Source: Halopseudomonas phragmitis (GTDB lineage: Bacteria > Pseudomonadota > Gammaproteobacteria > Pseudomonadales > Pseudomonadaceae). Taken from it: a stretch of 64,000 bases of DNA. The notes under the pieces are model-generated. The model ran no database searches. It saw only the letters and a list, made by a program, of their open reading frames with translations, and was not told where the DNA came from. The stretch is from NCBI RefSeq assembly GCF_002056295.1, contig NZ_CP020100.1, positions 186,001 through 250,000 on the forward strand. Reading direction: 5' to 3'. Shown here piece by piece: positions 1-64,000 of this stretch (position 1 is its first letter; every line of letters starts with the position of its first letter). Position numbers and translations under genes: made by a program.

Positions 1-86
1 ACCGCCCATGTTAATAGCAAGGCGCTTTATCCGCGCCGCGGCTTGTGCCACACTTCGGGTTTGTTGATAACCACTCTCAAGGATGT

Positions 87-887
87 ATGACAGCGCTGAC
101 TTCCAGCCTGCTTGCCGCCAGCCTCTACCTGGGCGGTACGCTCTATCAAATGCACTGCCTGGGCAAACGCCTGGCAGTCAACGCCAACCTGCTGCGCGGC
201 ATCGGTGTGTTTGCGCTATTGGCGCACGCAGTCAGCCTGTACCTGCAACTGATCACCGACCAGGGGTTGTCGCTGGGCTTTTTCAACGCCGCCTCGCTGA
301 TTGCCTGGCTGATCATTGCCCTGACGCTGTTGTCGAGCCTGCGCGCACCGGTCACCAGCCTGCTACTGGGACTCTACCCGCTGGCCCTGATCACCGGCGT
401 ACTGGCCTGGCTGTTTCCTAATCACGGCACCACCCTGGTAGCCGGACAAAGTGGCCTGCTGGTGCATGTGCTGCTGTCGATCCTGGCCTATGGCATTCTG
501 ACCATCGCCGCGTTCCAGGCGATTCTGCTGGCCATTCAGGAATATCAGCTCAAGCACAAGCACCCCACCCGCTTTATCCGCACCTTCCCGCCACTGCAAA
601 CCATGGAGCGGCTGCTGTTCCAGTTTCTGCTGTGCGGCGAAATCCTGCTGACCCTGGCTCTGTTGTCGGGCTTCATGTTCCTCGACAACATGCTGGCACA
701 GGGCATAGCGCACAAGACCCTGCTGTCATGCCTGGCTTGGGTGGTGTTCGGTATTCTGCTATGGGGCCGGCATTTCCGCGGCTGGCGTGGCAGCTATGCG
801 ATCCGCTGGACCCTGGCCGGGTTCCTGCTGTTGATGCTGGCCTACTTCGGCAGCAAACTGGTACGCGAATTCCTGCTACCGCTGTGA
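87..887 (+). CDS. YpjD/HemX-like cytochrome c assembly family membrane protein
   Basis: Integral inner-membrane protein of 266 residues with about eight hydrophobic segments. It resembles the CcsA/HemX (YpjD) branch of the cytochrome c assembly family, whose role is poorly defined but linked to haem or envelope assembly. The reading frame is open from a GTG at 45. I place the start at the ATG at 87 because an AAGGA precedes it and the protein then begins directly before the first membrane helix. It is followed after 22 bases by the CorC-type gene on the same strand, a pairing I recall from Pseudomonas downstream of ffh. Family call is by overall character, so the precise function is open. Confidence 0.75.
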   Translation: MTALTSSLLAASLYLGGTLYQMHCLGKRLAVNANLLRGIGVFALLAHAVSLYLQLITDQGLSLGFFNAASLIAWLIIALTLLSSLRAPVTSLLLGLYPLALITGVLAWLFPNHGTTLVAGQSGLLVHVLLSILAYGILTIAAFQAILLAIQEYQLKHKHPTRFIRTFPPLQTMERLLFQFLLCGEILLTLALLSGFMFLDNMLAQGIAHKTLLSCLAWVVFGILLWGRHFRGWRGSYAIRWTLAGFLLLMLAYFGSKLVREFLLPL

Positions 888-909
888 TCACACTGTCCGA
901 GGCCCGACC

Positions 910-2223
910 TTGAACGATACCCACACAGGCACACTGCTGATTCTGCTGGGCCTGCTGATCATCCTCTCGGCGTTCTTTTCCAGCTCCGAGACCAGCATGA
1001 TGAGCCTCAACCGCTACCGGTTGAAGCACCTGAGCAAGGAAGGCAATAAAGCGGCCCGGCGCGCCTCCCGGCTGCTGGAGCGCCCGGACCGACTGCTGGG
1101 CACCATTCTGGTTGGCAACAACATCGTCAACATCCTGGCCGCCTCGATCGCCACCGTGGTCGCAGTGCAGATCTGGGGCGAGGCCGGAATCGCGATTGCC
1201 ACCTTTGGCCTGACCATCGTCATTCTGATCTTCGGCGAGATTACCCCCAAGACCCTGGCCGCCCTGCGCCCCGAGCTGATCGCCTTTCCGGTCAGCATCA
1301 TTCTGGCCGTGCTACAGAAGGTGCTGTATCCCATCGTCTGGGTCTGCAACGCCATCAGCAATCAGTTACTGCGCCTGCTCGGGGTCAACCCTAACGCCGC
1401 CGACGGCGACCAGCTCAGCACCGAAGAACTGCGCACCGTAGTGCGTGAGGCCGGACTGGGCATCACCCGCAGCCGCCAGAACATGCTGCTGGGCATCCTC
1501 GATCTGGAAAAGATGACGGTCAACGACATCATGGTGCCGCGCAACGAAGCCGTGGGCATCGATATGGAAGACGACATCGACACAATCATCAACCAGTTGC
1601 GCAACTGTCATCACACCCGGCTGCCGGTCTACCAGGGCGACATCAACCACGTCACTGGCATAGTCCACATGCGCTCGATCGCCCGTCTGCTCAGCCGCGG
1701 AGAGCTGACCAAGGACGCTTTGGTCGGCGCCTGCAAGGACCCCTATTTCATTCCTGAAAGCACGCCACTGCACACCCAACTGTTCAACTTCCAGAAACAG
1801 AAGCGCCGGATCGCCATCGTGGTCGACGAATACGGAGACGTGATTGGTCTGGTCACCCTGGAAGATATTCTTGAAGAGATCGTCGGCGAATTCACCACCG
1901 ATATGCTGCTGCCCAGCCAGGATATCCACCCGCAGTCCGACGGCAGCTACGTGATCGACGCCGCCAGCTCGATCCGCGACATCAACCGCCACCTACAGTG
2001 GAAATTGCCGGCCGACGGCCCCAAGACCCTCAATGGCCTGATTACCGAGCAGCTGGAAAGTATTCCGGAAACCAGCGTGTGCCTGAGTATCGGCCCCTAC
2101 CGGATGGAAATCCTGCAAACCAAGGACAATATGGTCAAAAGCGTGCGGGTCTGGCAGCGAACCCTGGATCCCCAGGTCAACACCGCCGCAACAGGCAATC
2201 AGGACTCAAGCGCCAGCCATTGA
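910..2223 (+). CDS. CNNM/CorC (HlyC) family transporter-like protein
   Basis: The 437-residue protein has the full CNNM layout: an N-terminal DUF21 membrane domain (about residues 1-180), a pair of CBS domains (about 200-335; MVPRNEAVGI opens the first) and a C-terminal CorC_HlyC domain (about 345-425). The family is associated with Mg2+/Co2+ efflux or resistance. The start is a TTG with a GAGG 8-9 bases upstream. No better start lies upstream, and the next ATGs would cut the first membrane helix. It probably forms an operon with the YpjD-like gene. Its 3' end overlaps by 25 bases the convergent SGNH hydrolase gene. Confidence 0.85.
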   Translation: MNDTHTGTLLILLGLLIILSAFFSSSETSMMSLNRYRLKHLSKEGNKAARRASRLLERPDRLLGTILVGNNIVNILAASIATVVAVQIWGEAGIAIATFGLTIVILIFGEITPKTLAALRPELIAFPVSIILAVLQKVLYPIVWVCNAISNQLLRLLGVNPNAADGDQLSTEELRTVVREAGLGITRSRQNMLLGILDLEKMTVNDIMVPRNEAVGIDMEDDIDTIINQLRNCHHTRLPVYQGDINHVTGIVHMRSIARLLSRGELTKDALVGACKDPYFIPESTPLHTQLFNFQKQKRRIAIVVDEYGDVIGLVTLEDILEEIVGEFTTDMLLPSQDIHPQSDGSYVIDAASSIRDINRHLQWKLPADGPKTLNGLITEQLESIPETSVCLSIGPYRMEILQTKDNMVKSVRVWQRTLDPQVNTAATGNQDSSASH

Positions 2224-2864
2224 CGCACTATTGAGCCCGCCCACAGGCGATAGCCTTCGGCGGACGGGTGATAGCCATCACGGGCCAGGTAATGTGCCTG
2301 AAAGGGGATATCCAGCGTGCAGTAAGCCGCTCCGCTATGCGCCACCAACCGGCGCAGATCAGCATCCAGCAGGCCAGCACGCAAGCCGAACCAGGCCCGC
2401 AGCGGCTGCGGCAAAGCCCGGAACTGCCCCAGGGGAGGCACCGCGCTGACCAGCACCTGAGCACCGCTGGCACCCAAGGCAGTGATCAGCGCGGACACTT
2501 CAGTCCGCCAGCGCCAGCGCGGGGTCAAATGCGTAGTGTCGTTGACGCCCAGCACCAGCACCACCAGATCCCAGCGCTGACCACTCACAGCCGGCAGCAA
2601 CTCACTGCGACACTCAGCAGCCCGCACACCGTTACGGCCACAGGCCCGCCACTCGACGGCACGCCCGGTAGCCTGCGCCAACTGCCGGGCCAATTGACCG
2701 GCCAGAGCTTCAGCCTGTGAATCCACACCAACCCCGGCCACGGTCGACTCACCGACCAGCAACAAGCGCAGCGGCTCAACATTCCAGACGCCTTCCGGCT
2801 GCTCGCAACCCTGCCAGGGCTGCGCCGCATCCGGCAGGCGCAAGGCCGTGCGTTTGACCCACAA
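2199..2864 (-). CDS. SGNH/GDSL-family hydrolase
   Basis: Putative esterase/lysophospholipase-type SGNH hydrolase. Block I is GESTVAG (catalytic Ser), block III is GVND, and block V is DGYHPS with the Asp-His pair. The coordinates use the first standard-type start, a TTG at 2864, which has no visible ribosome-binding site. The same frame stays open to 2921, where a CTG overlaps the purT stop (CTGA). That extension adds a hydrophobic stretch (WWYLAAPALPLLLPQALWV), which looks like a signal peptide or anchor. The true protein may therefore start at CTG 2921 by coupling to purT. Substrate unknown. Confidence 0.75.
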   Translation of the reverse strand: MWVKRTALRLPDAAQPWQGCEQPEGVWNVEPLRLLLVGESTVAGVGVDSQAEALAGQLARQLAQATGRAVEWRACGRNGVRAAECRSELLPAVSGQRWDLVVLVLGVNDTTHLTPRWRWRTEVSALITALGASGAQVLVSAVPPLGQFRALPQPLRAWFGLRAGLLDADLRRLVAHSGAAYCTLDIPFQAHYLARDGYHPSAEGYRLWAGSIVRQWLALES

Positions 2865-2917
2865 GGCCTGCGGCAGCAGCAGCGGTAGTGCCGGTGCAGC
2901 CAGATACCACCAGCGGC

Positions 2918-4099
2918 TCAGAGCTTGACCTCGACAGCATTGGCCGCGCGCAGCGCCTTGGCCCGTGCCGTTTCAATATCCGCATCCAGCGCCAGCGCCA
3001 CCCCCATGCGCCGCTGCCCATCGACCTCAGGCTTGCCGAACAGACGCAACTGGGTATCCGCCTCACTCAATGCCCGTTCCAGATTGCCAAAACGCACATC
3101 CTGCGACTGGCCATTGACCAGAATCACCGCCGAGGCGGCCGGGCCGAACTGACGAATCGCCGGTACTGGCAAGCCGAGGATCGCCCTGGCATGCAGGGCA
3201 AACTCGGACAGATCCTGGGAAATCAGCGTGACCAGCCCGGTATCGTGCGGGCGCGGCGACACCTCGCTGAACCAGACCTGATCACCCTTGATGAACAGCT
3301 CGACTCCAAACACCCCGCGCCCACCCAGAGCATCAGTCACCGCCCGGGCCACCCGTTGCGACTCGGCCAGAGCAGCCTCGCTCATGGCCTGCGGCTGCCA
3401 GGACTCCTGGTAATCGCCGGCTTCCTGACGATGACCAATAGGCGCGCAGAAACTGGTGCCACCGGCATGGCGCACGGTCAGCAGTGTGATCTCGTAATCA
3501 AAATCGACAAAGCCCTCGACGATCACCCGCCCCTGGCCGGCCCGGCCACCCGCCTGGGCATAATCCCAGGCTGGCTCCACCTGATCGGCCGTGCGCACCA
3601 GACTCTGGCCCTTGCCCGACGAACTCATCACCGGCTTGACCACACACGGCAAGCCAATCTCGCGGATCGCCCGCTGGTAGTCTTCCAGGCTGTCGGCAAA
3701 CCGGTACGGCGAGGTCGGCAACCCCAGCTCCTCGGCGGCCAGACGGCGGATACCTTCCCGGTCCATGGTCAACCAGGCCGCCTTGGCGGTCGGGATCACG
3801 GTATAACCTTCCTGTTCCAGCTCCAGCAGCACCGGCGTGGCAATGGCCTCGATCTCCGGCACGATATAGTCGGGCTGCTCAGACTCGATCACCTCACGCA
3901 ACAGGCGGCCATCGAGCATATTGATCACATGATGGCGGTGGGCGACCTGCATAGCCGGAGCATTGGCGTAGCGATCCACCGCGATCACCTCGCAGCCCAG
4001 GCGCTGCAGCTCGATCACCACTTCCTTGCCCAGCTCGCCCGAGCCCAGCAGCAATACCCGCGTGGCCCCGGCGGCCAGTGGCGTTCCAATTTGCGTCAT
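2918..4099 (-). CDS. purT: Formate-dependent phosphoribosylglycinamide formyltransferase (PurT)
   Basis: ATP-grasp enzyme of 393 residues. It makes formyl-GAR from GAR, formate and ATP in purine synthesis, an alternative to PurN. Visible features are the N-terminal nucleotide-binding fold ([12 protein letters not shown]), the ATP-grasp loop SSSGKGQS and the late [11 protein letters not shown] segment. The start is the ATG at 4099 (MTQIGTPL), preceded by AAGGAAC; the frame extends further upstream but without coding character. The ATG overlaps the stop of the DUF1289 gene (ATGA), so the two are translationally coupled. Confidence 0.95.
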
Positions 4100-4308
4100 A
4101 CCGATGTTCCTTGTTGTGAAGCAGGCTCGAACAGCAGCCCCTGATCCCGAGCGCGCTGCTCGCAACGCGCCAGCACCGCGCGCCGCTCGGCGTCACTCAT
4201 CCGTCCCCATTGAATGATTTCCTGACCGCTGCGCTGGCAGCCGGTGCAGATATCCTGCTCATCAAGCATACAGACAGAGACACAGGGCGAAGGGACGGGC
4301 GTTGTCAT
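4096..4308 (-). CDS. DUF1289 domain protein
   Basis: Small cysteine-rich protein of 70 residues. The conserved N-terminal [17 protein letters not shown] pattern gives four cysteines, as in the DUF1289 family, and a basic tail follows. Function is not established; the cysteines suggest metal binding. Its stop overlaps the purT start, and the carbonic anhydrase-like gene ends downstream of the next start on the same strand, so an operon is likely. Confidence 0.85.
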
Positions 4309-4311
4309 GAC

Positions 4312-4836
4312 TCAGTCGACCTGCACCTTGAGCTCATCGCGGAAACGCCGGGCATTCATGACGTAATGCGCCGCACTGGCTTCCAGCATCTTCTTCTGCG
4401 CCTCGCTCAACTGCTTGACCACCTTGCCCGGCGAGCCCATCACCAGCGAACCATCAGGAATTTCCTTGCCCTCCGGGATCAGGCTGTTGGCGCCGATGAT
4501 GCAATGCTTGCCGATCTTGGCGCCGTTGAGCACCACCGCATTGATGCCGATCAGGCTGTAGTCGCCAACATCGCAGCCGTGCAGCATGGCATTGTGGCCA
4601 ACGGTAATGCCCTTGCCCAACACCAACGGGATGCCGTGATCGGCATGCAGCACAGCGCCATCCTGCACATTGCTGTGCTCACCGATCACGATCCGCTCGA
4701 CATCGCCACGCACCACCGCGCCAAACCAGACGTTGGCACCGGCGGCCAGCGAAACCTTGCCAATCACGGCGGCAGTCTCAGCGATCCAGGCGTCCTCGGC
4801 CATTTCGACCCGATCATTACCCAGGCTGTATTTCAT
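4312..4836 (-). CDS. Gamma-carbonic anhydrase-like hexapeptide-repeat protein (YrdA/PaaY type)
   Basis: Left-handed beta-helix protein of about 174 residues with repeated hexapeptides (for example [18 protein letters not shown] and [13 protein letters not shown]). The three metal-ligand histidines of this family appear in VLHADHG and GHNAMLHG. It belongs to the YrdA/PaaY/gamma-carbonic-anhydrase group; whether it hydrates CO2 or is a thioesterase accessory cannot be told. I chose the ATG at 4836 with GGAG upstream rather than the adjacent GTG. It sits between a Nudix gene and DUF1289-purT on the same strand. Confidence 0.85.
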
Positions 4837-4849
4837 CACGACTCCTCAA

Positions 4850-5443
4850 TCAGCGTTCTTTATCATAGGGGGTATGCAAAGGGATCCGTGCATCGAAGGC
4901 CACGTTCATCAACTCGACCAGCATCAGCGCCGTCAGCCCCCAAATCTTGTGCCCCTGGAAGCGGTAGCTGGGCACATACCAGCTCCGCCCTTCGTAATCG
5001 ATGCGATGGGTCATTTCGCGCTGGTCCTCAAGGAAAAACTCGACCGGCACCCGGAACACTTCCTCGATTTCACCGCTGTTGGGCGCCAGGTCGAACACCT
5101 CAGGCACGATCCCGACATAGGGCGTGACCTTGATTCCGTAGCGCGACACCAGGCTGCCCATAGGGCCGACCACGTCGACCAGCTCCGGCAGCAGGCCGAT
5201 TTCCTCGTGCGCTTCACGCAGGGCGGTGTAGCACAGATCGACATCCCCCGGGTCCCGACGGCCACCAGGAAAAGCCACCTCGCCGGAGTGGGTAGACAGA
5301 CGCTGGGAGCGTACCGTCAGAATGATTTCCGGTTGTTCGTGCACACAAGTGACAGGTATCAGGACCCCGGCCTCGGGGAGACCGACCACATCGATCTGCC
5401 GGGGTTGGTAGTCGAGCACTCGACTGCGCATCAGGTCCAGCAT
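4850..5443 (-). CDS. CoA pyrophosphatase-like Nudix hydrolase (NudL type)
   Basis: Nudix hydrolase of 197 residues resembling NudL/YeaB, which cleaves CoA and related diphosphates. The Nudix box is present: GG before RRDPGD, then REAHEEIG as the catalytic core. The preceding QRLSTHSGEVAFPGG is typical of the CoA-specific subgroup. Start is the ATG at 5443 behind GAGGTGG; the frame is open further but overlaps the divergent gene region. Upstream lies a second Nudix gene in the opposite direction, so the two share a divergent promoter region (5444-5575). Confidence 0.85.
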   Translation of the reverse strand: MLDLMRSRVLDYQPRQIDVVGLPEAGVLIPVTCVHEQPEIILTVRSQRLSTHSGEVAFPGGRRDPGDVDLCYTALREAHEEIGLLPELVDVVGPMGSLVSRYGIKVTPYVGIVPEVFDLAPNSGEIEEVFRVPVEFFLEDQREMTHRIDYEGRSWYVPSYRFQGHKIWGLTALMLVELMNVAFDARIPLHTPYDKER

Positions 5444-5575
5444 GCAAACCACCTCAAAGCATTTTTCCCAATGATGGCATGATCCCCCGGCGGGAACCAG
5501 TTGCCCAACCGGCAAATGGGCCGCAAGATAGGACAAAACAACGAGCGTGATATCGTCAGGGTCTGTTCACTTATC

Positions 5576-6124
5576 ATGAGATTTTGCAGCCAATGCGGCC
5601 AACCCGTCAGCCAGCGCATCCCGGAAGGCGATGACCGGCTGCGCTACGTCTGCGACACCTGCGCCACGGTGCATTACCAGAACCCGCGGATCGTCGCCGG
5701 CTGCCTGGCGGTATACCAGCAACAAGTACTGCTGTGCCGGCGCGCCATCGAACCGCGCCGGGGCTTCTGGACCTTGCCGGCCGGCTTCATGGAGAATGGT
5801 GAAACCACGATTGAGGCGGCCCTGCGCGAAACCTGGGAAGAGGCTCGCGCCCGAGTCCATGCCGAACAGCTCTACATGCTGTTCAACCTGCCACATATCA
5901 ATCAGGTCTACATGTTCTTTCGTGCCGAGCTGAGCGATCTGGACTTCGCCGCCGGCGAAGAAAGCCTCGAAGTCAAACTGTTCGATGAGTCAGAGATCCC
6001 CTGGGAGCAGTTAGCCTTCCCTACCGTAGGCAAAACCCTGCGCCAGTTCTTTGTCGACCGGCAGCAGCACAACTACCCGGTCCACGTTCAGGACATTCGC
6101 TACAACCCCGGAAAAAGGTCGTAA
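5576..6124 (+). CDS. Nudix hydrolase with N-terminal zinc ribbon
   Basis: A 182-residue Nudix protein with an N-terminal zinc ribbon (CSQCG ... CDTC) followed by a Nudix box (GFMENGE ... RETWEEARA). This layout is like a short NudC-type or ADP-ribose pyrophosphatase family enzyme. Substrate is not evident. The frame opens at 5501, but the ATG at 5576 (MRFCSQCG) gives the family start. The downstream L,D-transpeptidase gene begins two bases after the stop, suggesting one transcript. Confidence 0.85.
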   Translation: MRFCSQCGQPVSQRIPEGDDRLRYVCDTCATVHYQNPRIVAGCLAVYQQQVLLCRRAIEPRRGFWTLPAGFMENGETTIEAALRETWEEARARVHAEQLYMLFNLPHINQVYMFFRAELSDLDFAAGEESLEVKLFDESEIPWEQLAFPTVGKTLRQFFVDRQQHNYPVHVQDIRYNPGKRS

Positions 6125-6126
6125 CA

Positions 6127-6615
6127 ATGCCCCGCCTGTTCCTTGCCCTGCTGCTGTCACTGGCCTGCCTGAGCACCCAGGCCGACGTTCCTCCGATCGA
6201 CAAGATCCTGATCCTCAAGTCCGAGCGCCGACTGGAAGTGATCAGCCAGGGCGAGACCATTCGCCAGTACCGGGTCTCACTCGGCCGCTACCCGGTCGGG
6301 CACAAGCAGCAAAAGGGCGATCAGCGCACACCCGAGGGTGTCTATACCATCGACTGGCGGCATGAAAGCCCGCAGTTCAACCTGAGCATGCACGTCGACT
6401 ACCCCAACCTCAAGGACCGCATGGCCGCCTGGGATCGCGGCGTCGACCCCGGCGGCATGATCATGATTCACGGCACGCCAATCAATGACGAGTTCCCCGA
6501 GTGGTTCTACAAGGGTCTGGACTGGACAGATGGCTGCATCGCCCTGCAAAACAGCGACATGAAAGAGCTCTGGGATCTGGTTCCTGACGGCACCCTGGTC
6601 GATATCCGCCCCTGA
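6127..6615 (+). CDS. Secreted L,D-transpeptidase (YkuD) family protein
   Basis: 162-residue exported protein with a signal peptide (LFLALLLSLACLSTQA) and a YkuD domain. The active-site region reads IHGTPI then DGCIAL, the cysteine being the nucleophile. The residue before Gly-Cys is Asp (TDGC) rather than the commoner His/Arg of SHGC or SRGC. Members cross-link or anchor to peptidoglycan in the periplasm. It follows the zinc-ribbon Nudix gene with only a two-base gap. Confidence 0.85.
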   Translation: MPRLFLALLLSLACLSTQADVPPIDKILILKSERRLEVISQGETIRQYRVSLGRYPVGHKQQKGDQRTPEGVYTIDWRHESPQFNLSMHVDYPNLKDRMAAWDRGVDPGGMIMIHGTPINDEFPEWFYKGLDWTDGCIALQNSDMKELWDLVPDGTLVDIRP

Positions 6616-6734
6616 GCCACCAACCCACATTGATATGAGTCAAAACCCTCGTTTACCCGACAGGTGACACTAAAGGCATAAAAAGTCATGCCTTGTGCAG
6701 CATGCGCCAACCTGTCCGGATGAGGAGTTACCTG

Positions 6735-7733
6735 ATGAATATCAAGCTAGTGAGCACACTGCTGGCCACTACCCTGGCCATGCCTGCGCTGGCCGATCGC
6801 CTATCGACCGAGCCGGTGCAGCCGATCGAACCTGCGGTCATCACCGAACCTGAAAAGGTCGAGCTGGGCAAGAAACTGTTCTTCGACCCACGGCTATCGC
6901 GTTCGGGCTTCATTTCCTGCAACTCGTGCCACAACCTGAGCATGGGCGGCAGCGACAACCTGCCGACCTCCATTGGCCACAACTGGCAGGAAGGCCCGAT
7001 CAACTCGCCAACCGTCCTCAACTCCAACCTTAACGTCGCCCAGTTCTGGGATGGCCGCGCCGCCACCTTGCAGGAACAGGCCGCCGGCCCGATCGCCAAC
7101 CCGATGGAAATGGCCTCCAACCACGTTCTGGCGCTGGACGTACTGCGCTCGATTCCGCAATACCGGGCCGAGTTCGCCAGCATCTATGGCGACGAGGACA
7201 TCACCCTGGAGCGGGTCACCGACGCCATCGCCGTCTTCGAGGAAACCCTGGTCACTCCCAACTCACGCTTCGACCTGTGGCTCAAGGGTGACGACAGCGC
7301 CCTGACCCAGCAGGAGCTAGCCGGCTACAACACCTTCAAGGAAATCGGCTGCACCGCCTGTCACAATGGTCCGGGCCTGGGCGGCACCTCGTTCCAGCGC
7401 ATGGGGATCGTCCAGCCCTACATTACCGACAACCCTTCCGAGGGCCGGGTTGCGGTAACCGGCAACGATGCCGACCGCTTCTCGTTCAAGGTCCCCACCC
7501 TGCGCAACGTCGAGCTGACCTACCCCTACTTCCACGACGGTGCCTACTGGAAGCTGGAGGAAGCCGTTGACCTGATGGCCAAACTGCAACTCGGCCGCGA
7601 GCTGGCACTGGAAGACATCGACAACATGACCGCATTTCTCAAGACCCTGACCGGCGAGCAGCCCAGCTTCACCATCCCGCTGCTGCCCCCATCAAACAAC
7701 GACACCCCGCAACCGGTGCCGTTCGAGAAATAA
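6735..7733 (+). CDS. Di-haem cytochrome c peroxidase
   Basis: Periplasmic di-haem peroxidase of the CcpA/MauG family, 332 residues. It has a signal peptide (MNIKLVSTLLATTLAMPALA) and two CxxCH haem sites (CNSCH and CTACH). The segment between them and the C-terminal FKVPTLRNVELTYPYFHDG are typical. It reduces H2O2 with electrons from small c-type cytochromes. Start is the ATG at 6735 behind AGGAG; an upstream frame to 6693 is unlikely. A REP-like palindrome separates it from the convergent YqfO-type gene. Confidence 0.92.
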   Translation: MNIKLVSTLLATTLAMPALADRLSTEPVQPIEPAVITEPEKVELGKKLFFDPRLSRSGFISCNSCHNLSMGGSDNLPTSIGHNWQEGPINSPTVLNSNLNVAQFWDGRAATLQEQAAGPIANPMEMASNHVLALDVLRSIPQYRAEFASIYGDEDITLERVTDAIAVFEETLVTPNSRFDLWLKGDDSALTQQELAGYNTFKEIGCTACHNGPGLGGTSFQRMGIVQPYITDNPSEGRVAVTGNDADRFSFKVPTLRNVELTYPYFHDGAYWKLEEAVDLMAKLQLGRELALEDIDNMTAFLKTLTGEQPSFTIPLLPPSNNDTPQPVPFEK

Positions 7734-7747
7734 CGTCCTGCCATCAC

Positions 7748-7811
7748 GAGCGACGCAGCCGCGTGGTGATCCATGCACACGCATGGATCACCACGTCGCT
7801 GCGCTCCTCGC
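7748..7811. repeat. REP-like palindrome between convergent genes
   Basis: Long imperfect inverted repeat. The inner arms GTGGTGATCCATGC and GCATGGATCACCAC surround an ACAC loop, and flanking GC-rich arms extend the pairing. The GTGGTGATCCAT core and the GCTCCTCGCCATGAC flank match the 148-bp repeat at 33685-34424, so it is one dispersed unit of that family. It may also stop transcripts from both sides. Confidence 0.75.
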
Positions 7812-7827
7812 CATGACCTTGAGAGCC

Positions 7828-8151
7828 TTACGGCAACGCCTGCAGATCACTCAAACGCCACACATCATAGGCAGGTTCTTCATAGGGATGCGCCTGCCTC
7901 AGCGCAGCCACCACCGCCCTGATCAGCTCATCGGCGCAGACCAGCTCAACCCGCCACTCCTCAACCTGCTCAACGTCACCCTGGCGGCCCAGAAACGGAT
8001 TGCTGCCGGCCAGCGGCCGGAACTGCCCCAACCCCCTGACCTGCCAGCAGCACTGATCGTAGTCGCCGATACGTCCACCACCGGCGGCGAACACCGCCTG
8101 CTTGACCGCCTCCAGATGGGAATCAGGTACATAGAAACAGAGTTTGAACAT
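7828..8151 (-). CDS. YqfO/NIF3-type small protein (CutA-like fold)
   Basis: A 107-residue protein beginning MFKLCFYVPDSHLEAVKQAVF and containing HPYEEPAYDVW. These match the small YqfO/'NGG1p-interacting factor 3' family, which corresponds to the domain inserted in Bacillus YqfO. Function unknown. A full-size NIF3 relative is encoded separately at 38228-38986. The start ATG at 8151 immediately follows the T-run of a terminator hairpin. The GGAG Shine-Dalgarno sequence lies inside that hairpin stem. Confidence 0.8.
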   Translation of the reverse strand: MFKLCFYVPDSHLEAVKQAVFAAGGGRIGDYDQCCWQVRGLGQFRPLAGSNPFLGRQGDVEQVEEWRVELVCADELIRAVVAALRQAHPYEEPAYDVWRLSDLQALP

Positions 8152-8204
8152 AAAAAAGGCTCCGGACCGCAAACTGGAATAACCAGTCTTGCAGCCCGGA
8201 GCCT
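8152..8204 (-). terminator. Rho-independent terminator after the TonB receptor gene
   Basis: On the minus strand, AGGCTCCGG pairs with CCGGAGCCT. A second inner pairing (ACTGG/CCAGT) lies between the arms, and six T follow. It lies 25 bases past the receptor stop and ends directly at the YqfO-type start codon, so it probably acts as terminator or attenuator. Confidence 0.8.
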
Positions 8205-8228
8205 GGAGCACAACGCGAGGTATGCGGT

Positions 8229-10331
<2,103 letters not shown>

Positions 10332-10401
10332 CTACATGCTCCCCACATGTCATCCGGTTACTGACGAAACCTGGTGCATGGCACCGGGGCAGCATAATAA
10401 T

Positions 10402-10416
10402 TGTTATAACGTAACA
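10402..10416 (-). promoter_or_regulatory. Zur-like operator upstream of the zinc receptor
   Basis: TGTTATAACGTAACA has matching half sites TGTTA/TAACA. It agrees with the Zur consensus TGTTATAnTATAACA at 12 of 14 fixed positions. It sits 70-85 bases before the receptor start in an AT-rich patch, as expected for a zinc-repressed promoter. Match made by eye. Confidence 0.7.
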
Positions 10417-10462
10417 AATAAACCCAAAAACACCCTTGCGGCTTAAAGAGAACAGCTAAAGC

Positions 10463-11242
10463 CTACAGCTCAGCAAACGACGGCAAAGGCTCGGTAAAGA
10501 TCGACAGCACCTGCATAAAGCTGGCCTCAGGGGCTGCGTGCAGTTCCAGCCGCTGACTCGTGTGCGGGTGGCGAAAACACATCCCGGTAGCAGCCAGCAT
10601 CAGCCGACTGCCACCAAAGCGCTCGGCAAAATAGTGATTGTGGCGGGTCCGGCCATAGTTGGTATCGCCGATGATCGGATGACTGATGTGCTGCATGTGG
10701 CGGCGCAGTTGATGCTTGCGCCCGGTCTGCGGATAAAGCGCGACCAGACTATAGCGGCTGGCCGGATAACGCTCGATCGTCACCGGAATTTCTGTCGTTG
10801 CCAGGCGCCGGTAACGGGTAAAGGCTTCACGCAGTGGCTGCGGCTCATCCTTGCAGCGCCGGTCGGTGGCCTGTTCACGCAGCGGGTGATCGATCTCCCC
10901 CGCCTCCGGTGTCCAGCCGCGCACCAGTGCCAGATAGGTCTTGCTCACCTCTCCGGCCATCAGCGCCTTGCCCAGGATGCTGGCGGTCTCTGGGTCGCGG
11001 GCAAAGACCAGCAGCCCCGAGGTTGGCCGATCCAGCCGATGTACCGGATAAACATGCTCGCCGCCATTCAAGGCCCGTGCGTACTGCAACGCGAACTCGG
11101 TTTCATGGCGGTCGATAGGGCTGCGATGCAGCAACAGGCCCGCCGGCTTATGCACTACCAGCAACCACTGGTCGCGATAGATCTCGCGCAGGGGATTGGC
11201 TGCACAAACAATGCTGGCGGTATTGGAATCAGACAGTGGCAC
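10463..11242 (-). CDS. truC: tRNA pseudouridine(65) synthase TruC-like (RluA family)
   Basis: RluA-family pseudouridine synthase, 259 residues. The catalytic motif HRLDRPTSG (Asp nucleophile) is near residue 70, and PQTGRKHQLRRHM, an RNA-binding element typical of TruC, follows later. Start is taken as GTG 11242, which has GGAG six bases upstream. The open frame to 11383 runs into the alpha/beta hydrolase gene and lacks family character. TruC rather than another RluA member is inferred from length and the closing motifs. Confidence 0.8.
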   Translation of the reverse strand: MPLSDSNTASIVCAANPLREIYRDQWLLVVHKPAGLLLHRSPIDRHETEFALQYARALNGGEHVYPVHRLDRPTSGLLVFARDPETASILGKALMAGEVSKTYLALVRGWTPEAGEIDHPLREQATDRRCKDEPQPLREAFTRYRRLATTEIPVTIERYPASRYSLVALYPQTGRKHQLRRHMQHISHPIIGDTNYGRTRHNHYFAERFGGSRLMLAATGMCFRHPHTSQRLELHAAPEASFMQVLSIFTEPLPSFAEL

Positions 11243-11283
11243 GACAACTCCAGGCAGTCTCGGCAGCAACAGCCGGCTGAGTA

Positions 11284-12021
11284 TCAGAGGTCGGCCATGG
11301 TAGCAGATGAAGGTGCAAGCACTGTGCGCAAAAAATCTTCCAGGGCGGCAGCAGCTTCGGCCGGCGCCACCTGCAGCAGGCAATGCGGCGCCTGTATCCC
11401 AACCACCTGCAAGGCCGGCTGAATACGCGTCAGCCGTTGGCTGACACGGCCCGGCACCAACCGGTCATGATCACCACGCAAATACAATATTGGCACGTCT
11501 ACCTGAGCCAGCTCCTGGTCAACATTGACCCTTAGAATCGCCTCAGCCCGCGCCCGCAGCACCCGCTCATGGACCGGTTCAAGCGCCTGGGCAAGAGCCT
11601 GCCGCAAGGCCGGGTTGGCAAAGCGCCCCAACAGCACGGCAGACAGCAGCCACGCAGGTAACGCCTTGAACGGCAGTAGCGGCAACAGCCAGCGCAGAGC
11701 CCACAACCCTGGCCGGGGATTGCGGGTAAAACTGACGCACAACACCAAAGCGCACAATCCCGGTGGTTGCTGCGCCGCCAGCGAGATTGCCAGCGGCCCA
11801 GAGAACGACTCACCCAGCAGTACAAAAGCGCGCCCCTCAGGCAGATGCGCTCGCACCCACTGCGTCAACGCTGCATAACCCAGGGGCTGGTCCGGCGGAT
11901 AGCGCATAACCAAAAGCTCACACTGATCGCCCAATACCGCTGTCAGCGGCGCAAACAAGTCACCGCTGCCATCCATACCCGGTAACAGTACCAGCACCGG
12001 CGGCTCTGCGCAGGTCGTCAT
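11284..12021 (-). CDS. Alpha/beta hydrolase
   Basis: 245-residue alpha/beta hydrolase. The oxyanion region is LLPGMDGSGDLF, the nucleophile elbow is GESFSG, the acidic residue is in RGDHDRLVP and the catalytic His in APHCLLQ. Substrate unknown. ATG 12021 overlaps the stop of the upstream 324-residue protein (TGATG), suggesting translational coupling. Confidence 0.82.
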   Translation of the reverse strand: MTTCAEPPVLVLLPGMDGSGDLFAPLTAVLGDQCELLVMRYPPDQPLGYAALTQWVRAHLPEGRAFVLLGESFSGPLAISLAAQQPPGLCALVLCVSFTRNPRPGLWALRWLLPLLPFKALPAWLLSAVLLGRFANPALRQALAQALEPVHERVLRARAEAILRVNVDQELAQVDVPILYLRGDHDRLVPGRVSQRLTRIQPALQVVGIQAPHCLLQVAPAEAAAALEDFLRTVLAPSSATMADL

Positions 12022-12995
12022 CAAGCCAGTTCCAGACGGCTGTCATGCACCCGGCACAAACCGTCATGCAGGCGGCGCACCTGCTCGGCCCGTGGCGTCA
12101 CCTGGCGGCTGCCCATTTCGGTGACGAAGCGACAGGCCGCATAGGCCAGTGCCTGGCGCTCATAAGCGGCCACCCAAGCACGACGCGCGGCCAGGCGTTC
12201 AGGCTTAACCGGCCAACTGCCAGTGACCGTCATCCGCTCGACCCCGATACGCCACGGCTTGGGGCTGACGCGAGCGCGGAAACATTGCTGATTACGGCAC
12301 ATCCGGGTATAAACCGGATCAGATCCCAGCTCAGCCAGCAGCGCCTGCGCCTTGTCACTGGCAGGCGCATAAGTGGCATTCATCGCCAGTACCCGCAACC
12401 CCAGGGGCGTGCGGTAAATGCGCAGATTAAGCTCCGGATGCCGTTGTACCACCGCCGCAATTCGGGCCAACGCCAGCGCCTCCACCCCGCCCTGCAAACG
12501 GACCCAAAGCGCCCGCAAGCGGCGTGCAACAAGCCCACCGCACAACAACGCCACGACAGTTCCCAACGCCAACAGCCAGCCCATTCCCGTGAGCATGGCC
12601 AGCAACAGCGACACCCCGAGCACAGCAGCAAACACCATCAGACTCAGGCCTCGCCCAGGCCGCGAGTCGAAATCGACATCGGCAAACAACACATCGGGAG
12701 TGTTCAGACACAGCGCCCCGTAACTGTTGCGCGAGATCACCACGTCACCGTGCTGCTCCACCACCTCCTCACGAATCGGCAGGCCCTCGGCACCGTTATA
12801 GGCAATCTTGTGATCTACCCGGCGCACATCCCCTTCAGCCTGCAATGTACTCAGGGCCGCCTGAACCCGCTCCAGAGCATGCGCCTGCGCCGCCTGCTCA
12901 CTGACATCCGACCAGCCAAATCGCTTGAGCGTGAACGAACGCCCGGCGTGTCGTGTGTGCTGGGTTGCCTCGGACCAGTAACGGGGAACGATCAT
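12021..12995 (-). CDS. Uncharacterised protein with central membrane hairpin
   Basis: 324 residues, not recognised. The N-terminal half is soluble and hydrophilic, two adjacent membrane helices lie around residues 118-160 (LMVFAAVLGVSLLLAML and WLLALGTVVALLCGGLVA), and a basic cytoplasmic-looking C-terminal half contains CRNQQCF. It is co-transcribed with the downstream alpha/beta hydrolase, whose start overlaps its stop. Confidence 0.7.
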   Translation of the reverse strand: MIVPRYWSEATQHTRHAGRSFTLKRFGWSDVSEQAAQAHALERVQAALSTLQAEGDVRRVDHKIAYNGAEGLPIREEVVEQHGDVVISRNSYGALCLNTPDVLFADVDFDSRPGRGLSLMVFAAVLGVSLLLAMLTGMGWLLALGTVVALLCGGLVARRLRALWVRLQGGVEALALARIAAVVQRHPELNLRIYRTPLGLRVLAMNATYAPASDKAQALLAELGSDPVYTRMCRNQQCFRARVSPKPWRIGVERMTVTGSWPVKPERLAARRAWVAAYERQALAYAACRFVTEMGSRQVTPRAEQVRRLHDGLCRVHDSRLELA

Positions 12996-13018
12996 CTCAA
13001 CCTCTATTTAGCAACAGG

Positions 13019-13660
13019 CTAGTGAACCGGCCCGGCCGGGGTCCGCGCCATACCCGCAGCCTTTTGCAGCGTCGTCTGCAATGGCACCTCATGCTCGACG
13101 AACGTCAGATGAGCGCCCCAACCATCCAGACAGGTACGATAGACGCCCGGCTGGCAGTGCCGGGAAAAACGGCGCTTCAATGCAAAAACCCGCTGCGGAG
13201 CAATCCCGGCTCGCTCGTAGGCACTGAAGTCGGTAGCGGAATCGCCATAGGCGTAACTCAAGGTCCAGCCAGCTTGTTGGTAACCCTGCAGGATCGCCGC
13301 CTTGAACCCGACCGGATCACGACGTTCGGCAGAGCTCTGCGCCACATGCACAGGCCCCGGCGCGAAACCATGCTTGTGCAGCCAGGCCGTCAAACCAGAC
13401 TGAAACAACGGAACGCGGGTGCTCACATAGATCACCTGATAACCCCGCGCGGCATAGCTATTAACCACCTCGGCCGCTCCCGGTCTGGCCTCATGCACAA
13501 ACAGATTGTGCGGCGTCAGCGTCCCGTCGATATCGAACACCACCACCGCACTGTGCGGCAATGGCGCCTGCTCAATTGGCGTTGGCGGCAGACTTGCGGC
13601 GGCTGTAAGACTGGCAGTGGTCGCAGCAAACAGCAGCGCACAGGGGAATTTTGTCAACAT
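13019..13660 (-). CDS. Exported HAD-superfamily (LNS2-like) phosphatase
   Basis: 213-residue protein with a signal peptide (FPCALLFAATTASLTAAA) and a HAD fold. Motif I is DIDGTLTPHN, motif II is the Thr/Ser region VIYVSTRVP, and the acidic motif is YGDSATDFSAYERAG. The order resembles the LNS2/lipin-like bacterial phosphatases. Two cysteines near the end (HCQPGVYRTCL) could form a disulfide. Start ATG 13660. Substrate unknown. Confidence 0.72.
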   Translation of the reverse strand: MLTKFPCALLFAATTASLTAAASLPPTPIEQAPLPHSAVVVFDIDGTLTPHNLFVHEARPGAAEVVNSYAARGYQVIYVSTRVPLFQSGLTAWLHKHGFAPGPVHVAQSSAERRDPVGFKAAILQGYQQAGWTLSYAYGDSATDFSAYERAGIAPQRVFALKRRFSRHCQPGVYRTCLDGWGAHLTFVEHEVPLQTTLQKAAGMARTPAGPVH

Positions 13661-13729
13661 GATTGGCACTCTCGACTTCCCTGATCTCGTAACTTGATTC
13701 CCATGGGCATGCCCACAGGGCAGACCGGC

Positions 13730-14188
13730 TCAACACATCCGGTAGATCACCCGCAACGGGCAGCCCAACAAGGCCTCCAACTGCGTCAGCAGTGCCGGCT
13801 CCAACAAACCGCCAGGCGCCTGAGCGATCACGGCAAACCGGCTGAACGCCTGAGGCCAGGCATAGTCCAGCTCATTGACTGTCGCCACTGCGGCGCAGCA
13901 GGACAGAGTCTGCGACGCCAGCGTAAAACCACCGCTTTGCTCACAATAATCGGCATCCATCAGTGCATGCCAGGCGGCAATATCCAGCTCGGCGCCACAG
14001 TGCGGGCAACCAACGCGCTCGAAATTCTCACCGCAATCGCGATAGACAACCTGCTCTGCCACCTCGCAGTCAATCTCGCCAACCTGCGGCCAAAGCTCAC
14101 GCAACAACGCCACAACCGCCTGCTGCGCCGCCAAGCCGGGGATGAAATGCGCATCAACGGGTACTAGCTGTACGTAATGCTCAGACAT
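13730..14188 (-). CDS. Uncharacterised protein with one CxxC motif
   Basis: 152 residues, not recognised. It has a CPHCG motif near the middle, with further cysteines (YCEQSGG, SCCAAV), and appears soluble. I use the ATG at 14188 (MSEHYVQLVPVD); an ATG at 14203 is an alternative. No informative neighbour: it lies between the HAD gene and the TPR protein, both on the same strand. Confidence 0.6.
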   Translation of the reverse strand: MSEHYVQLVPVDAHFIPGLAAQQAVVALLRELWPQVGEIDCEVAEQVVYRDCGENFERVGCPHCGAELDIAAWHALMDADYCEQSGGFTLASQTLSCCAAVATVNELDYAWPQAFSRFAVIAQAPGGLLEPALLTQLEALLGCPLRVIYRMC

Positions 14189-14262
14189 GGCGACTTCTGT
14201 CATGAAGTAGAAAGACAACCGCCAGCAACACGCGAATAATCATGCCCGCTCCTTAGCCGCGA

Positions 14263-15000
14263 TTAACCGGACAGCTCAGCCTTCGCTTTATTGATGTAAT
14301 CCTTGTACAGCTCATTGAAGTGCCTGCCAGACCTCTTCGATTTCTCAATGACCTCTGAGAACAAGGCCTTAGCCCTGGCGGTTTCACCCTGGCCTTTGAG
14401 AAACAGCGCAAAATGGAACATGGCCTGTGGCCCGGTGAAATAGGTATAAAGCGTCTCATACTCGTGCTGAGCAGCAGCCCTGTCACCCAGCCCTTCCAGC
14501 GCCCTGGCGTACAACAGATGAGCATCTTGATTCTTGTAGCCAGGATTCTCCGCAATCAGCCGGTCCAGCGTTTGCCTGGTAGCCGCGAAATCATTCAGCC
14601 CAAACTCCGCACTCGCCAAGCCAAACATCAAATCGGGATCGTTGGCATAAGGCCCTTTCAGACATTTCTGATATAAGCTTTTTGCCTCCTGGAACATATT
14701 CCGATTCAGGCACTGCCTGGCCAGCTCCATAGAATTTTGCACGGTGTCGGCTGCGGAATAGTCACTAGCCGCCCGGTTGATATCCCTGTCTGGATTTATG
14801 ATGTCCTGAACCTTTCTCGCCGCCTTTTTCCCAGTACGGCTATTGGAAGCCCCAGGAAGAACCTCAAGAATCAAATAAGCGATAGCCCCGGCCAGTGGCA
14901 GCATCACGATTATCCATATCCATGTTGTATTGCGACCCGTTTTCACAACATGAATAACAAGCGCCACCTGCATCAGCACTGAGAGAATAAAAAAAGGCAT
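14263..15000 (-). CDS. Membrane-anchored tetratricopeptide-repeat protein
   Basis: 245 residues. Two N-terminal membrane helices (FFILSVLMQVALVIHVV and WIWIIVMLPLAGAIAYLIL, PLDc_N-like) are followed by a linker and at least four TPR-like helix pairs (residues about 95-235, for example LFGLAS-like and AHLLYARALEGLGDRAAA). Start ATG 15000 has GGGGAG upstream. It looks like a chromosomal gene bordering the integron array; no attC follows it. Confidence 0.75.
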   Translation of the reverse strand: MPFFILSVLMQVALVIHVVKTGRNTTWIWIIVMLPLAGAIAYLILEVLPGASNSRTGKKAARKVQDIINPDRDINRAASDYSAADTVQNSMELARQCLNRNMFQEAKSLYQKCLKGPYANDPDLMFGLASAEFGLNDFAATRQTLDRLIAENPGYKNQDAHLLYARALEGLGDRAAAQHEYETLYTYFTGPQAMFHFALFLKGQGETARAKALFSEVIEKSKRSGRHFNELYKDYINKAKAELSG

Positions 15001-15098
15001 TGAACTCCCCACCTCCGTGTGTCAAAAAAATACCCGCGACTCAGGCGGGCAGCATGCGGCCAGTCCAGCACCGCAGCACGATGCGCTGGAGATTACTA

Positions 15099-15150
15099 AA
15101 TACCCCAACCGCCCTCAACCCTGAGCGGCTCTGGTTGTGAGGCGGGTATT
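15099..15150. terminator. Long hairpin downstream of the SRPBCC gene
   Basis: AATACCC and GGGTATT form the outer arms, and CCGCCCTCAACC pairs imperfectly with GGTTGTGAGGCGG inside. It lies 46 bases past the SRPBCC stop and may end leftward transcription at the edge of the array. No long T-run. Confidence 0.5.
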
Positions 15151-15196
15151 CACTTTAGCGGGGAGGTTCACGACCCCAGTTGAAGCCATTGCCAGG

Positions 15197-15625
15197 CTAA
15201 AATTTACGCGCCTGGTAATGAATGCCCGCCCCACCTTCACAGTATTGCTTAAGGCTCAACAGAAAAATCGCCCAATTATAATTACAGAACCGGTAAAACT
15301 CGGTGACTTCACGCCAGTCTGTATGCCGCAGGGTGACAGCTGTCTTGTTGCCCATATCATTTAGCTCGAAACTGACGTTAGTCCCAATCCACTCAGGGTC
15401 TGAATCGACACAATGCCAGGTCATTCTGGTATCGGGTATCAGCGCTGTAATTTTCATCTTCGTCGGACGCTCGTCGCCGAACCGAAACTCATTAACCGCA
15501 TCAATTTCAGCAGAGAACTGTAAATCCTGGGTCCAGACCTCAGCCAACCCGCTCGCCGTCGTCAACGCTTGGTAAACGAGTGCAGGGGGAACATTCACGT
15601 ACTGGACATGCTCAATATTTGCCAT
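15197..15625 (-). CDS. SRPBCC (AHSA1-like) domain protein
   Basis: 142 residues covering one START/SRPBCC domain of the AHSA1/polyketide-cyclase type: IEHVQYVNVPPALVYQALT opens the fold and the helix YNWAIFLLSLKQYCEGG closes it. These bind hydrophobic ligands; the ligand is unknown. The ATG follows AAGGAG, and that ribosome-binding site overlaps the possible core site GTTAAAT of attC-a. It is either the most integrase-distal cassette or the chromosomal gene flanking the array. Confidence 0.8.
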   Translation of the reverse strand: MANIEHVQYVNVPPALVYQALTTASGLAEVWTQDLQFSAEIDAVNEFRFGDERPTKMKITALIPDTRMTWHCVDSDPEWIGTNVSFELNDMGNKTAVTLRHTDWREVTEFYRFCNYNWAIFLLSLKQYCEGGAGIHYQARKF

Positions 15626-15627
15626 AA

Positions 15628-15703
15628 ATTTAACTCCTTGTATGCGGCAGCCTGGATTTTGGTGCGACAGCGTAAAACCGGTCCGGTTGACCGCTGGTTA
15701 AAT
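15628..15703 (-). other. Possible attC site (attC-a)
   Basis: Cores ATTTAAC (15628) and GTTAAAT (15697) are perfectly complementary. The interior folds off-centre (AACCGG/CCGGTT) rather than as a typical attC, so this one is doubtful. It follows the monooxygenase-like gene. Confidence 0.4.
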
Positions 15704-16015
15704 GCCGTACTCACGCTCGACCTTGGCCACTCGAACCCGAAAACTTGAGTACCATTGCTGATAGCCAAGCCGCTGAGCTTCTCGATGCTCAGCATTCTTC
15801 TTCCAGTTAGTGATTGCCTCAAGGCTCGCCCAGTACGACACCGTGATACCAACGCCCTCTCTAGCAGACTCAATGCCCAGAAAACCGGGTTGCTCTGACG
15901 CCAGTTCCACCATCCGTTCAGCCATTTCAGAGTACCCGTCATCACCCTCCGTACGCTGACTGCTGAAAATCACCGCGAAGTATGGAGGTTCAGGAGTTTT
16001 GGCGATCGCTGACAT
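15698..16015 (-). CDS. Antibiotic biosynthesis monooxygenase (ABM) domain protein
   Basis: 105 residues of one ABM-type ferredoxin-like fold. PYFAVIFSSQRT is the first strand, MVELASEQPGFLGIESAREGVGITVSYW the central part, and the WKKNAEHREAQRLG helix is typical. Members act as small monooxygenases or haem-degrading or quinol-modifying proteins; the substrate is unknown. ATG follows AGAGGGAA next to attC-b, so this is cassette-borne. Confidence 0.82.
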   Translation of the reverse strand: MSAIAKTPEPPYFAVIFSSQRTEGDDGYSEMAERMVELASEQPGFLGIESAREGVGITVSYWASLEAITNWKKNAEHREAQRLGYQQWYSSFRVRVAKVEREYGI

Positions 16016-16030
16016 GGTTCCCTCTAGGTA

Positions 16031-16123
16031 TTTAACGACTCAGTACCCGGCGGACGAAACGGAGCGCAAGCGAAGTGTAGGCCGTCCGGCGCCGCAGGCG
16101 CGAAGTTGACTGGCTTGTTACAT
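16031..16123 (-). other. attC site (attC-b)
   Basis: Cores ATTTAAC (16031) and GTTACAT (16117); the internal CAGT/ACTG pair and GC-rich centre (GTCCGGCGCCGCAGGCGCG) form the usual extended hairpin. Belongs to the 143-residue membrane-protein cassette. Confidence 0.8.
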
Positions 16124-16128
16124 TTTCC

Positions 16129-16560
16129 CTAGCCAACACCTAGGGCCCCAAGCACTGCTGATACAAGGATTACCACCACAAGCGCGGCGAGCGCCAATAC
16201 TGCGAACTGAAATGCTATTGCCGCAACACCGAGAACCGCTGCGCCTCCAGCCACACGAACCGGTTCCTTCAATGCAACTCCCATAACCGCCAGTATCACT
16301 GCCATCCCACCCAGAATCGCAGTGGCTAGGCTGACAACCCAGTCAGTGTCGTAATTTTTCGACGAATGGCTATAAGCCACCTCTCCCTTCAACGCTGCCA
16401 CAGTGGCTTCGCGTATCGATACTGCTTTCTCTGCTACGACCTGCTCTAAAGATGGCTTAGGAGAGAATGGGCCAGCCCAAAAGTGAACCAGCGCGAGCAT
16501 TAAAGCTACCGCTCCAACCCCGATGCCAAGAAAGCTTATCGTGGACTTTCTGTCATCCAT
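16129..16560 (-). CDS. Cassette-encoded membrane protein, unknown function
   Basis: 143 residues, about four hydrophobic segments: one at residues 9-29, then three closely packed in the C-terminal half (LATAILGGMAVILAVMGVAL, GGAAVLGVAAIAFQFAVLAL, LVVVILVSAVLGALGVG). The loop between helix 1 and 2 is hydrophilic and charged. Start ATG 16560 after AAGGAGATC. Not recognised as a named family. Confidence 0.75.
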   Translation of the reverse strand: MDDRKSTISFLGIGVGAVALMLALVHFWAGPFSPKPSLEQVVAEKAVSIREATVAALKGEVAYSHSSKNYDTDWVVSLATAILGGMAVILAVMGVALKEPVRVAGGAAVLGVAAIAFQFAVLALAALVVVILVSAVLGALGVG

Positions 16561-16578
16561 GCTTGATCTCCTTAGAAA

Positions 16579-16650
16579 ATGTCACGCCCGCAGCACGGGC
16601 AGAGTTGTAGCGCAGCGGAAATTCTGTCCCTGTGGCTGCGATTGTTACAT
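16579..16650 (-). other. attC site (attC-c)
   Basis: Cores ATGTCAC (16579) and GTTACAT (16644). The interior GCCCGCAGCACGGG...TGTAGCGCAGCGGAAATT is nearly identical to attC-f at 19609-19680, showing two cassettes with the same site type. Confidence 0.85.
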
Positions 16651-16662
16651 GCAAGCTCATGA

Positions 16663-17010
16663 CTAAAGCTCTGGCAGCGAACTTGCCTCGGAGGCTGGCA
16701 TCATTTCCCAGGTCACCAATACACCGCTGGGCAGCTCTACGGAGGCACCAGACGAAATGCTCTCCATAAAGGCGAGCACGGATTCTTCACGAGGGTTTCT
16801 CTCATTGAGATCGGCTTCAGACTGGGGTACGTACCAAATTCCTCCAGCAGAGTTCCAGACTGATGAGCTGACATTAACTGGGTAAAACGCGCCCAACGGA
16901 TAGGCGCCATCGGATGGTCTACTGCCATACAGTCGTCGAATCGCTTCTGTGAGTGGGTAGATCACGCCTCGGATATTACGCCGAAAGTTTGGCATTGGTC
17001 TAAACGGCAT
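16663..17010 (-). CDS. Cassette-encoded hypothetical protein
   Basis: 115 residues, soluble, not recognised. It has a Pro/Arg-rich N-terminus and a central aromatic patch (AGGIWYVPQSEADLNERNPREE). ATG 17010 or 16995 could start it. It occupies a complete cassette between attC-c and attC-d with no other ORF. Confidence 0.65.
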   Translation of the reverse strand: MPFRPMPNFRRNIRGVIYPLTEAIRRLYGSRPSDGAYPLGAFYPVNVSSSVWNSAGGIWYVPQSEADLNERNPREESVLAFMESISSGASVELPSGVLVTWEMMPASEASSLPEL

Positions 17011-17057
17011 CTTTAAGCTTCCCTTTCTCTATCTGGTTGGTGCGCTGTCGGGCTGGC

Positions 17058-17124
17058 ATGTAACGTCTGAATTCACCGGCCTGCGCGGCTTTTCGCGCAG
17101 GTCCGGTGGAATGATGGGTTAGCC
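17058..17124 (-). other. attC site (attC-d)
   Basis: Cores ATGTAAC (17058) and GTTAGCC (17118); the inner palindrome CACCGGCCTGCGCG/CGCGCAGGTCCGGTG forms a compact 67-base site. The stop of the DUF4062 gene lies in the right core. Confidence 0.9.
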
Positions 17125-18153
17125 ATTTGTCGCATCGGATTGCTCTGGCAGTTCGGCCAGCCCCTCTTCCAACTTCACCTTGCGAAACTCTTGCAGGAGC
17201 TTTTTCCCTAGCTTGGTGAGAGACCAATATGTATTTGTGTCGCTGACTTGGTGCTTCTTCTTGGACGGCTCCACAAGATCAAGGGCAGCGAAATCAGCAA
17301 TTATTTCTGCCGTTTGATTCTTCCCAATTGGCCAGTTCTTGAAATATTTCGGCCCTCTAAGCACCTTGAGCGCTAAATCCTGGGCGACACCAAGCGATGA
17401 ATTTTCATCAATTAAATTTGGCGCCACGTAACCAAAGATATCAGCGAGCGAAAGCGTATATCTATCGGCCTCTTTCCAATTTGCGGTCTTTCGAAGTTGA
17501 AACCGTACTTCGTTCTTGGCAAGAACTCTCATAGCCCTTCCAACCGCATTTTCGCTTTCGGTGACGGCCTTTTTCATCGAATCGACTTGGTCTCGCAAGG
17601 CGGCATTTTCACTGCTCAAGCGGGTCAGTTCTTTGGTGACAAGCGGCCCTGCGACCTCATCGGCACGAACCCATCCAGTGCGCGGTGTGTTGATGATGGA
17701 CTTCATTAAGGCCACAGAAAACTTCCCACGCAGGTCGTCTCTGTTACTCCAGAACTGAACCAGTCTGGCCTTTACTTTGGTCTTGAATGCCGCGAGCTTC
17801 TTAAGCTTCTTGCTGTCACTCTCGGTTCTTGTGGATGGCCATGGAGCTACGTCGTCTATGACAAATCCGAGAACGGGCACACCTTTGCTTGATGCGTAAT
17901 CGAACTCCTTCTCTGTGTAACTAATTCCTTCGCTCGTGACTGAACCGTATCGATGCGCGACAACCACCGCATAGTAGTCAACCGAATCGATCGTTCGCGC
18001 GATTACTTTCCACTGTTCTTCGTCTGCAGCGCTGAACATTTCCATTCCGACTGGAATATGCCCCATCTCTAGCACCGCCTTAATGATCTCGTTTCGTTCA
18101 TCTTTGAGATCCTCGTAGGTCGAGCTGACGAATATCTGAAACTTCTTTTCCAT
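17119..18153 (-). CDS. DUF4062 domain protein (cassette-encoded)
   Basis: 344 residues. The N-terminal domain (about 1-110) starts KFQIFVSSTYEDLKDERNEI and includes VVVAHRYGSVTSEGISYTEKEFDYA, the signature of DUF4062, a Rossmann/TIR-like sensor domain often found at the front of NTPase or defence proteins. A coiled segment near 165-200 is followed by a C-terminal winged-helix-like region (YWSLTKLGKKLLQEF). No catalytic domain such as STAND or HEPN is visible behind it. A defence or signalling role is inference. Confidence 0.85.
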   Translation of the reverse strand: MEKKFQIFVSSTYEDLKDERNEIIKAVLEMGHIPVGMEMFSAADEEQWKVIARTIDSVDYYAVVVAHRYGSVTSEGISYTEKEFDYASSKGVPVLGFVIDDVAPWPSTRTESDSKKLKKLAAFKTKVKARLVQFWSNRDDLRGKFSVALMKSIINTPRTGWVRADEVAGPLVTKELTRLSSENAALRDQVDSMKKAVTESENAVGRAMRVLAKNEVRFQLRKTANWKEADRYTLSLADIFGYVAPNLIDENSSLGVAQDLALKVLRGPKYFKNWPIGKNQTAEIIADFAALDLVEPSKKKHQVSDTNTYWSLTKLGKKLLQEFRKVKLEEGLAELPEQSDATNG

Positions 18154-18174
18154 AGGAGCCTTCGCTGGGTATAT

Positions 18175-18235
18175 GGCTAACGCCCGCGTAATAGGCGCGA
18201 GCTTGCAAGCGTCCTAATTGACGCGATTGTTAGAA
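18175..18235 (-). other. attC site (attC-e)
   Basis: Cores GGCTAAC (18175) and GTTAGAA (18229) with the inner arms GGCGCGAGCTTGC/GCAAGC; 61 bases, the shortest site here. It closes the two-gene cassette. Confidence 0.88.
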
Positions 18236-18705
18236 TCATTGCTGTCATCTAGACGAATTAAAGCACTTTTCAAATGTATTTTCGCAGTGTAGAAACTGAA
18301 AGCATTTACTGATAATGCACCAGCGAAACCGACAAACACCCAGGCCCCAACCAACGTATTTAATGCGCTCATAATCCAAACAGCAAAGCACGGAATAGTA
18401 AACAATATACTATTTGTTATGCCGACATCAAAATGAACCTTAAGCCTCCAGTAATCCGGCCATTCATGCAAAGCCTTCTCGTTCTTATCACTTGGAAAAA
18501 GAACTGCCACTCCCTCTTTAAAAGTCCAGCCTGCGATTCCAGCAGGAAAGATCATTGCCCATTTAATCGCATCCTCATTTAGAGTTGACAACGGAAAATG
18601 GGCTGAGAGAAATTGTTGCGAAAGCATATATCCAGCCAAACACAAAACGAGAAATGCGAACTCGTAGCTGACAAAATATACTCGCAAAAAATAGAGCGCC
18701 TTCAT
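18214..18705 (-). CDS. Cassette-encoded four-helix membrane protein
   Basis: 163 residues with about four membrane helices: FAFLVLCLAGYMLSQ, WAMIFPAGIAGWTF, ITNSILFTIPCFAVWIMSAL and GAWVFVGFAGALSVNAF. A hydrophilic segment (SDKNEKALHEWPDYWRLK) lies between helices 2 and 3. Its ATG overlaps the stop of the upstream gene (TGATG), so the two are made together as a soluble/membrane pair. Not recognised. Confidence 0.75.
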   Translation of the reverse strand: MKALYFLRVYFVSYEFAFLVLCLAGYMLSQQFLSAHFPLSTLNEDAIKWAMIFPAGIAGWTFKEGVAVLFPSDKNEKALHEWPDYWRLKVHFDVGITNSILFTIPCFAVWIMSALNTLVGAWVFVGFAGALSVNAFSFYTAKIHLKSALIRLDDSNDSNNRVN

Positions 18706-19583
18706 CAGTGCTTCATATCCCGCTCTTTTGAAATCTTTTCGAACTGACTTTTCGCCTTTACCGCAAGCTCTTCAGGAATTGGCTCTTTGTCGTGAAGGAA
18801 GCTTTTTTGTGTATCACTCGTCTTGATCACGACTTCATCACCATTTTCTATTCCAACTACTTTACCCCTGCCATACCCATCGGCAGCCATCAGAATTGCA
18901 GCATCCCCAATTGCAGGCGGCTCATCTGGTTCGTATTCTGGCGCATCCATTATTTGATCCATTAGTTCGATAATTCTAGACTTCAAACCTTTTGCCTTAG
19001 AAGTCTGCTCCTTGACTGTTACTTCGGATGCGTTTCGACTTTCGATGTAATCGTTTAAGCTTCCCCATAACCTTCCAAAAAGAGGGTTTGGAGGGTGAAC
19101 TGTTGCCGAAAATTCTGTGAAATAACTCAACTTCTTGAGGCGTGAAGTAAAAGCGCGGTAGTCTGATACTGGTTCCACATCGCAAGCCACGAAGAAACCG
19201 TCAAAGGCAGCCTCAATTATAGACTTGAATCTTCTTGGAAATACATCTTCTTGAATGCCATTCCATACATGCAAAAATGCAACGCCCGAATACTCCGGCA
19301 GATATATAAATGAAGAACTGGCTTCAAGGAGGTTTGGTACATCTGCATCAACCTGAGAGCGGCTGATTTCATCAATTACCGTAGCATGCCCTTCCTTTGC
19401 ATACTTAGAGAGCTTGCCAAAGATATAAGGAGTTTATTCACTTCTATTGTCGACCACATCCGTTATCGTCCAATCAAACTTTCCGATAGACACTATAGGG
19501 GAGTTGGCAATAGCATCCATCAACCTTTCTTGATCAAGATTTATTTTTATAACTCGGCCAAGATAGTATCTTCCTCTTCTCAC
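18705..19583 (-). pseudogene. Cassette gene interrupted by an in-frame TAA (292-codon hypothetical protein)
   Basis: One continuous minus-strand frame from a GTG at 19583 (GGGGAG six bases upstream, just inside the right-hand attC) to 18705. A single TAA interrupts it at 19436-19434, codon 50. The part before the stop (RRGRYYLGRVIKINLDQERL) and after it (TPYIFGKLSKYAKEGHATVI) read on as one protein. The remaining downstream ORF starts only at 19274. Not recognised; the C-terminal third is acidic with a small beta-domain (GRGKVVGIENGDEVVIKTSD). Could be nonsense decay, recoding or a sequencing error. Confidence 0.65.
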
Positions 19584-19608
19584 TAGCAACTCCCCATAAT
19601 CTGTAAAA

Positions 19609-19680
19609 TTCTAACGCCCGCAGCACGGGAAAAATTGTAGCGCAGCGGAAATTTTGTCCCTGTGCCTGCGATTGTTAGCT
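19609..19680 (-). other. attC site (attC-f)
   Basis: Cores TTCTAAC (19609) and GTTAGCT (19674), 72 bases, near-identical inside to attC-c. Belongs to the HEPN-motif cassette to its right. Confidence 0.9.
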
Positions 19681-20238
19681 CTTGAACGGTGTTGATTGAG
19701 ACACCCATATTGATATTGCTGCACAAAGCTGCAACCCAAAAACCCAATTAATAAAACCTTCAATTTCCTTTCCTTCTAAACTGCGATTAATTTCCTTATT
19801 TCTGAATGTCGTTGGCAGTTCGTGGCTTTCGTTCTTGAAACTCCACTTCCCGTTGTGGCCAATTGCATTTCGCAAATGAAGGCAAAAGAAGAAAAAGTCC
19901 TGATTTCTGAACTCCGAGTTTAAACTATTAGATTTTGCGTAGCTCCAAGCAGCTTCAAAAGTCTGCAAAATCATATGATTAAATGTCTGTTTGACAAATA
20001 TCTCCGCTGAATCATTTTGTAAAGCATCGGAAAAACTGAACTCGTATTGAAGCCACGCTTTTGGGGCAGTCTCGTCAGCATCTAACACATGTATATTGTT
20101 TTCTTGAACTACAAATTTGAAGTTTTTAAGTAAATCACTTGATGGTGGTTTAGTAGCTAAACCAAATGCTCCGACACTAAAGTAGAAAGCGTTGCGTGCA
20201 TACTTCATTTTATACTGACATTCTTCTTTAGTGCTCAT
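19675..20238 (-). CDS. Cassette-encoded protein with HEPN-type RNAIGH motif
   Basis: 187 residues, mostly helical. HLRNAIGHNGKW at about 121-132 contains R123 and H128, the Rx4H arrangement (RNxxxH) of HEPN RNases and HEPN-like sensors. The preceding FFFFCLHLR helix fits that fold. The C-terminus is hydrophobic (FINWVFGLQLCAAISIWV). Start ATG 20238 with AAGGG. Base composition is clearly more AT-rich than the core genome. RNase or toxin activity is inferred from the motif only. Confidence 0.65.
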   Translation of the reverse strand: MSTKEECQYKMKYARNAFYFSVGAFGLATKPPSSDLLKNFKFVVQENNIHVLDADETAPKAWLQYEFSFSDALQNDSAEIFVKQTFNHMILQTFEAAWSYAKSNSLNSEFRNQDFFFFCLHLRNAIGHNGKWSFKNESHELPTTFRNKEINRSLEGKEIEGFINWVFGLQLCAAISIWVSQSTPFKS

Positions 20239-20250
20239 AATTACCCTTAG

Positions 20251-20338
20251 AGCTAACGATTAAGCTAACGGGCGGCCAAAAGCGCAGCTTTTGGACGTCC
20301 AGCGAGCGAAGTGAGCGGCGTTGAGCGCATTGTTAGCT
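20251..20338 (-). other. attC site (attC-g), with duplicated left core
   Basis: Right core GTTAGCT (20332). Two left cores AGCTAAC occur, at 20251 and 20263. The interior GGCCAAAAGCGCAGCTTTTGG palindrome gives the stem. The 12-base offset between cores leaves the exact boundary open. Confidence 0.85.
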
Positions 20339-20659
20339 TGGACGCTCAGCAAGAAACCATGCGGAAATAATGTTTGCTCCAACTGCAGCCGTGATGGCCG
20401 AGATGATAAAGCCCCATGCGGTTGCATTCGATTTGGCTGCGTAGTGGGAGGCCTTATCTATTTCGCCCGTGGACAACATTGAGTCGAAAAGTAGTGATAA
20501 ATCTGAGAACATTCCAAATGATATTCCTGAAATCATTATAAGTAGAACGCCGGCTATTAGATTTACGGCGCCCCAGTGTGGTTTTCCTTTGATAAAGGTG
20601 GTGATAAGCAGCGCGCTTACGCACAATGCAATGCCTGAATATGTTGAAACGTGTTCCAT
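20333..20659 (-). CDS. Cassette-encoded small membrane protein
   Basis: 108 residues with four hydrophobic stretches (ALCVSALLITTFI, AVNLIAGVLLIMISGISFGMF, the DLSLLFDSML region and TAWGFIISAITAAVGANIISAWFLA). Function unknown. ATG 20659 preceded by GAGG. Confidence 0.72.
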   Translation of the reverse strand: MEHVSTYSGIALCVSALLITTFIKGKPHWGAVNLIAGVLLIMISGISFGMFSDLSLLFDSMLSTGEIDKASHYAAKSNATAWGFIISAITAAVGANIISAWFLAERPS

Positions 20660-20671
20660 GGATACCTCAAA

Positions 20672-20764
20672 AGCTAACGCCCGGCTTTGGGGCGGACTTG
20701 TAGCCGCGAAGCGGCGGAAAGGCCGTCCCAGCCCCGAAGGGGCGACAACAGCCGATTGTTAGGG
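20672..20764 (-). other. attC site (attC-h)
   Basis: Cores AGCTAAC (20672) and GTTAGGG (20758) around a 93-base palindrome with GGCTTTGGGGCGG/CCGTCCCAGCCCCGAAGGGGC arms. Confidence 0.9.
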
Positions 20765-21169
20765 TGCATACCTGACCCCGCCAGAGCCAAACCCGGATTT
20801 CGCATCGTAGTACGACCAGACCTCGCCCCAAGAATGATTGCCTGTTTGAAAGCCCTTAGCCTGAAGCCAAGACCGGGTGGTTTCTGCGCGAAGCTGTTCC
20901 TTTTCCTCAGACCAATCATTCCAGCTCTTCCCATAAACAGGGTCATCATGAAACAAGGTAAGCTCTCTCAAATTTCCTTGACTAAAACCCAGTTCAATTC
21001 CGATGCCTAATTCACCATCAAAGAACGTGGGCAGGCGGTACCAAACCCAACCAGTACCGACGTCACGTACGTTGATGTCCAGACGACCAAGGAACTCCCT
21101 TAACTCTTGCTCCTTGAGGCCACGATGTATGTAGGGCCCTCCTGGATAGTTGAGTTCGAAATCGCTCAC
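20759..21169 (-). CDS. Cassette-encoded soluble hypothetical protein
   Basis: 136 residues, soluble, rich in aromatic residues, not recognised. Distinctive parts are GGPYIHRGLKEQELREFLGRL and SWNDWSEEKEQLRAE. The GTG start at 21169 has AGGGTGA just upstream. A complete single-gene cassette. Confidence 0.7.
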   Translation of the reverse strand: MSDFELNYPGGPYIHRGLKEQELREFLGRLDINVRDVGTGWVWYRLPTFFDGELGIGIELGFSQGNLRELTLFHDDPVYGKSWNDWSEEKEQLRAETTRSWLQAKGFQTGNHSWGEVWSYYDAKSGFGSGGVRYAP

Positions 21170-21176
21170 GCTTTCA

Positions 21177-21290
21177 CCCTAACGCCCTGCACAGCGGAAA
21201 AGCGGAGCAGAGCCAATTTTTGGTAAAGTGAGCGCAGCGAACCAAAAATTGGCGGCGCGTAGCTTTTTCCGCTGCTGCTACTTGTTATGT
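21177..21290 (-). other. attC site (attC-i)
   Basis: Longest site of array 1 (114 bases): cores CCCTAAC (21177) and GTTATGT (21284), with CAGCGGAAAAGC/GCTTTTTCCGCTG and CCAATTTTTGG/CCAAAAATTGG arms. Confidence 0.88.
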
Positions 21291-21292
21291 GT

Positions 21293-21676
21293 TTACTCGT
21301 ATTTAGCCAATTCATCGGTGATTGCGCTCTTTAAATCAGTTGGATTAATACACCAAAACGTCCATTCTCTATTTGGAAAAACAGCCACTTTCAATTTGTC
21401 TTGCTCGAATAGCGGCAACCAATGCTCAAGTAGATCTTCAAGAGAAATTTCAGTGGCAGTATGACCAGGGAAATTTTCATCCGCGATTTTCTGCGCATAA
21501 TCCGGATGTGGCCACAATGGGAAATATTCGAATCCTTCTGGGGCAACAGGAACCAGCCAGCCTTCATCGCTCTTAACACCCCACAATTGCTCCCAGTCGG
21601 CAATCTTGCCTATGAAGTGTACATATCTATCGAAAGTATCAAGAGCAAGAACTGATGCGAACTGCTTTCCATTCAT
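21293..21676 (-). CDS. DUF2750 family protein (cassette-encoded)
   Basis: 127 residues with the DUF2750 pattern: MNGKQFASVLALDTFDRYVHFIGKI at the start, then WGVKSDEGWLVPVAPEGFEYFPLWPHPDYA, and a late LLEHWLPLFEQDKLKVAVFPN. Function of the family is unknown. ATG 21676 chosen because it starts the domain; the frame is open to 21697. Confidence 0.78.
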   Translation of the reverse strand: MNGKQFASVLALDTFDRYVHFIGKIADWEQLWGVKSDEGWLVPVAPEGFEYFPLWPHPDYAQKIADENFPGHTATEISLEDLLEHWLPLFEQDKLKVAVFPNREWTFWCINPTDLKSAITDELAKYE

Positions 21677-21703
21677 TTTATATGGCACGCAACTCACCTT
21701 GAC

Positions 21704-21781
21704 ACATAACGCCGTGCACAGCGGCGGCAGCGCAGCTGACGTCCGGCGCCGCCAGGCGCGAACTGCTGCACTTTGTTATGT
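21704..21781 (-). other. attC site (attC-j)
   Basis: Cores ACATAAC (21704) and GTTATGT (21775) with GTGCACAGCGGCGGCAG-type arms; perfect core complementarity, 78 bases. Confidence 0.92.
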
Positions 21782-21805
21782 GTTGTTCTCAAACTCATAT
21801 ACTCT

Positions 21806-22111
21806 TTATTTTCTTAGCTTCTTATTGATTAAAACTTCTTGCTGCCATTTACCAGGCTTCTTGTCAGTGCGATGAATGCAACCTACCCAGCAACATGGCT
21901 GTTTCTTTCCTTCAAGAAGTTCCTCAATGGCACGATCAATCCGTTTTACTCGGGTCTTTTCCTGTTTCGCATCCTCTACCCAGCAAATAAATTCATTACG
22001 AGCAATGGGTGTCAGACTTTCCCAAAGTTCAATAATTTTCTTATTTTTACTCAAAGCCTCAACAAAATCTTGAGGCAGTTCATGTACAAGACCACCGGAG
22101 AGATTAGACAT
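21806..22111 (-). CDS. YdeI/OmpD-associated domain protein
   Basis: 101 residues of the bacteriocin-protection YdeI/OmpD-associated family: LPQDFVEALSKNKKIIELWESL then RNEFICWVEDAKQEKTRVKRIDRAIEELLEGK. Family function is obscure. The C-terminal segment (CCWVGCIHRTDKKPGKWQQ) lies outside the domain. A 5' leader of about 75 bases separates it from attC-k. Confidence 0.82.
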   Translation of the reverse strand: MSNLSGGLVHELPQDFVEALSKNKKIIELWESLTPIARNEFICWVEDAKQEKTRVKRIDRAIEELLEGKKQPCCWVGCIHRTDKKPGKWQQEVLINKKLRK

Positions 22112-22185
22112 AATACTTCGACCTACTCTTTGTTACCCACCCAATGGCTATCCGATGTGTGGTTCGATGATGAAGCGCTCGAAAC

Positions 22186-22282
22186 ACATAACGCTCACGC
22201 TAACCCGCCGGCGCCGCGCACGCGCGGTGCGGACCCAAACGCGCTAGCGGTTGGGCGGTCGGTGTTGAGCGTGTTGTTAGGC
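22186..22282 (-). other. attC site (attC-k)
   Basis: Cores ACATAAC (22186) and GTTAGGC (22276). Inner arms CGCTCACGCTAACCCGCC/GGCGG...GTGTTGAGCG. The two cores differ, showing that it was formed by recombination of cassettes with different site ends. Confidence 0.85.
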
Positions 22283-22582
22283 TTCATGGGTTTGCCGAAC
22301 CTCGCTGAACCGCATGTAGGCGAGGTTGCCTTGAGACTCCAGCTTCCCGGAGCCCACGAGTGCACGCACGCGCTCAGCATAAAAGACATCCGAAAACTCG
22401 GGATATTGCTGGCTGAGAGTTTCCATACTCAGGCTGACCACCATAGCCGCCTTGCGCCAGCGAGAATGCGTACAAGACAACACCGCCGAATCGATGGCCT
22501 CGAGTTCTGCCGAGCTGAGCTTCGCGAGCAGCGATCTCTCTCGTGCGCTCAATGGCGGGTTGGGTATAGGTGCTTCGTCCAT
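22277..22582 (-). CDS. DUF3658-like protein (cassette-encoded)
   Basis: 101 residues. The run SRWRKAAMVVSLSM, then DVFYAERVRALVGSGKLESQ and MRFSEVR is the DUF3658 signature, a domain often attached to DUF1835 but here alone. ATG 22582 has AGAAGAG upstream. The TTG at 22606 would lie inside attC-l. Function unknown. Confidence 0.78.
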   Translation of the reverse strand: MDEAPIPNPPLSARERSLLAKLSSAELEAIDSAVLSCTHSRWRKAAMVVSLSMETLSQQYPEFSDVFYAERVRALVGSGKLESQGNLAYMRFSEVRQTHEA

Positions 22583-22594
22583 GTCTCTTCTGAA

Positions 22595-22675
22595 GCCTAA
22601 CGCCAAAATATGCGGCGCCCGACGCAGGAGGGCGTCCGGCGCGTGAAACGCGCGTACATAATTTTCTTGTTAGGC
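22595..22675 (-). other. attC site (attC-l)
   Basis: Cores GCCTAAC (22595) and GTTAGGC (22669), perfectly complementary. The interior CGGCGCCCGACGC...GGCGTCCGGCGCG forms the stem. Confidence 0.93.
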
Positions 22676-22682
22676 TCGCTGG

Positions 22683-22976
22683 TCATAGCCCATTGCCTTG
22701 ACTGTATAGGCTGTTGTTGAAATCGCGCTTCTGAATATTTCGATTATCGTACTCTGCCCACCACAAGACGTTCCGAGGATCGTCGACGGCCTTCTTCGCA
22801 TAGACAGCTAAAGCATCATAGTCACGCTCTGATAGATAAAGGACACTTCTCAGAATGCGGGAAATGCTGATCGCGGTCTCAATGGTGAGTACAGGCTCCA
22901 ATGCCTGTTTTGCTCGCATTACGTCCGCATAGTTTTCCTTTATCCAGCGCTCGATGTCATCTTCAAAAACGGTCAT
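22683..22976 (-). CDS. Cassette-encoded small hypothetical protein
   Basis: 97 residues, predicted soluble and helical, not recognised. Core sequence TIETAISISRILRSVLYLSERDYDAL, ending in an aromatic stretch (NVLWWAEYDNRNIQ). ATG 22976 lies seven bases from the attC-m core. Confidence 0.68.
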   Translation of the reverse strand: MTVFEDDIERWIKENYADVMRAKQALEPVLTIETAISISRILRSVLYLSERDYDALAVYAKKAVDDPRNVLWWAEYDNRNIQKRDFNNSLYSQGNGL

Positions 22977-22982
22977 GGAATT

Positions 22983-23060
22983 GCCTAACGCTCGCCATAA
23001 ACGGCGCGAGGAATGAGCGTCCGGCGACCGCAGGGAGCGAATTTAATGGCTTTGTTAGGC
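22983..23060 (-). other. attC site (attC-m)
   Basis: Cores GCCTAAC (22983) and GTTAGGC (23054); inner GTCCGGCG and GGCGCGAGGAATGAGC arms. Same subtype as attC-l and attC-n. Confidence 0.93.
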
Positions 23061-23088
23061 AACAGCTTTACCGCTCCAGATAACATCA

Positions 23089-23709
23089 TTATTTTTTCGC
23101 CAATCGTTCAGCAAACCATTTGTAGTGGGTGCTATTCTCAACTGGTATGTTTTTGATAGCTGCTCGAAGTACCCGCAGTTCTTCATCTGTTTCTTTTCTT
23201 TTTGAATATATAATTGCAAGCCGTCGATATGTAAACGGAGTGTCGACCCCTTCTTCTAGCAGCCGTTCATATTCAAGTATGGCTGCATCTACATTTCCTT
23301 CTTTTTCTAACTCTTGGCCGCGCATATTTCCTTCAGCGGCCTCCCGATATTGCGCCTGCAGGAATTCTTGCTCTAAATCAGCTATTGATTGCTCAACTTT
23401 TGAAAGCTGAGTGAGCTTGATAAATGAATGCTCGTCTGAAAGTTTTTTAAGTTCTTCCAGGCGTTTCTTAGCTACATCTAGCCTCGATACTTTTGTGTCA
23501 GCATTCTTTGACTCGTTGGCAATCTTCAGTGACTCGTTAATGATCTCAACCAATCGCTGTGCCGTAGCCGAAATCGCTTGATGGTATTGATCTAGCTTCG
23601 GCTCTAATTCATTCGCGGCCTGTTTTGGTGAGTTTTTCTGGGACTTTTTTACCCAGACCCAAACGGCTGCTACAGCCGCGATGATGAACAGAATTGTAAA
23701 TGCTTCCAC
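23089..23709 (-). CDS. Membrane-anchored coiled-coil/TPR-like cassette protein
   Basis: About 206 residues: an N-terminal helix (FTILFIIAAVAAVWVWV), a basic stop-transfer, a long coiled coil (about 35-130) and a C-terminal TPR-like repeat (GQELEKEGNVDAAILEYERLL, then PFTYRRLAIIYSKRKETDEELRVLRAAI). GTG 23709 with AGGGGA six bases upstream is the likely start; earlier codons would lie in attC-n. Function unknown. Confidence 0.75.
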   Translation of the reverse strand: MEAFTILFIIAAVAAVWVWVKKSQKNSPKQAANELEPKLDQYHQAISATAQRLVEIINESLKIANESKNADTKVSRLDVAKKRLEELKKLSDEHSFIKLTQLSKVEQSIADLEQEFLQAQYREAAEGNMRGQELEKEGNVDAAILEYERLLEEGVDTPFTYRRLAIIYSKRKETDEELRVLRAAIKNIPVENSTHYKWFAERLAKK

Positions 23710-23724
23710 TAGGAATCCCCTGTT

Positions 23725-23811
23725 GCCTAACGCCTGCATAAACGGCGGCCTGACAAGGCCGTCCGGTGGAGGCCCTTCAGGGCCGGAACGAATTTGATGC
23801 AATTGTTAGGC
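23725..23811 (-). other. attC site (attC-n)
   Basis: Cores GCCTAAC (23725) and GTTAGGC (23805); inner arms AACGGCGGCCTGACAAGGCCGTCC and GGCCCTTCAGGGCC. Confidence 0.93.
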
Positions 23812-24252
23812 ATGCGATGTTGCCAACTGCTTAAATGCAGGACTTGTACCTGTGCGTGTTACGCCACACTCAGTACGAGCATATGCACATTTTAAAGTGT
23901 GCTGCGGGTTACTGGAGAATGGCGGCTGTCCGTATATGGTTACCGAGCTTCTAGGCTCTAAACGCCTTGGCCAAGGCTGGCCATCAATCAGTACGGGGTT
24001 GCCGTAAGCACCTCGTTTATTTGTATTTCGATAAAAAACTCCCGCCTCCGCTATCGTAATCGCAAAAGAGCTCAGATTAGTGATTTCAATACAGAACGTC
24101 AGGCGGGGATCAGCATCACCAAAAGGTACAGCGTGTTTTGGTCTTACTCGTAGCTTTACTCTTGAGCTATCGAGTGCCTTCCAAGTGTTCATGACACCCA
24201 GAACAGCGCCGAGCACTGCTATAGAGAGCGTGATTCCTTCAACGATACTCAT
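23806..24252 (-). CDS. Membrane-anchored beta-domain cassette protein (first cassette)
   Basis: 148 residues: one N-terminal helix (ITLSIAVLGAVLGVMNTWK) followed by a soluble beta-rich domain (RLTFCIEITNLSSFAITIAEAGVFY) with a PWPRRLEPRSSVTIYG linker. ATG 24252 follows AAAGGAAC directly after the first core site GTTAGGC. The architecture is like that of the cassette at 59481-59978, with little sequence in common. Function unknown. Confidence 0.72.
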   Translation of the reverse strand: MSIVEGITLSIAVLGAVLGVMNTWKALDSSRVKLRVRPKHAVPFGDADPRLTFCIEITNLSSFAITIAEAGVFYRNTNKRGAYGNPVLIDGQPWPRRLEPRSSVTIYGQPPFSSNPQHTLKCAYARTECGVTRTGTSPAFKQLATSHA

Positions 24253-24263
24253 GCTGTTCCTTT

Positions 24264-24286
24264 GCCTAACATGTAAGCATTTGAAC
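24264..24286. other. Proximal recombination core (attI or attC remnant) next to the IS91 insertion
   Basis: GCCTAAC at 24264-24270 is the integrase-proximal core. It is followed by 12 bases and GAAC (24283-24286), the target tetranucleotide used by IS91-type elements. The rest of the att site seems to have been pushed to the far side of the insertion, near 26700-26800. Confidence 0.6.
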
Positions 24287-24573
24287 GGTGTGCGCAGCAT
24301 GCCGCTCAGATGCCTGTTGGACTAAGCCGCCACGCTGGTCGTGCAGCATCTATAGGGTTTTGTATTCGGCGACGAGGGTGGTCACGACCCGGTGGTCGTG
24401 GTTGTCGCGTTGAAGCATGTCGAGTGGCCTATGCATATTGTCCCTATTCGGCGCCTGATGGTCCTTGTATGCTCCAAAATTAGCGCGATTTCCCGGTGAT
24501 TGCCAGCCCTTGGCCAGCACTGCCCGTGCCTGCGTTACTCGGGCTGTCGATATCCCCCGGTCTGGCCATGATG

Positions 24574-25710
24574 TCAGCGTCGTCGCATCCGACCGCTATC
24601 GCTTACGGTGCGTGGTGCGAAGATGGCAGTACAGCGTAGCGTCGTCCGCTGGCACTGCTGGCATGGTGCCGGAACCGCTGTGGTCATGACCGGTGCGCAA
24701 GCGCTGTCGTTTTCAGTCGCAGGGTTTTCCAGGGCTTTACGTATCTGCCCCAGGCGTACCCGCCGGCAACGGTTGGCCAGAAAACCGTAATGCCTGACCC
24801 GCATCAGCCCCTTGGGCAGGATATGCAGCAGGAAACGGCGGACGAACTCGTCACCAGCCAGGGTCATGCGCCGCAGTCGTGCGCCATGCCGATAGTCCTT
24901 GTAGCTCAAGGTGACCGTCTGACTATCGATCTGTAGTACCCGGGCATTGCTGATGGCGATGCGGCGGGTGTAACGCGCCAGGTAATCGATGACACGGGTT
25001 GTGTGCTGCAAGCAGGGCTTGCTGTAGACCACCCACTCGGTCGCCATCAGCGCATTGAGCATATGCCCGACTTCTCCCGGATGTGTCACGCGCCGCAATT
25101 GCTGCTGGTCTGCCGCCTGGCGCAAGGCACTGACCATCAGGCCCCGATAACGCCGGGATAACGCCCGTACCGGGAACAGGTAGTTGCTGCGGGCCGCTTG
25201 CCACTGGCCCTGCTGATCCAGAGCGCCGGCCGGCACCAGACAATGCAAGTGCACATGCTGGCTCAAGGTTTGCCCCCAGGTATGCAGTACGGCGGTCATG
25301 CCCAATTGGCCGTTCAATCGTTTGGGATCATGGGCAAAGTGATCCAGCGTGCGCCAGACCGTACTGAACAGCAGCCGGTAGATCAGTTCTGGATGCAACT
25401 GCACCCAGCCGTTGAGCTGATGCGGCAGGGTGAACACCAGATGGTGGTAGGGCACCGGCAGCACATGGCTGTGCTGACGTTGGGCCCACTGCAGGGTTGC
25501 TCGCCACTGACACTGTGGACAATGGCGGTCTCGACAACTGAAGTATTCCACCTGCTCGTGTTGACACTCGCTGCACTGCCAGCGTCGACCACCCATGGCC
25601 GCGGTGCGACAGTGCAGCAGGTGGCGGCAGACACGCTGACGCTGTGCGTCCAGCATCTGGGGCTGAAGAAACTGGCTCAGCGCCTGCTGGACACTGGCTT
25701 CGTTACCCAT
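24574..25710 (-). CDS. IS91-family Y2 HUH transposase
   Basis: 378-residue rolling-circle transposase. It has an N-terminal zinc-binding region (CRHLLHCRTA, CSECQ, CRDRHCPQCQ), the HUH motif HVHLHC at about residue 165 and the paired-tyrosine motif YLARYTRRIAIS, then YKDYRHG. It nicks and transfers one DNA strand. The C-terminus has an extra CxxC (PCQQCQRTTLRC). Start ATG 25710 overlaps the end of the recombinase gene. Confidence 0.93.
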   Translation of the reverse strand: MGNEASVQQALSQFLQPQMLDAQRQRVCRHLLHCRTAAMGGRRWQCSECQHEQVEYFSCRDRHCPQCQWRATLQWAQRQHSHVLPVPYHHLVFTLPHQLNGWVQLHPELIYRLLFSTVWRTLDHFAHDPKRLNGQLGMTAVLHTWGQTLSQHVHLHCLVPAGALDQQGQWQAARSNYLFPVRALSRRYRGLMVSALRQAADQQQLRRVTHPGEVGHMLNALMATEWVVYSKPCLQHTTRVIDYLARYTRRIAISNARVLQIDSQTVTLSYKDYRHGARLRRMTLAGDEFVRRFLLHILPKGLMRVRHYGFLANRCRRVRLGQIRKALENPATENDSACAPVMTTAVPAPCQQCQRTTLRCTAIFAPRTVSDSGRMRRR

Positions 25711-26560
25711 GGATCACCTCCAGGCCAGCCAGCAGGTCGGTCTCGGCATTGCTGCGTTCGGTCCGACCTGGCAGCCAGTGGACATAGCGCAGCGTGGTTC
25801 GAATGTCGCTGTGGCCCAGCAAATGCTGCAACTGATGGATGGGTAATCCTGCTTCCAGCAGGTGCGTGGCATAGGCATGGCGTAACCCATGTATGCCGCC
25901 TTGACGGTACACCCCGGCACTGGCCTTGGCCCGGCAATAGACTTTCTGGATGCTGCTCGGATGAATGGCGCGCTCAGGTATCAGGTTACTGGGGAACAGC
26001 CAGTCGCTAGGTCGGTAGTGCTGCCAGTAGGCTCGCAGATGCTGTAGCACGGTGTCGCTCAGAATTACCGGGCGATCCTTGGCGCCTTTACCTTGGGTGA
26101 CACGCAACAAGTGTCGCTGGCTATCAATATTGCTGACTTTGAGTTGGCATAGCTCACTGACCCGCAAGCCACAGCTGTAGCAGACCTCCAGCATCATGTG
26201 GTGCTTGTGGTTGCGACAGGCCGCCAGGATCCGGGCCACTTCGGCCCGCGTCAGCAACTCCGGAATGCGTTGCGGCTGCTTCGGTACGGGAATCGGTGTA
26301 TCCAGATCCCCGCGCTTGAGCACCTGCATGAATAGAAAACGAATGGCATGCAGCGCTTGCCGGCAACTCGAAGCGGACAAGTGCCGCTCACACGCCAGGT
26401 ATTCCAGGTACGCACTGACCTGTTCCAGGCTAAGTTGATCAGGTGATTGCCGGTAATGCCGGGCTAGCTTCTGCACGGCATAAAGATAGGACTGATGGGT
26501 TCGGGGTGAAAAACCGCGCACTTGCATGGCGGTAATCATTTTTTGCCTGAGCGGTGTCAT
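25703..26560 (-). CDS. Tyrosine recombinase associated with the IS91-family element
   Basis: 285-residue site-specific recombinase with a SAM-like N-terminal domain (SPRTHQSYLYAVQKLARHY). The catalytic set is complete: Arg in CGLRVSE, Lys in GKGAKDR, HGLRH, LGHSDIRTT and Tyr in LRYVHW. Start ATG 26560 has GAGGAAA upstream; the frame runs on to 26629 without support. It differs from the integron integrase at 26855 and lacks its extra patch. It is likely part of the IS rather than the integron. Confidence 0.88.
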   Translation of the reverse strand: MTPLRQKMITAMQVRGFSPRTHQSYLYAVQKLARHYRQSPDQLSLEQVSAYLEYLACERHLSASSCRQALHAIRFLFMQVLKRGDLDTPIPVPKQPQRIPELLTRAEVARILAACRNHKHHMMLEVCYSCGLRVSELCQLKVSNIDSQRHLLRVTQGKGAKDRPVILSDTVLQHLRAYWQHYRPSDWLFPSNLIPERAIHPSSIQKVYCRAKASAGVYRQGGIHGLRHAYATHLLEAGLPIHQLQHLLGHSDIRTTLRYVHWLPGRTERSNAETDLLAGLEVIHG

Positions 26561-26795
26561 CTTTTGTTTCCTCACGCTGTGGGTGGAAACAAAAGTGTGG
26601 TTCGGGAACCCTGAAAGGGCCGTAACCACTCAGCCCCGCGAAGCGGTTTAGTTCAACAGTGAAGTGGATCGACAGCTTTATGACCACATATCAGTGGCTT
26701 CTCTATGATCACGCTTCTGCCAGTTTCCACCTTAAAATAATGTCGAATAGAATCAAGTGCTTACATAACAGCGCACTGCTCCAGCATGTAATCGC

Positions 26796-26825
26796 TTGAC
26801 TTCTCTAAAATGCGCCACCAATAAT
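26796..26825 (+). promoter_or_regulatory. Putative intI promoter
   Basis: TTGACT (26796-26801) and AATAAT (26820-26825) with an 18-base gap, 30-60 bases upstream of the integrase ATG. The LexA-type box begins right after the -10 region. Confidence 0.55.
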
Positions 26826-26826
26826 A

Positions 26827-26842
26827 CTGTATATGCATACAG
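26827..26842 (+). promoter_or_regulatory. LexA (SOS) box of the integron integrase
   Basis: CTGTATATGCATACAG, a perfect CTGT-N8-ACAG palindrome, 12 bases before the intI start and just after its -10 element. LexA repression of integron integrases at this position is established in other integrons. Confidence 0.9.
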
Positions 26843-26854
26843 CACGGACGCACT

Positions 26855-27819
26855 ATGGATACGTTACCACCCAAACCTCGACTCAGAGAACTGTTTCGCA
26901 ACGTCATCCGGGTTAACCGTTACAGCATCAGGACGGAAAAAACCTATTGGTACTGGGTCCGCTTTTATCTTCGTTATCATAAGATGCGACACCCGCTTAA
27001 ATGGGGCCTGCTGAAGTCAATGAATTTCTGACCTGGCTTGCAGTCAAACGCAACGTTGCTGCGGCCACCCAAAATCAGGCGTTGAATGCGCTCGTATTTC
27101 TATATGCGAAGGTACTGGAACAACCCTTGGGTGATATTGGTGAGGCTGTTCGTGCCCGTAAATCAATGCGTATTCCTACGGTGCTCACCCATGATGAAGC
27201 GATCAAGATTATAGCTCTGCTGAAAGAGCCCTATAATTTGCTCGCATCACTTATGTACGGCTCAGGCTTGCGTGTTGTCGAAGCCTGTCGGTTACGCTTG
27301 AAAGATATCGACTTTGAGCGCCAAATTATTACGGTTCACAGCGGTAAAGGTGACAAGGATAGAACCACGCTGTTGCCAGTCAGTTTGATCCAGCCTTTGC
27401 AACAGCGCAAAGCTCGGATCTTTACAGCATGGCAAGCACAAAACCCTTTTTATCAGTGCCAGGTCAGCTTGCCATTTGCGCTGAAGCGAAAGTACCCCGA
27501 GGCATCCAGGTCTGTGGAATGGCAGTGGTTTTTTCCTTCTTTGACGCTTTGCCACGACGACGATGGTGCCGTTGTTCGCCATCATTTGCATAACAGCACT
27601 GTGCAAAAAGCAGTAAAGCAAGCTGTTCGGCAAGCTGCGATTGGCAAACCCGCTGGCTGCCACACTTTCCGCCACACCTTTGCGACCGAGTTGCTGCGTC
27701 GTGGCAGCGATATCCGTACGGTACAGACGTTGCTGGGTCATGCTGACGTGCGCACGACCCAAATCTATACCCATGTTCTCGGTCAGGGATTTGCCGGGGT
27801 GCAGAGTCCATTGGGTTAG
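26855..27819 (+). pseudogene. intI: Integron integrase, frameshifted
   Basis: IntI-type tyrosine recombinase reading divergently from the cassettes. The ATG at 26855 gives MDTLPPKPRLRELFRNVIRV and the N-terminal part to HPLK, then runs to TGA at 27029. The rest (GPAEVNEFLTWLAVKRN onward) is in the +1 frame from 27001. One missing A in CTTAAATGGGG (26996-27006) explains the break. The remainder is intact: GSGLRVVE, GKGDKDR, HTFRHTFAT, LGHADVRTT, IYTHV, and the IntI-specific patch near ALKRKYPEASRSVEWQWFFPS. A protein from ATG 27001 would lack the N-terminal DNA-binding segment. Confidence 0.9.
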
Positions 27820-27998
27820 GTATCCAACTTCAGGCACGCTACCGCCCTACCCTTGCGTGGCGGGCATGGCCGGTGAGTTTATGGGGAATGGCGGCTGTCC
27901 GTGCCGGGAGGCGGGGTTGGCTGGCATTCCCTTGCTTTGATCAAGATAATGCAGGCCAGTGGCCAGAGCCAAGTGTTTTTTGTCAGGCCGCGTGAAGG

Positions 27999-28021
27999 GC
28001 CCGGCTGTGCCGGGCTTTGTT
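27999..28021 (+). terminator. Terminator downstream of intI
   Basis: GCCCGGC-TGT-GCCGGGC followed by TTTGTT on the plus strand; it probably ends intI transcription before the convergent purL. Confidence 0.7.
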
Positions 28022-28038
28022 CGAGCGGGTGCTCGAAC
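28019..28038. repeat. Perfect 8-bp inverted repeat
   Basis: GTTCGAGC-GGGT-GCTCGAAC directly next to the terminator hairpin. Function unknown. Confidence 0.6.
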
Positions 28039-28122
28039 TTCCCAGGAAGGTGCGTTCAGGGCAGAGGGTGGCACAAGACTTAAGGCAGCCGGCTGGCAGA
28101 GGAAAGAGAGGACAGGACTGCC

Positions 28123-28145
28123 CCCCTCCGGGCTGGCCGGAGGGG
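28123..28145 (-). terminator. Hairpin after purL
   Basis: CCCCTCCGG and CCGGAGGGG, 9-bp perfect stem with a five-base loop, 12 bases past the purL stop on the minus strand. No T-run, but position and strength suggest termination. Confidence 0.55.
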
Positions 28146-28156
28146 TTCGGTTGGGG

Positions 28157-31100
28157 TTAGCCGACCCAGGCGCGAGCGTTGCGGAACATGCGCATCCAGC
28201 CGCCGTCTTCGTTCCAGTCGTCAGGACGCCAGGAGTTCTGGACAGCGCGGAATACCCGCTCGGGGTGCGGCATCATGATGGTGACGCGGCCATCGCGAGT
28301 GGTCAGGCCGGTGATGCCGTGCGGCGAACCGTTGGGGTTGGCGGGGTAGCGTTCGGTCATGCGGCCACGGTTGTCGATGTAACGCAGGGCGACGCTGTTG
28401 CTGGCTTCGCAGGCGTCGACGGCGCTGCTGTCGGCAAACTCGGCGTGCCCTTCGCCGTGGGCGATGGCGATCGGCAGGCGCGAGCCGACCATGCCGCTGA
28501 GGAAGATCGACGGTGAGGCCTGAACTTCGACCATGGCTACCCGGGCCTCAAACTGCTCGGAACGGTTGCGCACAAAGTGCGGCCAGTGATCGCTACCAGG
28601 GATCAGTTCGCGCAGGTTGGAAAGCATCTGGCAACCGTTGCAGACACCAAGGGCGAAGGTGTCCGGGCGCTGGAAGAAGGCGCTGAAGGCTTCGCGGGCC
28701 TGGGCGTTGAACAGGATCGACTTGGCCCAGCCTTCGCCGGCGCCAAGTACGTCACCGTAGGAGAAGCCACCACAGGCGACCAGCCCGCGGAATTCGGCCA
28801 GATCGACGCGGCCGGCGAGAATATCGCTCATGTGTACGTCGATGGCGGTGAATCCGGCACGGGTGAAGGCAGCCGCCATTTCCACCTGACCGTTGACGCC
28901 CTGCTCGCGCAAAATTGCCACCTGCGGGCGAATGCCGGTGTTGATGTAGGGCGCGGCGATGTCCTCATTGACGTCAAAGCTGAGCAGCGTGCTCAGACCC
29001 GGGTTGGCGTCGTCGGCCAGGGCTTCGAACTCCTGATCGGCGCACTCGGCGTTGTCGCGCAGGCGCTGGATCTGCCAGCTGGTTTCGCTCCAGGCCTGTT
29101 GCCAGGCGGCGCGGCTGCCGCTGAGTACAGCGTCGCCGTTGAAGCTGAAGTTCAGGGTCTGCTCGCTCTGCGGCTGGCCGATCACGGCGCTGCAGTCGCC
29201 CAGGCCGGCGGCGGACAGTTGCGCCAGCACCGCTTCGGTGTCGGCCTGACGTACCTGGATCACCGCGCCCAGCTCTTCGTTGAACAGTACGCCTGCCAGT
29301 TGTGCGGCGTTGTCGGCCAGCACATCAAGGCTGATATCCAGGCCACAGCGGCCGGCAAAGGCCATTTCCGCCAGAGTGGCAAGCAGGCCACCGTCGGAGC
29401 GGTCGTGGTAAGCCAGCAGCAGTTCGTCCTGATTCAGCCCTTGAATCACGGCGAAGAAGGCCTTGAGGTCTTCGGCGTCGTCCAGGTCCGGGCCGGTCTG
29501 GCCGATACGGTTGTAGACCTGGGCCAGCGCCGAGCCGCCAAGGCGGTTCTGGCCACGGCCAAGGTCGATCAGGATCAGGTCGGACTCGCCCTTGTCCAGC
29601 CGCAGTTGCGGGGTCAGAGTGGCGCGCACGTTCTGCACCGGGGCAAAGCCGGTGACGATCAGTGACATCGGCGAGGTGACGCTCTTGTCTTCGCCGGCAT
29701 CGTTCCAGCGGGTCTTCATCGACATCGAGTCCTTGCCCACCGGGATGGTAATACCCAGTTGCGGGCACAGCTCCATGCCCACGGCCTTGACCGTGTCGTA
29801 CAGGCGGGCATCTTCACCGGGGTGGCCGGCAGCGGCCATCCAGTTGGCCGACAGTTTGATGTCAGACAGTTTTTCGATCCGCGCGGCCGCCAGGTTGGTG
29901 ACGGTTTCAGCGACGGCCATGCGCCCGGAAGCCGGGGAATCGAGCAGGGCCAGCGGAGTGCGCTCGCCCATTGCCATGGCTTCACCGGTATTCACATCAA
30001 AGCTGGTGGCGGTCACGGCGCAGTCGGCAACCGGTACCTGCCAGGGGCCAACCATCTGGTCGCGGGCTACCAGGCCGGTGATCGAGCGGTCGCCGATGGT
30101 GATCAGGAAGTTCTTGCTGGCTACGGCCGGCAGGCGCAGTACACGCAGGGCGGCTTCTTCCAGGTTCATGTCCGGCTGGAAGTCGTCGCTCGGCTCGGCC
30201 TCACGCTCAACACTGCGGTGCATGCGCGGCGGCTTGCCAAGCAGGACTGACAGCGGCATGTCGACCGGCTGGTTGTCAAAATGCGTGTCATTGAGCAGCA
30301 GGTGACGCTCTTCAGTTGCCTCGCCAACCACCGCAAACGGGCAGCGCTCGCGCTCGCAGATGGCCTGGAAGCGCTCGAAATCGGCGGGATCGACCGCCAT
30401 CACGTAGCGCTCCTGGGATTCGTTCGACCAGATTTCCAGCGGGCTCATGCCCGGCTCGTCGTTGGGGATATTGCGCAGCTCGAAACGCCCGCCGCGCTCG
30501 CCATCGTTGACCAGCTCCGGGAAGGCGTTGGACAGGCCGCCGGCACCTACGTCGTGGATAAACTTGATCGGGTTCTTCTCGCCCAGTTGCCAGCAGCGGT
30601 CGATCACTTCCTGGCAGCGGCGTTCCATTTCCGGGTTGTCGCGCTGGACTGAGGCAAAGTCGAGGTCTTCGGCACTGGCACCGGTGGCCATCGACGAGGC
30701 TGCACCGCCGCCCAGGCCGATCAGCATGGCCGGGCCGCCGAGCACGATCAGCTTGGCGCCGACCGGGATCTCGTCCTTTTCAACATGATTGGCGCGGATG
30801 TTGCCCATGCCGCCGGCAATCATGATCGGCTTGTGGTAGCCGCGTACTTCCGGGCCGCGCGGGGACTGCACGGTCTGCTCGAAGGTACGGAAGTAGCCGG
30901 TCAGGTTCGGCCGGCCGAATTCGTTGTTGAAGGCGGCGCCGCCGAGCGGGCCGTCAATCATGATCTGCAGCGGGGTGACGATGCGCCCGGGCTTGCCGTT
31001 GTCTTCTTCCCAGGGCTGCTCGAAGCCAGGAATCCGCAGGTTGGACACGGTAAAGCCGCTCAGACCAGCCTTGGGCTTGCCGCCCCGGCCGGTTGCGCCT

Positions 31101-32050
31101 TCGTCACGGATCTCGCCACCGGAGCCGGTGGAAGCGCCGGGGAACGGCGCAATGGCGGTCGGGTGGTTGTGGGTTTCCACCTTCATCAGAATGTGGACCG
31201 GCTCTTCAACCGCACGGTATTCACGGCTGTCGGGCTGCGGGAAGAAACGCCCGGCGACGAAGCCCTCGATCACCGCCGCGTTGTCCTTGTAGGCCGACAG
31301 CACGCCCTCGCGGTGCATCTCATGGGTGTTCTTGATCATGCCGAACAGGCTCTTGTCCTGGGCCTGACCGTCGATATCCCAGCTGGCGTTGAAAATCTTG
31401 TGCCGGCAGTGCTCGGAGTTGGCCTGGGCGAACATCATCAGCTCGACGTCGCTGGGGTTGCGCTTGAGCTCGCTGAAGCTCTGTACCAGATAGTCGATTT
31501 CATCCTCGGCCAGGGCCAGGCCCAGCTCGACGTTGGCCTGCTCCAGCGCAGCGCGACCACCGCCGAGAATGTCGACCCGATTGAACGGCTTGGGCTCGGT
31601 ATGGGCGAACAGGCTGGCGGCGTCTTCGACCTGATCCAGTACCAGTTCGGTCATGCGGTCGTGCAGCAGCGCCTTGACCTTAGCCAGTTCCTCGCTGCTC
31701 AGCTCACCGCTGACGTAATAGGCAATGCCGCGCTCCAGCCGCTTGATTACACCCAGGCCACAGTTATGGGCAATATCGCTGGCCTTGCTCGACCACGGCG
31801 AGATGGTGCCAAAGCGCGGTACTACCAACAGCAAAGCACCATTGGGTTCTTCCACCGGTACCGAGGGGCCATAGCTGAGCAGCCGCTCAAGGACAGCCTG
31901 CTGATCGCTGTCGAGCGCCGCTGACAGGTCGGCAAAGTGCATGAATTCGGCATACAGCCCGGTAACCCCTGGCACTTTGGCCTGCACACGGGCGAGCAGT
32001 TTATTGCGGCGGAAAACGGAAAGGGCTGGGGCTCCACGCAGGCTATGCAT
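28157..32050 (-). CDS. purL: Phosphoribosylformylglycinamidine synthase (PurL)
   Basis: Large single-chain FGAM synthase, 1297 residues. It converts FGAR, glutamine and ATP to FGAM in purine synthesis. It has the N-terminal PurS-like part, a FGAM synthase core with [19 protein letters not shown] and two AIRS-like ATP domains, and a C-terminal glutaminase ([17 protein letters not shown]; nucleophile in GVCNGCQ; His/Glu in PHPER). The ATG 32050 ([13 protein letters not shown]) matches known starts; the frame opens at 32101. Confidence 0.97.
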
Positions 32051-32244
32051 GTCGGTAACGGCCTCGGTTCGGAATGGGGGGATGCAGAGAATCGAGTTCA
32101 CGCATCCTTGGAAAAAATGGAAGGCGCATAGGATACCCCAAGCGCCAGGGGGAAGCCATCAGCCGCATGCTTTGCCAACATCCGGTAGCTTTTCAGCGCC
32201 CGGTCAAGCTATTGCCGGCGAGCGCTTTTGCCTATACTGGCGCC

Positions 32245-33684
32245 ATGCATCGACGTACATTCCGCTCCCCTCTGCTGCTGGCCCTGATTCTGGGGCTGGG
32301 AAGCACCCTGCTCAGTGGCTGTGATAAACCAGACCGCTTGGAGCAGATCCGTTCCGAAGGCACCTTGAAGGTGCTGACCCGCAATACGCCTACCACCTTC
32401 TACCAGGATCGCCATGGCGATACCGGGCTGGAATACGAGCTGAGCAGGCGCTTTGCCGAGAGCCTGGGGGTGAAGCTGGAAATGACCGCCATCGGCACCC
32501 TTGATGAGATCTACCAGCAGCTTGACGGCAAGAACGCCCACCTGGCCGCCGCCGGGCTGGCGATCAACCCCGAACGGCTGGATCAGGCCCGTTACTCCAG
32601 CACCTATCTGGAGGCTACACCGCAGGTGGTCTATCGCCGTGGCAACCGCCAGCCTCGGGGGCTGGATGATCTGTATGGCAAGCGGATCATGGTGCTCAAG
32701 GGCAGTAGCCTGGCCGATCAGTTGCGCAACCTGCAACTGGACAACCCGGAGCTGGTGTTTGAGGAGTCCGACTCGGTTGAAGTGGTTGACCTGCTGCGTC
32801 TGGTCAATGACGACGAGATCGATTACGCGGTGCTCTATTCCAACGAACTGGTGGTCAACCAGGCTTTCTACCCGGCGGTAAGGGTCGGCTTTGACCTGAG
32901 CGAGCCCCGTGGCCTGGCCTGGGCTCTGCCGCGCGACAATGACGACAGTCTGCTCAAGGCGGTTGAGCGGTTTTTTACCGACATTCGCACCGACGGCACC
33001 CTGGATCAGTTGATCGAGCGCTTCTACGGCCATGCCGATGTGCTCGACTACGTTGGCGCCCAGGCCTTCGCCCGACACATGCTGCAGCGCCTGCCCCGCT
33101 ATGAAACCTGGTTTCGTCAGGCCGGCGATCAGTACAGCCTGGACTGGCGCCTGCTGGCGGCCATGGGTTATCAGGAATCGTTGTGGGACCCGGAGGCTCG
33201 CTCACCGACCGGGGTACGCGGGCTGATGATGCTGACCCTGCCGACTGCCAAGTTCGTTGGGGTCACCAACCGGGTCGACCCCAAGCAGAGCATCTTTGGC
33301 GGTGCCCGTTATCTGGTCTGGGTGCGTGATCAATTGTCGACCGACATACCCGAACCGGATCGCACCTGGTTTGCCCTGGCCGCCTACAACGTTGGCCTGG
33401 GCCATCTGGATGACGCCCGGATTCTGACCCGCAACAACGGCCGCGACCCCAATCGCTGGATTGACGTCAAGGACCATCTACCATTGCTATCGAAGAAACA
33501 GTGGTACAGCCAGACCCGCTACGGTTATGCGCGCGGTAACGAGCCGGTGCATTACGTGCAGAACATCCGCCGTTATCACGAGATTCTGCAGTGGGTGACT
33601 CAACCGCTGTCGGAAAGCGCTCAGGTGCCGGAGGGGCAGTATCACACCCCAGGGATTCTGGAACAGTTGCCGCAGGGGATCTGA
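32245..33684 (+). CDS. mltF: Membrane-bound lytic murein transglycosylase F (MltF)
   Basis: 479-residue lipoprotein: signal and lipobox LLSGC, an SBP_bac_3-like regulatory domain (EQIRSEGTLKVLTRN, about 35-260), and a C-terminal SLT domain (LLAAMGYQESLWDPEARSPTG with the catalytic Glu, then GLMMLTLPTAKFVGV). It cleaves peptidoglycan with 1,6-anhydro formation. The ATG at 32245 is the first codon before the lipobox; upstream ORF is not coding. It is divergent from purL. Confidence 0.94.
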   Translation: MHRRTFRSPLLLALILGLGSTLLSGCDKPDRLEQIRSEGTLKVLTRNTPTTFYQDRHGDTGLEYELSRRFAESLGVKLEMTAIGTLDEIYQQLDGKNAHLAAAGLAINPERLDQARYSSTYLEATPQVVYRRGNRQPRGLDDLYGKRIMVLKGSSLADQLRNLQLDNPELVFEESDSVEVVDLLRLVNDDEIDYAVLYSNELVVNQAFYPAVRVGFDLSEPRGLAWALPRDNDDSLLKAVERFFTDIRTDGTLDQLIERFYGHADVLDYVGAQAFARHMLQRLPRYETWFRQAGDQYSLDWRLLAAMGYQESLWDPEARSPTGVRGLMMLTLPTAKFVGVTNRVDPKQSIFGGARYLVWVRDQLSTDIPEPDRTWFALAAYNVGLGHLDDARILTRNNGRDPNRWIDVKDHLPLLSKKQWYSQTRYGYARGNEPVHYVQNIRRYHEILQWVTQPLSESAQVPEGQYHTPGILEQLPQGI

Positions 33685-34424
33685 GTTCAGCTCGGGCTCC
33701 CTCCCCGGCTCGCTCAATGTCATCACGCAACTCAATGTCATCACGAGGCGCGCAGCGCCGTGGTGATCCATAGGCCACTTGGATGGCCACGGCGCTTTGC
33801 GCCTCGCCATGACGGGATGGGGCGGGTTCTGAGTTCAGCTCGGCGCCCCTCCCCGACTCGCTCGATGCCATCACGCTACTCAATGTCATCACGAGGCGCG
33901 CAGCGCCGTGGTGATCCATAGGCCGCCTGGATGGCCGCGGCGCTTTGCGCCTCGCCATGACGGGATGGGGTGGGTTCTGAGTTCAGCTCGGCGCCCCTCC
34001 CCGACTCGCTCAATGTCATCACGCCACTCAATGTCATCACGAGGCGCGCAGCGCCGTGGTGATCCATAGGCCGCTTGGATGGCCGCGGCGCTTTGCGCCT
34101 CGCCATGACGGGATGGGGTGGGTTCTGAGTTCAGCTCGGCGCCCCTCCCCGACTCGCTCGATGCCATCACGCTACTCAGTTTCATCACGAGGCGCGCAGC
34201 GCCGTGGTGATCCATAGGCCGCCTGGATGGCCGCGGCGCTTTGCGCCTCGCCATGACGGGATGGGGTGGGTTCTGAGTTCAGCTCGGCGCCCCTCCCCGA
34301 CGCACTCGATATCATCACGCCACTCAATGTCATCACGAGGCGCGCAGCGCCGTGGTGATCCATAGGCCGCTTGGATGGCCGCGGCGCTTTGCGCCTCGCC
34401 ATGACGGGATGGGGTGGGGCGAGG
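33685..34424. repeat. 148-bp tandem repeat, five copies, with REP-like hairpin
   Basis: Copies begin at 33685, 33833, 33981, 34129 and 34277, exactly 148 bases apart, with few differences. Each holds GTTCAGCTCGG..., duplicated CTCAATGTCATCACG, and a long palindrome (arms AGCGCCGTGG and CCGCGGCGCT) followed by GCCTCGCCATGACGGGATGG. The palindrome resembles the unit at 7748-7811. It fills the gap between mltF and tadA and encodes nothing credible; bases 34425-34482 are a GC-rich tail. Confidence 0.95.
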
Positions 34425-34482
34425 AGACGGGACGGTGCGGGGGCGGGACGGTGCAGTGCAGTGCGGGGACGAGACGAGGACG

Positions 34483-34950
34483 TTAGCCCTGGGCGGGCTG
34501 GCGTTTGAGCCGGAAGAACTCGGTAAGCAGGGCCCCGCACTCCTCGGCCAGCACCCCACCTTCGACTTCAACCCGATGGTTCATCCAGGGCTGGGCCAGA
34601 ACCTGGCTGCGGCTGACCACTGCGCCCGAGCGTGGCTCACTGGCGCCATAAACCAGCCGTTTGATACGGCTGTGGACCAGCAAGCCGGCGCACATGGTGC
34701 AGGGTTCGAGAGTAACGTAGAGGGTGGTATCGGGCAGGCGGTAGTTGCCGTCGGCCGCCGCCGCTGCACGCAGGGCGATCATTTCGGCATGGGCACTGGG
34801 GTCATGACTGCTGATCGGCTGATTGAAGCCACGGGCGATCACCCGACCGTCGCGCACCAGCACGGCGCCGACCGGCACTTCACCAAGGTCAGCGCCCTTG
34901 CGCGCTTCGGCGATAGCCTCGCGCATGAAGTCGATATCAGCCGGTTTCAT
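34483..34950 (-). CDS. tadA: tRNA-specific adenosine deaminase (TadA)
   Basis: 155 residues, cytidine/deoxycytidylate deaminase fold. HAEMIAL supplies the Zn-binding His and catalytic Glu, and PCTMCAG the two Zn cysteines. It makes inosine at the wobble position of tRNA-Arg(ACG). ATG 34950. The gene is next to mltF, as I recall for Pseudomonas. Confidence 0.94.
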   Translation of the reverse strand: MKPADIDFMREAIAEARKGADLGEVPVGAVLVRDGRVIARGFNQPISSHDPSAHAEMIALRAAAAADGNYRLPDTTLYVTLEPCTMCAGLLVHSRIKRLVYGASEPRSGAVVSRSQVLAQPWMNHRVEVEGGVLAEECGALLTEFFRLKRQPAQG

Positions 34951-35008
34951 GACATCCCCCAGGAGCGGTCATCCCACAGCCACCAGCGGCCATGGGATGA
35001 GTCCAGAC

Positions 35009-36916
35009 TCAGATCAGTGCCCGCTCACGCAGCAGCGCAATCACCCGGTTGACGCAGGTTTCGAGATCCAGCTCGGCGGTGTTCAGCACCAGATCGGCGT
35101 CGGTCGGCGCCTCATAGGGGTAGGACACACCGGGAATGGTACCTTCGAGATTGGCAGCATACAGGCCCGAGGGGTCTCGCTCCTGGCACACCGCCAGCGG
35201 CGCATCCAGATGCACCATCAGGCAGCGATTACCAAGGATATGCCGTGCCACGGCGCGGCTTTCCTCGGTCGGCGCGACGAAGGCGCCCAGGGCGATCAGA
35301 CCGGCTTCGTTCATCTGCCGGGCAATTCGCGCACCCTTGTGCAGGTTCTCGGCGCGACCGGCGGCGTCCTGGTTCAGGCCCTTGGACAGATCCTGACGCA
35401 GTACCTTGCCATCCAGCACGTAGCAGGCCCGGCCGCTGTCGAACAGCTTGCGTTCAACGGCGTAGGCAATAGTGCTCTTGCCACTGCCAGACAGCCCGGT
35501 GAACAGCAGGGTTACCGGCTGCTGACCAAAGCGTTCGGCGCGCTCATCGGCGGTCACGTGAGCCAGACGGCCGTGCTTGCTGCCACTGGTGTTCTGGCCA
35601 TCCAGCCCCTTGGCGACGATCATGCCGGCGCCTACGGTGCCGTTGGTCATGCGGTCGATGACGATAAAGGCACCGGTCGTGCGGTTGCTCAGGTAATCGT
35701 CAAAGGCAATCGGCCGCTCCAGCGACAGCTCGACCCGGGCGATCTCGTTCAGCGCCAGCGCGCCAGCCGACTGCTGCTCCAGGGTATTCACATCGATCCG
35801 GTGCAGGATACGGGTGAATGAACCCGGGCTGTAGCTGGTGGCCCGCTTGATGTCGTACTTGCGCCCAGGCTGCATCGGTTGCTCGGCCATCCACACCAGG
35901 GTGGCCTCAAACTGATCACCGATCAGCGCGCGGTTGTCGACATGGGTCAGCAGGTCGCCACGGGAAATGTCGATTTCATCTTCCAGGGTCAGGGTCACCG
36001 CCTGGCCGGGGCCGGCGCTTTCCAGTTCGCCGTCGAAGGTAACGATCGACTTGACCCGGCTGCTCTTGCCCGAGGGCAGCGCTACCAGTTCATCGCCCTT
36101 GTGTACGATGCCCGAGGCGATGGTGCCGGCAAAGCCACGGAAGTTCAGGTTCGGCCGGCTGACCAGCTGCACCGGGAAGCGCAGGTCGGTCATGTTGCGG
36201 TCGGCGGCGACTTCGACGCTTTCGAGAATCTCCATCAGCGTCTGCCCGGTGTACCACGGGCTGCGCTCGCTGCGGTTGACCACGTTGTCGCCCTTGAGCG
36301 CCGACATCGGCACGAACTGCACGCTGTTGCCGTCGAGCAGCTCCAGGCCCTTGGCGAACTCCAGGTAATCAGCGCGGATCTGCTCGAACACGCCCTGATC
36401 GAAGTCCTTGAGGTCCATCTTGTTGACGGCCACGACGATGTGCTTGATGCCCAGCAGCGAGGCAATGAAGCTGTGACGCTTGGTCTGGGTCTGCACGCCG
36501 TAGCGGGCGTCGATCAGGATGATCGCCAGGTCGCAGGTCGAGGCGCCGGTGGCCATGTTGCGGGTGTACTGCTCATGGCCGGGGGTGTCGGCGATGATGA
36601 ACTTGCGCTTGGCGGTAGAGAAATAGCGGTAGGCAACATCGATGGTGATGCCCTGCTCGCGCTCGGCCTGCAGGCCGTCGACCAGCAATGCCAGATCCAC
36701 TTCTTCGCCGGTGGTACCGGACTTTTTCGAATCTTTGGTGATCGCTTCCAGATGATCCTCATAGATCATCTTGGAATCATGCAGCAGACGCCCGATCAGC
36801 GTGCTCTTGCCGTCATCGACGTTACCGCAGGTAAGAAAGCGCAGCAGCTCCTTGCGTTCGTGCTGAGCGAGGTAGGCCAGAATGTCCTGGCCGATCAAAT
36901 CGGATTGGTGACTCAT
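35009..36916 (-). CDS. cysNC: Bifunctional sulfate adenylyltransferase subunit 1/APS kinase (CysNC)
   Basis: 635 residues. The N-terminal CysN GTPase (G1 [17 protein letters not shown]) is fused to a C-terminal APS kinase (LSGSGKST near residue 470, then the YVLDGKVLR region). With CysD it activates sulfate to APS and then PAPS. The fusion is usual in Pseudomonas. Start ATG 36916; CysD is encoded 26 bases upstream on the same strand. Confidence 0.96.
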
Positions 36917-36942
36917 GAAATTCTCCGGACAGCGTACCGCGC

Positions 36943-37860
36943 TTAGAAGTAGCCTTGACGTTTCTTTTCTTCCATCGACCCGGCCGAATCGTGGTCGATG
37001 ACGCGCCCCTGGCGCTCGGAGGTCTTAGCCAGCAGCATTTCCTGGATGATCTCCGGCAGGGTGTCGGCGCTCGACTCAACCGCACCGGTCAGCGGGTAGC
37101 AGCCCAGGGTGCGGAAACGCACCATCTTTTTCTGGATGCCGGCTTTCTGCTCGGGGCTCAGGTGCTGCAGGATGCGCTCATCATCGATCATCACCAGCGC
37201 ACCATTGAGTTCGACCACTTCACGCTCGGCGGCGTAGTACAGCGGCACGATCGGGATGCTTTCCAGATAGATGTATTGCCAGATGTCCAGCTCGGTCCAG
37301 TTCGACAGCGGGAACACGCGGATGCTCTCGCCCTTGTGCACCTTGCCGTTGTAGATGTTCCACAGCTCGGGGCGCTGGTTCTTCGGGTCCCAGCGGTGGT
37401 GTTTGTCACGGAACGAGTAGACTCGCTCCTTGGCCCGGGACTTCTCCTCGTCGCGGCGCGCACCACCGAAGGCGGCATCGAAGCCGTACTTGTCCAGCGC
37501 CTGCTTCAGGCCCTGGGTCTTCATCACGTCGGTGTGCACCGCGCTGCCGTGGGTGAAGGGGTTGATACCCTGCGCCACGCCTTCGGGGTTCTGGTGCACC
37601 AGCAGGTCGAGGTCCATTTCCTTGACCATCTTCTCGCGGAATTCGTACATGGCCTGGAATTTCCAGCCAGTATCGACGTGCAGTACCGGGAACGGCAGGC
37701 GACCCGGATAGAAGGCCTTGCGCGCCAAATGCAGCATTACGGCGGAGTCCTTGCCGATCGAATAAAGCATGACCGGGTTCTGGAATTCGGCCGCCACTTC
37801 ACGAATGATGTGGATGCTTTCGGCTTCCAATTGCTTGAGATGGGTCAGTTTTTCCAGCAT
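36943..37860 (-). CDS. cysD: Sulfate adenylyltransferase subunit 2 (CysD)
   Basis: 305 residues, PAPS-reductase-like ATP-pyrophosphatase fold: [21 protein letters not shown] near residue 35 is the PP-loop. It forms the ATP sulfurylase with CysN. First gene of the cysD-cysNC operon, with ATG 37860. Confidence 0.96.
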
Positions 37861-38018
37861 GGCGTACTCACGGACAAAAAGGGGACGCCGGGCATCCCGG
37901 GAAATTATCGGGGCATTGTAACAAAGCGGATTGCTTATAATAAGGAGTCGCGCAAGAACCTTGGGCTATATGCATATATGCGAAAATACACAGCCCGCTC
38001 TAACCTTCTGCCCCAAAC

Positions 38019-38192
38019 CTGGATTGCCACGGGCCTGCGGCCCTCGCAATGACGAGGTAAGGCTCACGCCCCAAGCCCTCCACTCCACACGCATCACCGT
38101 CATTGCGAGTTGCGTAGCGGCGAAGCAATCCAGACGCACCCCGACCCATACCCCCCGTCATTGCGAGTCGCGTAGCGGCGAAGCAATCCAAG
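38019..38192. repeat. Three REP-like units in the cysD-NIF3 intergenic region
   Basis: Two direct units (CGTCATTGCGAGTTGCGTAG... at 38097 and CGTCATTGCGAGTCGCGTAG... at 38156, each ending GCGAAGCAATCC) and one inverted partner (GGATTGCCACGGGCCTGCGG, CTCGCAATGACG, 38019-38054). This is a different repeat family from the 148-bp unit. The surrounding 37861-38227 interval (367 bases) holds no gene; it contains the cysD promoter region (AT-rich, 37920-37990) and these units. Confidence 0.85.
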
Positions 38193-38227
38193 CGCACTCC
38201 CCCAGGTGAGGGCGGGACTGGAGGGGG

Positions 38228-38986
38228 TTAGACCGGGTTGTCTATGTCGATAAACCGGTGTTCAAGACCAAAATGCTGCGCCAGATGTTCACCCAGCGCC
38301 TTGACCCCATAGCGCTCAGTGGCGTGGTGGCCGGCGGCGAAGAAGTGGATGGCGTTTTCACGGGCGGCATGAACGGTCGGTTCAGAGACTTCACCAGTGA
38401 CAAAGGCATCCACACCCAGGGCGATGGCCTTGTCGATGTAACCTTGGGCTGCACCGGTGCACCAGGCGATGCGCTTGATCGGGCGGTCATTGCCGGCGAC
38501 ATGCAGCGGTTCGCGGCCCAGCTGTTCATGCAGCCGAGCGGCCAGTTGTGCGCCGCTCAGCGGCTCCGGCAACTCGCCCTCCAGCCCGACCGAGCGCGGA
38601 TTACCCGGCTCCAGCCCGCCAGTAATACTCCAGCCCATCAGCCTGGCCAACTGCACGTTGTTGCCCAGCTCGGCGTGCACATCCAGCGGCAGGTGATAGG
38701 CCATCAGGTTTAGGTCATGGCTGAGCAGAGCCTTGAGCCGGCGCTGCTTGATGCCGGTCACCGGGCTGGCTTCACCCTTCCAGAAGTAGCCATGATGCAC
38801 CAGCAACAGATCGGCATCGGCGGCAATCGCGGCATCCACCAGGGCCTGGCTGGCCGTGACCCCGGTAACAATACGCTGGATCTGCTCACGCCCTTCGACC
38901 TGCAAACCGTTGGGACAATAATCTTGAAACAAACCACTGTCCAACAGGCTATTGCAGTAGTTCACCAGAGTGTTACGGTCAACCAT
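38228..38986 (-). CDS. NIF3-like dinuclear metal centre protein
   Basis: 252 residues of the NIF3/YbgI family: DYCPNGLQVEG, LLVHHGYFWKG (metal ligand histidines) and YHLPLDVHAELGNN. The C-terminal metal motif GHHATERYGVKALG is present. Hexameric di-metal proteins of unclear role, reported as GTP cyclohydrolase-like in some members. ATG 38986 has GGAGAGG upstream; the frame to 39166 overlaps the divergent gene. Confidence 0.9.
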   Translation of the reverse strand: MVDRNTLVNYCNSLLDSGLFQDYCPNGLQVEGREQIQRIVTGVTASQALVDAAIAADADLLLVHHGYFWKGEASPVTGIKQRRLKALLSHDLNLMAYHLPLDVHAELGNNVQLARLMGWSITGGLEPGNPRSVGLEGELPEPLSGAQLAARLHEQLGREPLHVAGNDRPIKRIAWCTGAAQGYIDKAIALGVDAFVTGEVSEPTVHAARENAIHFFAAGHHATERYGVKALGEHLAQHFGLEHRFIDIDNPV

Positions 38987-39129
38987 CACGCCTCTCCGCG
39001 GATATAAAAGCTCATTGTCCCGGCAGAATGTCACGGATTCAACCGTGAGCGCCTGCAGAATGGCGTCATAATCCTTATAATGACATGCACTAGCCGTACA
39101 CGTCGGCCATGACCATCGGGACCGGATCG

Positions 39130-40269
39130 ATGAAAGATCTTTTGCGTACACTGGGCTGGCCCGCACTCTGCGGCCTGCTCCTGGCCTTGCTGATCATCCA
39201 ACAGTATCCGCAATGGATTGGCCTGTCTGGCCGCGACAGCGTCCCGCAACTGACCTATGAGGCCCGCAATAACAGCAATGGCCCGGCCTCTTACAGCAGT
39301 GCCGTTCAACGCGCTGCGCCGGCCGTGGCCAATATCTACACCAGCAAGCAGGTCAACCAAGGCAGCAACAGCCAAGCTTTCATCAACCCGACCCTGCGCG
39401 ACTATTCCGAAAGCATGCCGGCGCCCTCACGGCGCCAATCGAGTCTGGGCTCGGCGGTAATTCTCAGCCGCGACGGCTACCTGCTGACCAACAACCATGT
39501 AATCGCTGGTGCCGACGAAATCCTGGTCGCCCTGCAGGATGGCCGCGAGGCCCTGGCCACCCTGATCGGCACCGACCCGGAGACTGACCTGGCGGTACTC
39601 AAGATCGATCTGCCCAACCTGCCAACCGTGACCATCAGCCCCAATGAACAGCAGCATATCGGCGATGTGGTCATGGCTATCGGCAACCCGTTCGGTCTGG
39701 GCCAGACGGTAACCATGGGCATTATCAGTGCCACCGGGCGTAATCAGCTTGGCCTCAATACCTATGAAGACTTTATCCAGACCGACGCGGCGATCAATCA
39801 GGGAAATTCCGGCGGCGCGCTGGTCGATGCCAATGGCCACCTGATCGGCATCAATACCGCGATCTTCTCCCAGTCTGGCGGCTCGCAGGGTATCGGTTTT
39901 GCGATTCCGGCCAAGCTGGCGGTCGAGGTCATGCAGGCCATCATCGGCCAGGGCCGCGTGGTACGTGGCTGGCTGGGGGTCGAGGTACAGCCGCTGACCA
40001 GCGAGCTGGCCGAGTCGTTCGGGCTGGATATCAGTGAAGGGATCGTGGTTTCTGGCCTGTACCGCAACGGCCCGGCCTGGCAGTCGGGACTGCAGCCGGG
40101 CGATGTGATCCTGAAGATCGACGGCAAGCCGGCCAGCAGCGGCCGTCAGGCCATGAACCAGGTCGCCCGGGCGCGCCCCGGCGACAAGGTCGCGCTGGAT
40201 GTGCTACGTAACGGCGAGCCGATGCACTTTGAGGCCGAGGTGGGCATGCGCCCGAGCTTCCGTAGCTAG
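39130..40269 (+). CDS. algW: Periplasmic serine protease AlgW/DegS-type
   Basis: 379 residues: an N-terminal membrane anchor (LCGLLLALLIIQQYPQWIG), a trypsin-like domain with catalytic His in NNHVIAG, Asp in TDLAVLK and Ser in GNSGGAL, and a C-terminal PDZ domain (SEGIVVSGLYRNGPAWQSGLQPGD). DegS/AlgW senses misfolded envelope proteins and starts cleavage of the anti-sigma factor MucA/RseA. In Pseudomonas this gene precedes the his cluster. I use ATG 39130 (MKDLLRTLGWP). Confidence 0.88.
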   Translation: MKDLLRTLGWPALCGLLLALLIIQQYPQWIGLSGRDSVPQLTYEARNNSNGPASYSSAVQRAAPAVANIYTSKQVNQGSNSQAFINPTLRDYSESMPAPSRRQSSLGSAVILSRDGYLLTNNHVIAGADEILVALQDGREALATLIGTDPETDLAVLKIDLPNLPTVTISPNEQQHIGDVVMAIGNPFGLGQTVTMGIISATGRNQLGLNTYEDFIQTDAAINQGNSGGALVDANGHLIGINTAIFSQSGGSQGIGFAIPAKLAVEVMQAIIGQGRVVRGWLGVEVQPLTSELAESFGLDISEGIVVSGLYRNGPAWQSGLQPGDVILKIDGKPASSGRQAMNQVARARPGDKVALDVLRNGEPMHFEAEVGMRPSFRS

Positions 40270-40310
40270 GGAACCAGAGCCGCCATAATGAAGCCCCGGA
40301 GTCGCTGAAC

Positions 40311-40336
40311 AGCCTTGTCTCGCGCAGGCGCGCGAC
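40311..40336. terminator. Possible hairpin between algW and hisC
   Basis: TTGTCTCGCGC and GCGCGCGACAA pair with one mismatch in the convergent algW/hisC interval. No T-run; it may serve as terminator for either strand. Confidence 0.35.
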
Positions 40337-40360
40337 AACTCCAGGGCGGGCCTCAGACCA

Positions 40361-41416
40361 TCAGAGCAATAGTTTGAGTGCGGCTACCAGTGCCTTGTTT
40401 TGCGCTTCGTTGCCGATGGTGATGCGCAGGAACTGTTCGATCCGCGGTAGCTTGAAGTGCCGCACGATCACCCGATGCTCACGCAGACCATGAGCCAGCA
40501 GCGCTGCATCATGTTGCGGATGACGGGTAAAGACGAAGTTGGCCGCCGACGGCAGCACCTCAAACCCCATGCCCTGCAATTCGGCCGTCAGCTTGTCGCG
40601 GCTGGCGATCACCGCCTTGCGGGTATGGTCGAACCAGTCATGATCCTCGAATGCGGCGACGGCACCGACAATCGCCAGACGATCCAGCGGGTAGGAGTTA
40701 AAGCTGTTCTTGATCCGCTCCAGCGCCTCGATCAGGTCCGGATGACCAACCGCCAGCCCAACCCGCAACCCAGCCAGTGAGCGCGATTTAGACAGGGTCT
40801 GAGTTACCAGCAGGTTGTCATAGCGCTCGACCAGGCTGATCGCCGTCTCACCACCGAAATCGACATAGGCCTCATCAACCACCACTACCGAGTCCGGATT
40901 GGCCTGAACGATCTGCTCGATCTGCTCCAGCCCCAGCAACACCCCGGTGGGCGCATTGGGGTTGGGGAAGATGATCCCGCCATTGGGCTGACGATAGTCC
41001 TCGACCCGCAGACTGAAGTCCTCGGCCAGCGCCTGCGGCTTGGGCTCAATGCCGTATAAACCGCAATAAACCGGGTAGAAGCTGTAGGTAATGTCCGGGA
41101 ACAGCAGTGGCCGGCCATGCTGGAACAGCCCGTGAAAGATATGCGCCAGCACTTCGTCGGAGCCGTTGCCGACAAACACCTGGGTGGTGTCGACGCCATA
41201 GTAATCAGCAATGGTCGCTTTCAAGGCATCGGCATTCGGCGCCGGATACAGCCGCAGGCTGTCATTAAGCTCGGCCCGAATCGCCTCAATCACCTTGGGC
41301 GAAGGCCCGTAGGGGTTCTCATTGGTATTGAGCTTGACCAGGTTCTCGACCTTGGGCTGCTCGCCCGGCACATAGGGCACCAGATCCTTGACGAAAGGAC
41401 TCCAGAAACGACTCAT
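40361..41416 (-). CDS. hisC: Histidinol-phosphate aminotransferase (HisC)
   Basis: 351 residues, fold-type I PLP aminotransferase. The PLP lysine is in [14 protein letters not shown], with the NPNAPTG and VVDEAYVDF elements earlier. Acts in histidine synthesis, next to hisD and hisG on the same strand. ATG 41416 lies 6 bases after the hisD stop. Confidence 0.95.
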
Positions 41417-41422
41417 GCGTTA

Positions 41423-42736
41423 TTACCCCTTGATCCGATATTCGGCGCTGCGTGCGTGCGCGGTCAGGCTTTCGCCACGGGCCAGTACCGAGGCAGTCTT
41501 GCCCAGTTCCGAGGCGCCATCGGGCGAGCAGAAGATGATCGACGAACGCTTCTGGAAGTCGTAAACCCCCAGCGGCGAGGAAAACCGCGCCGTGCCGGAG
41601 GTCGGCAAGACGTGGTTGGGTCCGGCACAGTAGTCGCCCAGCGCTTCCGGAGTGTGGCGGCCCATGAAAATGGCGCCGGCATGGCGGATTTTCGGCAGCA
41701 GCGCTTCGGGATCGGCAACCGACAATTCCAGGTGCTCGGCGGCAATACGGTTGGCAATTTCGCAGGCTTGATCCAGGCTCTCGACCTTGATCAGGGCACC
41801 ACGGGTTTCCAGGGAAATGCGCACCATGTCGGCCCGCTCCAGACTGCCGAGCAGTTTGTTCAGGCTGGCTTCCACCGCATCAAGGAAGGCGGCATCCGGT
41901 GACAGCAGGATCGATTGGGCGTCCTCGTCGTGTTCGGCCTGGGAGAACAGATCCATGGCGATCCAGTCCGGGTCGGTCTGACCATCGCAAACCACCAGGA
42001 TTTCCGAGGGTCCGGCGATCATGTCGATACCAACCTGGCCGAACACCGCACGCTTGGCGGTAGCCACGTAGATATTGCCGGGGCCGACGATCTTGTCCAC
42101 CTGCGGAACACTCTCGGTGCCATAGGCCAGCGCTGCCACAGCCTGGGCGCCGCCAATGCTGAATACCCGGTCAACCCCGGCCAGACAGGCGGCAGCCAGT
42201 ACCAGTTCATTGATCTCGCCACGCGGGGTCGGGACCACCATGACCACTTCCGGCACCCCGGCAACCTTGGCCGGAATCGCGTTCATCAGTACCGAGGACG
42301 GATACGAGGCCTTGCCACCCGGCACATACAGACCAACCCGATCCAGCGGGGTGATTTTCTGGCCAAGCACGGTGCCGTCGGCTTCGGTGTAGCGCCAGGA
42401 GTCCTGACGCTGGTGTTCGTGATAGCTGCGCACCCGCTCGGCGGCCACTTCCAGGGCCTGACGCTGTTCGGGGGAAATGCGCTCCAGCGCCAGCTCCAGC
42501 CGGGCCCGGTCCAGGGTCAGATCGGCCATGCTGCTTGCGTCCAAAGCATCGAACCGGGCGGTGTATTCGACCACTGCGGCATCACCGCGCTGGCGCACGG
42601 CGGCAATGATTTCCTCGACCCGCTCGTTGACCGCCTTGTCCGACACCCCTTCCCAGGCCAGCAGCGCATCCAGATGATGGTTGAAATCGGCCTGATTGGC
42701 GTTCAGACGGGCGATTTTCAACGGTGCGCTGCTCAT
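41423..42736 (-). CDS. hisD: Histidinol dehydrogenase (HisD)
   Basis: 437 residues. Conserved regions [46 protein letters not shown] and [10 protein letters not shown] are present. It oxidises histidinol to histidine in two NAD-dependent steps with Zn. It sits between hisG and hisC in one operon. Confidence 0.97.
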
Positions 42737-42776
42737 GGGTGATTACCTTTGCGTTGGGAATAATTCGGGTGACCGG

Positions 42777-43418
42777 TCAGCCGGCACGCTGTTCGACAGC
42801 CTGCCCCAGTTGCTCAATCAGAGCGGTGATCCGGGCATGCTTCATCTTCATCGAAGCCTTGTTGACGATCAAGCGCGAACTGATGGTGGCGATCAGTTCC
42901 TGCGGCTCCAGGCCGTTGGCCTTGAGCGTGTTGCCGGTGTCGACCACGTCAATGATCTTGTCGGCCAGGCCAACCAGCGGTGCCAGCTCCATCGAACCGT
43001 ACAGCTTGATCACTTCAACCTGGCGGCCCTGTTCGGCGTAATAGCGCTTGGCGACATTGACGAACTTGGTCGCCACCCGCAGCCGGCCCTTGGGCTCTGG
43101 CGTATTGACCGGCCCTGCGGTCATCAGCTTGCAGTTGGCGATTTTCAGATCCAGCGGCTCGTACAGGCCCTGGCTGCCGTACTCCAGCAGCACGTCCTTG
43201 CCGGCCACACCCAGATCGGCGGCGCCGTGCTCGACATAGGTCGGCACGTCGGTGGCGCGCACGATCAGCAGGCGTACGTTCGGGTCGCTGGTGGTGAAGA
43301 TCAGCTTGCGGCTTTTCTCCAGGTCCTCGACCGGCTCGATCCCGGCCTGCTTGAGCAGTGGCAGGGTGTCGTCGAGGATGCGCCCTTTGGACAGGGCGAT
43401 GGTCAGTGTCTGGCTCAT
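42777..43418 (-). CDS. hisG: ATP phosphoribosyltransferase catalytic subunit, short form (HisG)
   Basis: 213 residues, short HisG lacking the regulatory C-terminal domain, so it needs HisZ, which is not in this window. Motifs: [26 protein letters not shown], and the PRPP-binding [14 protein letters not shown]. First enzyme of histidine synthesis. ATG 43418. Confidence 0.96.
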
Positions 43419-43439
43419 GCGGGCTCTCTCAGAACAGTC

Positions 43440-44970
<1,531 letters not shown>

Positions 44971-45025
44971 TTACATCTCTCCACTGCGGCATGACCGCAA
45001 AACTTCGATTGTCGACTGGCGCGCC

Positions 45026-45328
45026 TCAGGCGTCCAGCCATTCATCCAACCCATAGACTTCAGCCATGCTGCGCAGACCAGCGGGCATGCCTTCAACCTT
45101 GAGTTCGACCGAGCGCTCTTTCAGAGCCCGCGCCGCTACCAGCAGCAGTGACAGGCCGACACTGTTGGCACGCTCGACCTGGGACAGGTCCAGCACCACG
45201 CTCTGCTGGACATGGCGCATGGCGGCGATGATTTGCTCACGCAGGTCCTTGGCGGTGTCGAAGTCAAGATTGCCTTCGACCACCCAGCGACCGGGCTGGG
45301 CGCGGCTCTCAATCAGCTTGGCTTTCAC
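45026..45328 (-). CDS. mlaB: STAS-domain protein MlaB
   Basis: 100-residue STAS domain (VVLDLSQVERANSVGLSLLLVAARA). It is the cytosolic regulatory subunit of the MlaFEDB retrograde phospholipid transporter. Its ATG overlaps the mlaC stop (ATGA). Confidence 0.88.
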   Translation of the reverse strand: MKAKLIESRAQPGRWVVEGNLDFDTAKDLREQIIAAMRHVQQSVVLDLSQVERANSVGLSLLLVAARALKERSVELKVEGMPAGLRSMAEVYGLDEWLDA

Positions 45329-45963
45329 TCGGCGGCCCCATTGTTTTCAAGGGTTTCGGCGATCACGCCGCCCCAACCGTCGATCACTGCGTCGAGATTG
45401 TTGCGGTTGGCCTGCATGGCCTGGGCGAACTGATCACGGAACAGCAGGCCGATGTTGATGCCTTCAACGATCACATTGCGCATCATCCATTTGCCGTCGA
45501 CCAGGGCCATGGTGTAGTTGACCTGATAGACGTTGCCGCTGGCAGTGTGGATTTCCATGGTCACGTTGGTCCGGTCCGGACGCTGCTGATCACGCGCGGT
45601 CGGCGGCAACACCTTGACTTCGCCACTGTTGAACTCCAGCAGAGCGTTGCCATAGAACTGCACCAGGCTGCGCTTGAAGGTGTCAACGAAGCGCTCGATC
45701 TGCTCGTCGGTCGCGTTGCGGCTGAAACGCACGGTCATCACGCTGCGGGCAATGCCCTGGTAATCGATGACCGGCTCAAGAATTTCGTTCAGGCCGTTCA
45801 AAAAGGCCTCGGAATCCTGCTTGTACAGCTCACGATTGGCGTCCAGCACCTCAAGCACCCGCTTGGAGGAGTCCTCAACGATCTGATACGGCGTAGCACT
45901 AGCCTGAGCCAGCACCGGCAGGCTGCACAGCAGAGCAAAGAAAGTGGTGAGTATGGCTCGCAT
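45325..45963 (-). CDS. mlaC: Periplasmic phospholipid-binding protein MlaC
   Basis: 212 residues with a signal peptide (LTTFFALLCSLPVLAQA). The soluble MlaC fold includes FSRNATDEQIERFVDTFKRSL and VNYTMALVDGKWMMRNVIVEGINIGL. It ferries phospholipid between the OM and MlaFEDB. It is the fourth gene of mlaFEDCB. Confidence 0.92.
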   Translation of the reverse strand: MRAILTTFFALLCSLPVLAQASATPYQIVEDSSKRVLEVLDANRELYKQDSEAFLNGLNEILEPVIDYQGIARSVMTVRFSRNATDEQIERFVDTFKRSLVQFYGNALLEFNSGEVKVLPPTARDQQRPDRTNVTMEIHTASGNVYQVNYTMALVDGKWMMRNVIVEGINIGLLFRDQFAQAMQANRNNLDAVIDGWGGVIAETLENNGAAE

Positions 45964-45978
45964 CGGTTACTCCAGTTT

Positions 45979-46443
45979 TTAGTCGTCGTTACTGACCGTA
46001 TTGAACAGGAAACGGCCAATCAGTTCCTCCAGCACCATGGCGGACTGGGTATCGTAGATCTCGCTGCCGTCAACCAGGAAGTCGTCTTCGCCACCCACGC
46101 TGATGCCGATATATTTCTCGCCCAGCAGCCCGGCGGTAAGGATTGAGGCGGAGCTGTCGGCTGGCAGGGTGTCGATATCGCCACGAATAGCCATCTCCAC
46201 CCGGCCGGTGTAGCGGTCTTTGTCGAACTCGATGGCGGTAACCTGACCGATGGTAACCCCGGCCATGGTGACTCGGGCCCGAGTGGTCAGGCCGGAGATG
46301 TTGTCGAAGTGGGCATGCACCTTGTAGGTGTCCCCGGTGGCGTTCACGGTCAGACCACTGACACGCAGGGCCAGCACCAGCAAGGCCAATACGCCGATCA
46401 GGATGAACAGGCCAACGGTCAATTCCAGAGTACGGGTACGCAT
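45979..46443 (-). CDS. mlaD: MCE-domain lipid transport protein MlaD
   Basis: 154 residues: one N-terminal membrane helix (VGLFILIGVLALLVLAL) and an MCE domain (NISGLTTRARVTMAGVTIG through ILTAGLLGEKYIGI). The hexameric periplasmic part of the MlaFEDB transporter. Between mlaE and mlaC on the same strand. Confidence 0.93.
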   Translation of the reverse strand: MRTRTLELTVGLFILIGVLALLVLALRVSGLTVNATGDTYKVHAHFDNISGLTTRARVTMAGVTIGQVTAIEFDKDRYTGRVEMAIRGDIDTLPADSSASILTAGLLGEKYIGISVGGEDDFLVDGSEIYDTQSAMVLEELIGRFLFNTVSNDD

Positions 46444-46462
46444 GATCGGTTTCCTTGGCTGA

Positions 46463-47245
46463 TCAGAACATCAAAGCTGTAAGAATGAAATCAAGGCCGA
46501 GTACGGCCAACGAGGCATAAACTACGGTACGGGTGGTCGCCCGGCTGATACCCTCGGAAGTCGGCTCGCAGTCATAACCCTGGAATACCGCAATCCAGGT
46601 CACTACGAAGGCGAACACCACGGCCTTGGTCAGACCGTTGAGCACATCATGAGTAAACTGCACCGAGTTCTGCATGTTTGCCCAATAGGAGCCGGAATAA
46701 ACTCCGAGCCAGTCCACGGCGACCATGGCGCCACCCCAAATGCCAACGACGCAGAAAATCAGCGCCAGCAATGGCATGGAAATAAAACCGGCCCACAGAC
46801 GCGGCGCAATCACGTATTTGAGCGGGTCAACGCCGATCATTTCCATGCTCGACAACTGCTCGGTAGCCTTCATCAGGCCGATCTCAGCGGTCAGCGCAGA
46901 ACCGGCACGACCGGCGAACAGCAAGGCGGTCACTACCGGCCCCAGCTCACGCAGCAGTGTCAGTGCAACCATCTGGCCGACGGCCTGTTCGGAACCGTAG
47001 TCCTTGAGGATGTTGTAGCCCTGCAGGGCCAGCACCATGCCGATGAACAGACCAGACACCACGATGATCGCCAGCGACAGCACACCCACGGCATAAAGCT
47101 GCTTGACCAGCAACTGGAAGCCGTTGCCAAAACGCGAGCGGCCGACCAGCGCGTTAAACAGAAACACCCCGGAACGGCCCGTCGCAGCCAGTACATCCAG
47201 ACCTGAACGGCCGATCAGGGCCACCCGATCGATCATAGTCTTCAC
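46463..47245 (-). CDS. mlaE: Permease MlaE
   Basis: 260 residues, MlaE/Ttg2B permease with the conserved [30 protein letters not shown] segment and several membrane helices. The GTG start at 47245 overlaps the mlaF stop (GTGA); an ATG three codons later is an alternative. Confidence 0.94.
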
Positions 47246-48060
47246 GCCTTGCGATCTCCTTTGAGCAGGTCATCCATATAACGGCTCGCCGGGAAGTGGA
47301 ACGGCACCGGACCGTCCGGTTCACCCTTCATAAACTGGCGAATGCGTGGATTGTCCGAATTCATCAGCTCGTCCGGGCGCCCGTGACCCAGCACCTGGGT
47401 ATCACCAACCACATAGATGTAGTCAGCGATGCTGGCGGTTTCGGTCAGGTCGTGGGAGACCACAATGCTGGTCAATCCCAGCGCGTCGTTGAGCAACCGG
47501 ATCAGACGCACCAGCACGCCCATGGAGATCGGGTCCTGGCCGACGAATGGCTCGTCGTACATCATCAACTGCGGGTCCAGGGCAATCGCCCGGGCCAGTG
47601 CCACCCGCCGTTTCATGCCCCCGGACAACTCATCGGGCATCAGGCCAATGGCACCGCGCAACCCCACCGCCTGCAACTTCAGCAGCACGATGTCACGGAT
47701 CATGTCTTCAGGCAGATCGGTATGCACCCGCAACGGGAAGGCGACGTTCTCGAACACCGACAGATCAGTAAACAATGCGCCACTCTGGAACAGCATGCCC
47801 ATGTGCTCACGGGCCCGGAACAGGGCATCGCGCCCCAACTCGGGAATATTCTGACCATTGACCAGGATTTTGCCGCCATCCGGGCGTAACTGCGCGCCGA
47901 TCAGACGCAAAAAAGTGGTCTTGCCGCAACCGGACGGGCCCATGATGGCCGTTACCTTGCCACGCGGGATACGGATATTGACCCGATCAAAGATGATCCG
48001 GTCGCCGCGCCTGAACGTGACGTCTTGCAGCTCGACGATGTAATCCGAAAACTCGGTCAT
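47242..48060 (-). CDS. mlaF: ABC transporter ATPase MlaF
   Basis: 272-residue ATPase: Walker [11 protein letters not shown], signature [15 protein letters not shown], Walker B LMMYDEP. Powers phospholipid transport by the Mla system. ATG 48060 ([14 protein letters not shown]) is chosen over the frame opening at 48156. First gene of the mla operon; kdsD is transcribed divergently. Confidence 0.94.
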
Positions 48061-48265
48061 AGAGGGACTCAGCCTTAAGTCTGGACGGATGTCGGCTAAA
48101 ATGAACGCGGTAATATACCAGCTCCCCCCGCCCGGCCCAAGCCGCGCAACATCCACTTACCGATTATGCCCGCCGTGGCGGGCAGGGTCATAGCGCCAGA
48201 GCTGGTGAGTTGTCGCTCACAAACCGCTATACTGGCGCGCTAACCTGAATACCGATGGCGAGTTC

Positions 48266-49237
48266 ATGTCCGATTTTGATTACATTGCCTCCGCCAGGCG
48301 CACCATTAGCCTCGAACGCGATGCGGTCGACAGCCTGCTGGCGCGCCTGGACGACACCTTTATTCGAGCCTGCGAGACCCTTCTGGCCTGTACCGGCCGG
48401 ATCGTGGTAACCGGCATGGGCAAATCCGGCCATATCGGCCGCAAACTCGCCGCCACCCTGGCCAGCACCGGATCGCCGGCATTTTTCGTCCACCCCGGTG
48501 AAGCCAGCCATGGCGACATGGGCATGATCACCAGCGAAGATGTGGTGATCGCCCTGTCCAACTCCGGCAATACCGCCGAGGTCGTCACCCTGCTGCCCTT
48601 GATCAAGCGCCTGGGCGCACCACTGATCAGCCTGACCGGCAACCCCGAGTCGACCCTGGCCGAAGCCGCGGTGGCCAACCTCAACACCGGCGTCGAGCAG
48701 GAAGCCTGCCCGCTCAACCTGGCCCCGACCTCCAGCACTACTACCGCACTGGTCATGGGCGACGCCCTGGCCATCGCCCTGCTTGAGGCGCGCGGCTTCA
48801 GCGCCGAAGACTTCGCCTTCTCGCATCCGGGCGGTAGCCTGGGCCGGCGCCTGTTGCTGCTGGTTGACGACATCATGCATGCCGGCGAGCGCATGCCGCT
48901 GGTCAGCCCCGACACACCGCTGCGCGATGCCCTGCTGGAAATGACCCGCAAAGGCCTGGGCCTGACCGGGATCGTCGACGCCGAAGGCAAACTGGCCGGG
49001 ATCTTCACTGACGGCGATCTGCGCCGCACCCTGGACCATGATGTCGACCTGCGCAGCGCCAGCATTGCCCAGGTCATGACCCCGCGCAGCAAGACCGTGC
49101 GCAAGGGCATTCTCGCTGCCGAAGCTCTGAAAGTAATGGAAGACGCCAAGATCAGCGGACTGTTCGTGGTCGACACCGAAGGCCGCCCGGTTGGCGCGCT
49201 GAACATGCACGATCTGCTGCGCGCGGGGGTAGTATGA
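48266..49237 (+). CDS. kdsD: Arabinose-5-phosphate isomerase KdsD
   Basis: 323 residues: SIS domain (GRIVVTGMGKSGHIGRKLAATLAS, LSNSGNTAEV) and a C-terminal CBS pair (HAGERMPLVSPDTPLRDALLE). Makes D-arabinose-5-phosphate for Kdo synthesis. A TATACT -10-like element is at 48228, 38 bases before the ATG. It overlaps kdsC by ATGA. Confidence 0.95.
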   Translation: MSDFDYIASARRTISLERDAVDSLLARLDDTFIRACETLLACTGRIVVTGMGKSGHIGRKLAATLASTGSPAFFVHPGEASHGDMGMITSEDVVIALSNSGNTAEVVTLLPLIKRLGAPLISLTGNPESTLAEAAVANLNTGVEQEACPLNLAPTSSTTTALVMGDALAIALLEARGFSAEDFAFSHPGGSLGRRLLLLVDDIMHAGERMPLVSPDTPLRDALLEMTRKGLGLTGIVDAEGKLAGIFTDGDLRRTLDHDVDLRSASIAQVMTPRSKTVRKGILAAEALKVMEDAKISGLFVVDTEGRPVGALNMHDLLRAGVV

Positions 49238-49767
49238 ACCTGAGTCACTCACAACTGCTTGAACGGGCCCAGCAGATCCGCCTGGCGATTTTCGATGTCG
49301 ATGGCGTCCTGACCGATGGCCGGCTGTTCTTCATGCCCGACGGCACCGAGTTCAAGTCGTTCAACACCCTCGACGGCCACGGTATCAAGATGCTGATCGC
49401 CTCCGGCGTCGAGGTTGCAATCATCAGCGGCCGCCAGTCGCCACTGGTTGAGCGACGCGCCGCCAACCTTGGCATTCGCCACCTGATCCAGGGCCGCGAA
49501 GACAAGCTCAACGCACTGGCGGAACTGCGCCAGCAGGTACCGGTCGAACTGTCTCAGATAGCCTTTCTCGGCGATGACCTGCCAGACTTGCCGGTGATCC
49601 GCCGGGTCGGCCTTGGCATGGCGGTAGCCACTGCCGACAGCTTCGTTCGCGAGCAGGCCCACGGCATCACCCAAGCTTGTGGTGGCGCTGGTGCCGCCCG
49701 GGAATTCTGTGAACTGATCATGCACGCCCAGGGCACCCTGGACAGTGCAAGGGCCGCCTACCTGTGA
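49234..49767 (+). CDS. kdsC: 3-deoxy-D-manno-octulosonate-8-phosphate phosphatase KdsC
   Basis: 177-residue HAD phosphatase of the KdsC type: IFDVDGVLTDG, then VAIISGRQS and FLGDDLPDLPVI. It removes phosphate from Kdo-8-P. Start and stop overlap both neighbours (ATGA with kdsD, GTGA with lptC). Confidence 0.95.
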   Translation: MNLSHSQLLERAQQIRLAIFDVDGVLTDGRLFFMPDGTEFKSFNTLDGHGIKMLIASGVEVAIISGRQSPLVERRAANLGIRHLIQGREDKLNALAELRQQVPVELSQIAFLGDDLPDLPVIRRVGLGMAVATADSFVREQAHGITQACGGAGAAREFCELIMHAQGTLDSARAAYL

Positions 49768-50345
49768 AATTGCAACTGCCCCGCTACCTGCTAACCGGCG
49801 CGCTGGCCATCCTGGCTACCGTGGTGGCATTGGCTGTGGGCTATTGGAACATCGGCCTGTCGCGTTACACTCCGGCACCGCTGGTCACTGACCCGGCCCA
49901 GCCGGATTTCTTCATGGAAAATCCGCGCATTCTGCAGCGCAATGAAGAAGGCCGACCGCGCTACCGCCTGGAAAGCGAACAGGCCCGCCACCTGGCCAGC
50001 AACGACAGTACCGAACTAAGCGCTCCGCGCCTGCTGTTCTATCGTGAAGGCGAGGCACAACCGTGGGAAACCATTTCCCGCAAGGCCTATACCTACGATA
50101 ACGCCGACCGGGTCGAACTGGTCGGCGATGTGCAGATCGAGCAGCGCCTGCCCGGCCAGCCGCGGCGCAAGCTGAGCACAGAGGCATTGACCGTGTTTCC
50201 GCCCCGTGATTACGCGGAAACCGACCAGGACGTTAAAATCGAGGCTGCCCGCGGCGTCACTACCGCCACCGGCATGCAGCTATACTTCAACGACGGCCGC
50301 GTAACGCTGCTGTCCAATGTACGAGGCCAACATGAGGTGCGCTAA
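49764..50345 (+). CDS. lptC: LPS export protein LptC
   Basis: 193 residues: one N-terminal helix (LTGALAILATVVALAVGYWNI) and the beta-jellyroll LptC domain. Bridges LptBFG and LptA in LPS transport. GTG start overlaps the kdsC stop. Confidence 0.9.
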   Translation: MKLQLPRYLLTGALAILATVVALAVGYWNIGLSRYTPAPLVTDPAQPDFFMENPRILQRNEEGRPRYRLESEQARHLASNDSTELSAPRLLFYREGEAQPWETISRKAYTYDNADRVELVGDVQIEQRLPGQPRRKLSTEALTVFPPRDYAETDQDVKIEAARGVTTATGMQLYFNDGRVTLLSNVRGQHEVR

Positions 50346-50859
50346 CCCTCTGCTGCTCACTGCACTACTGCTTACCCCTTCGCTGCCTGCGCTGGCACTG
50401 CCGAGCGACAGCGAACAACCGATTCGCATCCAGGCCAACAGCGCCACCCTGGATGATCGCAACAACACTGCGGTCTACACCGGCAACGTGATTGTCACCC
50501 AAGGCACCATGCGCCTGACCGGCAACCGGGTGACGCTCAATACCGATGCCAATGGCGAGGTCAGCAAAATCGTCTCGGTCGGCAGCCCGGCCACTTACCG
50601 GCAGACCCCCCGCGAAGGCCAGACGCCGATCAACGCCCGCGGTCTGACCATCGAATATCACGCCGATGTCGAACGCATCATCCTGATCGAGCAGGCCTTC
50701 CTCGAACAGGACAGCAACACCTTCCGCGGCGAATACGTCACTTATGACATTCAGCGCCAGGTAGTCGATGCCGGCCGGGCACCGGGCGCCAGCGGCCCCA
50801 GCGCCAGTGGCGACGAACGCATCGAAATCATCATTCAGCCGCGCAGACGCAGCGAGTAA
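50332..50859 (+). CDS. lptA: LPS transport periplasmic protein LptA
   Basis: 175 residues with a signal peptide (ends SLPALA) and the LptA jellyroll ([30 protein letters not shown]). Forms the periplasmic LPS bridge. I place the start at ATG 50332 with GAGG before it, overlapping lptC by 14 bases; ATG 50317 is an alternative. Confidence 0.92.
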
Positions 50860-50866
50860 GCCAGCC

Positions 50867-51592
50867 ATGACAACCCTAGAGGCGCGCCACCTGGCCAAGG
50901 CCTACAAGGCCCGCAAGGTGGTCCGGGATATCTCGGTCACCATCAACAGCGGCGAGATCGTCGGCCTGCTGGGCCCCAATGGCGCCGGCAAGACCACCAG
51001 CTTCTACATGATCGTCGGACTGGTAAAGGCCGACGAAGGGCATATCCTGATCGACGGCAAGGACATCACCGCCCTGCCAATGCACGGCCGCGCCCGTCAG
51101 GGGATCGGCTATCTGCCCCAGGAAGCCTCGATCTTCCGCAAGCTGTCGGTAGCCGACAACATCATGGCGATTCTGGAAACCCGCAAAGACCTGAACCGCA
51201 AGGGCCGGCTGGGCAAACTCGACGCCCTGCTGCGCGAGTTCCACATTCACCACCTGGCCGACACCAAGGGCATGAGCCTGTCCGGCGGCGAGCGCCGCCG
51301 CGCCGAAATCGCCCGGGCCCTGGCCAGCGAACCCAAGTTCGTACTGCTTGACGAACCTTTCGCCGGGGTCGATCCGATTTCGGTCAACGACATCAAACAG
51401 ATCATCCAGCATTTGCGTGACAAGGGGATCGGCGTGCTGATCACCGACCACAATGTGCGCGAAACTCTCGACATCTGCGACAAGGCCTATATTGTCAACG
51501 ACGGCCATATCATCGCTGAAGGTGACGCTGAAGCTGTGCTGTCCAACCAGTTGGTCAAAGATGTCTATCTTGGGCACACCTTCCGCCTGTAA
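50867..51592 (+). CDS. lptB: LPS export ABC ATPase LptB
   Basis: 241-residue ATPase: Walker [13 protein letters not shown]-loop [10 protein letters not shown], signature [15 protein letters not shown], Walker [13 protein letters not shown]. Energises LPS extraction with LptFG. ATG 50867 follows lptA by seven bases. Confidence 0.96.
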
Positions 51593-51723
51593 AAGCGCAC
51601 ACATTTCAGGCATGCTAGAGGCCTGTACGGTTTATTGGTTAACACCCGCCGCACAGGCCGACAGGGAGGGTGGGCCTGGCCTCGGAATGGTTAGACTCAG
51701 CGCATAAGGTATTTCGCCAAACA

Positions 51724-53220
51724 ATGAAACCCACGCTCGTCCTCAAGATGGGGCAGCAGCTGACCATGACCCCTCAGCTGCAGCAGGCCATTCGACTACT
51801 CCAGCTATCCAGCCTCGATCTTCAACAAGAGGTTCAAGAGGCCATGGAGGCCAATCCGCTGCTGGAAATGGCCGACGATGGCGATGACGACTATCCCAGC
51901 GCCAGCCAGGAAAACGGCCTCGACAGCGACGACGCACCAGCAGTCACTCTGCCCGAGCCAGTCGAGCTTGACTCCATCAGCCCGCACAGCGACGACGAAG
52001 GCAACTGGAACGAACAGATCCCCAACGAGCTGCCGGTCGATACCCAATGGGAAGATGTCTACCAGACTTCGGCCAGCTCACTGCCCAGCAACGATGACGA
52101 AGACTGGGACTACACCTCGCGCACCGGCACCGGCGAAACCCTGCAGAGCCACCTGGAATGGCAGCTCAACCTGCTGCCGATGTCCGATACCGACCGCATG
52201 ATCGCCACGGCCCTGATCGATGCGATCAACGCCGACGGCTATCTTGAAGAAACCCTTGAAGAGATTCTGGCCTCCTTCGATCCGGAACTGGAGATCGAAC
52301 TGGACGAGGTCGAAATGGTCCTGCACCGCATTCAGCAATTCGAACCGGTCGGCATTGCCGCCCGCGACCTGAGCGAATGCCTGCTGCTGCAACTGCGCCA
52401 GTTGCCAAGCGACACCCCACTGCTCGAACAGGCGATGAAGGTGGTCAAGGATCACCTGGAACTGCTCGGCAACCGCGACTTTGCCCAGTTGATGCGCCGC
52501 ACCCGGCTCAAGGAAGACCAGTTGCGGGTGGTCATCGCCCTGATCCAGACCCTGAACCCGCGCCCAGGCGCGGAAATCGCCTCTGGCGAGCCGGAATACG
52601 TGATCCCCGACGTGATCGTGCGGCGCGACAACCAGCGCTGGATCGTCGAACTGAACCAGGATGCCGTGCCCAAGGTCCGGGTCAACGGCCACTACGCCTC
52701 GATGGTACGCCGAGCCGACAGCAGCGAAGACAACACCTACCTGCGCAACCACCTGCAGGAAGCCCGCTGGTTCATCAAGAGCCTGCAGAGCCGCAACGAA
52801 ACCCTGATGAAAGTTGCCAGCCAGATCGTCGAGCATCAGCGCGGGTTCCTCGAGCACGGCGAAGAAGCCATGAAGCCTCTGGTCCTGCACGACATCGCCG
52901 AAGCGGTAGGCATGCATGAATCGACCATCTCGCGGGTCACCACCCAGAAATACATGCATACCCCGCGCGGAATCTTCGAGCTGAAGTACTTTTTCTCCAG
53001 CCACGTCAGTACCAGCGAGGGCGGCGAGTTCTCCTCCACCGCTATCCGGGCACTGATCAAAAAGCTGGTTGCAGCGGAAAACCCGAAGAAACCATTGAGC
53101 GACAGCAAGATCGCTGGTTTACTTGAAGAACAGGGGATCCACGTAGCCCGACGGACCATCGCAAAGTATCGCGAGTCATTGAACATCGCCCCGTCGAGCG
53201 AACGAAAGCGTTTGGTTTAA
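51724..53220 (+). CDS. rpoN: RNA polymerase sigma-54 factor RpoN
   Basis: 498 residues: Gln-rich activator-interacting region I ([20 protein letters not shown]), an acidic region II, the core-binding part, a helix-turn-helix and the C-terminal RpoN box [10 protein letters not shown]. Governs nitrogen and many sigma-54 promoters. ATG 51724; an upstream frame from 51670 lacks family match. It heads rpoN-hpf-ptsN-rapZ-ptsO. Confidence 0.96.
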
Positions 53221-53260
53221 CCCATACAGATCAATGAATTCGGTAGTAACAAGTGGCAAC

Positions 53261-53288
53261 ATGGGTACCACACCGGTACCCGGTAACA
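53261..53288. repeat. Inverted repeat before hpf
   Basis: GGGTACC-ACACC-GGTACCC lies in the 90-base rpoN-hpf gap, followed by GGTAACAACAGCC. It may be a weak terminator or a leader structure for hpf. Confidence 0.5.
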
Positions 53289-53310
53289 ACAGCCAACCAG
53301 GAGAAGCCGT

Positions 53311-53619
53311 ATGCAACTAAACATTAGCGGTCATCAACTCGACGTCACCGAATCCCTGCGCGACTACATCAACGAAAAAATGGCCCGCCTTGAGCGGCAC
53401 TTCGACAGGATCACCAATGTTCAGGTGACCCTGGAAGTCGAGAAGCTGCGCCAGAAGGTCGAAGCCACCCTGCACATCGCCGGGGGCGAAGTGGTCGCCA
53501 ACGCCGAGCACACGGATATGTATGCAGCGATTGATTTGCTTACCGACAAGCTCGACCGGCAGCTGATCAAGCACAAGGAAAAACACCTGGATCGCCAACA
53601 AGGCGCCAACGACCGTTAA
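53311..53619 (+). CDS. hpf: Ribosome hibernation promoting factor (short HPF)
   Basis: 102 residues, short HPF/YfiA fold: MQLNISGHQLDVTESLRDYI and the basic tail. Promotes 100S ribosome dimers in stationary phase. GGAG seven bases upstream. Between rpoN and ptsN. Confidence 0.93.
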   Translation: MQLNISGHQLDVTESLRDYINEKMARLERHFDRITNVQVTLEVEKLRQKVEATLHIAGGEVVANAEHTDMYAAIDLLTDKLDRQLIKHKEKHLDRQQGANDR

Positions 53620-53637
53620 TCCCGGCCCAACAGAGTC

Positions 53638-54093
53638 ATGCAAATAACCCACATACTGACCCCCGAGCGCACCTTCTCCGGTGTGCAAGGGGGCTCGAAG
53701 AAACGTGTGCTGGAGCTGATCGGCAAGCTGATTGCCCAGCACACCGACCTCGACGCCGACACTATCTACGAAAACCTGATTGCCCGGGAAAAGCTGGGTT
53801 CGACCGGCTTCGGCCACGGCATCGCCATTCCCCACTGTCGGCTCACCGGCTGCGAACAGGCCGTTGGCGCCTTGCTGCAACTGGAAAGCAAGATCGATTA
53901 CGACGCTCTGGACGGCGAACCGGTAGACCTGATTTTCGTATTGCTGGTCCCCCAGGAAGCCACCGAGCAACACCTGCAGATTCTCAAGATGCTGGCCGAA
54001 AAGCTTGACCAGGCCGAGCTGCGCGAAGCACTGCGCAAGGCTCCGGACGCCAGCAGCCTGTACCAGACAATGGTCGGCAGCGACGGGAGCTAA
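53638..54093 (+). CDS. ptsN: Nitrogen PTS IIA protein PtsN
   Basis: 151 residues, IIA-Ntr fold with active-site His in [11 protein letters not shown]. Receives phosphate from NPr (PtsO) and regulates K+ and sigma-54-related functions. In operon with rapZ and ptsO. Confidence 0.94.
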
Positions 54094-54095
54094 AC

Positions 54096-54953
54096 ATGCG
54101 TCTGGTTGTGGTCAGTGGCCGTTCCGGCTCAGGCAAGAGTACCGCCCTACACCTGCTGGAAGACAACGGCTACTACTGCATCGACAACTTGCCAGCCGGC
54201 CTGCTGCCAGAGCTGGCCAAGGAAGCCAACAACACCGAGCTGAACCTGCCCAAGGTGGCAATCAGCATCGATGCGCGCAACCTGCCCAGCGACCTGCGGC
54301 GCTTCCCCGAGTTGCTCAAGCAGGTCCGTGACGCCGGCATTCGCTGCGATATTCTGTTCCTTGCCGCCACCGACGAAGTGCTGATCAAGCGCTTCTCCGA
54401 GACCCGGCGCAAACACCCTCTGACCGACAGCAGCCACTCGCTGGCCGAGGCCATCGCCGAAGAACTGCGCCTGCTTGAGCCGATCATCGACCTGGCCGAT
54501 CTCAAGATCGACACCAGCCACCTGACCCTCTATCAGCTGCGCGAACAGCTCAAGCAGCGGCTGCTCGGCAGCGATGCCAAGCAGCCCTCGATTCTGATTC
54601 AGTCATTTGGTTTCAAACGCGGCGTGCCGGTCGATGCCGACCTGGTTTTTGACGTGCGCTGCCTGCCCAACCCGTACTGGAATCCTGACCTGCGGCCCTA
54701 TTCGGGCAAGGACCAGCCGGTCTGCGAGTTCCTTGAGGCCCAGCCGGATGTTCAGGAAATGTACCAGGACATCTTCCAGTTCCTGCAAAAATGGCTGCCG
54801 CGCTATGCCGCCGGCGAGCGCAGCTACATGACCATCGCTATCGGCTGCACCGGCGGCCACCACCGCTCGGTCTACCTGGCCGAACGTCTGGCCCGGGAAC
54901 TGGGCGACACCAGCACCAACAACCTTATCCTCCGTCATCGCGACCTGCCCTGA
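54096..54953 (+). CDS. rapZ: RNase adapter RapZ
   Basis: 285 residues: P-loop [16 protein letters not shown], then [13 protein letters not shown], and the C-terminal part [15 protein letters not shown]. The adapter binds nucleotides and small RNAs and guides RNase E in enterics; its role in pseudomonads is less clear. ATG two bases after ptsN. Confidence 0.94.
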
Positions 54954-54955
54954 CC

Positions 54956-55228
54956 ATGCCGACTACCCGCGTTCAAATCATCAACAAACTCGGCCTGCAC
55001 GCCCGCGCAGCCGCCAAATTCGTCGGCGTCGCCAGCCGCTACGGCTGCCAGGTAAAAATCGGTCAGAATGAACAAAGCCAGGTCGATGGCAAAAGCATCA
55101 TGCAAGTGATGATGCTCGCCGCCAGCAAAGGCAGCGAAGTCAGCATCACCTGCGAAGGAGAACAGGCCGAGCAGGCTATGGAAGAACTGCTGGCCCTGAT
55201 CAATGATTATTTTGGCGAGGGTGAATAG
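54956..55228 (+). CDS. ptsO: Phosphocarrier protein NPr (PtsO)
   Basis: 90-residue HPr-like protein with the phosphorylated His in GLHARAAAKF. Carries phosphate in PTS-Ntr between PtsP and PtsN. ATG 54956 follows the rapZ stop by two bases. Last gene of the operon; convergent with pmbA. Confidence 0.95.
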   Translation: MPTTRVQIINKLGLHARAAAKFVGVASRYGCQVKIGQNEQSQVDGKSIMQVMMLAASKGSEVSITCEGEQAEQAMEELLALINDYFGEGE

Positions 55229-55250
55229 ATTCAGGCACTGAAGCCGGGGC

Positions 55251-56606
55251 CTACGCGCCGCCCACCGTCATCCCATCCACCAACCAGCTCCCGGTCAGAT
55301 AGTTGCCGCGCCGCTCCACATCGCTGCCAACACAGCGCAATTGACGGAACATATCGCGCAGATTACCGGCAATGGTGACCTCCTTGACCGGATGCACGAT
55401 CTGGCCATTTTCGACCCAGAACCCACCAGCACCCCGTGAGTAGTCACCGGTCACCCCGTTGACACCCTGCCCCATCAATTCCGTCACCAGCAGCCCCGTG
55501 CCCATTTCCGCCAACAGCGCATTCAGATCGCCGGCATTGCTGGTAATGTGCAGATTGTGAACCCCGCCGGCATTGGCCGTACTGGGCAGACCGAGCTTGC
55601 GTCCGGAATAGCTGCTGAGCATCCAGCTCTTGAGTACCCCATCCTCGACGAAGGCCTGCTCCCGAGTGGCCAGCCCCTCGCCATCGAAAGCCGCACTACC
55701 CAATGCCCGCAGCAGATGCGGGCGCTCATCGACCGTCACCCAGGCAGGGAACAGCGGCTTGCCGAGGGCATCAAGCAGAAAGGTCGACTGGCGATACACC
55801 GCACCACCGGCAATCGCCCCCATCAGGCTGCTCAGCAGACCGGCGGCCTGATCGGCCACAAACAGCACCGGCACCTTGGCGGTCTTGATCGAGCGCGCCC
55901 CGATCCGCGCCAACGCCCGTTCGGCCGCCTTGCGCCCCAGAGCATCGGCCGCAGGCAACAGCTCAGCCTGGCGATCAACGCCATACCAGTAGTCGCGCTG
56001 CATACCCTCATCGCTGTTGCTGATCATTACCGCCGAAACACTGTGACGGGTACCGAGCGAACTGCCAATAAACCCATGGCTATTGCCATACACCCGGCAA
56101 CCCTGCTGACTGCTGACGTGAGCCCCGTCGCTGACCAGCCGGGTATCCAGCGCCAACCCGGCCGCCTCGCAGGCCAGCGCCCGCTCAATGGCCTGTTCAG
56201 CGCTCAGTTGCCAGGGGTGGTAAAGGTCCAGATCCGGCAGATCCCTGGCCATCAGCTCAGGATCACCAAGCCCGGCATAGGGGTCTTGTGAAGCATGCCG
56301 GGCAATCGCCAGCGCCGCTTCCACTGCTGAACGAATCGCCCCATCGGAGGTATCCGAAGTGCTGGCCGAGCCCTTGCGCTGGTCCAGATAAAGAGTGATA
56401 CCAAAGCCCTGATCACGATTGAACTCGACCGTTTCCACCTCGCCCTGACGCACGCCAACCGACAGCCCGGTATTCTGGCTGACCGCCACCTCACAGGCCG
56501 ACGCGCCCTGGCGGCGAGCCTCGTCGAGAATAAAGGCCACACGCTGCTCCAGATGCAGGCGCAAGCCTTGGGGATCGTCGTGTTGTACGGCGGGATTGGC
56601 AGTCAT
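55251..56606 (-). CDS. pmbA: TldE/PmbA-family metalloprotease subunit
   Basis: 451 residues, PmbA/TldE. Elements VSQNTGLSVGVRQGEVE and YLDQRKGSASTSD fit, as does the C-terminal GVNGVTGDYSRGAGGFWVENGQ. With TldD it matures peptides such as microcins and degrades antitoxins. ATG 56606, divergent from yjgA. Confidence 0.93.
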   Translation of the reverse strand: MTANPAVQHDDPQGLRLHLEQRVAFILDEARRQGASACEVAVSQNTGLSVGVRQGEVETVEFNRDQGFGITLYLDQRKGSASTSDTSDGAIRSAVEAALAIARHASQDPYAGLGDPELMARDLPDLDLYHPWQLSAEQAIERALACEAAGLALDTRLVSDGAHVSSQQGCRVYGNSHGFIGSSLGTRHSVSAVMISNSDEGMQRDYWYGVDRQAELLPAADALGRKAAERALARIGARSIKTAKVPVLFVADQAAGLLSSLMGAIAGGAVYRQSTFLLDALGKPLFPAWVTVDERPHLLRALGSAAFDGEGLATREQAFVEDGVLKSWMLSSYSGRKLGLPSTANAGGVHNLHITSNAGDLNALLAEMGTGLLVTELMGQGVNGVTGDYSRGAGGFWVENGQIVHPVKEVTIAGNLRDMFRQLRCVGSDVERRGNYLTGSWLVDGMTVGGA

Positions 56607-56709
56607 GTCACCTCCTGATAATCAGGCCCCTAGTCTACCCCATCCAGAGCCGGACAGCCGTCCCGCAACCGGGTATCATATTGGCTGATTCAATACCAAC
56701 GGTATCACG

Positions 56710-57231
56710 ATGACCGAGTTTCACGATGAACAGCAGTTTGATGAGGACGAAGGCGTCAGCAAGAGTCAGGTCAAGCGCGAACTGCAAGCCCTGCGCGACC
56801 TGGGCCAACGCCTGCTCGAGCTCAAGCCGGAACAACTGGCCAAGCTCGAACTGACCGACAAACTGCGCCTGGCACTGGCCGAAGCCCACAGGCACACCGC
56901 CCGTGGCGCGCTCAAGCGCCACATGAGCTTTGTCGGCAAGCTGATGCGTGATCAGGATATCGAAGCGATCCAGGCCTTTGTCGACCGTCTGGACAGCAGC
57001 AGCCAGGCCCACGCCCAGCACTTCCACCAGCTCGAACGCTGGCGCGACCGCATCCTCAGCGGCAACCCGGACGAACTGGAAGCCTTCATCAGCAGCTATC
57101 CCCAGGCCGCCAGCGAGCGCCAGACTCTACGCCAACTGACCCGTCAGGCAGCCAAGGAAGCCAAGGAAAACAAACCACCAGCCGCCGCCCGCAAGGTCTT
57201 CAAGCTGATCAGAACGCTGGTTGAAGAGTAA
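56710..57231 (+). CDS. darP: Ribosome biogenesis protein YjgA/DarP
   Basis: 173 residues, acidic-basic helical protein: KSQVKRELQALRDLGQRLLEL, EAHRHTARGALKRHMSFVGKLMRD. DarP/YjgA helps late 50S assembly. It is the last conserved core gene before the accessory segment. Confidence 0.92.
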   Translation: MTEFHDEQQFDEDEGVSKSQVKRELQALRDLGQRLLELKPEQLAKLELTDKLRLALAEAHRHTARGALKRHMSFVGKLMRDQDIEAIQAFVDRLDSSSQAHAQHFHQLERWRDRILSGNPDELEAFISSYPQAASERQTLRQLTRQAAKEAKENKPPAAARKVFKLIRTLVEE

Positions 57232-57240
57232 GCACAGCCG

Positions 57241-57265
57241 TCCCGAATAACTCGTTTATTCGGGA
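57241..57265. terminator. Terminator-type palindrome between yjgA and the VOC gene
   Basis: TCCCGAATAA-CTCGT-TTATTCGGGA, perfect 10-bp stem, ten bases after the yjgA stop. No T-run, but symmetrical, so it may serve both converging transcripts. Confidence 0.7.
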
Positions 57266-57285
57266 ACTGGGCAACGAAGAGCGCT

Positions 57286-57771
57286 TCATCCACGCAGCGC
57301 CGCCTCGATCGCAGCAATGTCGATCTTGCGCATTTGCATCATCGCCTCGAAAACACGCTTGGCCGTAGCGGGATCGGGGTGCATGAGCGCCTGGGTCAGG
57401 ACAACCGGCGTTATCTGCCAAGACAACCCCCACTTATCCTTACACCAACCACATTCGCTTTCCTGGCCACCGTTTCCAACAATCGCATTCCAATAACGGT
57501 CCGTCTCCTCCTGGTCCGTGGTTGCGACCTGAAACGAGAACGCCTCACTGTGCGTGAACTCGGGACCACCGTTAAGCCCCAGACACGGGATACCCATAAC
57601 GGTGAAATCAACAGTCAGCACATCCCCCTTCTTACCCGCCGGATAATCTCCCGGTGCGTAGAGGACTGCACCGACGGATGAGTCAGGGAAGGTATCCGCG
57701 TAGAAGCGCGCGGCCTCTTCCGCATCGCCGTCGTACCAAAGGCAGATGGTGGTCTTGGCTGGTGTTTTCAT
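57286..57771 (-). CDS. PhnB-like VOC family protein
   Basis: 161 residues: ICLWYDGDAEEAARFYADTFPDSSVG is the PhnB/3-demethylubiquinone-like signature, and FTVMGIPCLGLNGGPEF, then DRYWNAI(V)GN... DKWGLSWQITP follow. Function in this subgroup is not defined. ATG 57771. It belongs to the segment between core genes and array 2; no attC seen next to it. Confidence 0.85.
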   Translation of the reverse strand: MKTPAKTTICLWYDGDAEEAARFYADTFPDSSVGAVLYAPGDYPAGKKGDVLTVDFTVMGIPCLGLNGGPEFTHSEAFSFQVATTDQEETDRYWNAIVGNGGQESECGWCKDKWGLSWQITPVVLTQALMHPDPATAKRVFEAMMQMRKIDIAAIEAALRG

Positions 57772-57856
57772 GTCTTTGCTCCTGTTCGGCTCTGGGTATC
57801 ACACCTGGTAGTCGCACGGAGAAAGAGCGAATCGACATGCCCGGCAAAGAAATGAG

Positions 57857-58276
57857 CTACAACAACGCCTTGAGGGCTTCCAAACTATCGGGCCCGCCCG
57901 CCAGCCGCACACAACCCTTTGCCTCCTGCTCCCATGAAGCAGCAGAAGACAGATGCAGGTGAACAGCAACCCGTGACGCAATCTCTCCGCTTAGCAGACC
58001 GGCAGGCACCCAGATCCAGCCTGTATCACGCAGCACGTTGGGCACAGGACTGCCACAGACCGAACAAAAATCACTGCGGTAGCCGGTTGGTTTTTGAAAT
58101 GAACTGATCCTGGATTCGCCGGCAACCCACCGGAAGCACTCTTGCCGCACAAACGTAGCGGCATTGGCTGTAGACCCAGTAGCCTGACGACACAGAGAAC
58201 AATGACATTGATAGAGATTCGGCAGATCCCCTTCTATCTCAAAAGCCACCTCACCGCAGAGGCACACACCCTTCAT
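57857..58276 (-). CDS. GFA (formaldehyde-activating-like) family protein
   Basis: 139 residues with the Zn-binding pattern of the GFA/Mss4 family: CLCGEVAFEIEG, QCHCSLCRQATG, then CSVCGSPVPN. Members bind Zn; few are true glutathione-dependent formaldehyde-activating enzymes. ATG 58276. Substrate unknown. Confidence 0.87.
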   Translation of the reverse strand: MKGVCLCGEVAFEIEGDLPNLYQCHCSLCRQATGSTANAATFVRQECFRWVAGESRISSFQKPTGYRSDFCSVCGSPVPNVLRDTGWIWVPAGLLSGEIASRVAVHLHLSSAASWEQEAKGCVRLAGGPDSLEALKALL

Positions 58277-58293
58277 GGATCATTAACTCCCTG

Positions 58294-58509
58294 CTATGCC
58301 TTTTGCTGCGCACGATGGTATGCAACAAGCGCATTGGCGTGACCATGACCAATGCTGTGCTCCGATTTAAGAAAAGCCACTTGCTCCATATGTTTACGCT
58401 CTTTCACAGAGTCAAGAATGGCAAACCAGTGAGCAACGGGCTTTCCATAGGCCTTCTCAATAGATGGAAAGTAAGAGGCAGGCCCTTTGACTTTCGTTTC
58501 GGCTGTCAT
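58294..58509 (-). CDS. DUF4287 protein
   Basis: 71 residues: KGPASYFPSIEKAYGKPVAHWFAIL and KHMEQVAFLKSEHSIGHGHANALVAYHR, the DUF4287 signature with HGHANALV. Function unknown. Its start is 56 bases from attC-o, so it is either the distal cassette (without own attC) or the flank. Confidence 0.85.
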   Translation of the reverse strand: MTAETKVKGPASYFPSIEKAYGKPVAHWFAILDSVKERKHMEQVAFLKSEHSIGHGHANALVAYHRAQQKA

Positions 58510-58564
58510 ATTGAGTCCTCAGGTTTTGGTGTAGGAAGCATAGCGGCAGGGGCGGAAGGCTGGT

Positions 58565-58633
58565 AGTTAACGTTCGGCTCTGGGGCTGCATGGAGCGAAG
58601 CGTAATGCAGCCCCTAGCAGCCGTTTGTTAAAA
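58565..58633 (-). other. attC site (attC-o)
   Basis: AGTTAAC (58565) and GTTAAAA (58627) with GGGGCTGCAT/ATGCAGCCCC arms; 69 bases. Closes the frameshifted HEPN-like cassette. Confidence 0.85.
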
Positions 58634-59399
58634 CGACTTATCAGCACGCTCGAACTCTTTTAGCATTTTAATACCCATGTAAATTGCTTCATGCGCATGC
58701 CCTTCTGATATTTTTTGACCATGAATAGCAGCGTTGCATACCTTTAGAATGTAGTCGAATGAACTATGCAAACCTTGGCATTTAGGGTATTGATTAACAA
58801 ATTCACGGAATAACTGCCTTGCAGACATGTATTTTGACTTCATTGATAGCGGATCAGCGGTCTGTGTTCGCTTTCCTAGAATCTCTCTAAGAGATTTCTC
58901 CAACTCTATTCTGAGCCTAGCAAGTGCAAAGTTAGGATCATTTCCTGATTGGTTAAGATAAGCTTCCAGCTCATCCTCCACTTCCTCAGGAGACTCCTGA
59001 TTTTTCAATGTTGCATTAAGTTCTTCTTTTGCTTCCTGAACCTGCTCTCTTCCGGGAAAATGCACATTAACTGTTTGATTTACCGTGTTAGATATTGCAG
59101 TTATCATGTCACTACAAACATTAAGGAATTGTCGAGTCTCTCCTTTAAATTCTGCCACTTCAGTCTTAACCTGGGATATCTCTTTCTCAAAAGCCAGAAA
59201 CTTTCCAAGACTTATCTTTTTGCCATAGGCAGAAGCAAGAAAAGATCGCTAAAACCAGTAATGTCAGCGAAGCAGTGCCGATATCTTCTTTTGGCGGAAA
59301 ACCGATGCCATATAGCCCCATAAGAAAAAGCCCGACACCAACTAATCTACATAGAAATGGAAAAATGTCGAATAGAAATATTACTTTGAGTTTTTCCAC
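58628..59399 (-). pseudogene. Membrane-anchored HEPN/DUF4145-like cassette gene, frameshifted
   Basis: Two ORFs form one protein. The first, from GTG 59399 (AAGGAAG upstream), has two membrane helices and ends CLWQKDKSWKVSGF*. The second is open from the overlap and reads AYGKKISLGKFLAFEKEISQ, then VAEFKGETRQF to 58628. Removing one T from the TTTT run (A-run 59240-59243 on the plus strand) joins them as LAIFLASAYGKKISLGKF. The C-terminal CNAAIHGQKISEGHAHEAIYMG resembles HEPN/DUF4145. The second part alone would start at GTG 59158. Real mutation versus sequencing slip cannot be decided here. Confidence 0.65.
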
Positions 59400-59414
59400 C
59401 GAACTTCCTTGTTG

Positions 59415-59486
59415 TTTTAACGCCTGTAGCTGCGACAAATTGCGAGCGCAGCGAGTAATTTGTCCGACAGGCTACACTTGTTAGCC
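59415..59486 (-). other. attC site (attC-p)
   Basis: Cores TTTTAAC (59415) and GTTAGCC (59480); arms GCCTGTAGCTGCGACAAATT/AATTTGTCCGACAGGC. Confidence 0.9.
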
Positions 59487-59978
59487 ATTGCTAGAGTAGC
59501 CCTTACCCCAGGATGTTTGGGCAAAGCCAGCATCGTCAGCGAGCAGCAGCCGCAGTTTGTTTGAAAATGATCGACCAGTTAGATCAAAGTACTTGATAGT
59601 AACTGGAATCTCTGCCCCAGCGCTCCATGAGTCCGATTGACCAAGGTGCCAAAACGCATTCGAAGCAGACCGCCCATTTGCAAGGACGGGAATGTAGATA
59701 TTGCTAAAGAAGCAGCGCTGCGCATCTACGGGAATTGCTTGTTGGATTGAAGCCGCCTTAACATGCGCTTCCTCTGCAATAAGTCGAATGTCACGGGCTG
59801 GTCGATTGCCCGTATTTTCAACTAGAAGGTTAAGGACAATACCACCCTCTCCGCCAGATACAGCAGTAATACGAGCCGTTACCAGAGGTCTATTAACTTG
59901 GCGCCATGAATAGACAGCAAAGAATAAAGACACAATTGCGATTGCTGATGAAAATATGCTGATGTAGATCGGTGTCAT
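59481..59978 (-). CDS. Membrane-anchored beta-domain cassette protein
   Basis: 165 residues: one N-terminal helix (ISIFSSAIAIVSLFFAVYSW) and a soluble Ig-like beta domain (GGIVLNLLVENTGNRPARDIRL, SWSAGAEIPVTIKYFDLTGRSF). Not recognised as a named family; architecture matches the first cassette of array 1. ATG 59978. Confidence 0.72.
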   Translation of the reverse strand: MTPIYISIFSSAIAIVSLFFAVYSWRQVNRPLVTARITAVSGGEGGIVLNLLVENTGNRPARDIRLIAEEAHVKAASIQQAIPVDAQRCFFSNIYIPVLANGRSASNAFWHLGQSDSWSAGAEIPVTIKYFDLTGRSFSNKLRLLLADDAGFAQTSWGKGYSSNG

Positions 59979-60003
59979 GATGTTCTCACGGAGCTATTCT
60001 GAG

Positions 60004-60075
60004 GGCTAACGCCGCGTTCTGCGGCAAATTTGGAGCGCAGCGAAAAATTTGTCCGGCAGCAGAGCATTGTTAGAC
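60004..60075 (-). other. attC site (attC-q)
   Basis: Cores GGCTAAC (60004) and GTTAGAC (60069), interior like attC-p (GGCAAATTTGGAGCGCAGCG). Confidence 0.9.
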
Positions 60076-60115
60076 CTGGATCTACAAAGGAGTAAGGTCG
60101 GAAAAAGATTCATCA

Positions 60116-61486
60116 CTAGATAATCCTGAATGCCTTTTCATCATCAAGACCATCATAGCTCTGCAACCTCACCGCACTCTCAATCAATACGATTCTCGCT
60201 AGGTAGGCGGCATGCTTACGCTCAGCAGCAAATGACTCTAGCCTGTCGTAATGGGTGCCGTGCAGTATCTGTGATCGACCATGGTCATAGATGTCTTTTA
60301 TTAATTGTTTTAAGGTTCGAGGTCGACTGCCTCCTATCACCTGTACATCGCCATCTGTACCGGTTAAGTGAACAACCATATCTCGAATGCCGACATTTTT
60401 TCCGCCACAACAGAGTACATCCAGGCAGGTTCCAAGCTTGGCCAATGCTATGGTATCACTTGATTCTCGGTTGCCCTCACCAAACCAATCTAAAGCCGTG
60501 GCCCATCGGTTGACAAGCTTAGGGTGCGGGTGATTCCCTGGATCGACCAACCCCTTTAGGATTGCTTCAAATGCCGGAATGATTTCATTCATATCAGTCA
60601 ATGCTTGTACTACCCTTTCAGGGGATAGCGAAGGAAACCGCCCCCCGAGCACGCTTCCGGGTAACCAAAGGAACCCGTTCGTTTCGATTAAGCTATCGCT
60701 ACCAACAGGCGGCAAACGCTCATCTTGCAGTGCCTGCTGGAGGAAACACTCGGGCGCACCAATTCCCAAAGAAACTGAGTCAAGTGCCGTCTTGCTGACG
60801 AGCCTAGCTAGTTTGCGTGAGAACTGACGCTCATACCCATAAATGGTTACTTCGACTAAGGCTGGACATGTTGAGACGGCCCTGTAAACGGCACCTGCCA
60901 ACCCTTCCAATAGCGATTTGTCTTTAGGTTGCTGCAGAGCACTATTGAGAATTTCCTTCCAGCGATGATTCGCCTCTGGTTGGTTCAAATATCGGTCTTT
61001 TCCATTCTCGGGAAAGTCGACCTTATCTATCCAGTCAGCTCTACTTAAGATAGTTACTGGGCCGAGCGAGAAAGGGCCATTTCTCTCCATGCCCAAAGTC
61101 CACGCTGGGAAATAGTGCGTATGCTCATTGGTAATTTTCGCGAGCCTCTCTTCGATGAGCGATTTCAAGCTAGCGATCAAGTTGCCCGCGTCGATTCCAT
61201 CAAAACCTAAAAATCTTTCCTCAGCATGCAGATCAGCAACTGCTTGGCGGACTATCTTATAGTATTCTTCGGGCTCGATCTTAAGTGAGTTCTTTGGTCG
61301 ATTTTGATGGAGAGTGCTTGAGAACTGCCAGAGAGCTTCCCTTGCCTTCTGGGTAAAGTATCTCTGCATGCCGTTGTCGGCAGTTACAAAATCAGGAATG
61401 CCGACTTCTTCGGACCAAGGTTCCGCTCCCTTGTGCACGCGATCCAGCTCGTCCACTAAAGTCTTTAGCCCCGTCTTTAACTCCAT
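60116..61486 (-). CDS. ApeA/HEPN-like large cassette protein
   Basis: 456 residues. The C-terminal part, with IYDHGRSQILHGTHYDRL (R404 and H409 in my count, Rx4H), looks like a HEPN domain of the Apea type. The remaining ~400 residues are a soluble domain of unknown fold (for example FSLGPVTILSRADWI, FLWLPGSVLGGRFPSLSPERV). Apea-type HEPN proteins occur in phage defence, so a defence role is plausible but unproven. ATG 61486. An IS3-type element lies between it and attC-r. Confidence 0.72.
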   Translation of the reverse strand: MELKTGLKTLVDELDRVHKGAEPWSEEVGIPDFVTADNGMQRYFTQKAREALWQFSSTLHQNRPKNSLKIEPEEYYKIVRQAVADLHAEERFLGFDGIDAGNLIASLKSLIEERLAKITNEHTHYFPAWTLGMERNGPFSLGPVTILSRADWIDKVDFPENGKDRYLNQPEANHRWKEILNSALQQPKDKSLLEGLAGAVYRAVSTCPALVEVTIYGYERQFSRKLARLVSKTALDSVSLGIGAPECFLQQALQDERLPPVGSDSLIETNGFLWLPGSVLGGRFPSLSPERVVQALTDMNEIIPAFEAILKGLVDPGNHPHPKLVNRWATALDWFGEGNRESSDTIALAKLGTCLDVLCCGGKNVGIRDMVVHLTGTDGDVQVIGGSRPRTLKQLIKDIYDHGRSQILHGTHYDRLESFAAERKHAAYLARIVLIESAVRLQSYDGLDDEKAFRII

Positions 61487-61560
61487 TTTTCCTCGCTGAA
61501 TATTCCATTGACTCTTGCTAGTCTACTGATGCTGGTCCTGCCCACGAAAAGTAGACACTG

Positions 61561-62426
61561 TTATGCGCATTTTCGCTCAAACTCTGCTGGGCTGATGTTG
61601 CCTAGAGCAGAGTGTCTCCGTTTACGGTTATAAAAAATTTCGATGTACTCGAAGATACCGGATCGAACCGCCTCGATGGAAGCATATTGCTCGGCATAGA
61701 TCAGCTCGACCTTGAGCCGGCTGTAGAAGGACTCCATCACCGCGTTGTCCCAGCAGTTACCCTGGCGACTCATGCTGGGCAAGCAGCCCCGGGAGCGGAC
61801 CATATCCAGATACTTCACCGAGCGGAATTGCACCCCTCGATCCGAGTGAATGATCAGCCCAGGCTGAAGGTCCCGGCTTGCAAACGCCATCCTGAGTGCA
61901 CCCATCACCAACTTCTCCGTCATCGAGCTATCGAGCTATCGAGCTTCCAACCCACGATGGCCCGCGAATAGAGGTCCATCACCGTCGCCAGATAGAGCCA
62001 ACGCCCGTTGACCCAGATATAGGTGATGTCTGTCACCCATTTTTGATTAGGCCCCTTCGCACAAAACCGGCGGCGCAGCAGGTTTTCTTCCACATTGGCC
62101 ATTGTCGGGCTGGCGGAGCGGTAGTGAAAGCCTTTGCCATTACGCGCCCGAATGCCGCGTAAGCGCATGATGTTGGCTACGAGGTTCTTTGAGCAAGGCA
62201 GTCCCGCTGCCTTCAGTTCATCAACCAGCCTCGGGGCCCCGTAGCGGGCCTTATACTGCGCAAACAACTCAACCACCTTGCACTCAACCTTTTCGCGGTG
62301 TAGCTGCCTAGCGCAAGGTGGACGCTTCTACCACTTGTAGAAGCCTGACCGAGACACTGACAGAGCCCGACACATCAAGGTAACCGGGTATTGCCCCAGA
62401 TACTCTGCAATGACGACGTACTTCAC
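61561..62426 (-). pseudogene. IS3-family transposase OrfB, broken by nonsense and 8-bp expansion
   Basis: The GTG at 62426 overlaps the orfA stop (GTGA). The frame reads KYVVIAEYLGQYPVTLMCRA, then meets TAG at 62330-62328 after FYKW. Beyond it the integrase core continues (WVTDITYIWVNGRWLYLATVMDLYSRAIVGW). It is then shifted by a third copy of the 8-base unit AGCTCGAT (minus strand, near 61921-61946). Two copies would give KLDSSMTEKLV in frame. The remainder has LIIHSDRGVQF and the catalytic Glu region, so DDE residues are present but the product is disrupted. Confidence 0.85.
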
Positions 62427-62728
62427 TCCTGGTGCTTCGCAAAGTACGCCGCAGCCTTTTTTAGGAATTCATTTTCCTTCCGAGCTTCATTCAGCTCACG
62501 CTTGAGGCGGCGTACCTCTTCTGATTCCTTCCTGGAATAATCAACACCATCCATCGTGTTGAACTGCTTTTCAGACAGACGAGTGAACTGTCGGCGCCAG
62601 TTGTAGATCTGGCCGGGATGCAGCTCCAACTCCTTGGCAACCGATGCCGCCGTATTGCCGGGCTGGTCTGCTCGGCGTACGGCTTCCCGGCGAAATTCCT
62701 CAGTATATGCGTGCCGCTTCTTGGCCAT
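62423..62728 (-). CDS. IS3-family transposase OrfA
   Basis: 101 residues: YTEEFRREAVRRADQPGNTAASVAKELELHPGQIYNWRRQF helix-turn-helix and a leucine-zipper tail (SEEVRRLKRELNEARKENEFLKKAAAYF). DNA-binding half of the transposase. Intact, ATG 62728. Confidence 0.9.
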   Translation of the reverse strand: MAKKRHAYTEEFRREAVRRADQPGNTAASVAKELELHPGQIYNWRRQFTRLSEKQFNTMDGVDYSRKESEEVRRLKRELNEARKENEFLKKAAAYFAKHQE

Positions 62729-62793
62729 GTCACACCTCCTGCTAGGGGCTACCTAACTATAGAAGGTGTCTACTGCTCATGGGTAACTCGGAT

Positions 62794-62894
62794 GCCTAAC
62801 GCCTTACACACCGGTTTGGTATAGTTGGCAGTTTTTTTGCGCAAGCGAAAAAGGTGACGAATTTACCAAATCCGCGTGCTGTAACTTGTTAGGC
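62794..62894 (-). other. attC site (attC-r)
   Basis: Cores GCCTAAC (62794) and GTTAGGC (62888) around a 101-base palindrome (GGTTTGGTATAG/ATTTACCAAATCC). Confidence 0.9.
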
Positions 62895-64000
62895 ATTTTG
62901 TAGCTGTTCAAGAAGCTCACCTTCTATTTCTTTTAGCATAAATTCCTCGTTATCTAAAAACCATTTTAGAGAGATAAATTCCAGCCCTAATCTTCCAACA
63001 TAGTGCTCAGATGCAATATAAAAAAAGGGCTCTTCATAGCCATCAATCATCTTAGAAAAAATAAATCCTGCATCTTCAGACATCACGATATCTAGATCGT
63101 AACCAATGCTTTTAAACATCGACTTAAGAATAGAACCATCAACAACAACAAATAAGTACACCTCACCAGCTAAAAAACGGTACAAAGAAGCAGCATCTTT
63201 TATAGATAGCGTAAATGGATAGTAATTATCCCATCGACCATCAGTTTTGGCTTGGTTTAGCATATAAACCAAAGGCTCTTCAATTCCGTTGAATAGATTA
63301 TCATAGTCGGTAACTACCCCTGTTTGAATGCCCACATAGTGCAGCCCTGGCTCAGGGCAAACCCTGCAGAACTTATCATCAAAAAGGGAACGAATAACCT
63401 CATTTATTGCTGAGTTATGATGTTTCTCTTCTTCTGGGAATGCCACACGTTTCATGCTGTCTAGGCCACCAATCGACCCTACATCGCTTTCAAAATAACT
63501 ATGTATTTTATCTATTGACTCAATTTGTCGCTTTACTCGCTTATTCGTGTTTGAACTAGACTTAACCTCAATCACATGAGGGTCACTTGCACCTAGAAGG
63601 CAAATATCACCATGCCTTATCGAGTTGGTGATATCACAAAGGATAGCAGGAACATTGTGCTCAGTGGCACTCATGACTAATTGCCATTCCTTCTCTATTC
63701 CTTCTTTCCCACCAATATACCCAGACGTTTTTTTTATTTCTGGTGAATCCACTTCAAAGATAAGCCGCTTGAGATTCCATTTACTAACGTACTTAAAAAC
63801 AATGCCATCACCAAAACATCTCCAAACGTAAAGCAGGAATTTATAGCCAGATAATGATTTCTTTACGCTTGAAATCTTTGATTTAATTTCAATAGAGCGC
63901 TCTTTACCATTCTTGTTTGATCTCAGGGATTTTTTTAGCCCTCCTAGCTCCGCTTTCTTTTTATTTATTCGTACCTCTGTACCCAATATCCTTTCAAGAA
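62889..64000 (-). CDS. PD-(D/E)XK-like putative nuclease, 5' end beyond the window
   Basis: At least 365 residues; the frame is still open at the window edge, so the true start lies beyond it. A basic coiled N-terminal region precedes a PD-(D/E)XK-like core: GDICLLGASDPHVIEVKSS supplies D...ExK at about residues 125-143, followed by NTNKRVKRQIESIDKI. The C-terminal half has aromatic-rich unknown sequence. A nuclease or restriction-like role is inferred. AT-rich, cassette-borne (stop in attC-r). Confidence 0.65.
   Translation of the reverse strand, partial: LERILGTEVRINKKKAELGGLKKSLRSNKNGKERSIEIKSKISSVKKSLSGYKFLLYVWRCFGDGIVFKYVSKWNLKRLIFEVDSPEIKKTSGYIGGKEGIEKEWQLVMSATEHNVPAILCDITNSIRHGDICLLGASDPHVIEVKSSSNTNKRVKRQIESIDKIHSYFESDVGSIGGLDSMKRVAFPEEEKHHNSAINEVIRSLFDDKFCRVCPEPGLHYVGIQTGVVTDYDNLFNGIEEPLVYMLNQAKTDGRWDNYYPFTLSIKDAASLYRFLAGEVYLFVVVDGSILKSMFKSIGYDLDIVMSEDAGFIFSKMIDGYEEPFFYIASEHYVGRLGLEFISLKWFLDNEEFMLKEIEGELLEQLQNA

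What the first reader, a model, noticed from the sequence alone, without database searches (positions are those of the whole stretch)
26855..27819. Integron integrase inactivated by a single-base frameshift but with SOS box retained
N-terminal codons to HPLK are in one frame and GPAEVNEF onward in the next; one A missing at CTTAAATGGGG explains it. All catalytic residues and the IntI-specific patch remain, and a perfect LexA box precedes it. The array would be frozen unless another integrase acts or the frame is restored by slippage.
Basis: partly seen in the sequence, partly recalled or inferred. Interest (0 to 1): 0.7.

Follow-up and report, generated by a model that had tools for sequence, protein, structure and literature searches.

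The report
Recently frame-broken chromosomal integron integrase
The gene for the enzyme that shuffles this bacterium's cassette genes has lost its reading frame; this kind of decay is common in such systems and recurs in its sister species, so the find is real but ordinary.

Summary
intI at 26855-27819 is split between two frames: codons 1-49 from 26855, then a 272-aa ORF from 27001. The window alone lacks one alignment column after base 26998; all 24 other loci aligned have a letter there. A LexA box lies at 26827-26842, in register with relatives. Assembly error is unlikely but not excluded: of 184 conserved ORFs one changed frame, and it overlaps a long antisense ORF.

Best reading: a recent null mutation of a chromosomal integron integrase beside purL. 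Of 37 genus genomes searched, 13 carry an open orthologue, 15 (this one included) a broken one, 9 none of this type. The closest relative found, G018, has a different lesion and a different array. The retained SOS box is unremarkable: 9 of 12 broken and 8 of 13 open rows keep both half-sites exactly. intI pseudogenes are well described.

The parts
26855..27031 (+). 5' part of intI; residues 1-49 match IntI, then the frame runs out of homology and stops after 58 codons
27001..27819 (+). 3' part of intI, 272-aa ORF with catalytic residues and IntI-specific patch (residue roles recalled), lacking the first 49 residues
26998..27001 (+). place of the one-base frame break, unique to this genome among 25 aligned rows
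26827..26842 (+). LexA box CTGTATATGCATACAG, 28 bases before the intI start codon
26655..26720 (.). attI region, starting at the core AACAGTG; far end approximate
24264..26657 (-). cassette-like element at attI: 5' end GTTGAACTAAACCGC, two genes, attC at its 3' end
25703..26629 (-). tyrosine recombinase of that element, about 31% identical to IntI, without the IntI patch
24574..25710 (-). IS91-family Y2 transposase of that element
24264..24322 (-). attC of that element (GTCCAAC...GTTAGGC)
16129..24263 (-). cassette array with attC-like sites at about 18175, 19609, 20251, 21177, 21704, 22595, 22983 and 23725 (heuristic scan, chosen from a noisy list); ORFs mostly of unknown function
28157..32101 (-). 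purL-like gene, convergent with intI (name recalled from the sequence, not searched; same neighbour in G028 and G003)

Best explanation
This is a chromosomal integron whose SOS-controlled integrase gene recently lost its reading frame. LexA binding to the box would still govern transcription (inferred), but translation from 26855 now ends after 58 codons. An internal start at 27001 would give a protein without the first half of the N-terminal domain, from a start with almost no ribosome-binding site. Shown: the frame break, its absence from 24 aligned loci, purifying selection before it, and different lesions in many genus copies. Inferred: no active IntI is made, and cassette movement by IntI has stopped in this strain.
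For: Frame break unique to this genome. No other IntI in the genome: the four other matches, from three tyrosine recombinases, are partial and weak (best 2e-19). The assembly is not indel-ridden: of 184 ORFs of G018 conserved in 300 kb of G000 (73,222 aa), 1 changes frame, and it overlaps a 916-921-codon antisense ORF open in both genomes. dN/dS of the 272 codons is 0.05 against G015 (dS 1.48, so rough); at 195 amino-acid positions identical in four relatives G000 differs at 2, against about 13 expected if neutral since the G018 split at an assumed 3% per lineage. So the lesion is young. Of 37 genus genomes searched 15 have a broken or remnant orthologue, 13 an open one. Anti-SD pairing before 27001 is -0.6 kcal/mol, before 26855 -3.2. 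Published fractions: nearly one third pseudogenes (PMC2426708) and 43-46% predicted inactive (PMC3108266), both seen as passages.
Against: No activity data. A lesion this young cannot be told from an assembly error without reads; a second strain of the species was not available. The lack of amino-acid decay in the 272-aa ORF would also fit a still-functional product.
Confidence: 0.83

Rival explanations
1. The break is a sequencing or assembly error and the strain's intI is open.
For: Little decay elsewhere in the gene; only this genome shows the break.
Against: Among 184 conserved ORFs, about 220 kb, the only frame change is in a probable antisense shadow ORF, so one within the roughly 1 kb of intI is improbable; the run at the break is only three bases long.
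Confidence: 0.08
2. The 272-aa ORF from 27001 is translated and works as a shortened integrase, or both parts are joined by frameshifting.
For: ORF starts with ATG, holds the catalytic residues and the patch, and shows low dN/dS.
Against: It starts at residue 45 of the solved IntI (2a3v), inside the N-terminal domain (PF13495 split at 38/41); almost no ribosome-binding site; no open genus copy is built this way (13 of 13 align from residue 1 to 321 in one frame); no standard slippery site by eye.
Confidence: 0.05
3. The array is not frozen because the tyrosine recombinase of the element at attI, or IntI supplied in trans, moves the cassettes.
For: The element sits next to attI in G000 and G010 and beside an IntI gene also in G039 and G568, and has its own attC; its recombinase ORF is open here.
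Against: It lacks the IntI-specific patch needed for folded attC (structural knowledge, recalled); most copies examined have no IntI in the flank fetched, and the flanks of the G573 copies are not recognisable as attI; no data that it acts on other cassettes.
Confidence: 0.04

Closest known systems
intI pseudogenes of Xanthomonas chromosomal integrons (PMC12444791, abstract and passages)
   Same: Chromosomal integron kept across a genus; repeated lineage-specific loss of intI by frameshift, stop or deletion; arrays dynamic before the loss
   Different: There intI lies mostly downstream of ilvD, here beside purL; here most copies keep an E. coli-type LexA box
IntI / TIGR02249 integron integrases, solved as 2a3v (molecule name IntI4)
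   Same: Catalytic residues, patch and C-terminal domain in the 272-aa ORF
   Different: The N-terminal residues lie in another frame
SOS-controlled intI surveyed in PMC3108266 (passages)
   Same: LexA box before intI
   Different: That survey links loss of the box with inactivation; in this genus box and gene state show no clear link (9 of 12 broken against 8 of 13 open rows; small sample, five broken genomes not scored)
ISShvi3, an IS91-like element beside an attC in a Shewanella integron (PMC9229058, passages)
   Same: IS91-like element forming a cassette with an attC
   Different: Whether it has a recombinase gene or lies at attI was not checked here

Membership tests
integron integrase (IntI) | TIGR02249 above curated cut-off | tested here: met
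   272-aa ORF 362.6 bits against 265
integron integrase (IntI) | catalytic residues and IntI-specific patch | tested here: met
   alignment to 2a3v and to the open relative; residue roles recalled
integron integrase (IntI) | one open frame including the N-terminal domain | tested here: not met
   hence intI pseudogene
sedentary chromosomal integron | intI, attI and attC array at a chromosomal locus | tested here: met
   (attC by heuristic scan); single contig of 4,035,153 bases
sedentary chromosomal integron | vertical inheritance at a fixed locus in the genus | tested here: inconclusive
   collinear locus in G018, purL neighbour in G028 and G003; the other loci were not checked for neighbours
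SOS regulon member | LexA box in the intI promoter | tested here: met
SOS regulon member | LexA binding and induction | not testable with these tools
   needs wet-lab work
gene cassette (for the element at attI) | 5' end at the G^TT crossover and own attC at the 3' end | tested here: met
   excision as a circle not testable here
IS91 family (for the element at attI) | Y2 transposase | tested here: met
   PF04986 and NF033538
IS91 family (for the element at attI) | rolling-circle transposition | not testable with these tools
   needs wet-lab work

The most novel reading that the evidence does not exclude
The element at attI (24264-26657) belongs to a widespread group of self-mobile cassettes: an IS91-type transposase plus a patch-less tyrosine recombinase, bounded by a fixed 5' end and an attC, that enters integrons at attI but also jumps elsewhere, so that it can occupy or take over integrons whose own integrase has died.
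Probability: 0.12. Interest if true: 0.55.

Novelty: new member of a known kind. Interest (0 to 1): 0.2.

Why it matters
As a single case it adds one more intI pseudogene. Its use is comparative: a genus with 13 open and 15 broken orthologues among 37 genomes searched, and a pair of close species with different lesions and almost wholly different arrays, would let one time integrase loss against array turnover. The attC-ended IS91/recombinase element is the part that merits a separate look.

Tried and rejected
Looked for a slippery heptamer at the break: none of the standard form (by eye). Looked for a ribosome-binding site before 27001: almost none. The link between LexA-box loss and inactivation reported in PMC3108266 was tried on this genus: no clear link (five broken genomes, G016, G020, G021, G022 and G034, were left out of that table, their 5' end being missing, fragmentary or not placed). 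The element at attI was first taken for a plain IS91 insertion; the attC-like end and the G^TT boundary in several genomes made that unlikely, although copies at other sites show that it also moves without attI. The attC scan is a heuristic and noisy: its lax form lists many sites outside the array that are surely chance, and its strict form finds only 3 of the array sites. Drug-resistance or defence genes in and beside the array: 16 ORFs of 15197-24300 scanned with Pfam, 10 with NCBIfam, 10 with PADLOC. Hits were AHSA1, ABM, DUF4062, DUF2750, DUF3658, OmdA (called bacteriocin-protection), and two weak ones under their cut-offs (TPR_14, MamA); no drug-resistance family and no PADLOC family. 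Papers holding both Halopseudomonas and integron: one, a P. aeruginosa resistance study (listing only).

Full report
What is there. intI reads from 26855 in one frame to codon 49 and from 27001 to 27819 in the next. Both parts match the same family, and the split falls inside the N-terminal SAM-like domain. Against the open copy of G015 the two parts align at 88% each. In an alignment with 24 loci from 22 other genus genomes only the window lacks a column after 26998 (24 of the 36 loci fetched were given, those with a usable 5' end). The 272-aa ORF keeps the catalytic residues and the IntI patch (residue roles recalled).

Is it real? G018 is the closest relative found at this locus: the collinear parts of the window are 93-97% identical in nucleotides. 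Of 221 ORFs of 150 aa or more in 300 kb of G018, 184 are conserved in 300 kb of G000 (73,222 aa, median 98% identity). One changes frame in G000, and it overlaps a 916-921-codon ORF on the other strand that is open in both genomes. The same test flagged 15 further ORFs in G000 with an in-frame stop but no frame change, and 7 of 183 in the reverse direction (one of these with a frame change); I did not sort these into genes, wrong starts and shadow ORFs. So frame-shifting errors look rare in this assembly and the break is probably real, but only reads can settle it.

How old? The 272 codons show dN/dS 0.05 against G015; dS is near or past saturation in several pairs (no value for G000-G028), so the ratio is rough. 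At the 42 codons identical in G015, G028, G017 and G032 (number), G000 has 13 synonymous and 0 non-synonymous changes, and all 142 positions invariant in the 13 open copies are kept. Of 195 amino-acid positions identical in those four, G000 differs at 2, where about 13 would be expected if the gene had been neutral since the G018 split at an assumed 3% per lineage. The gene was therefore under constraint until recently.

How common? The protein search covered 37 genomes of the genus, this one included. The genus includes Halopseudomonas yangmingensis: locus L007 has the same upstream sequence as G019 and its contig the same length, 50,228. Thirteen genomes have an open orthologue (G003, G005, G008, G010, G015, G017, G019, G025, G026, G028, G029, G032, G036). 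Fifteen have broken or remnant ones (G000, G001, G002, G006, G007, G013, G016, G018, G020, G021, G022, G024, G033, G034, G035). Nine have none of this type (36 loci plus the window were examined, genomes without a locus judged; some assemblies are fragmented or incomplete, such as G020 at 79% and G031 at 75%). The lesions seen differ in kind and place. G018 has a stop at codon 9 and lacks the 3' part, and its first 94 codons run in one frame through the point where the window breaks. Several genomes also carry a second IntI, 46-50% identical to the 272-aa ORF (G011, G020, G021, G029, G030, and a partial one in G035).

The SOS box. Both half-sites are exact in 9 of 12 broken and 8 of 13 open rows (25 rows from 23 genomes; G013 and G033 give two each; five broken genomes not scored). 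In the two open rows without a box, G028 and G003, the upstream sequence is foreign up to the middle of the box. In G028 this is an insertion of about 1.3 kb with a 432-codon open frame that looks like a transposase (not searched); the G003 contig ends 97 bases before intI. Box retention thus says nothing special about this copy.

The array. Window 16129-26654 shares with 120 kb of G018 around the locus only 16129-16587 (at another place) and an 87-base stretch, although both sides are collinear; the arrays turned over after the two lineages split. Whether this happened before or after the break cannot be told. 'Frozen' is therefore inference, supported by the absence of another IntI in the genome.

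The element at attI. Between attI (26655) and the array lies an element with an IS91-family Y2 transposase and a tyrosine recombinase, bounded by GTTGAACTAAACCGC at attI and by an attC at the other end. One search examined 26 loci from 17 genomes (L205 and L180 are the same place; many are cut by a contig end or by the 1.5-kb flank). The 5' end was found in 24 of 26. AGTCCAAC, the start of the attC-like hairpin, was found in 13 of 26; not all of these have a canonical second box (L203, L213 and L218 do not). An IntI lies beside it in 4 genomes (G000, G010, G039, G568); the six G573 copies and two of three in G568 have none in the flank. At the thresholds used the recombinase was found in 7 of 293 order genomes and 8 of 369 class genomes, G000 counted in both; its DNA matches 12 of 58 relatives, several only over short pieces. 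An IS91-like element that forms a cassette with an attC is already described (ISShvi3, PMC9229058, passages). The paper searches for the combination were seen as listings; apart from passages of PMC9229058 and, on other questions, PMC12444791 none of the papers listed was opened, so I cannot say that the attI position and the recombinase are unreported.

Literature. PMC2426708 (passages): nearly one third of intI genes are pseudogenes. PMC3108266 (passages): 43-46% predicted inactive, correlated with loss of LexA control, with exceptions. PMC12444791 (abstract and passages): repeated lineage-specific intI loss in Xanthomonas with arrays dynamic before it. The present case fits these, apart from the retained LexA box, which a recent lesion explains.

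Noticed in passing
window 24264-26657: attC-ended element at attI coding for an IS91-family transposase and a tyrosine recombinase; the same 5' end in 24 of 26 loci from 17 genomes.
   Followed up: partly
L106 about 6978-8325 (G028) and L113 1-98 (G003): The LexA box of intI is cut at the same point by sequence ending in GAAGAGCC in two species; in G028 this is a roughly 1.3-kb insertion with a transposase-looking open frame, while intI itself stays open.
   Followed up: partly
window 58300-64000: A second group of attC-like sites (60004-60075, 62794-62894, one more just beyond the window) about 31 kb from intI, with no second IntI in the genome; G018 holds at this place a relative of the window's stretch 16129-16587.
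   Followed up: partly
L176 and L177 (G030, G029), L181 (G010): attI-like sequence next to the element with no intI within the stretches fetched.
   Followed up: partly
window 33676-34413: Overlapping matches to one G018 stretch at steps of about 148 bases, pointing to a tandem repeat in the window.
   Followed up: no
window 8229-10331: ORF that looks like a TonB-dependent receptor (by eye) with a long His-Asp repeat.
   Followed up: no
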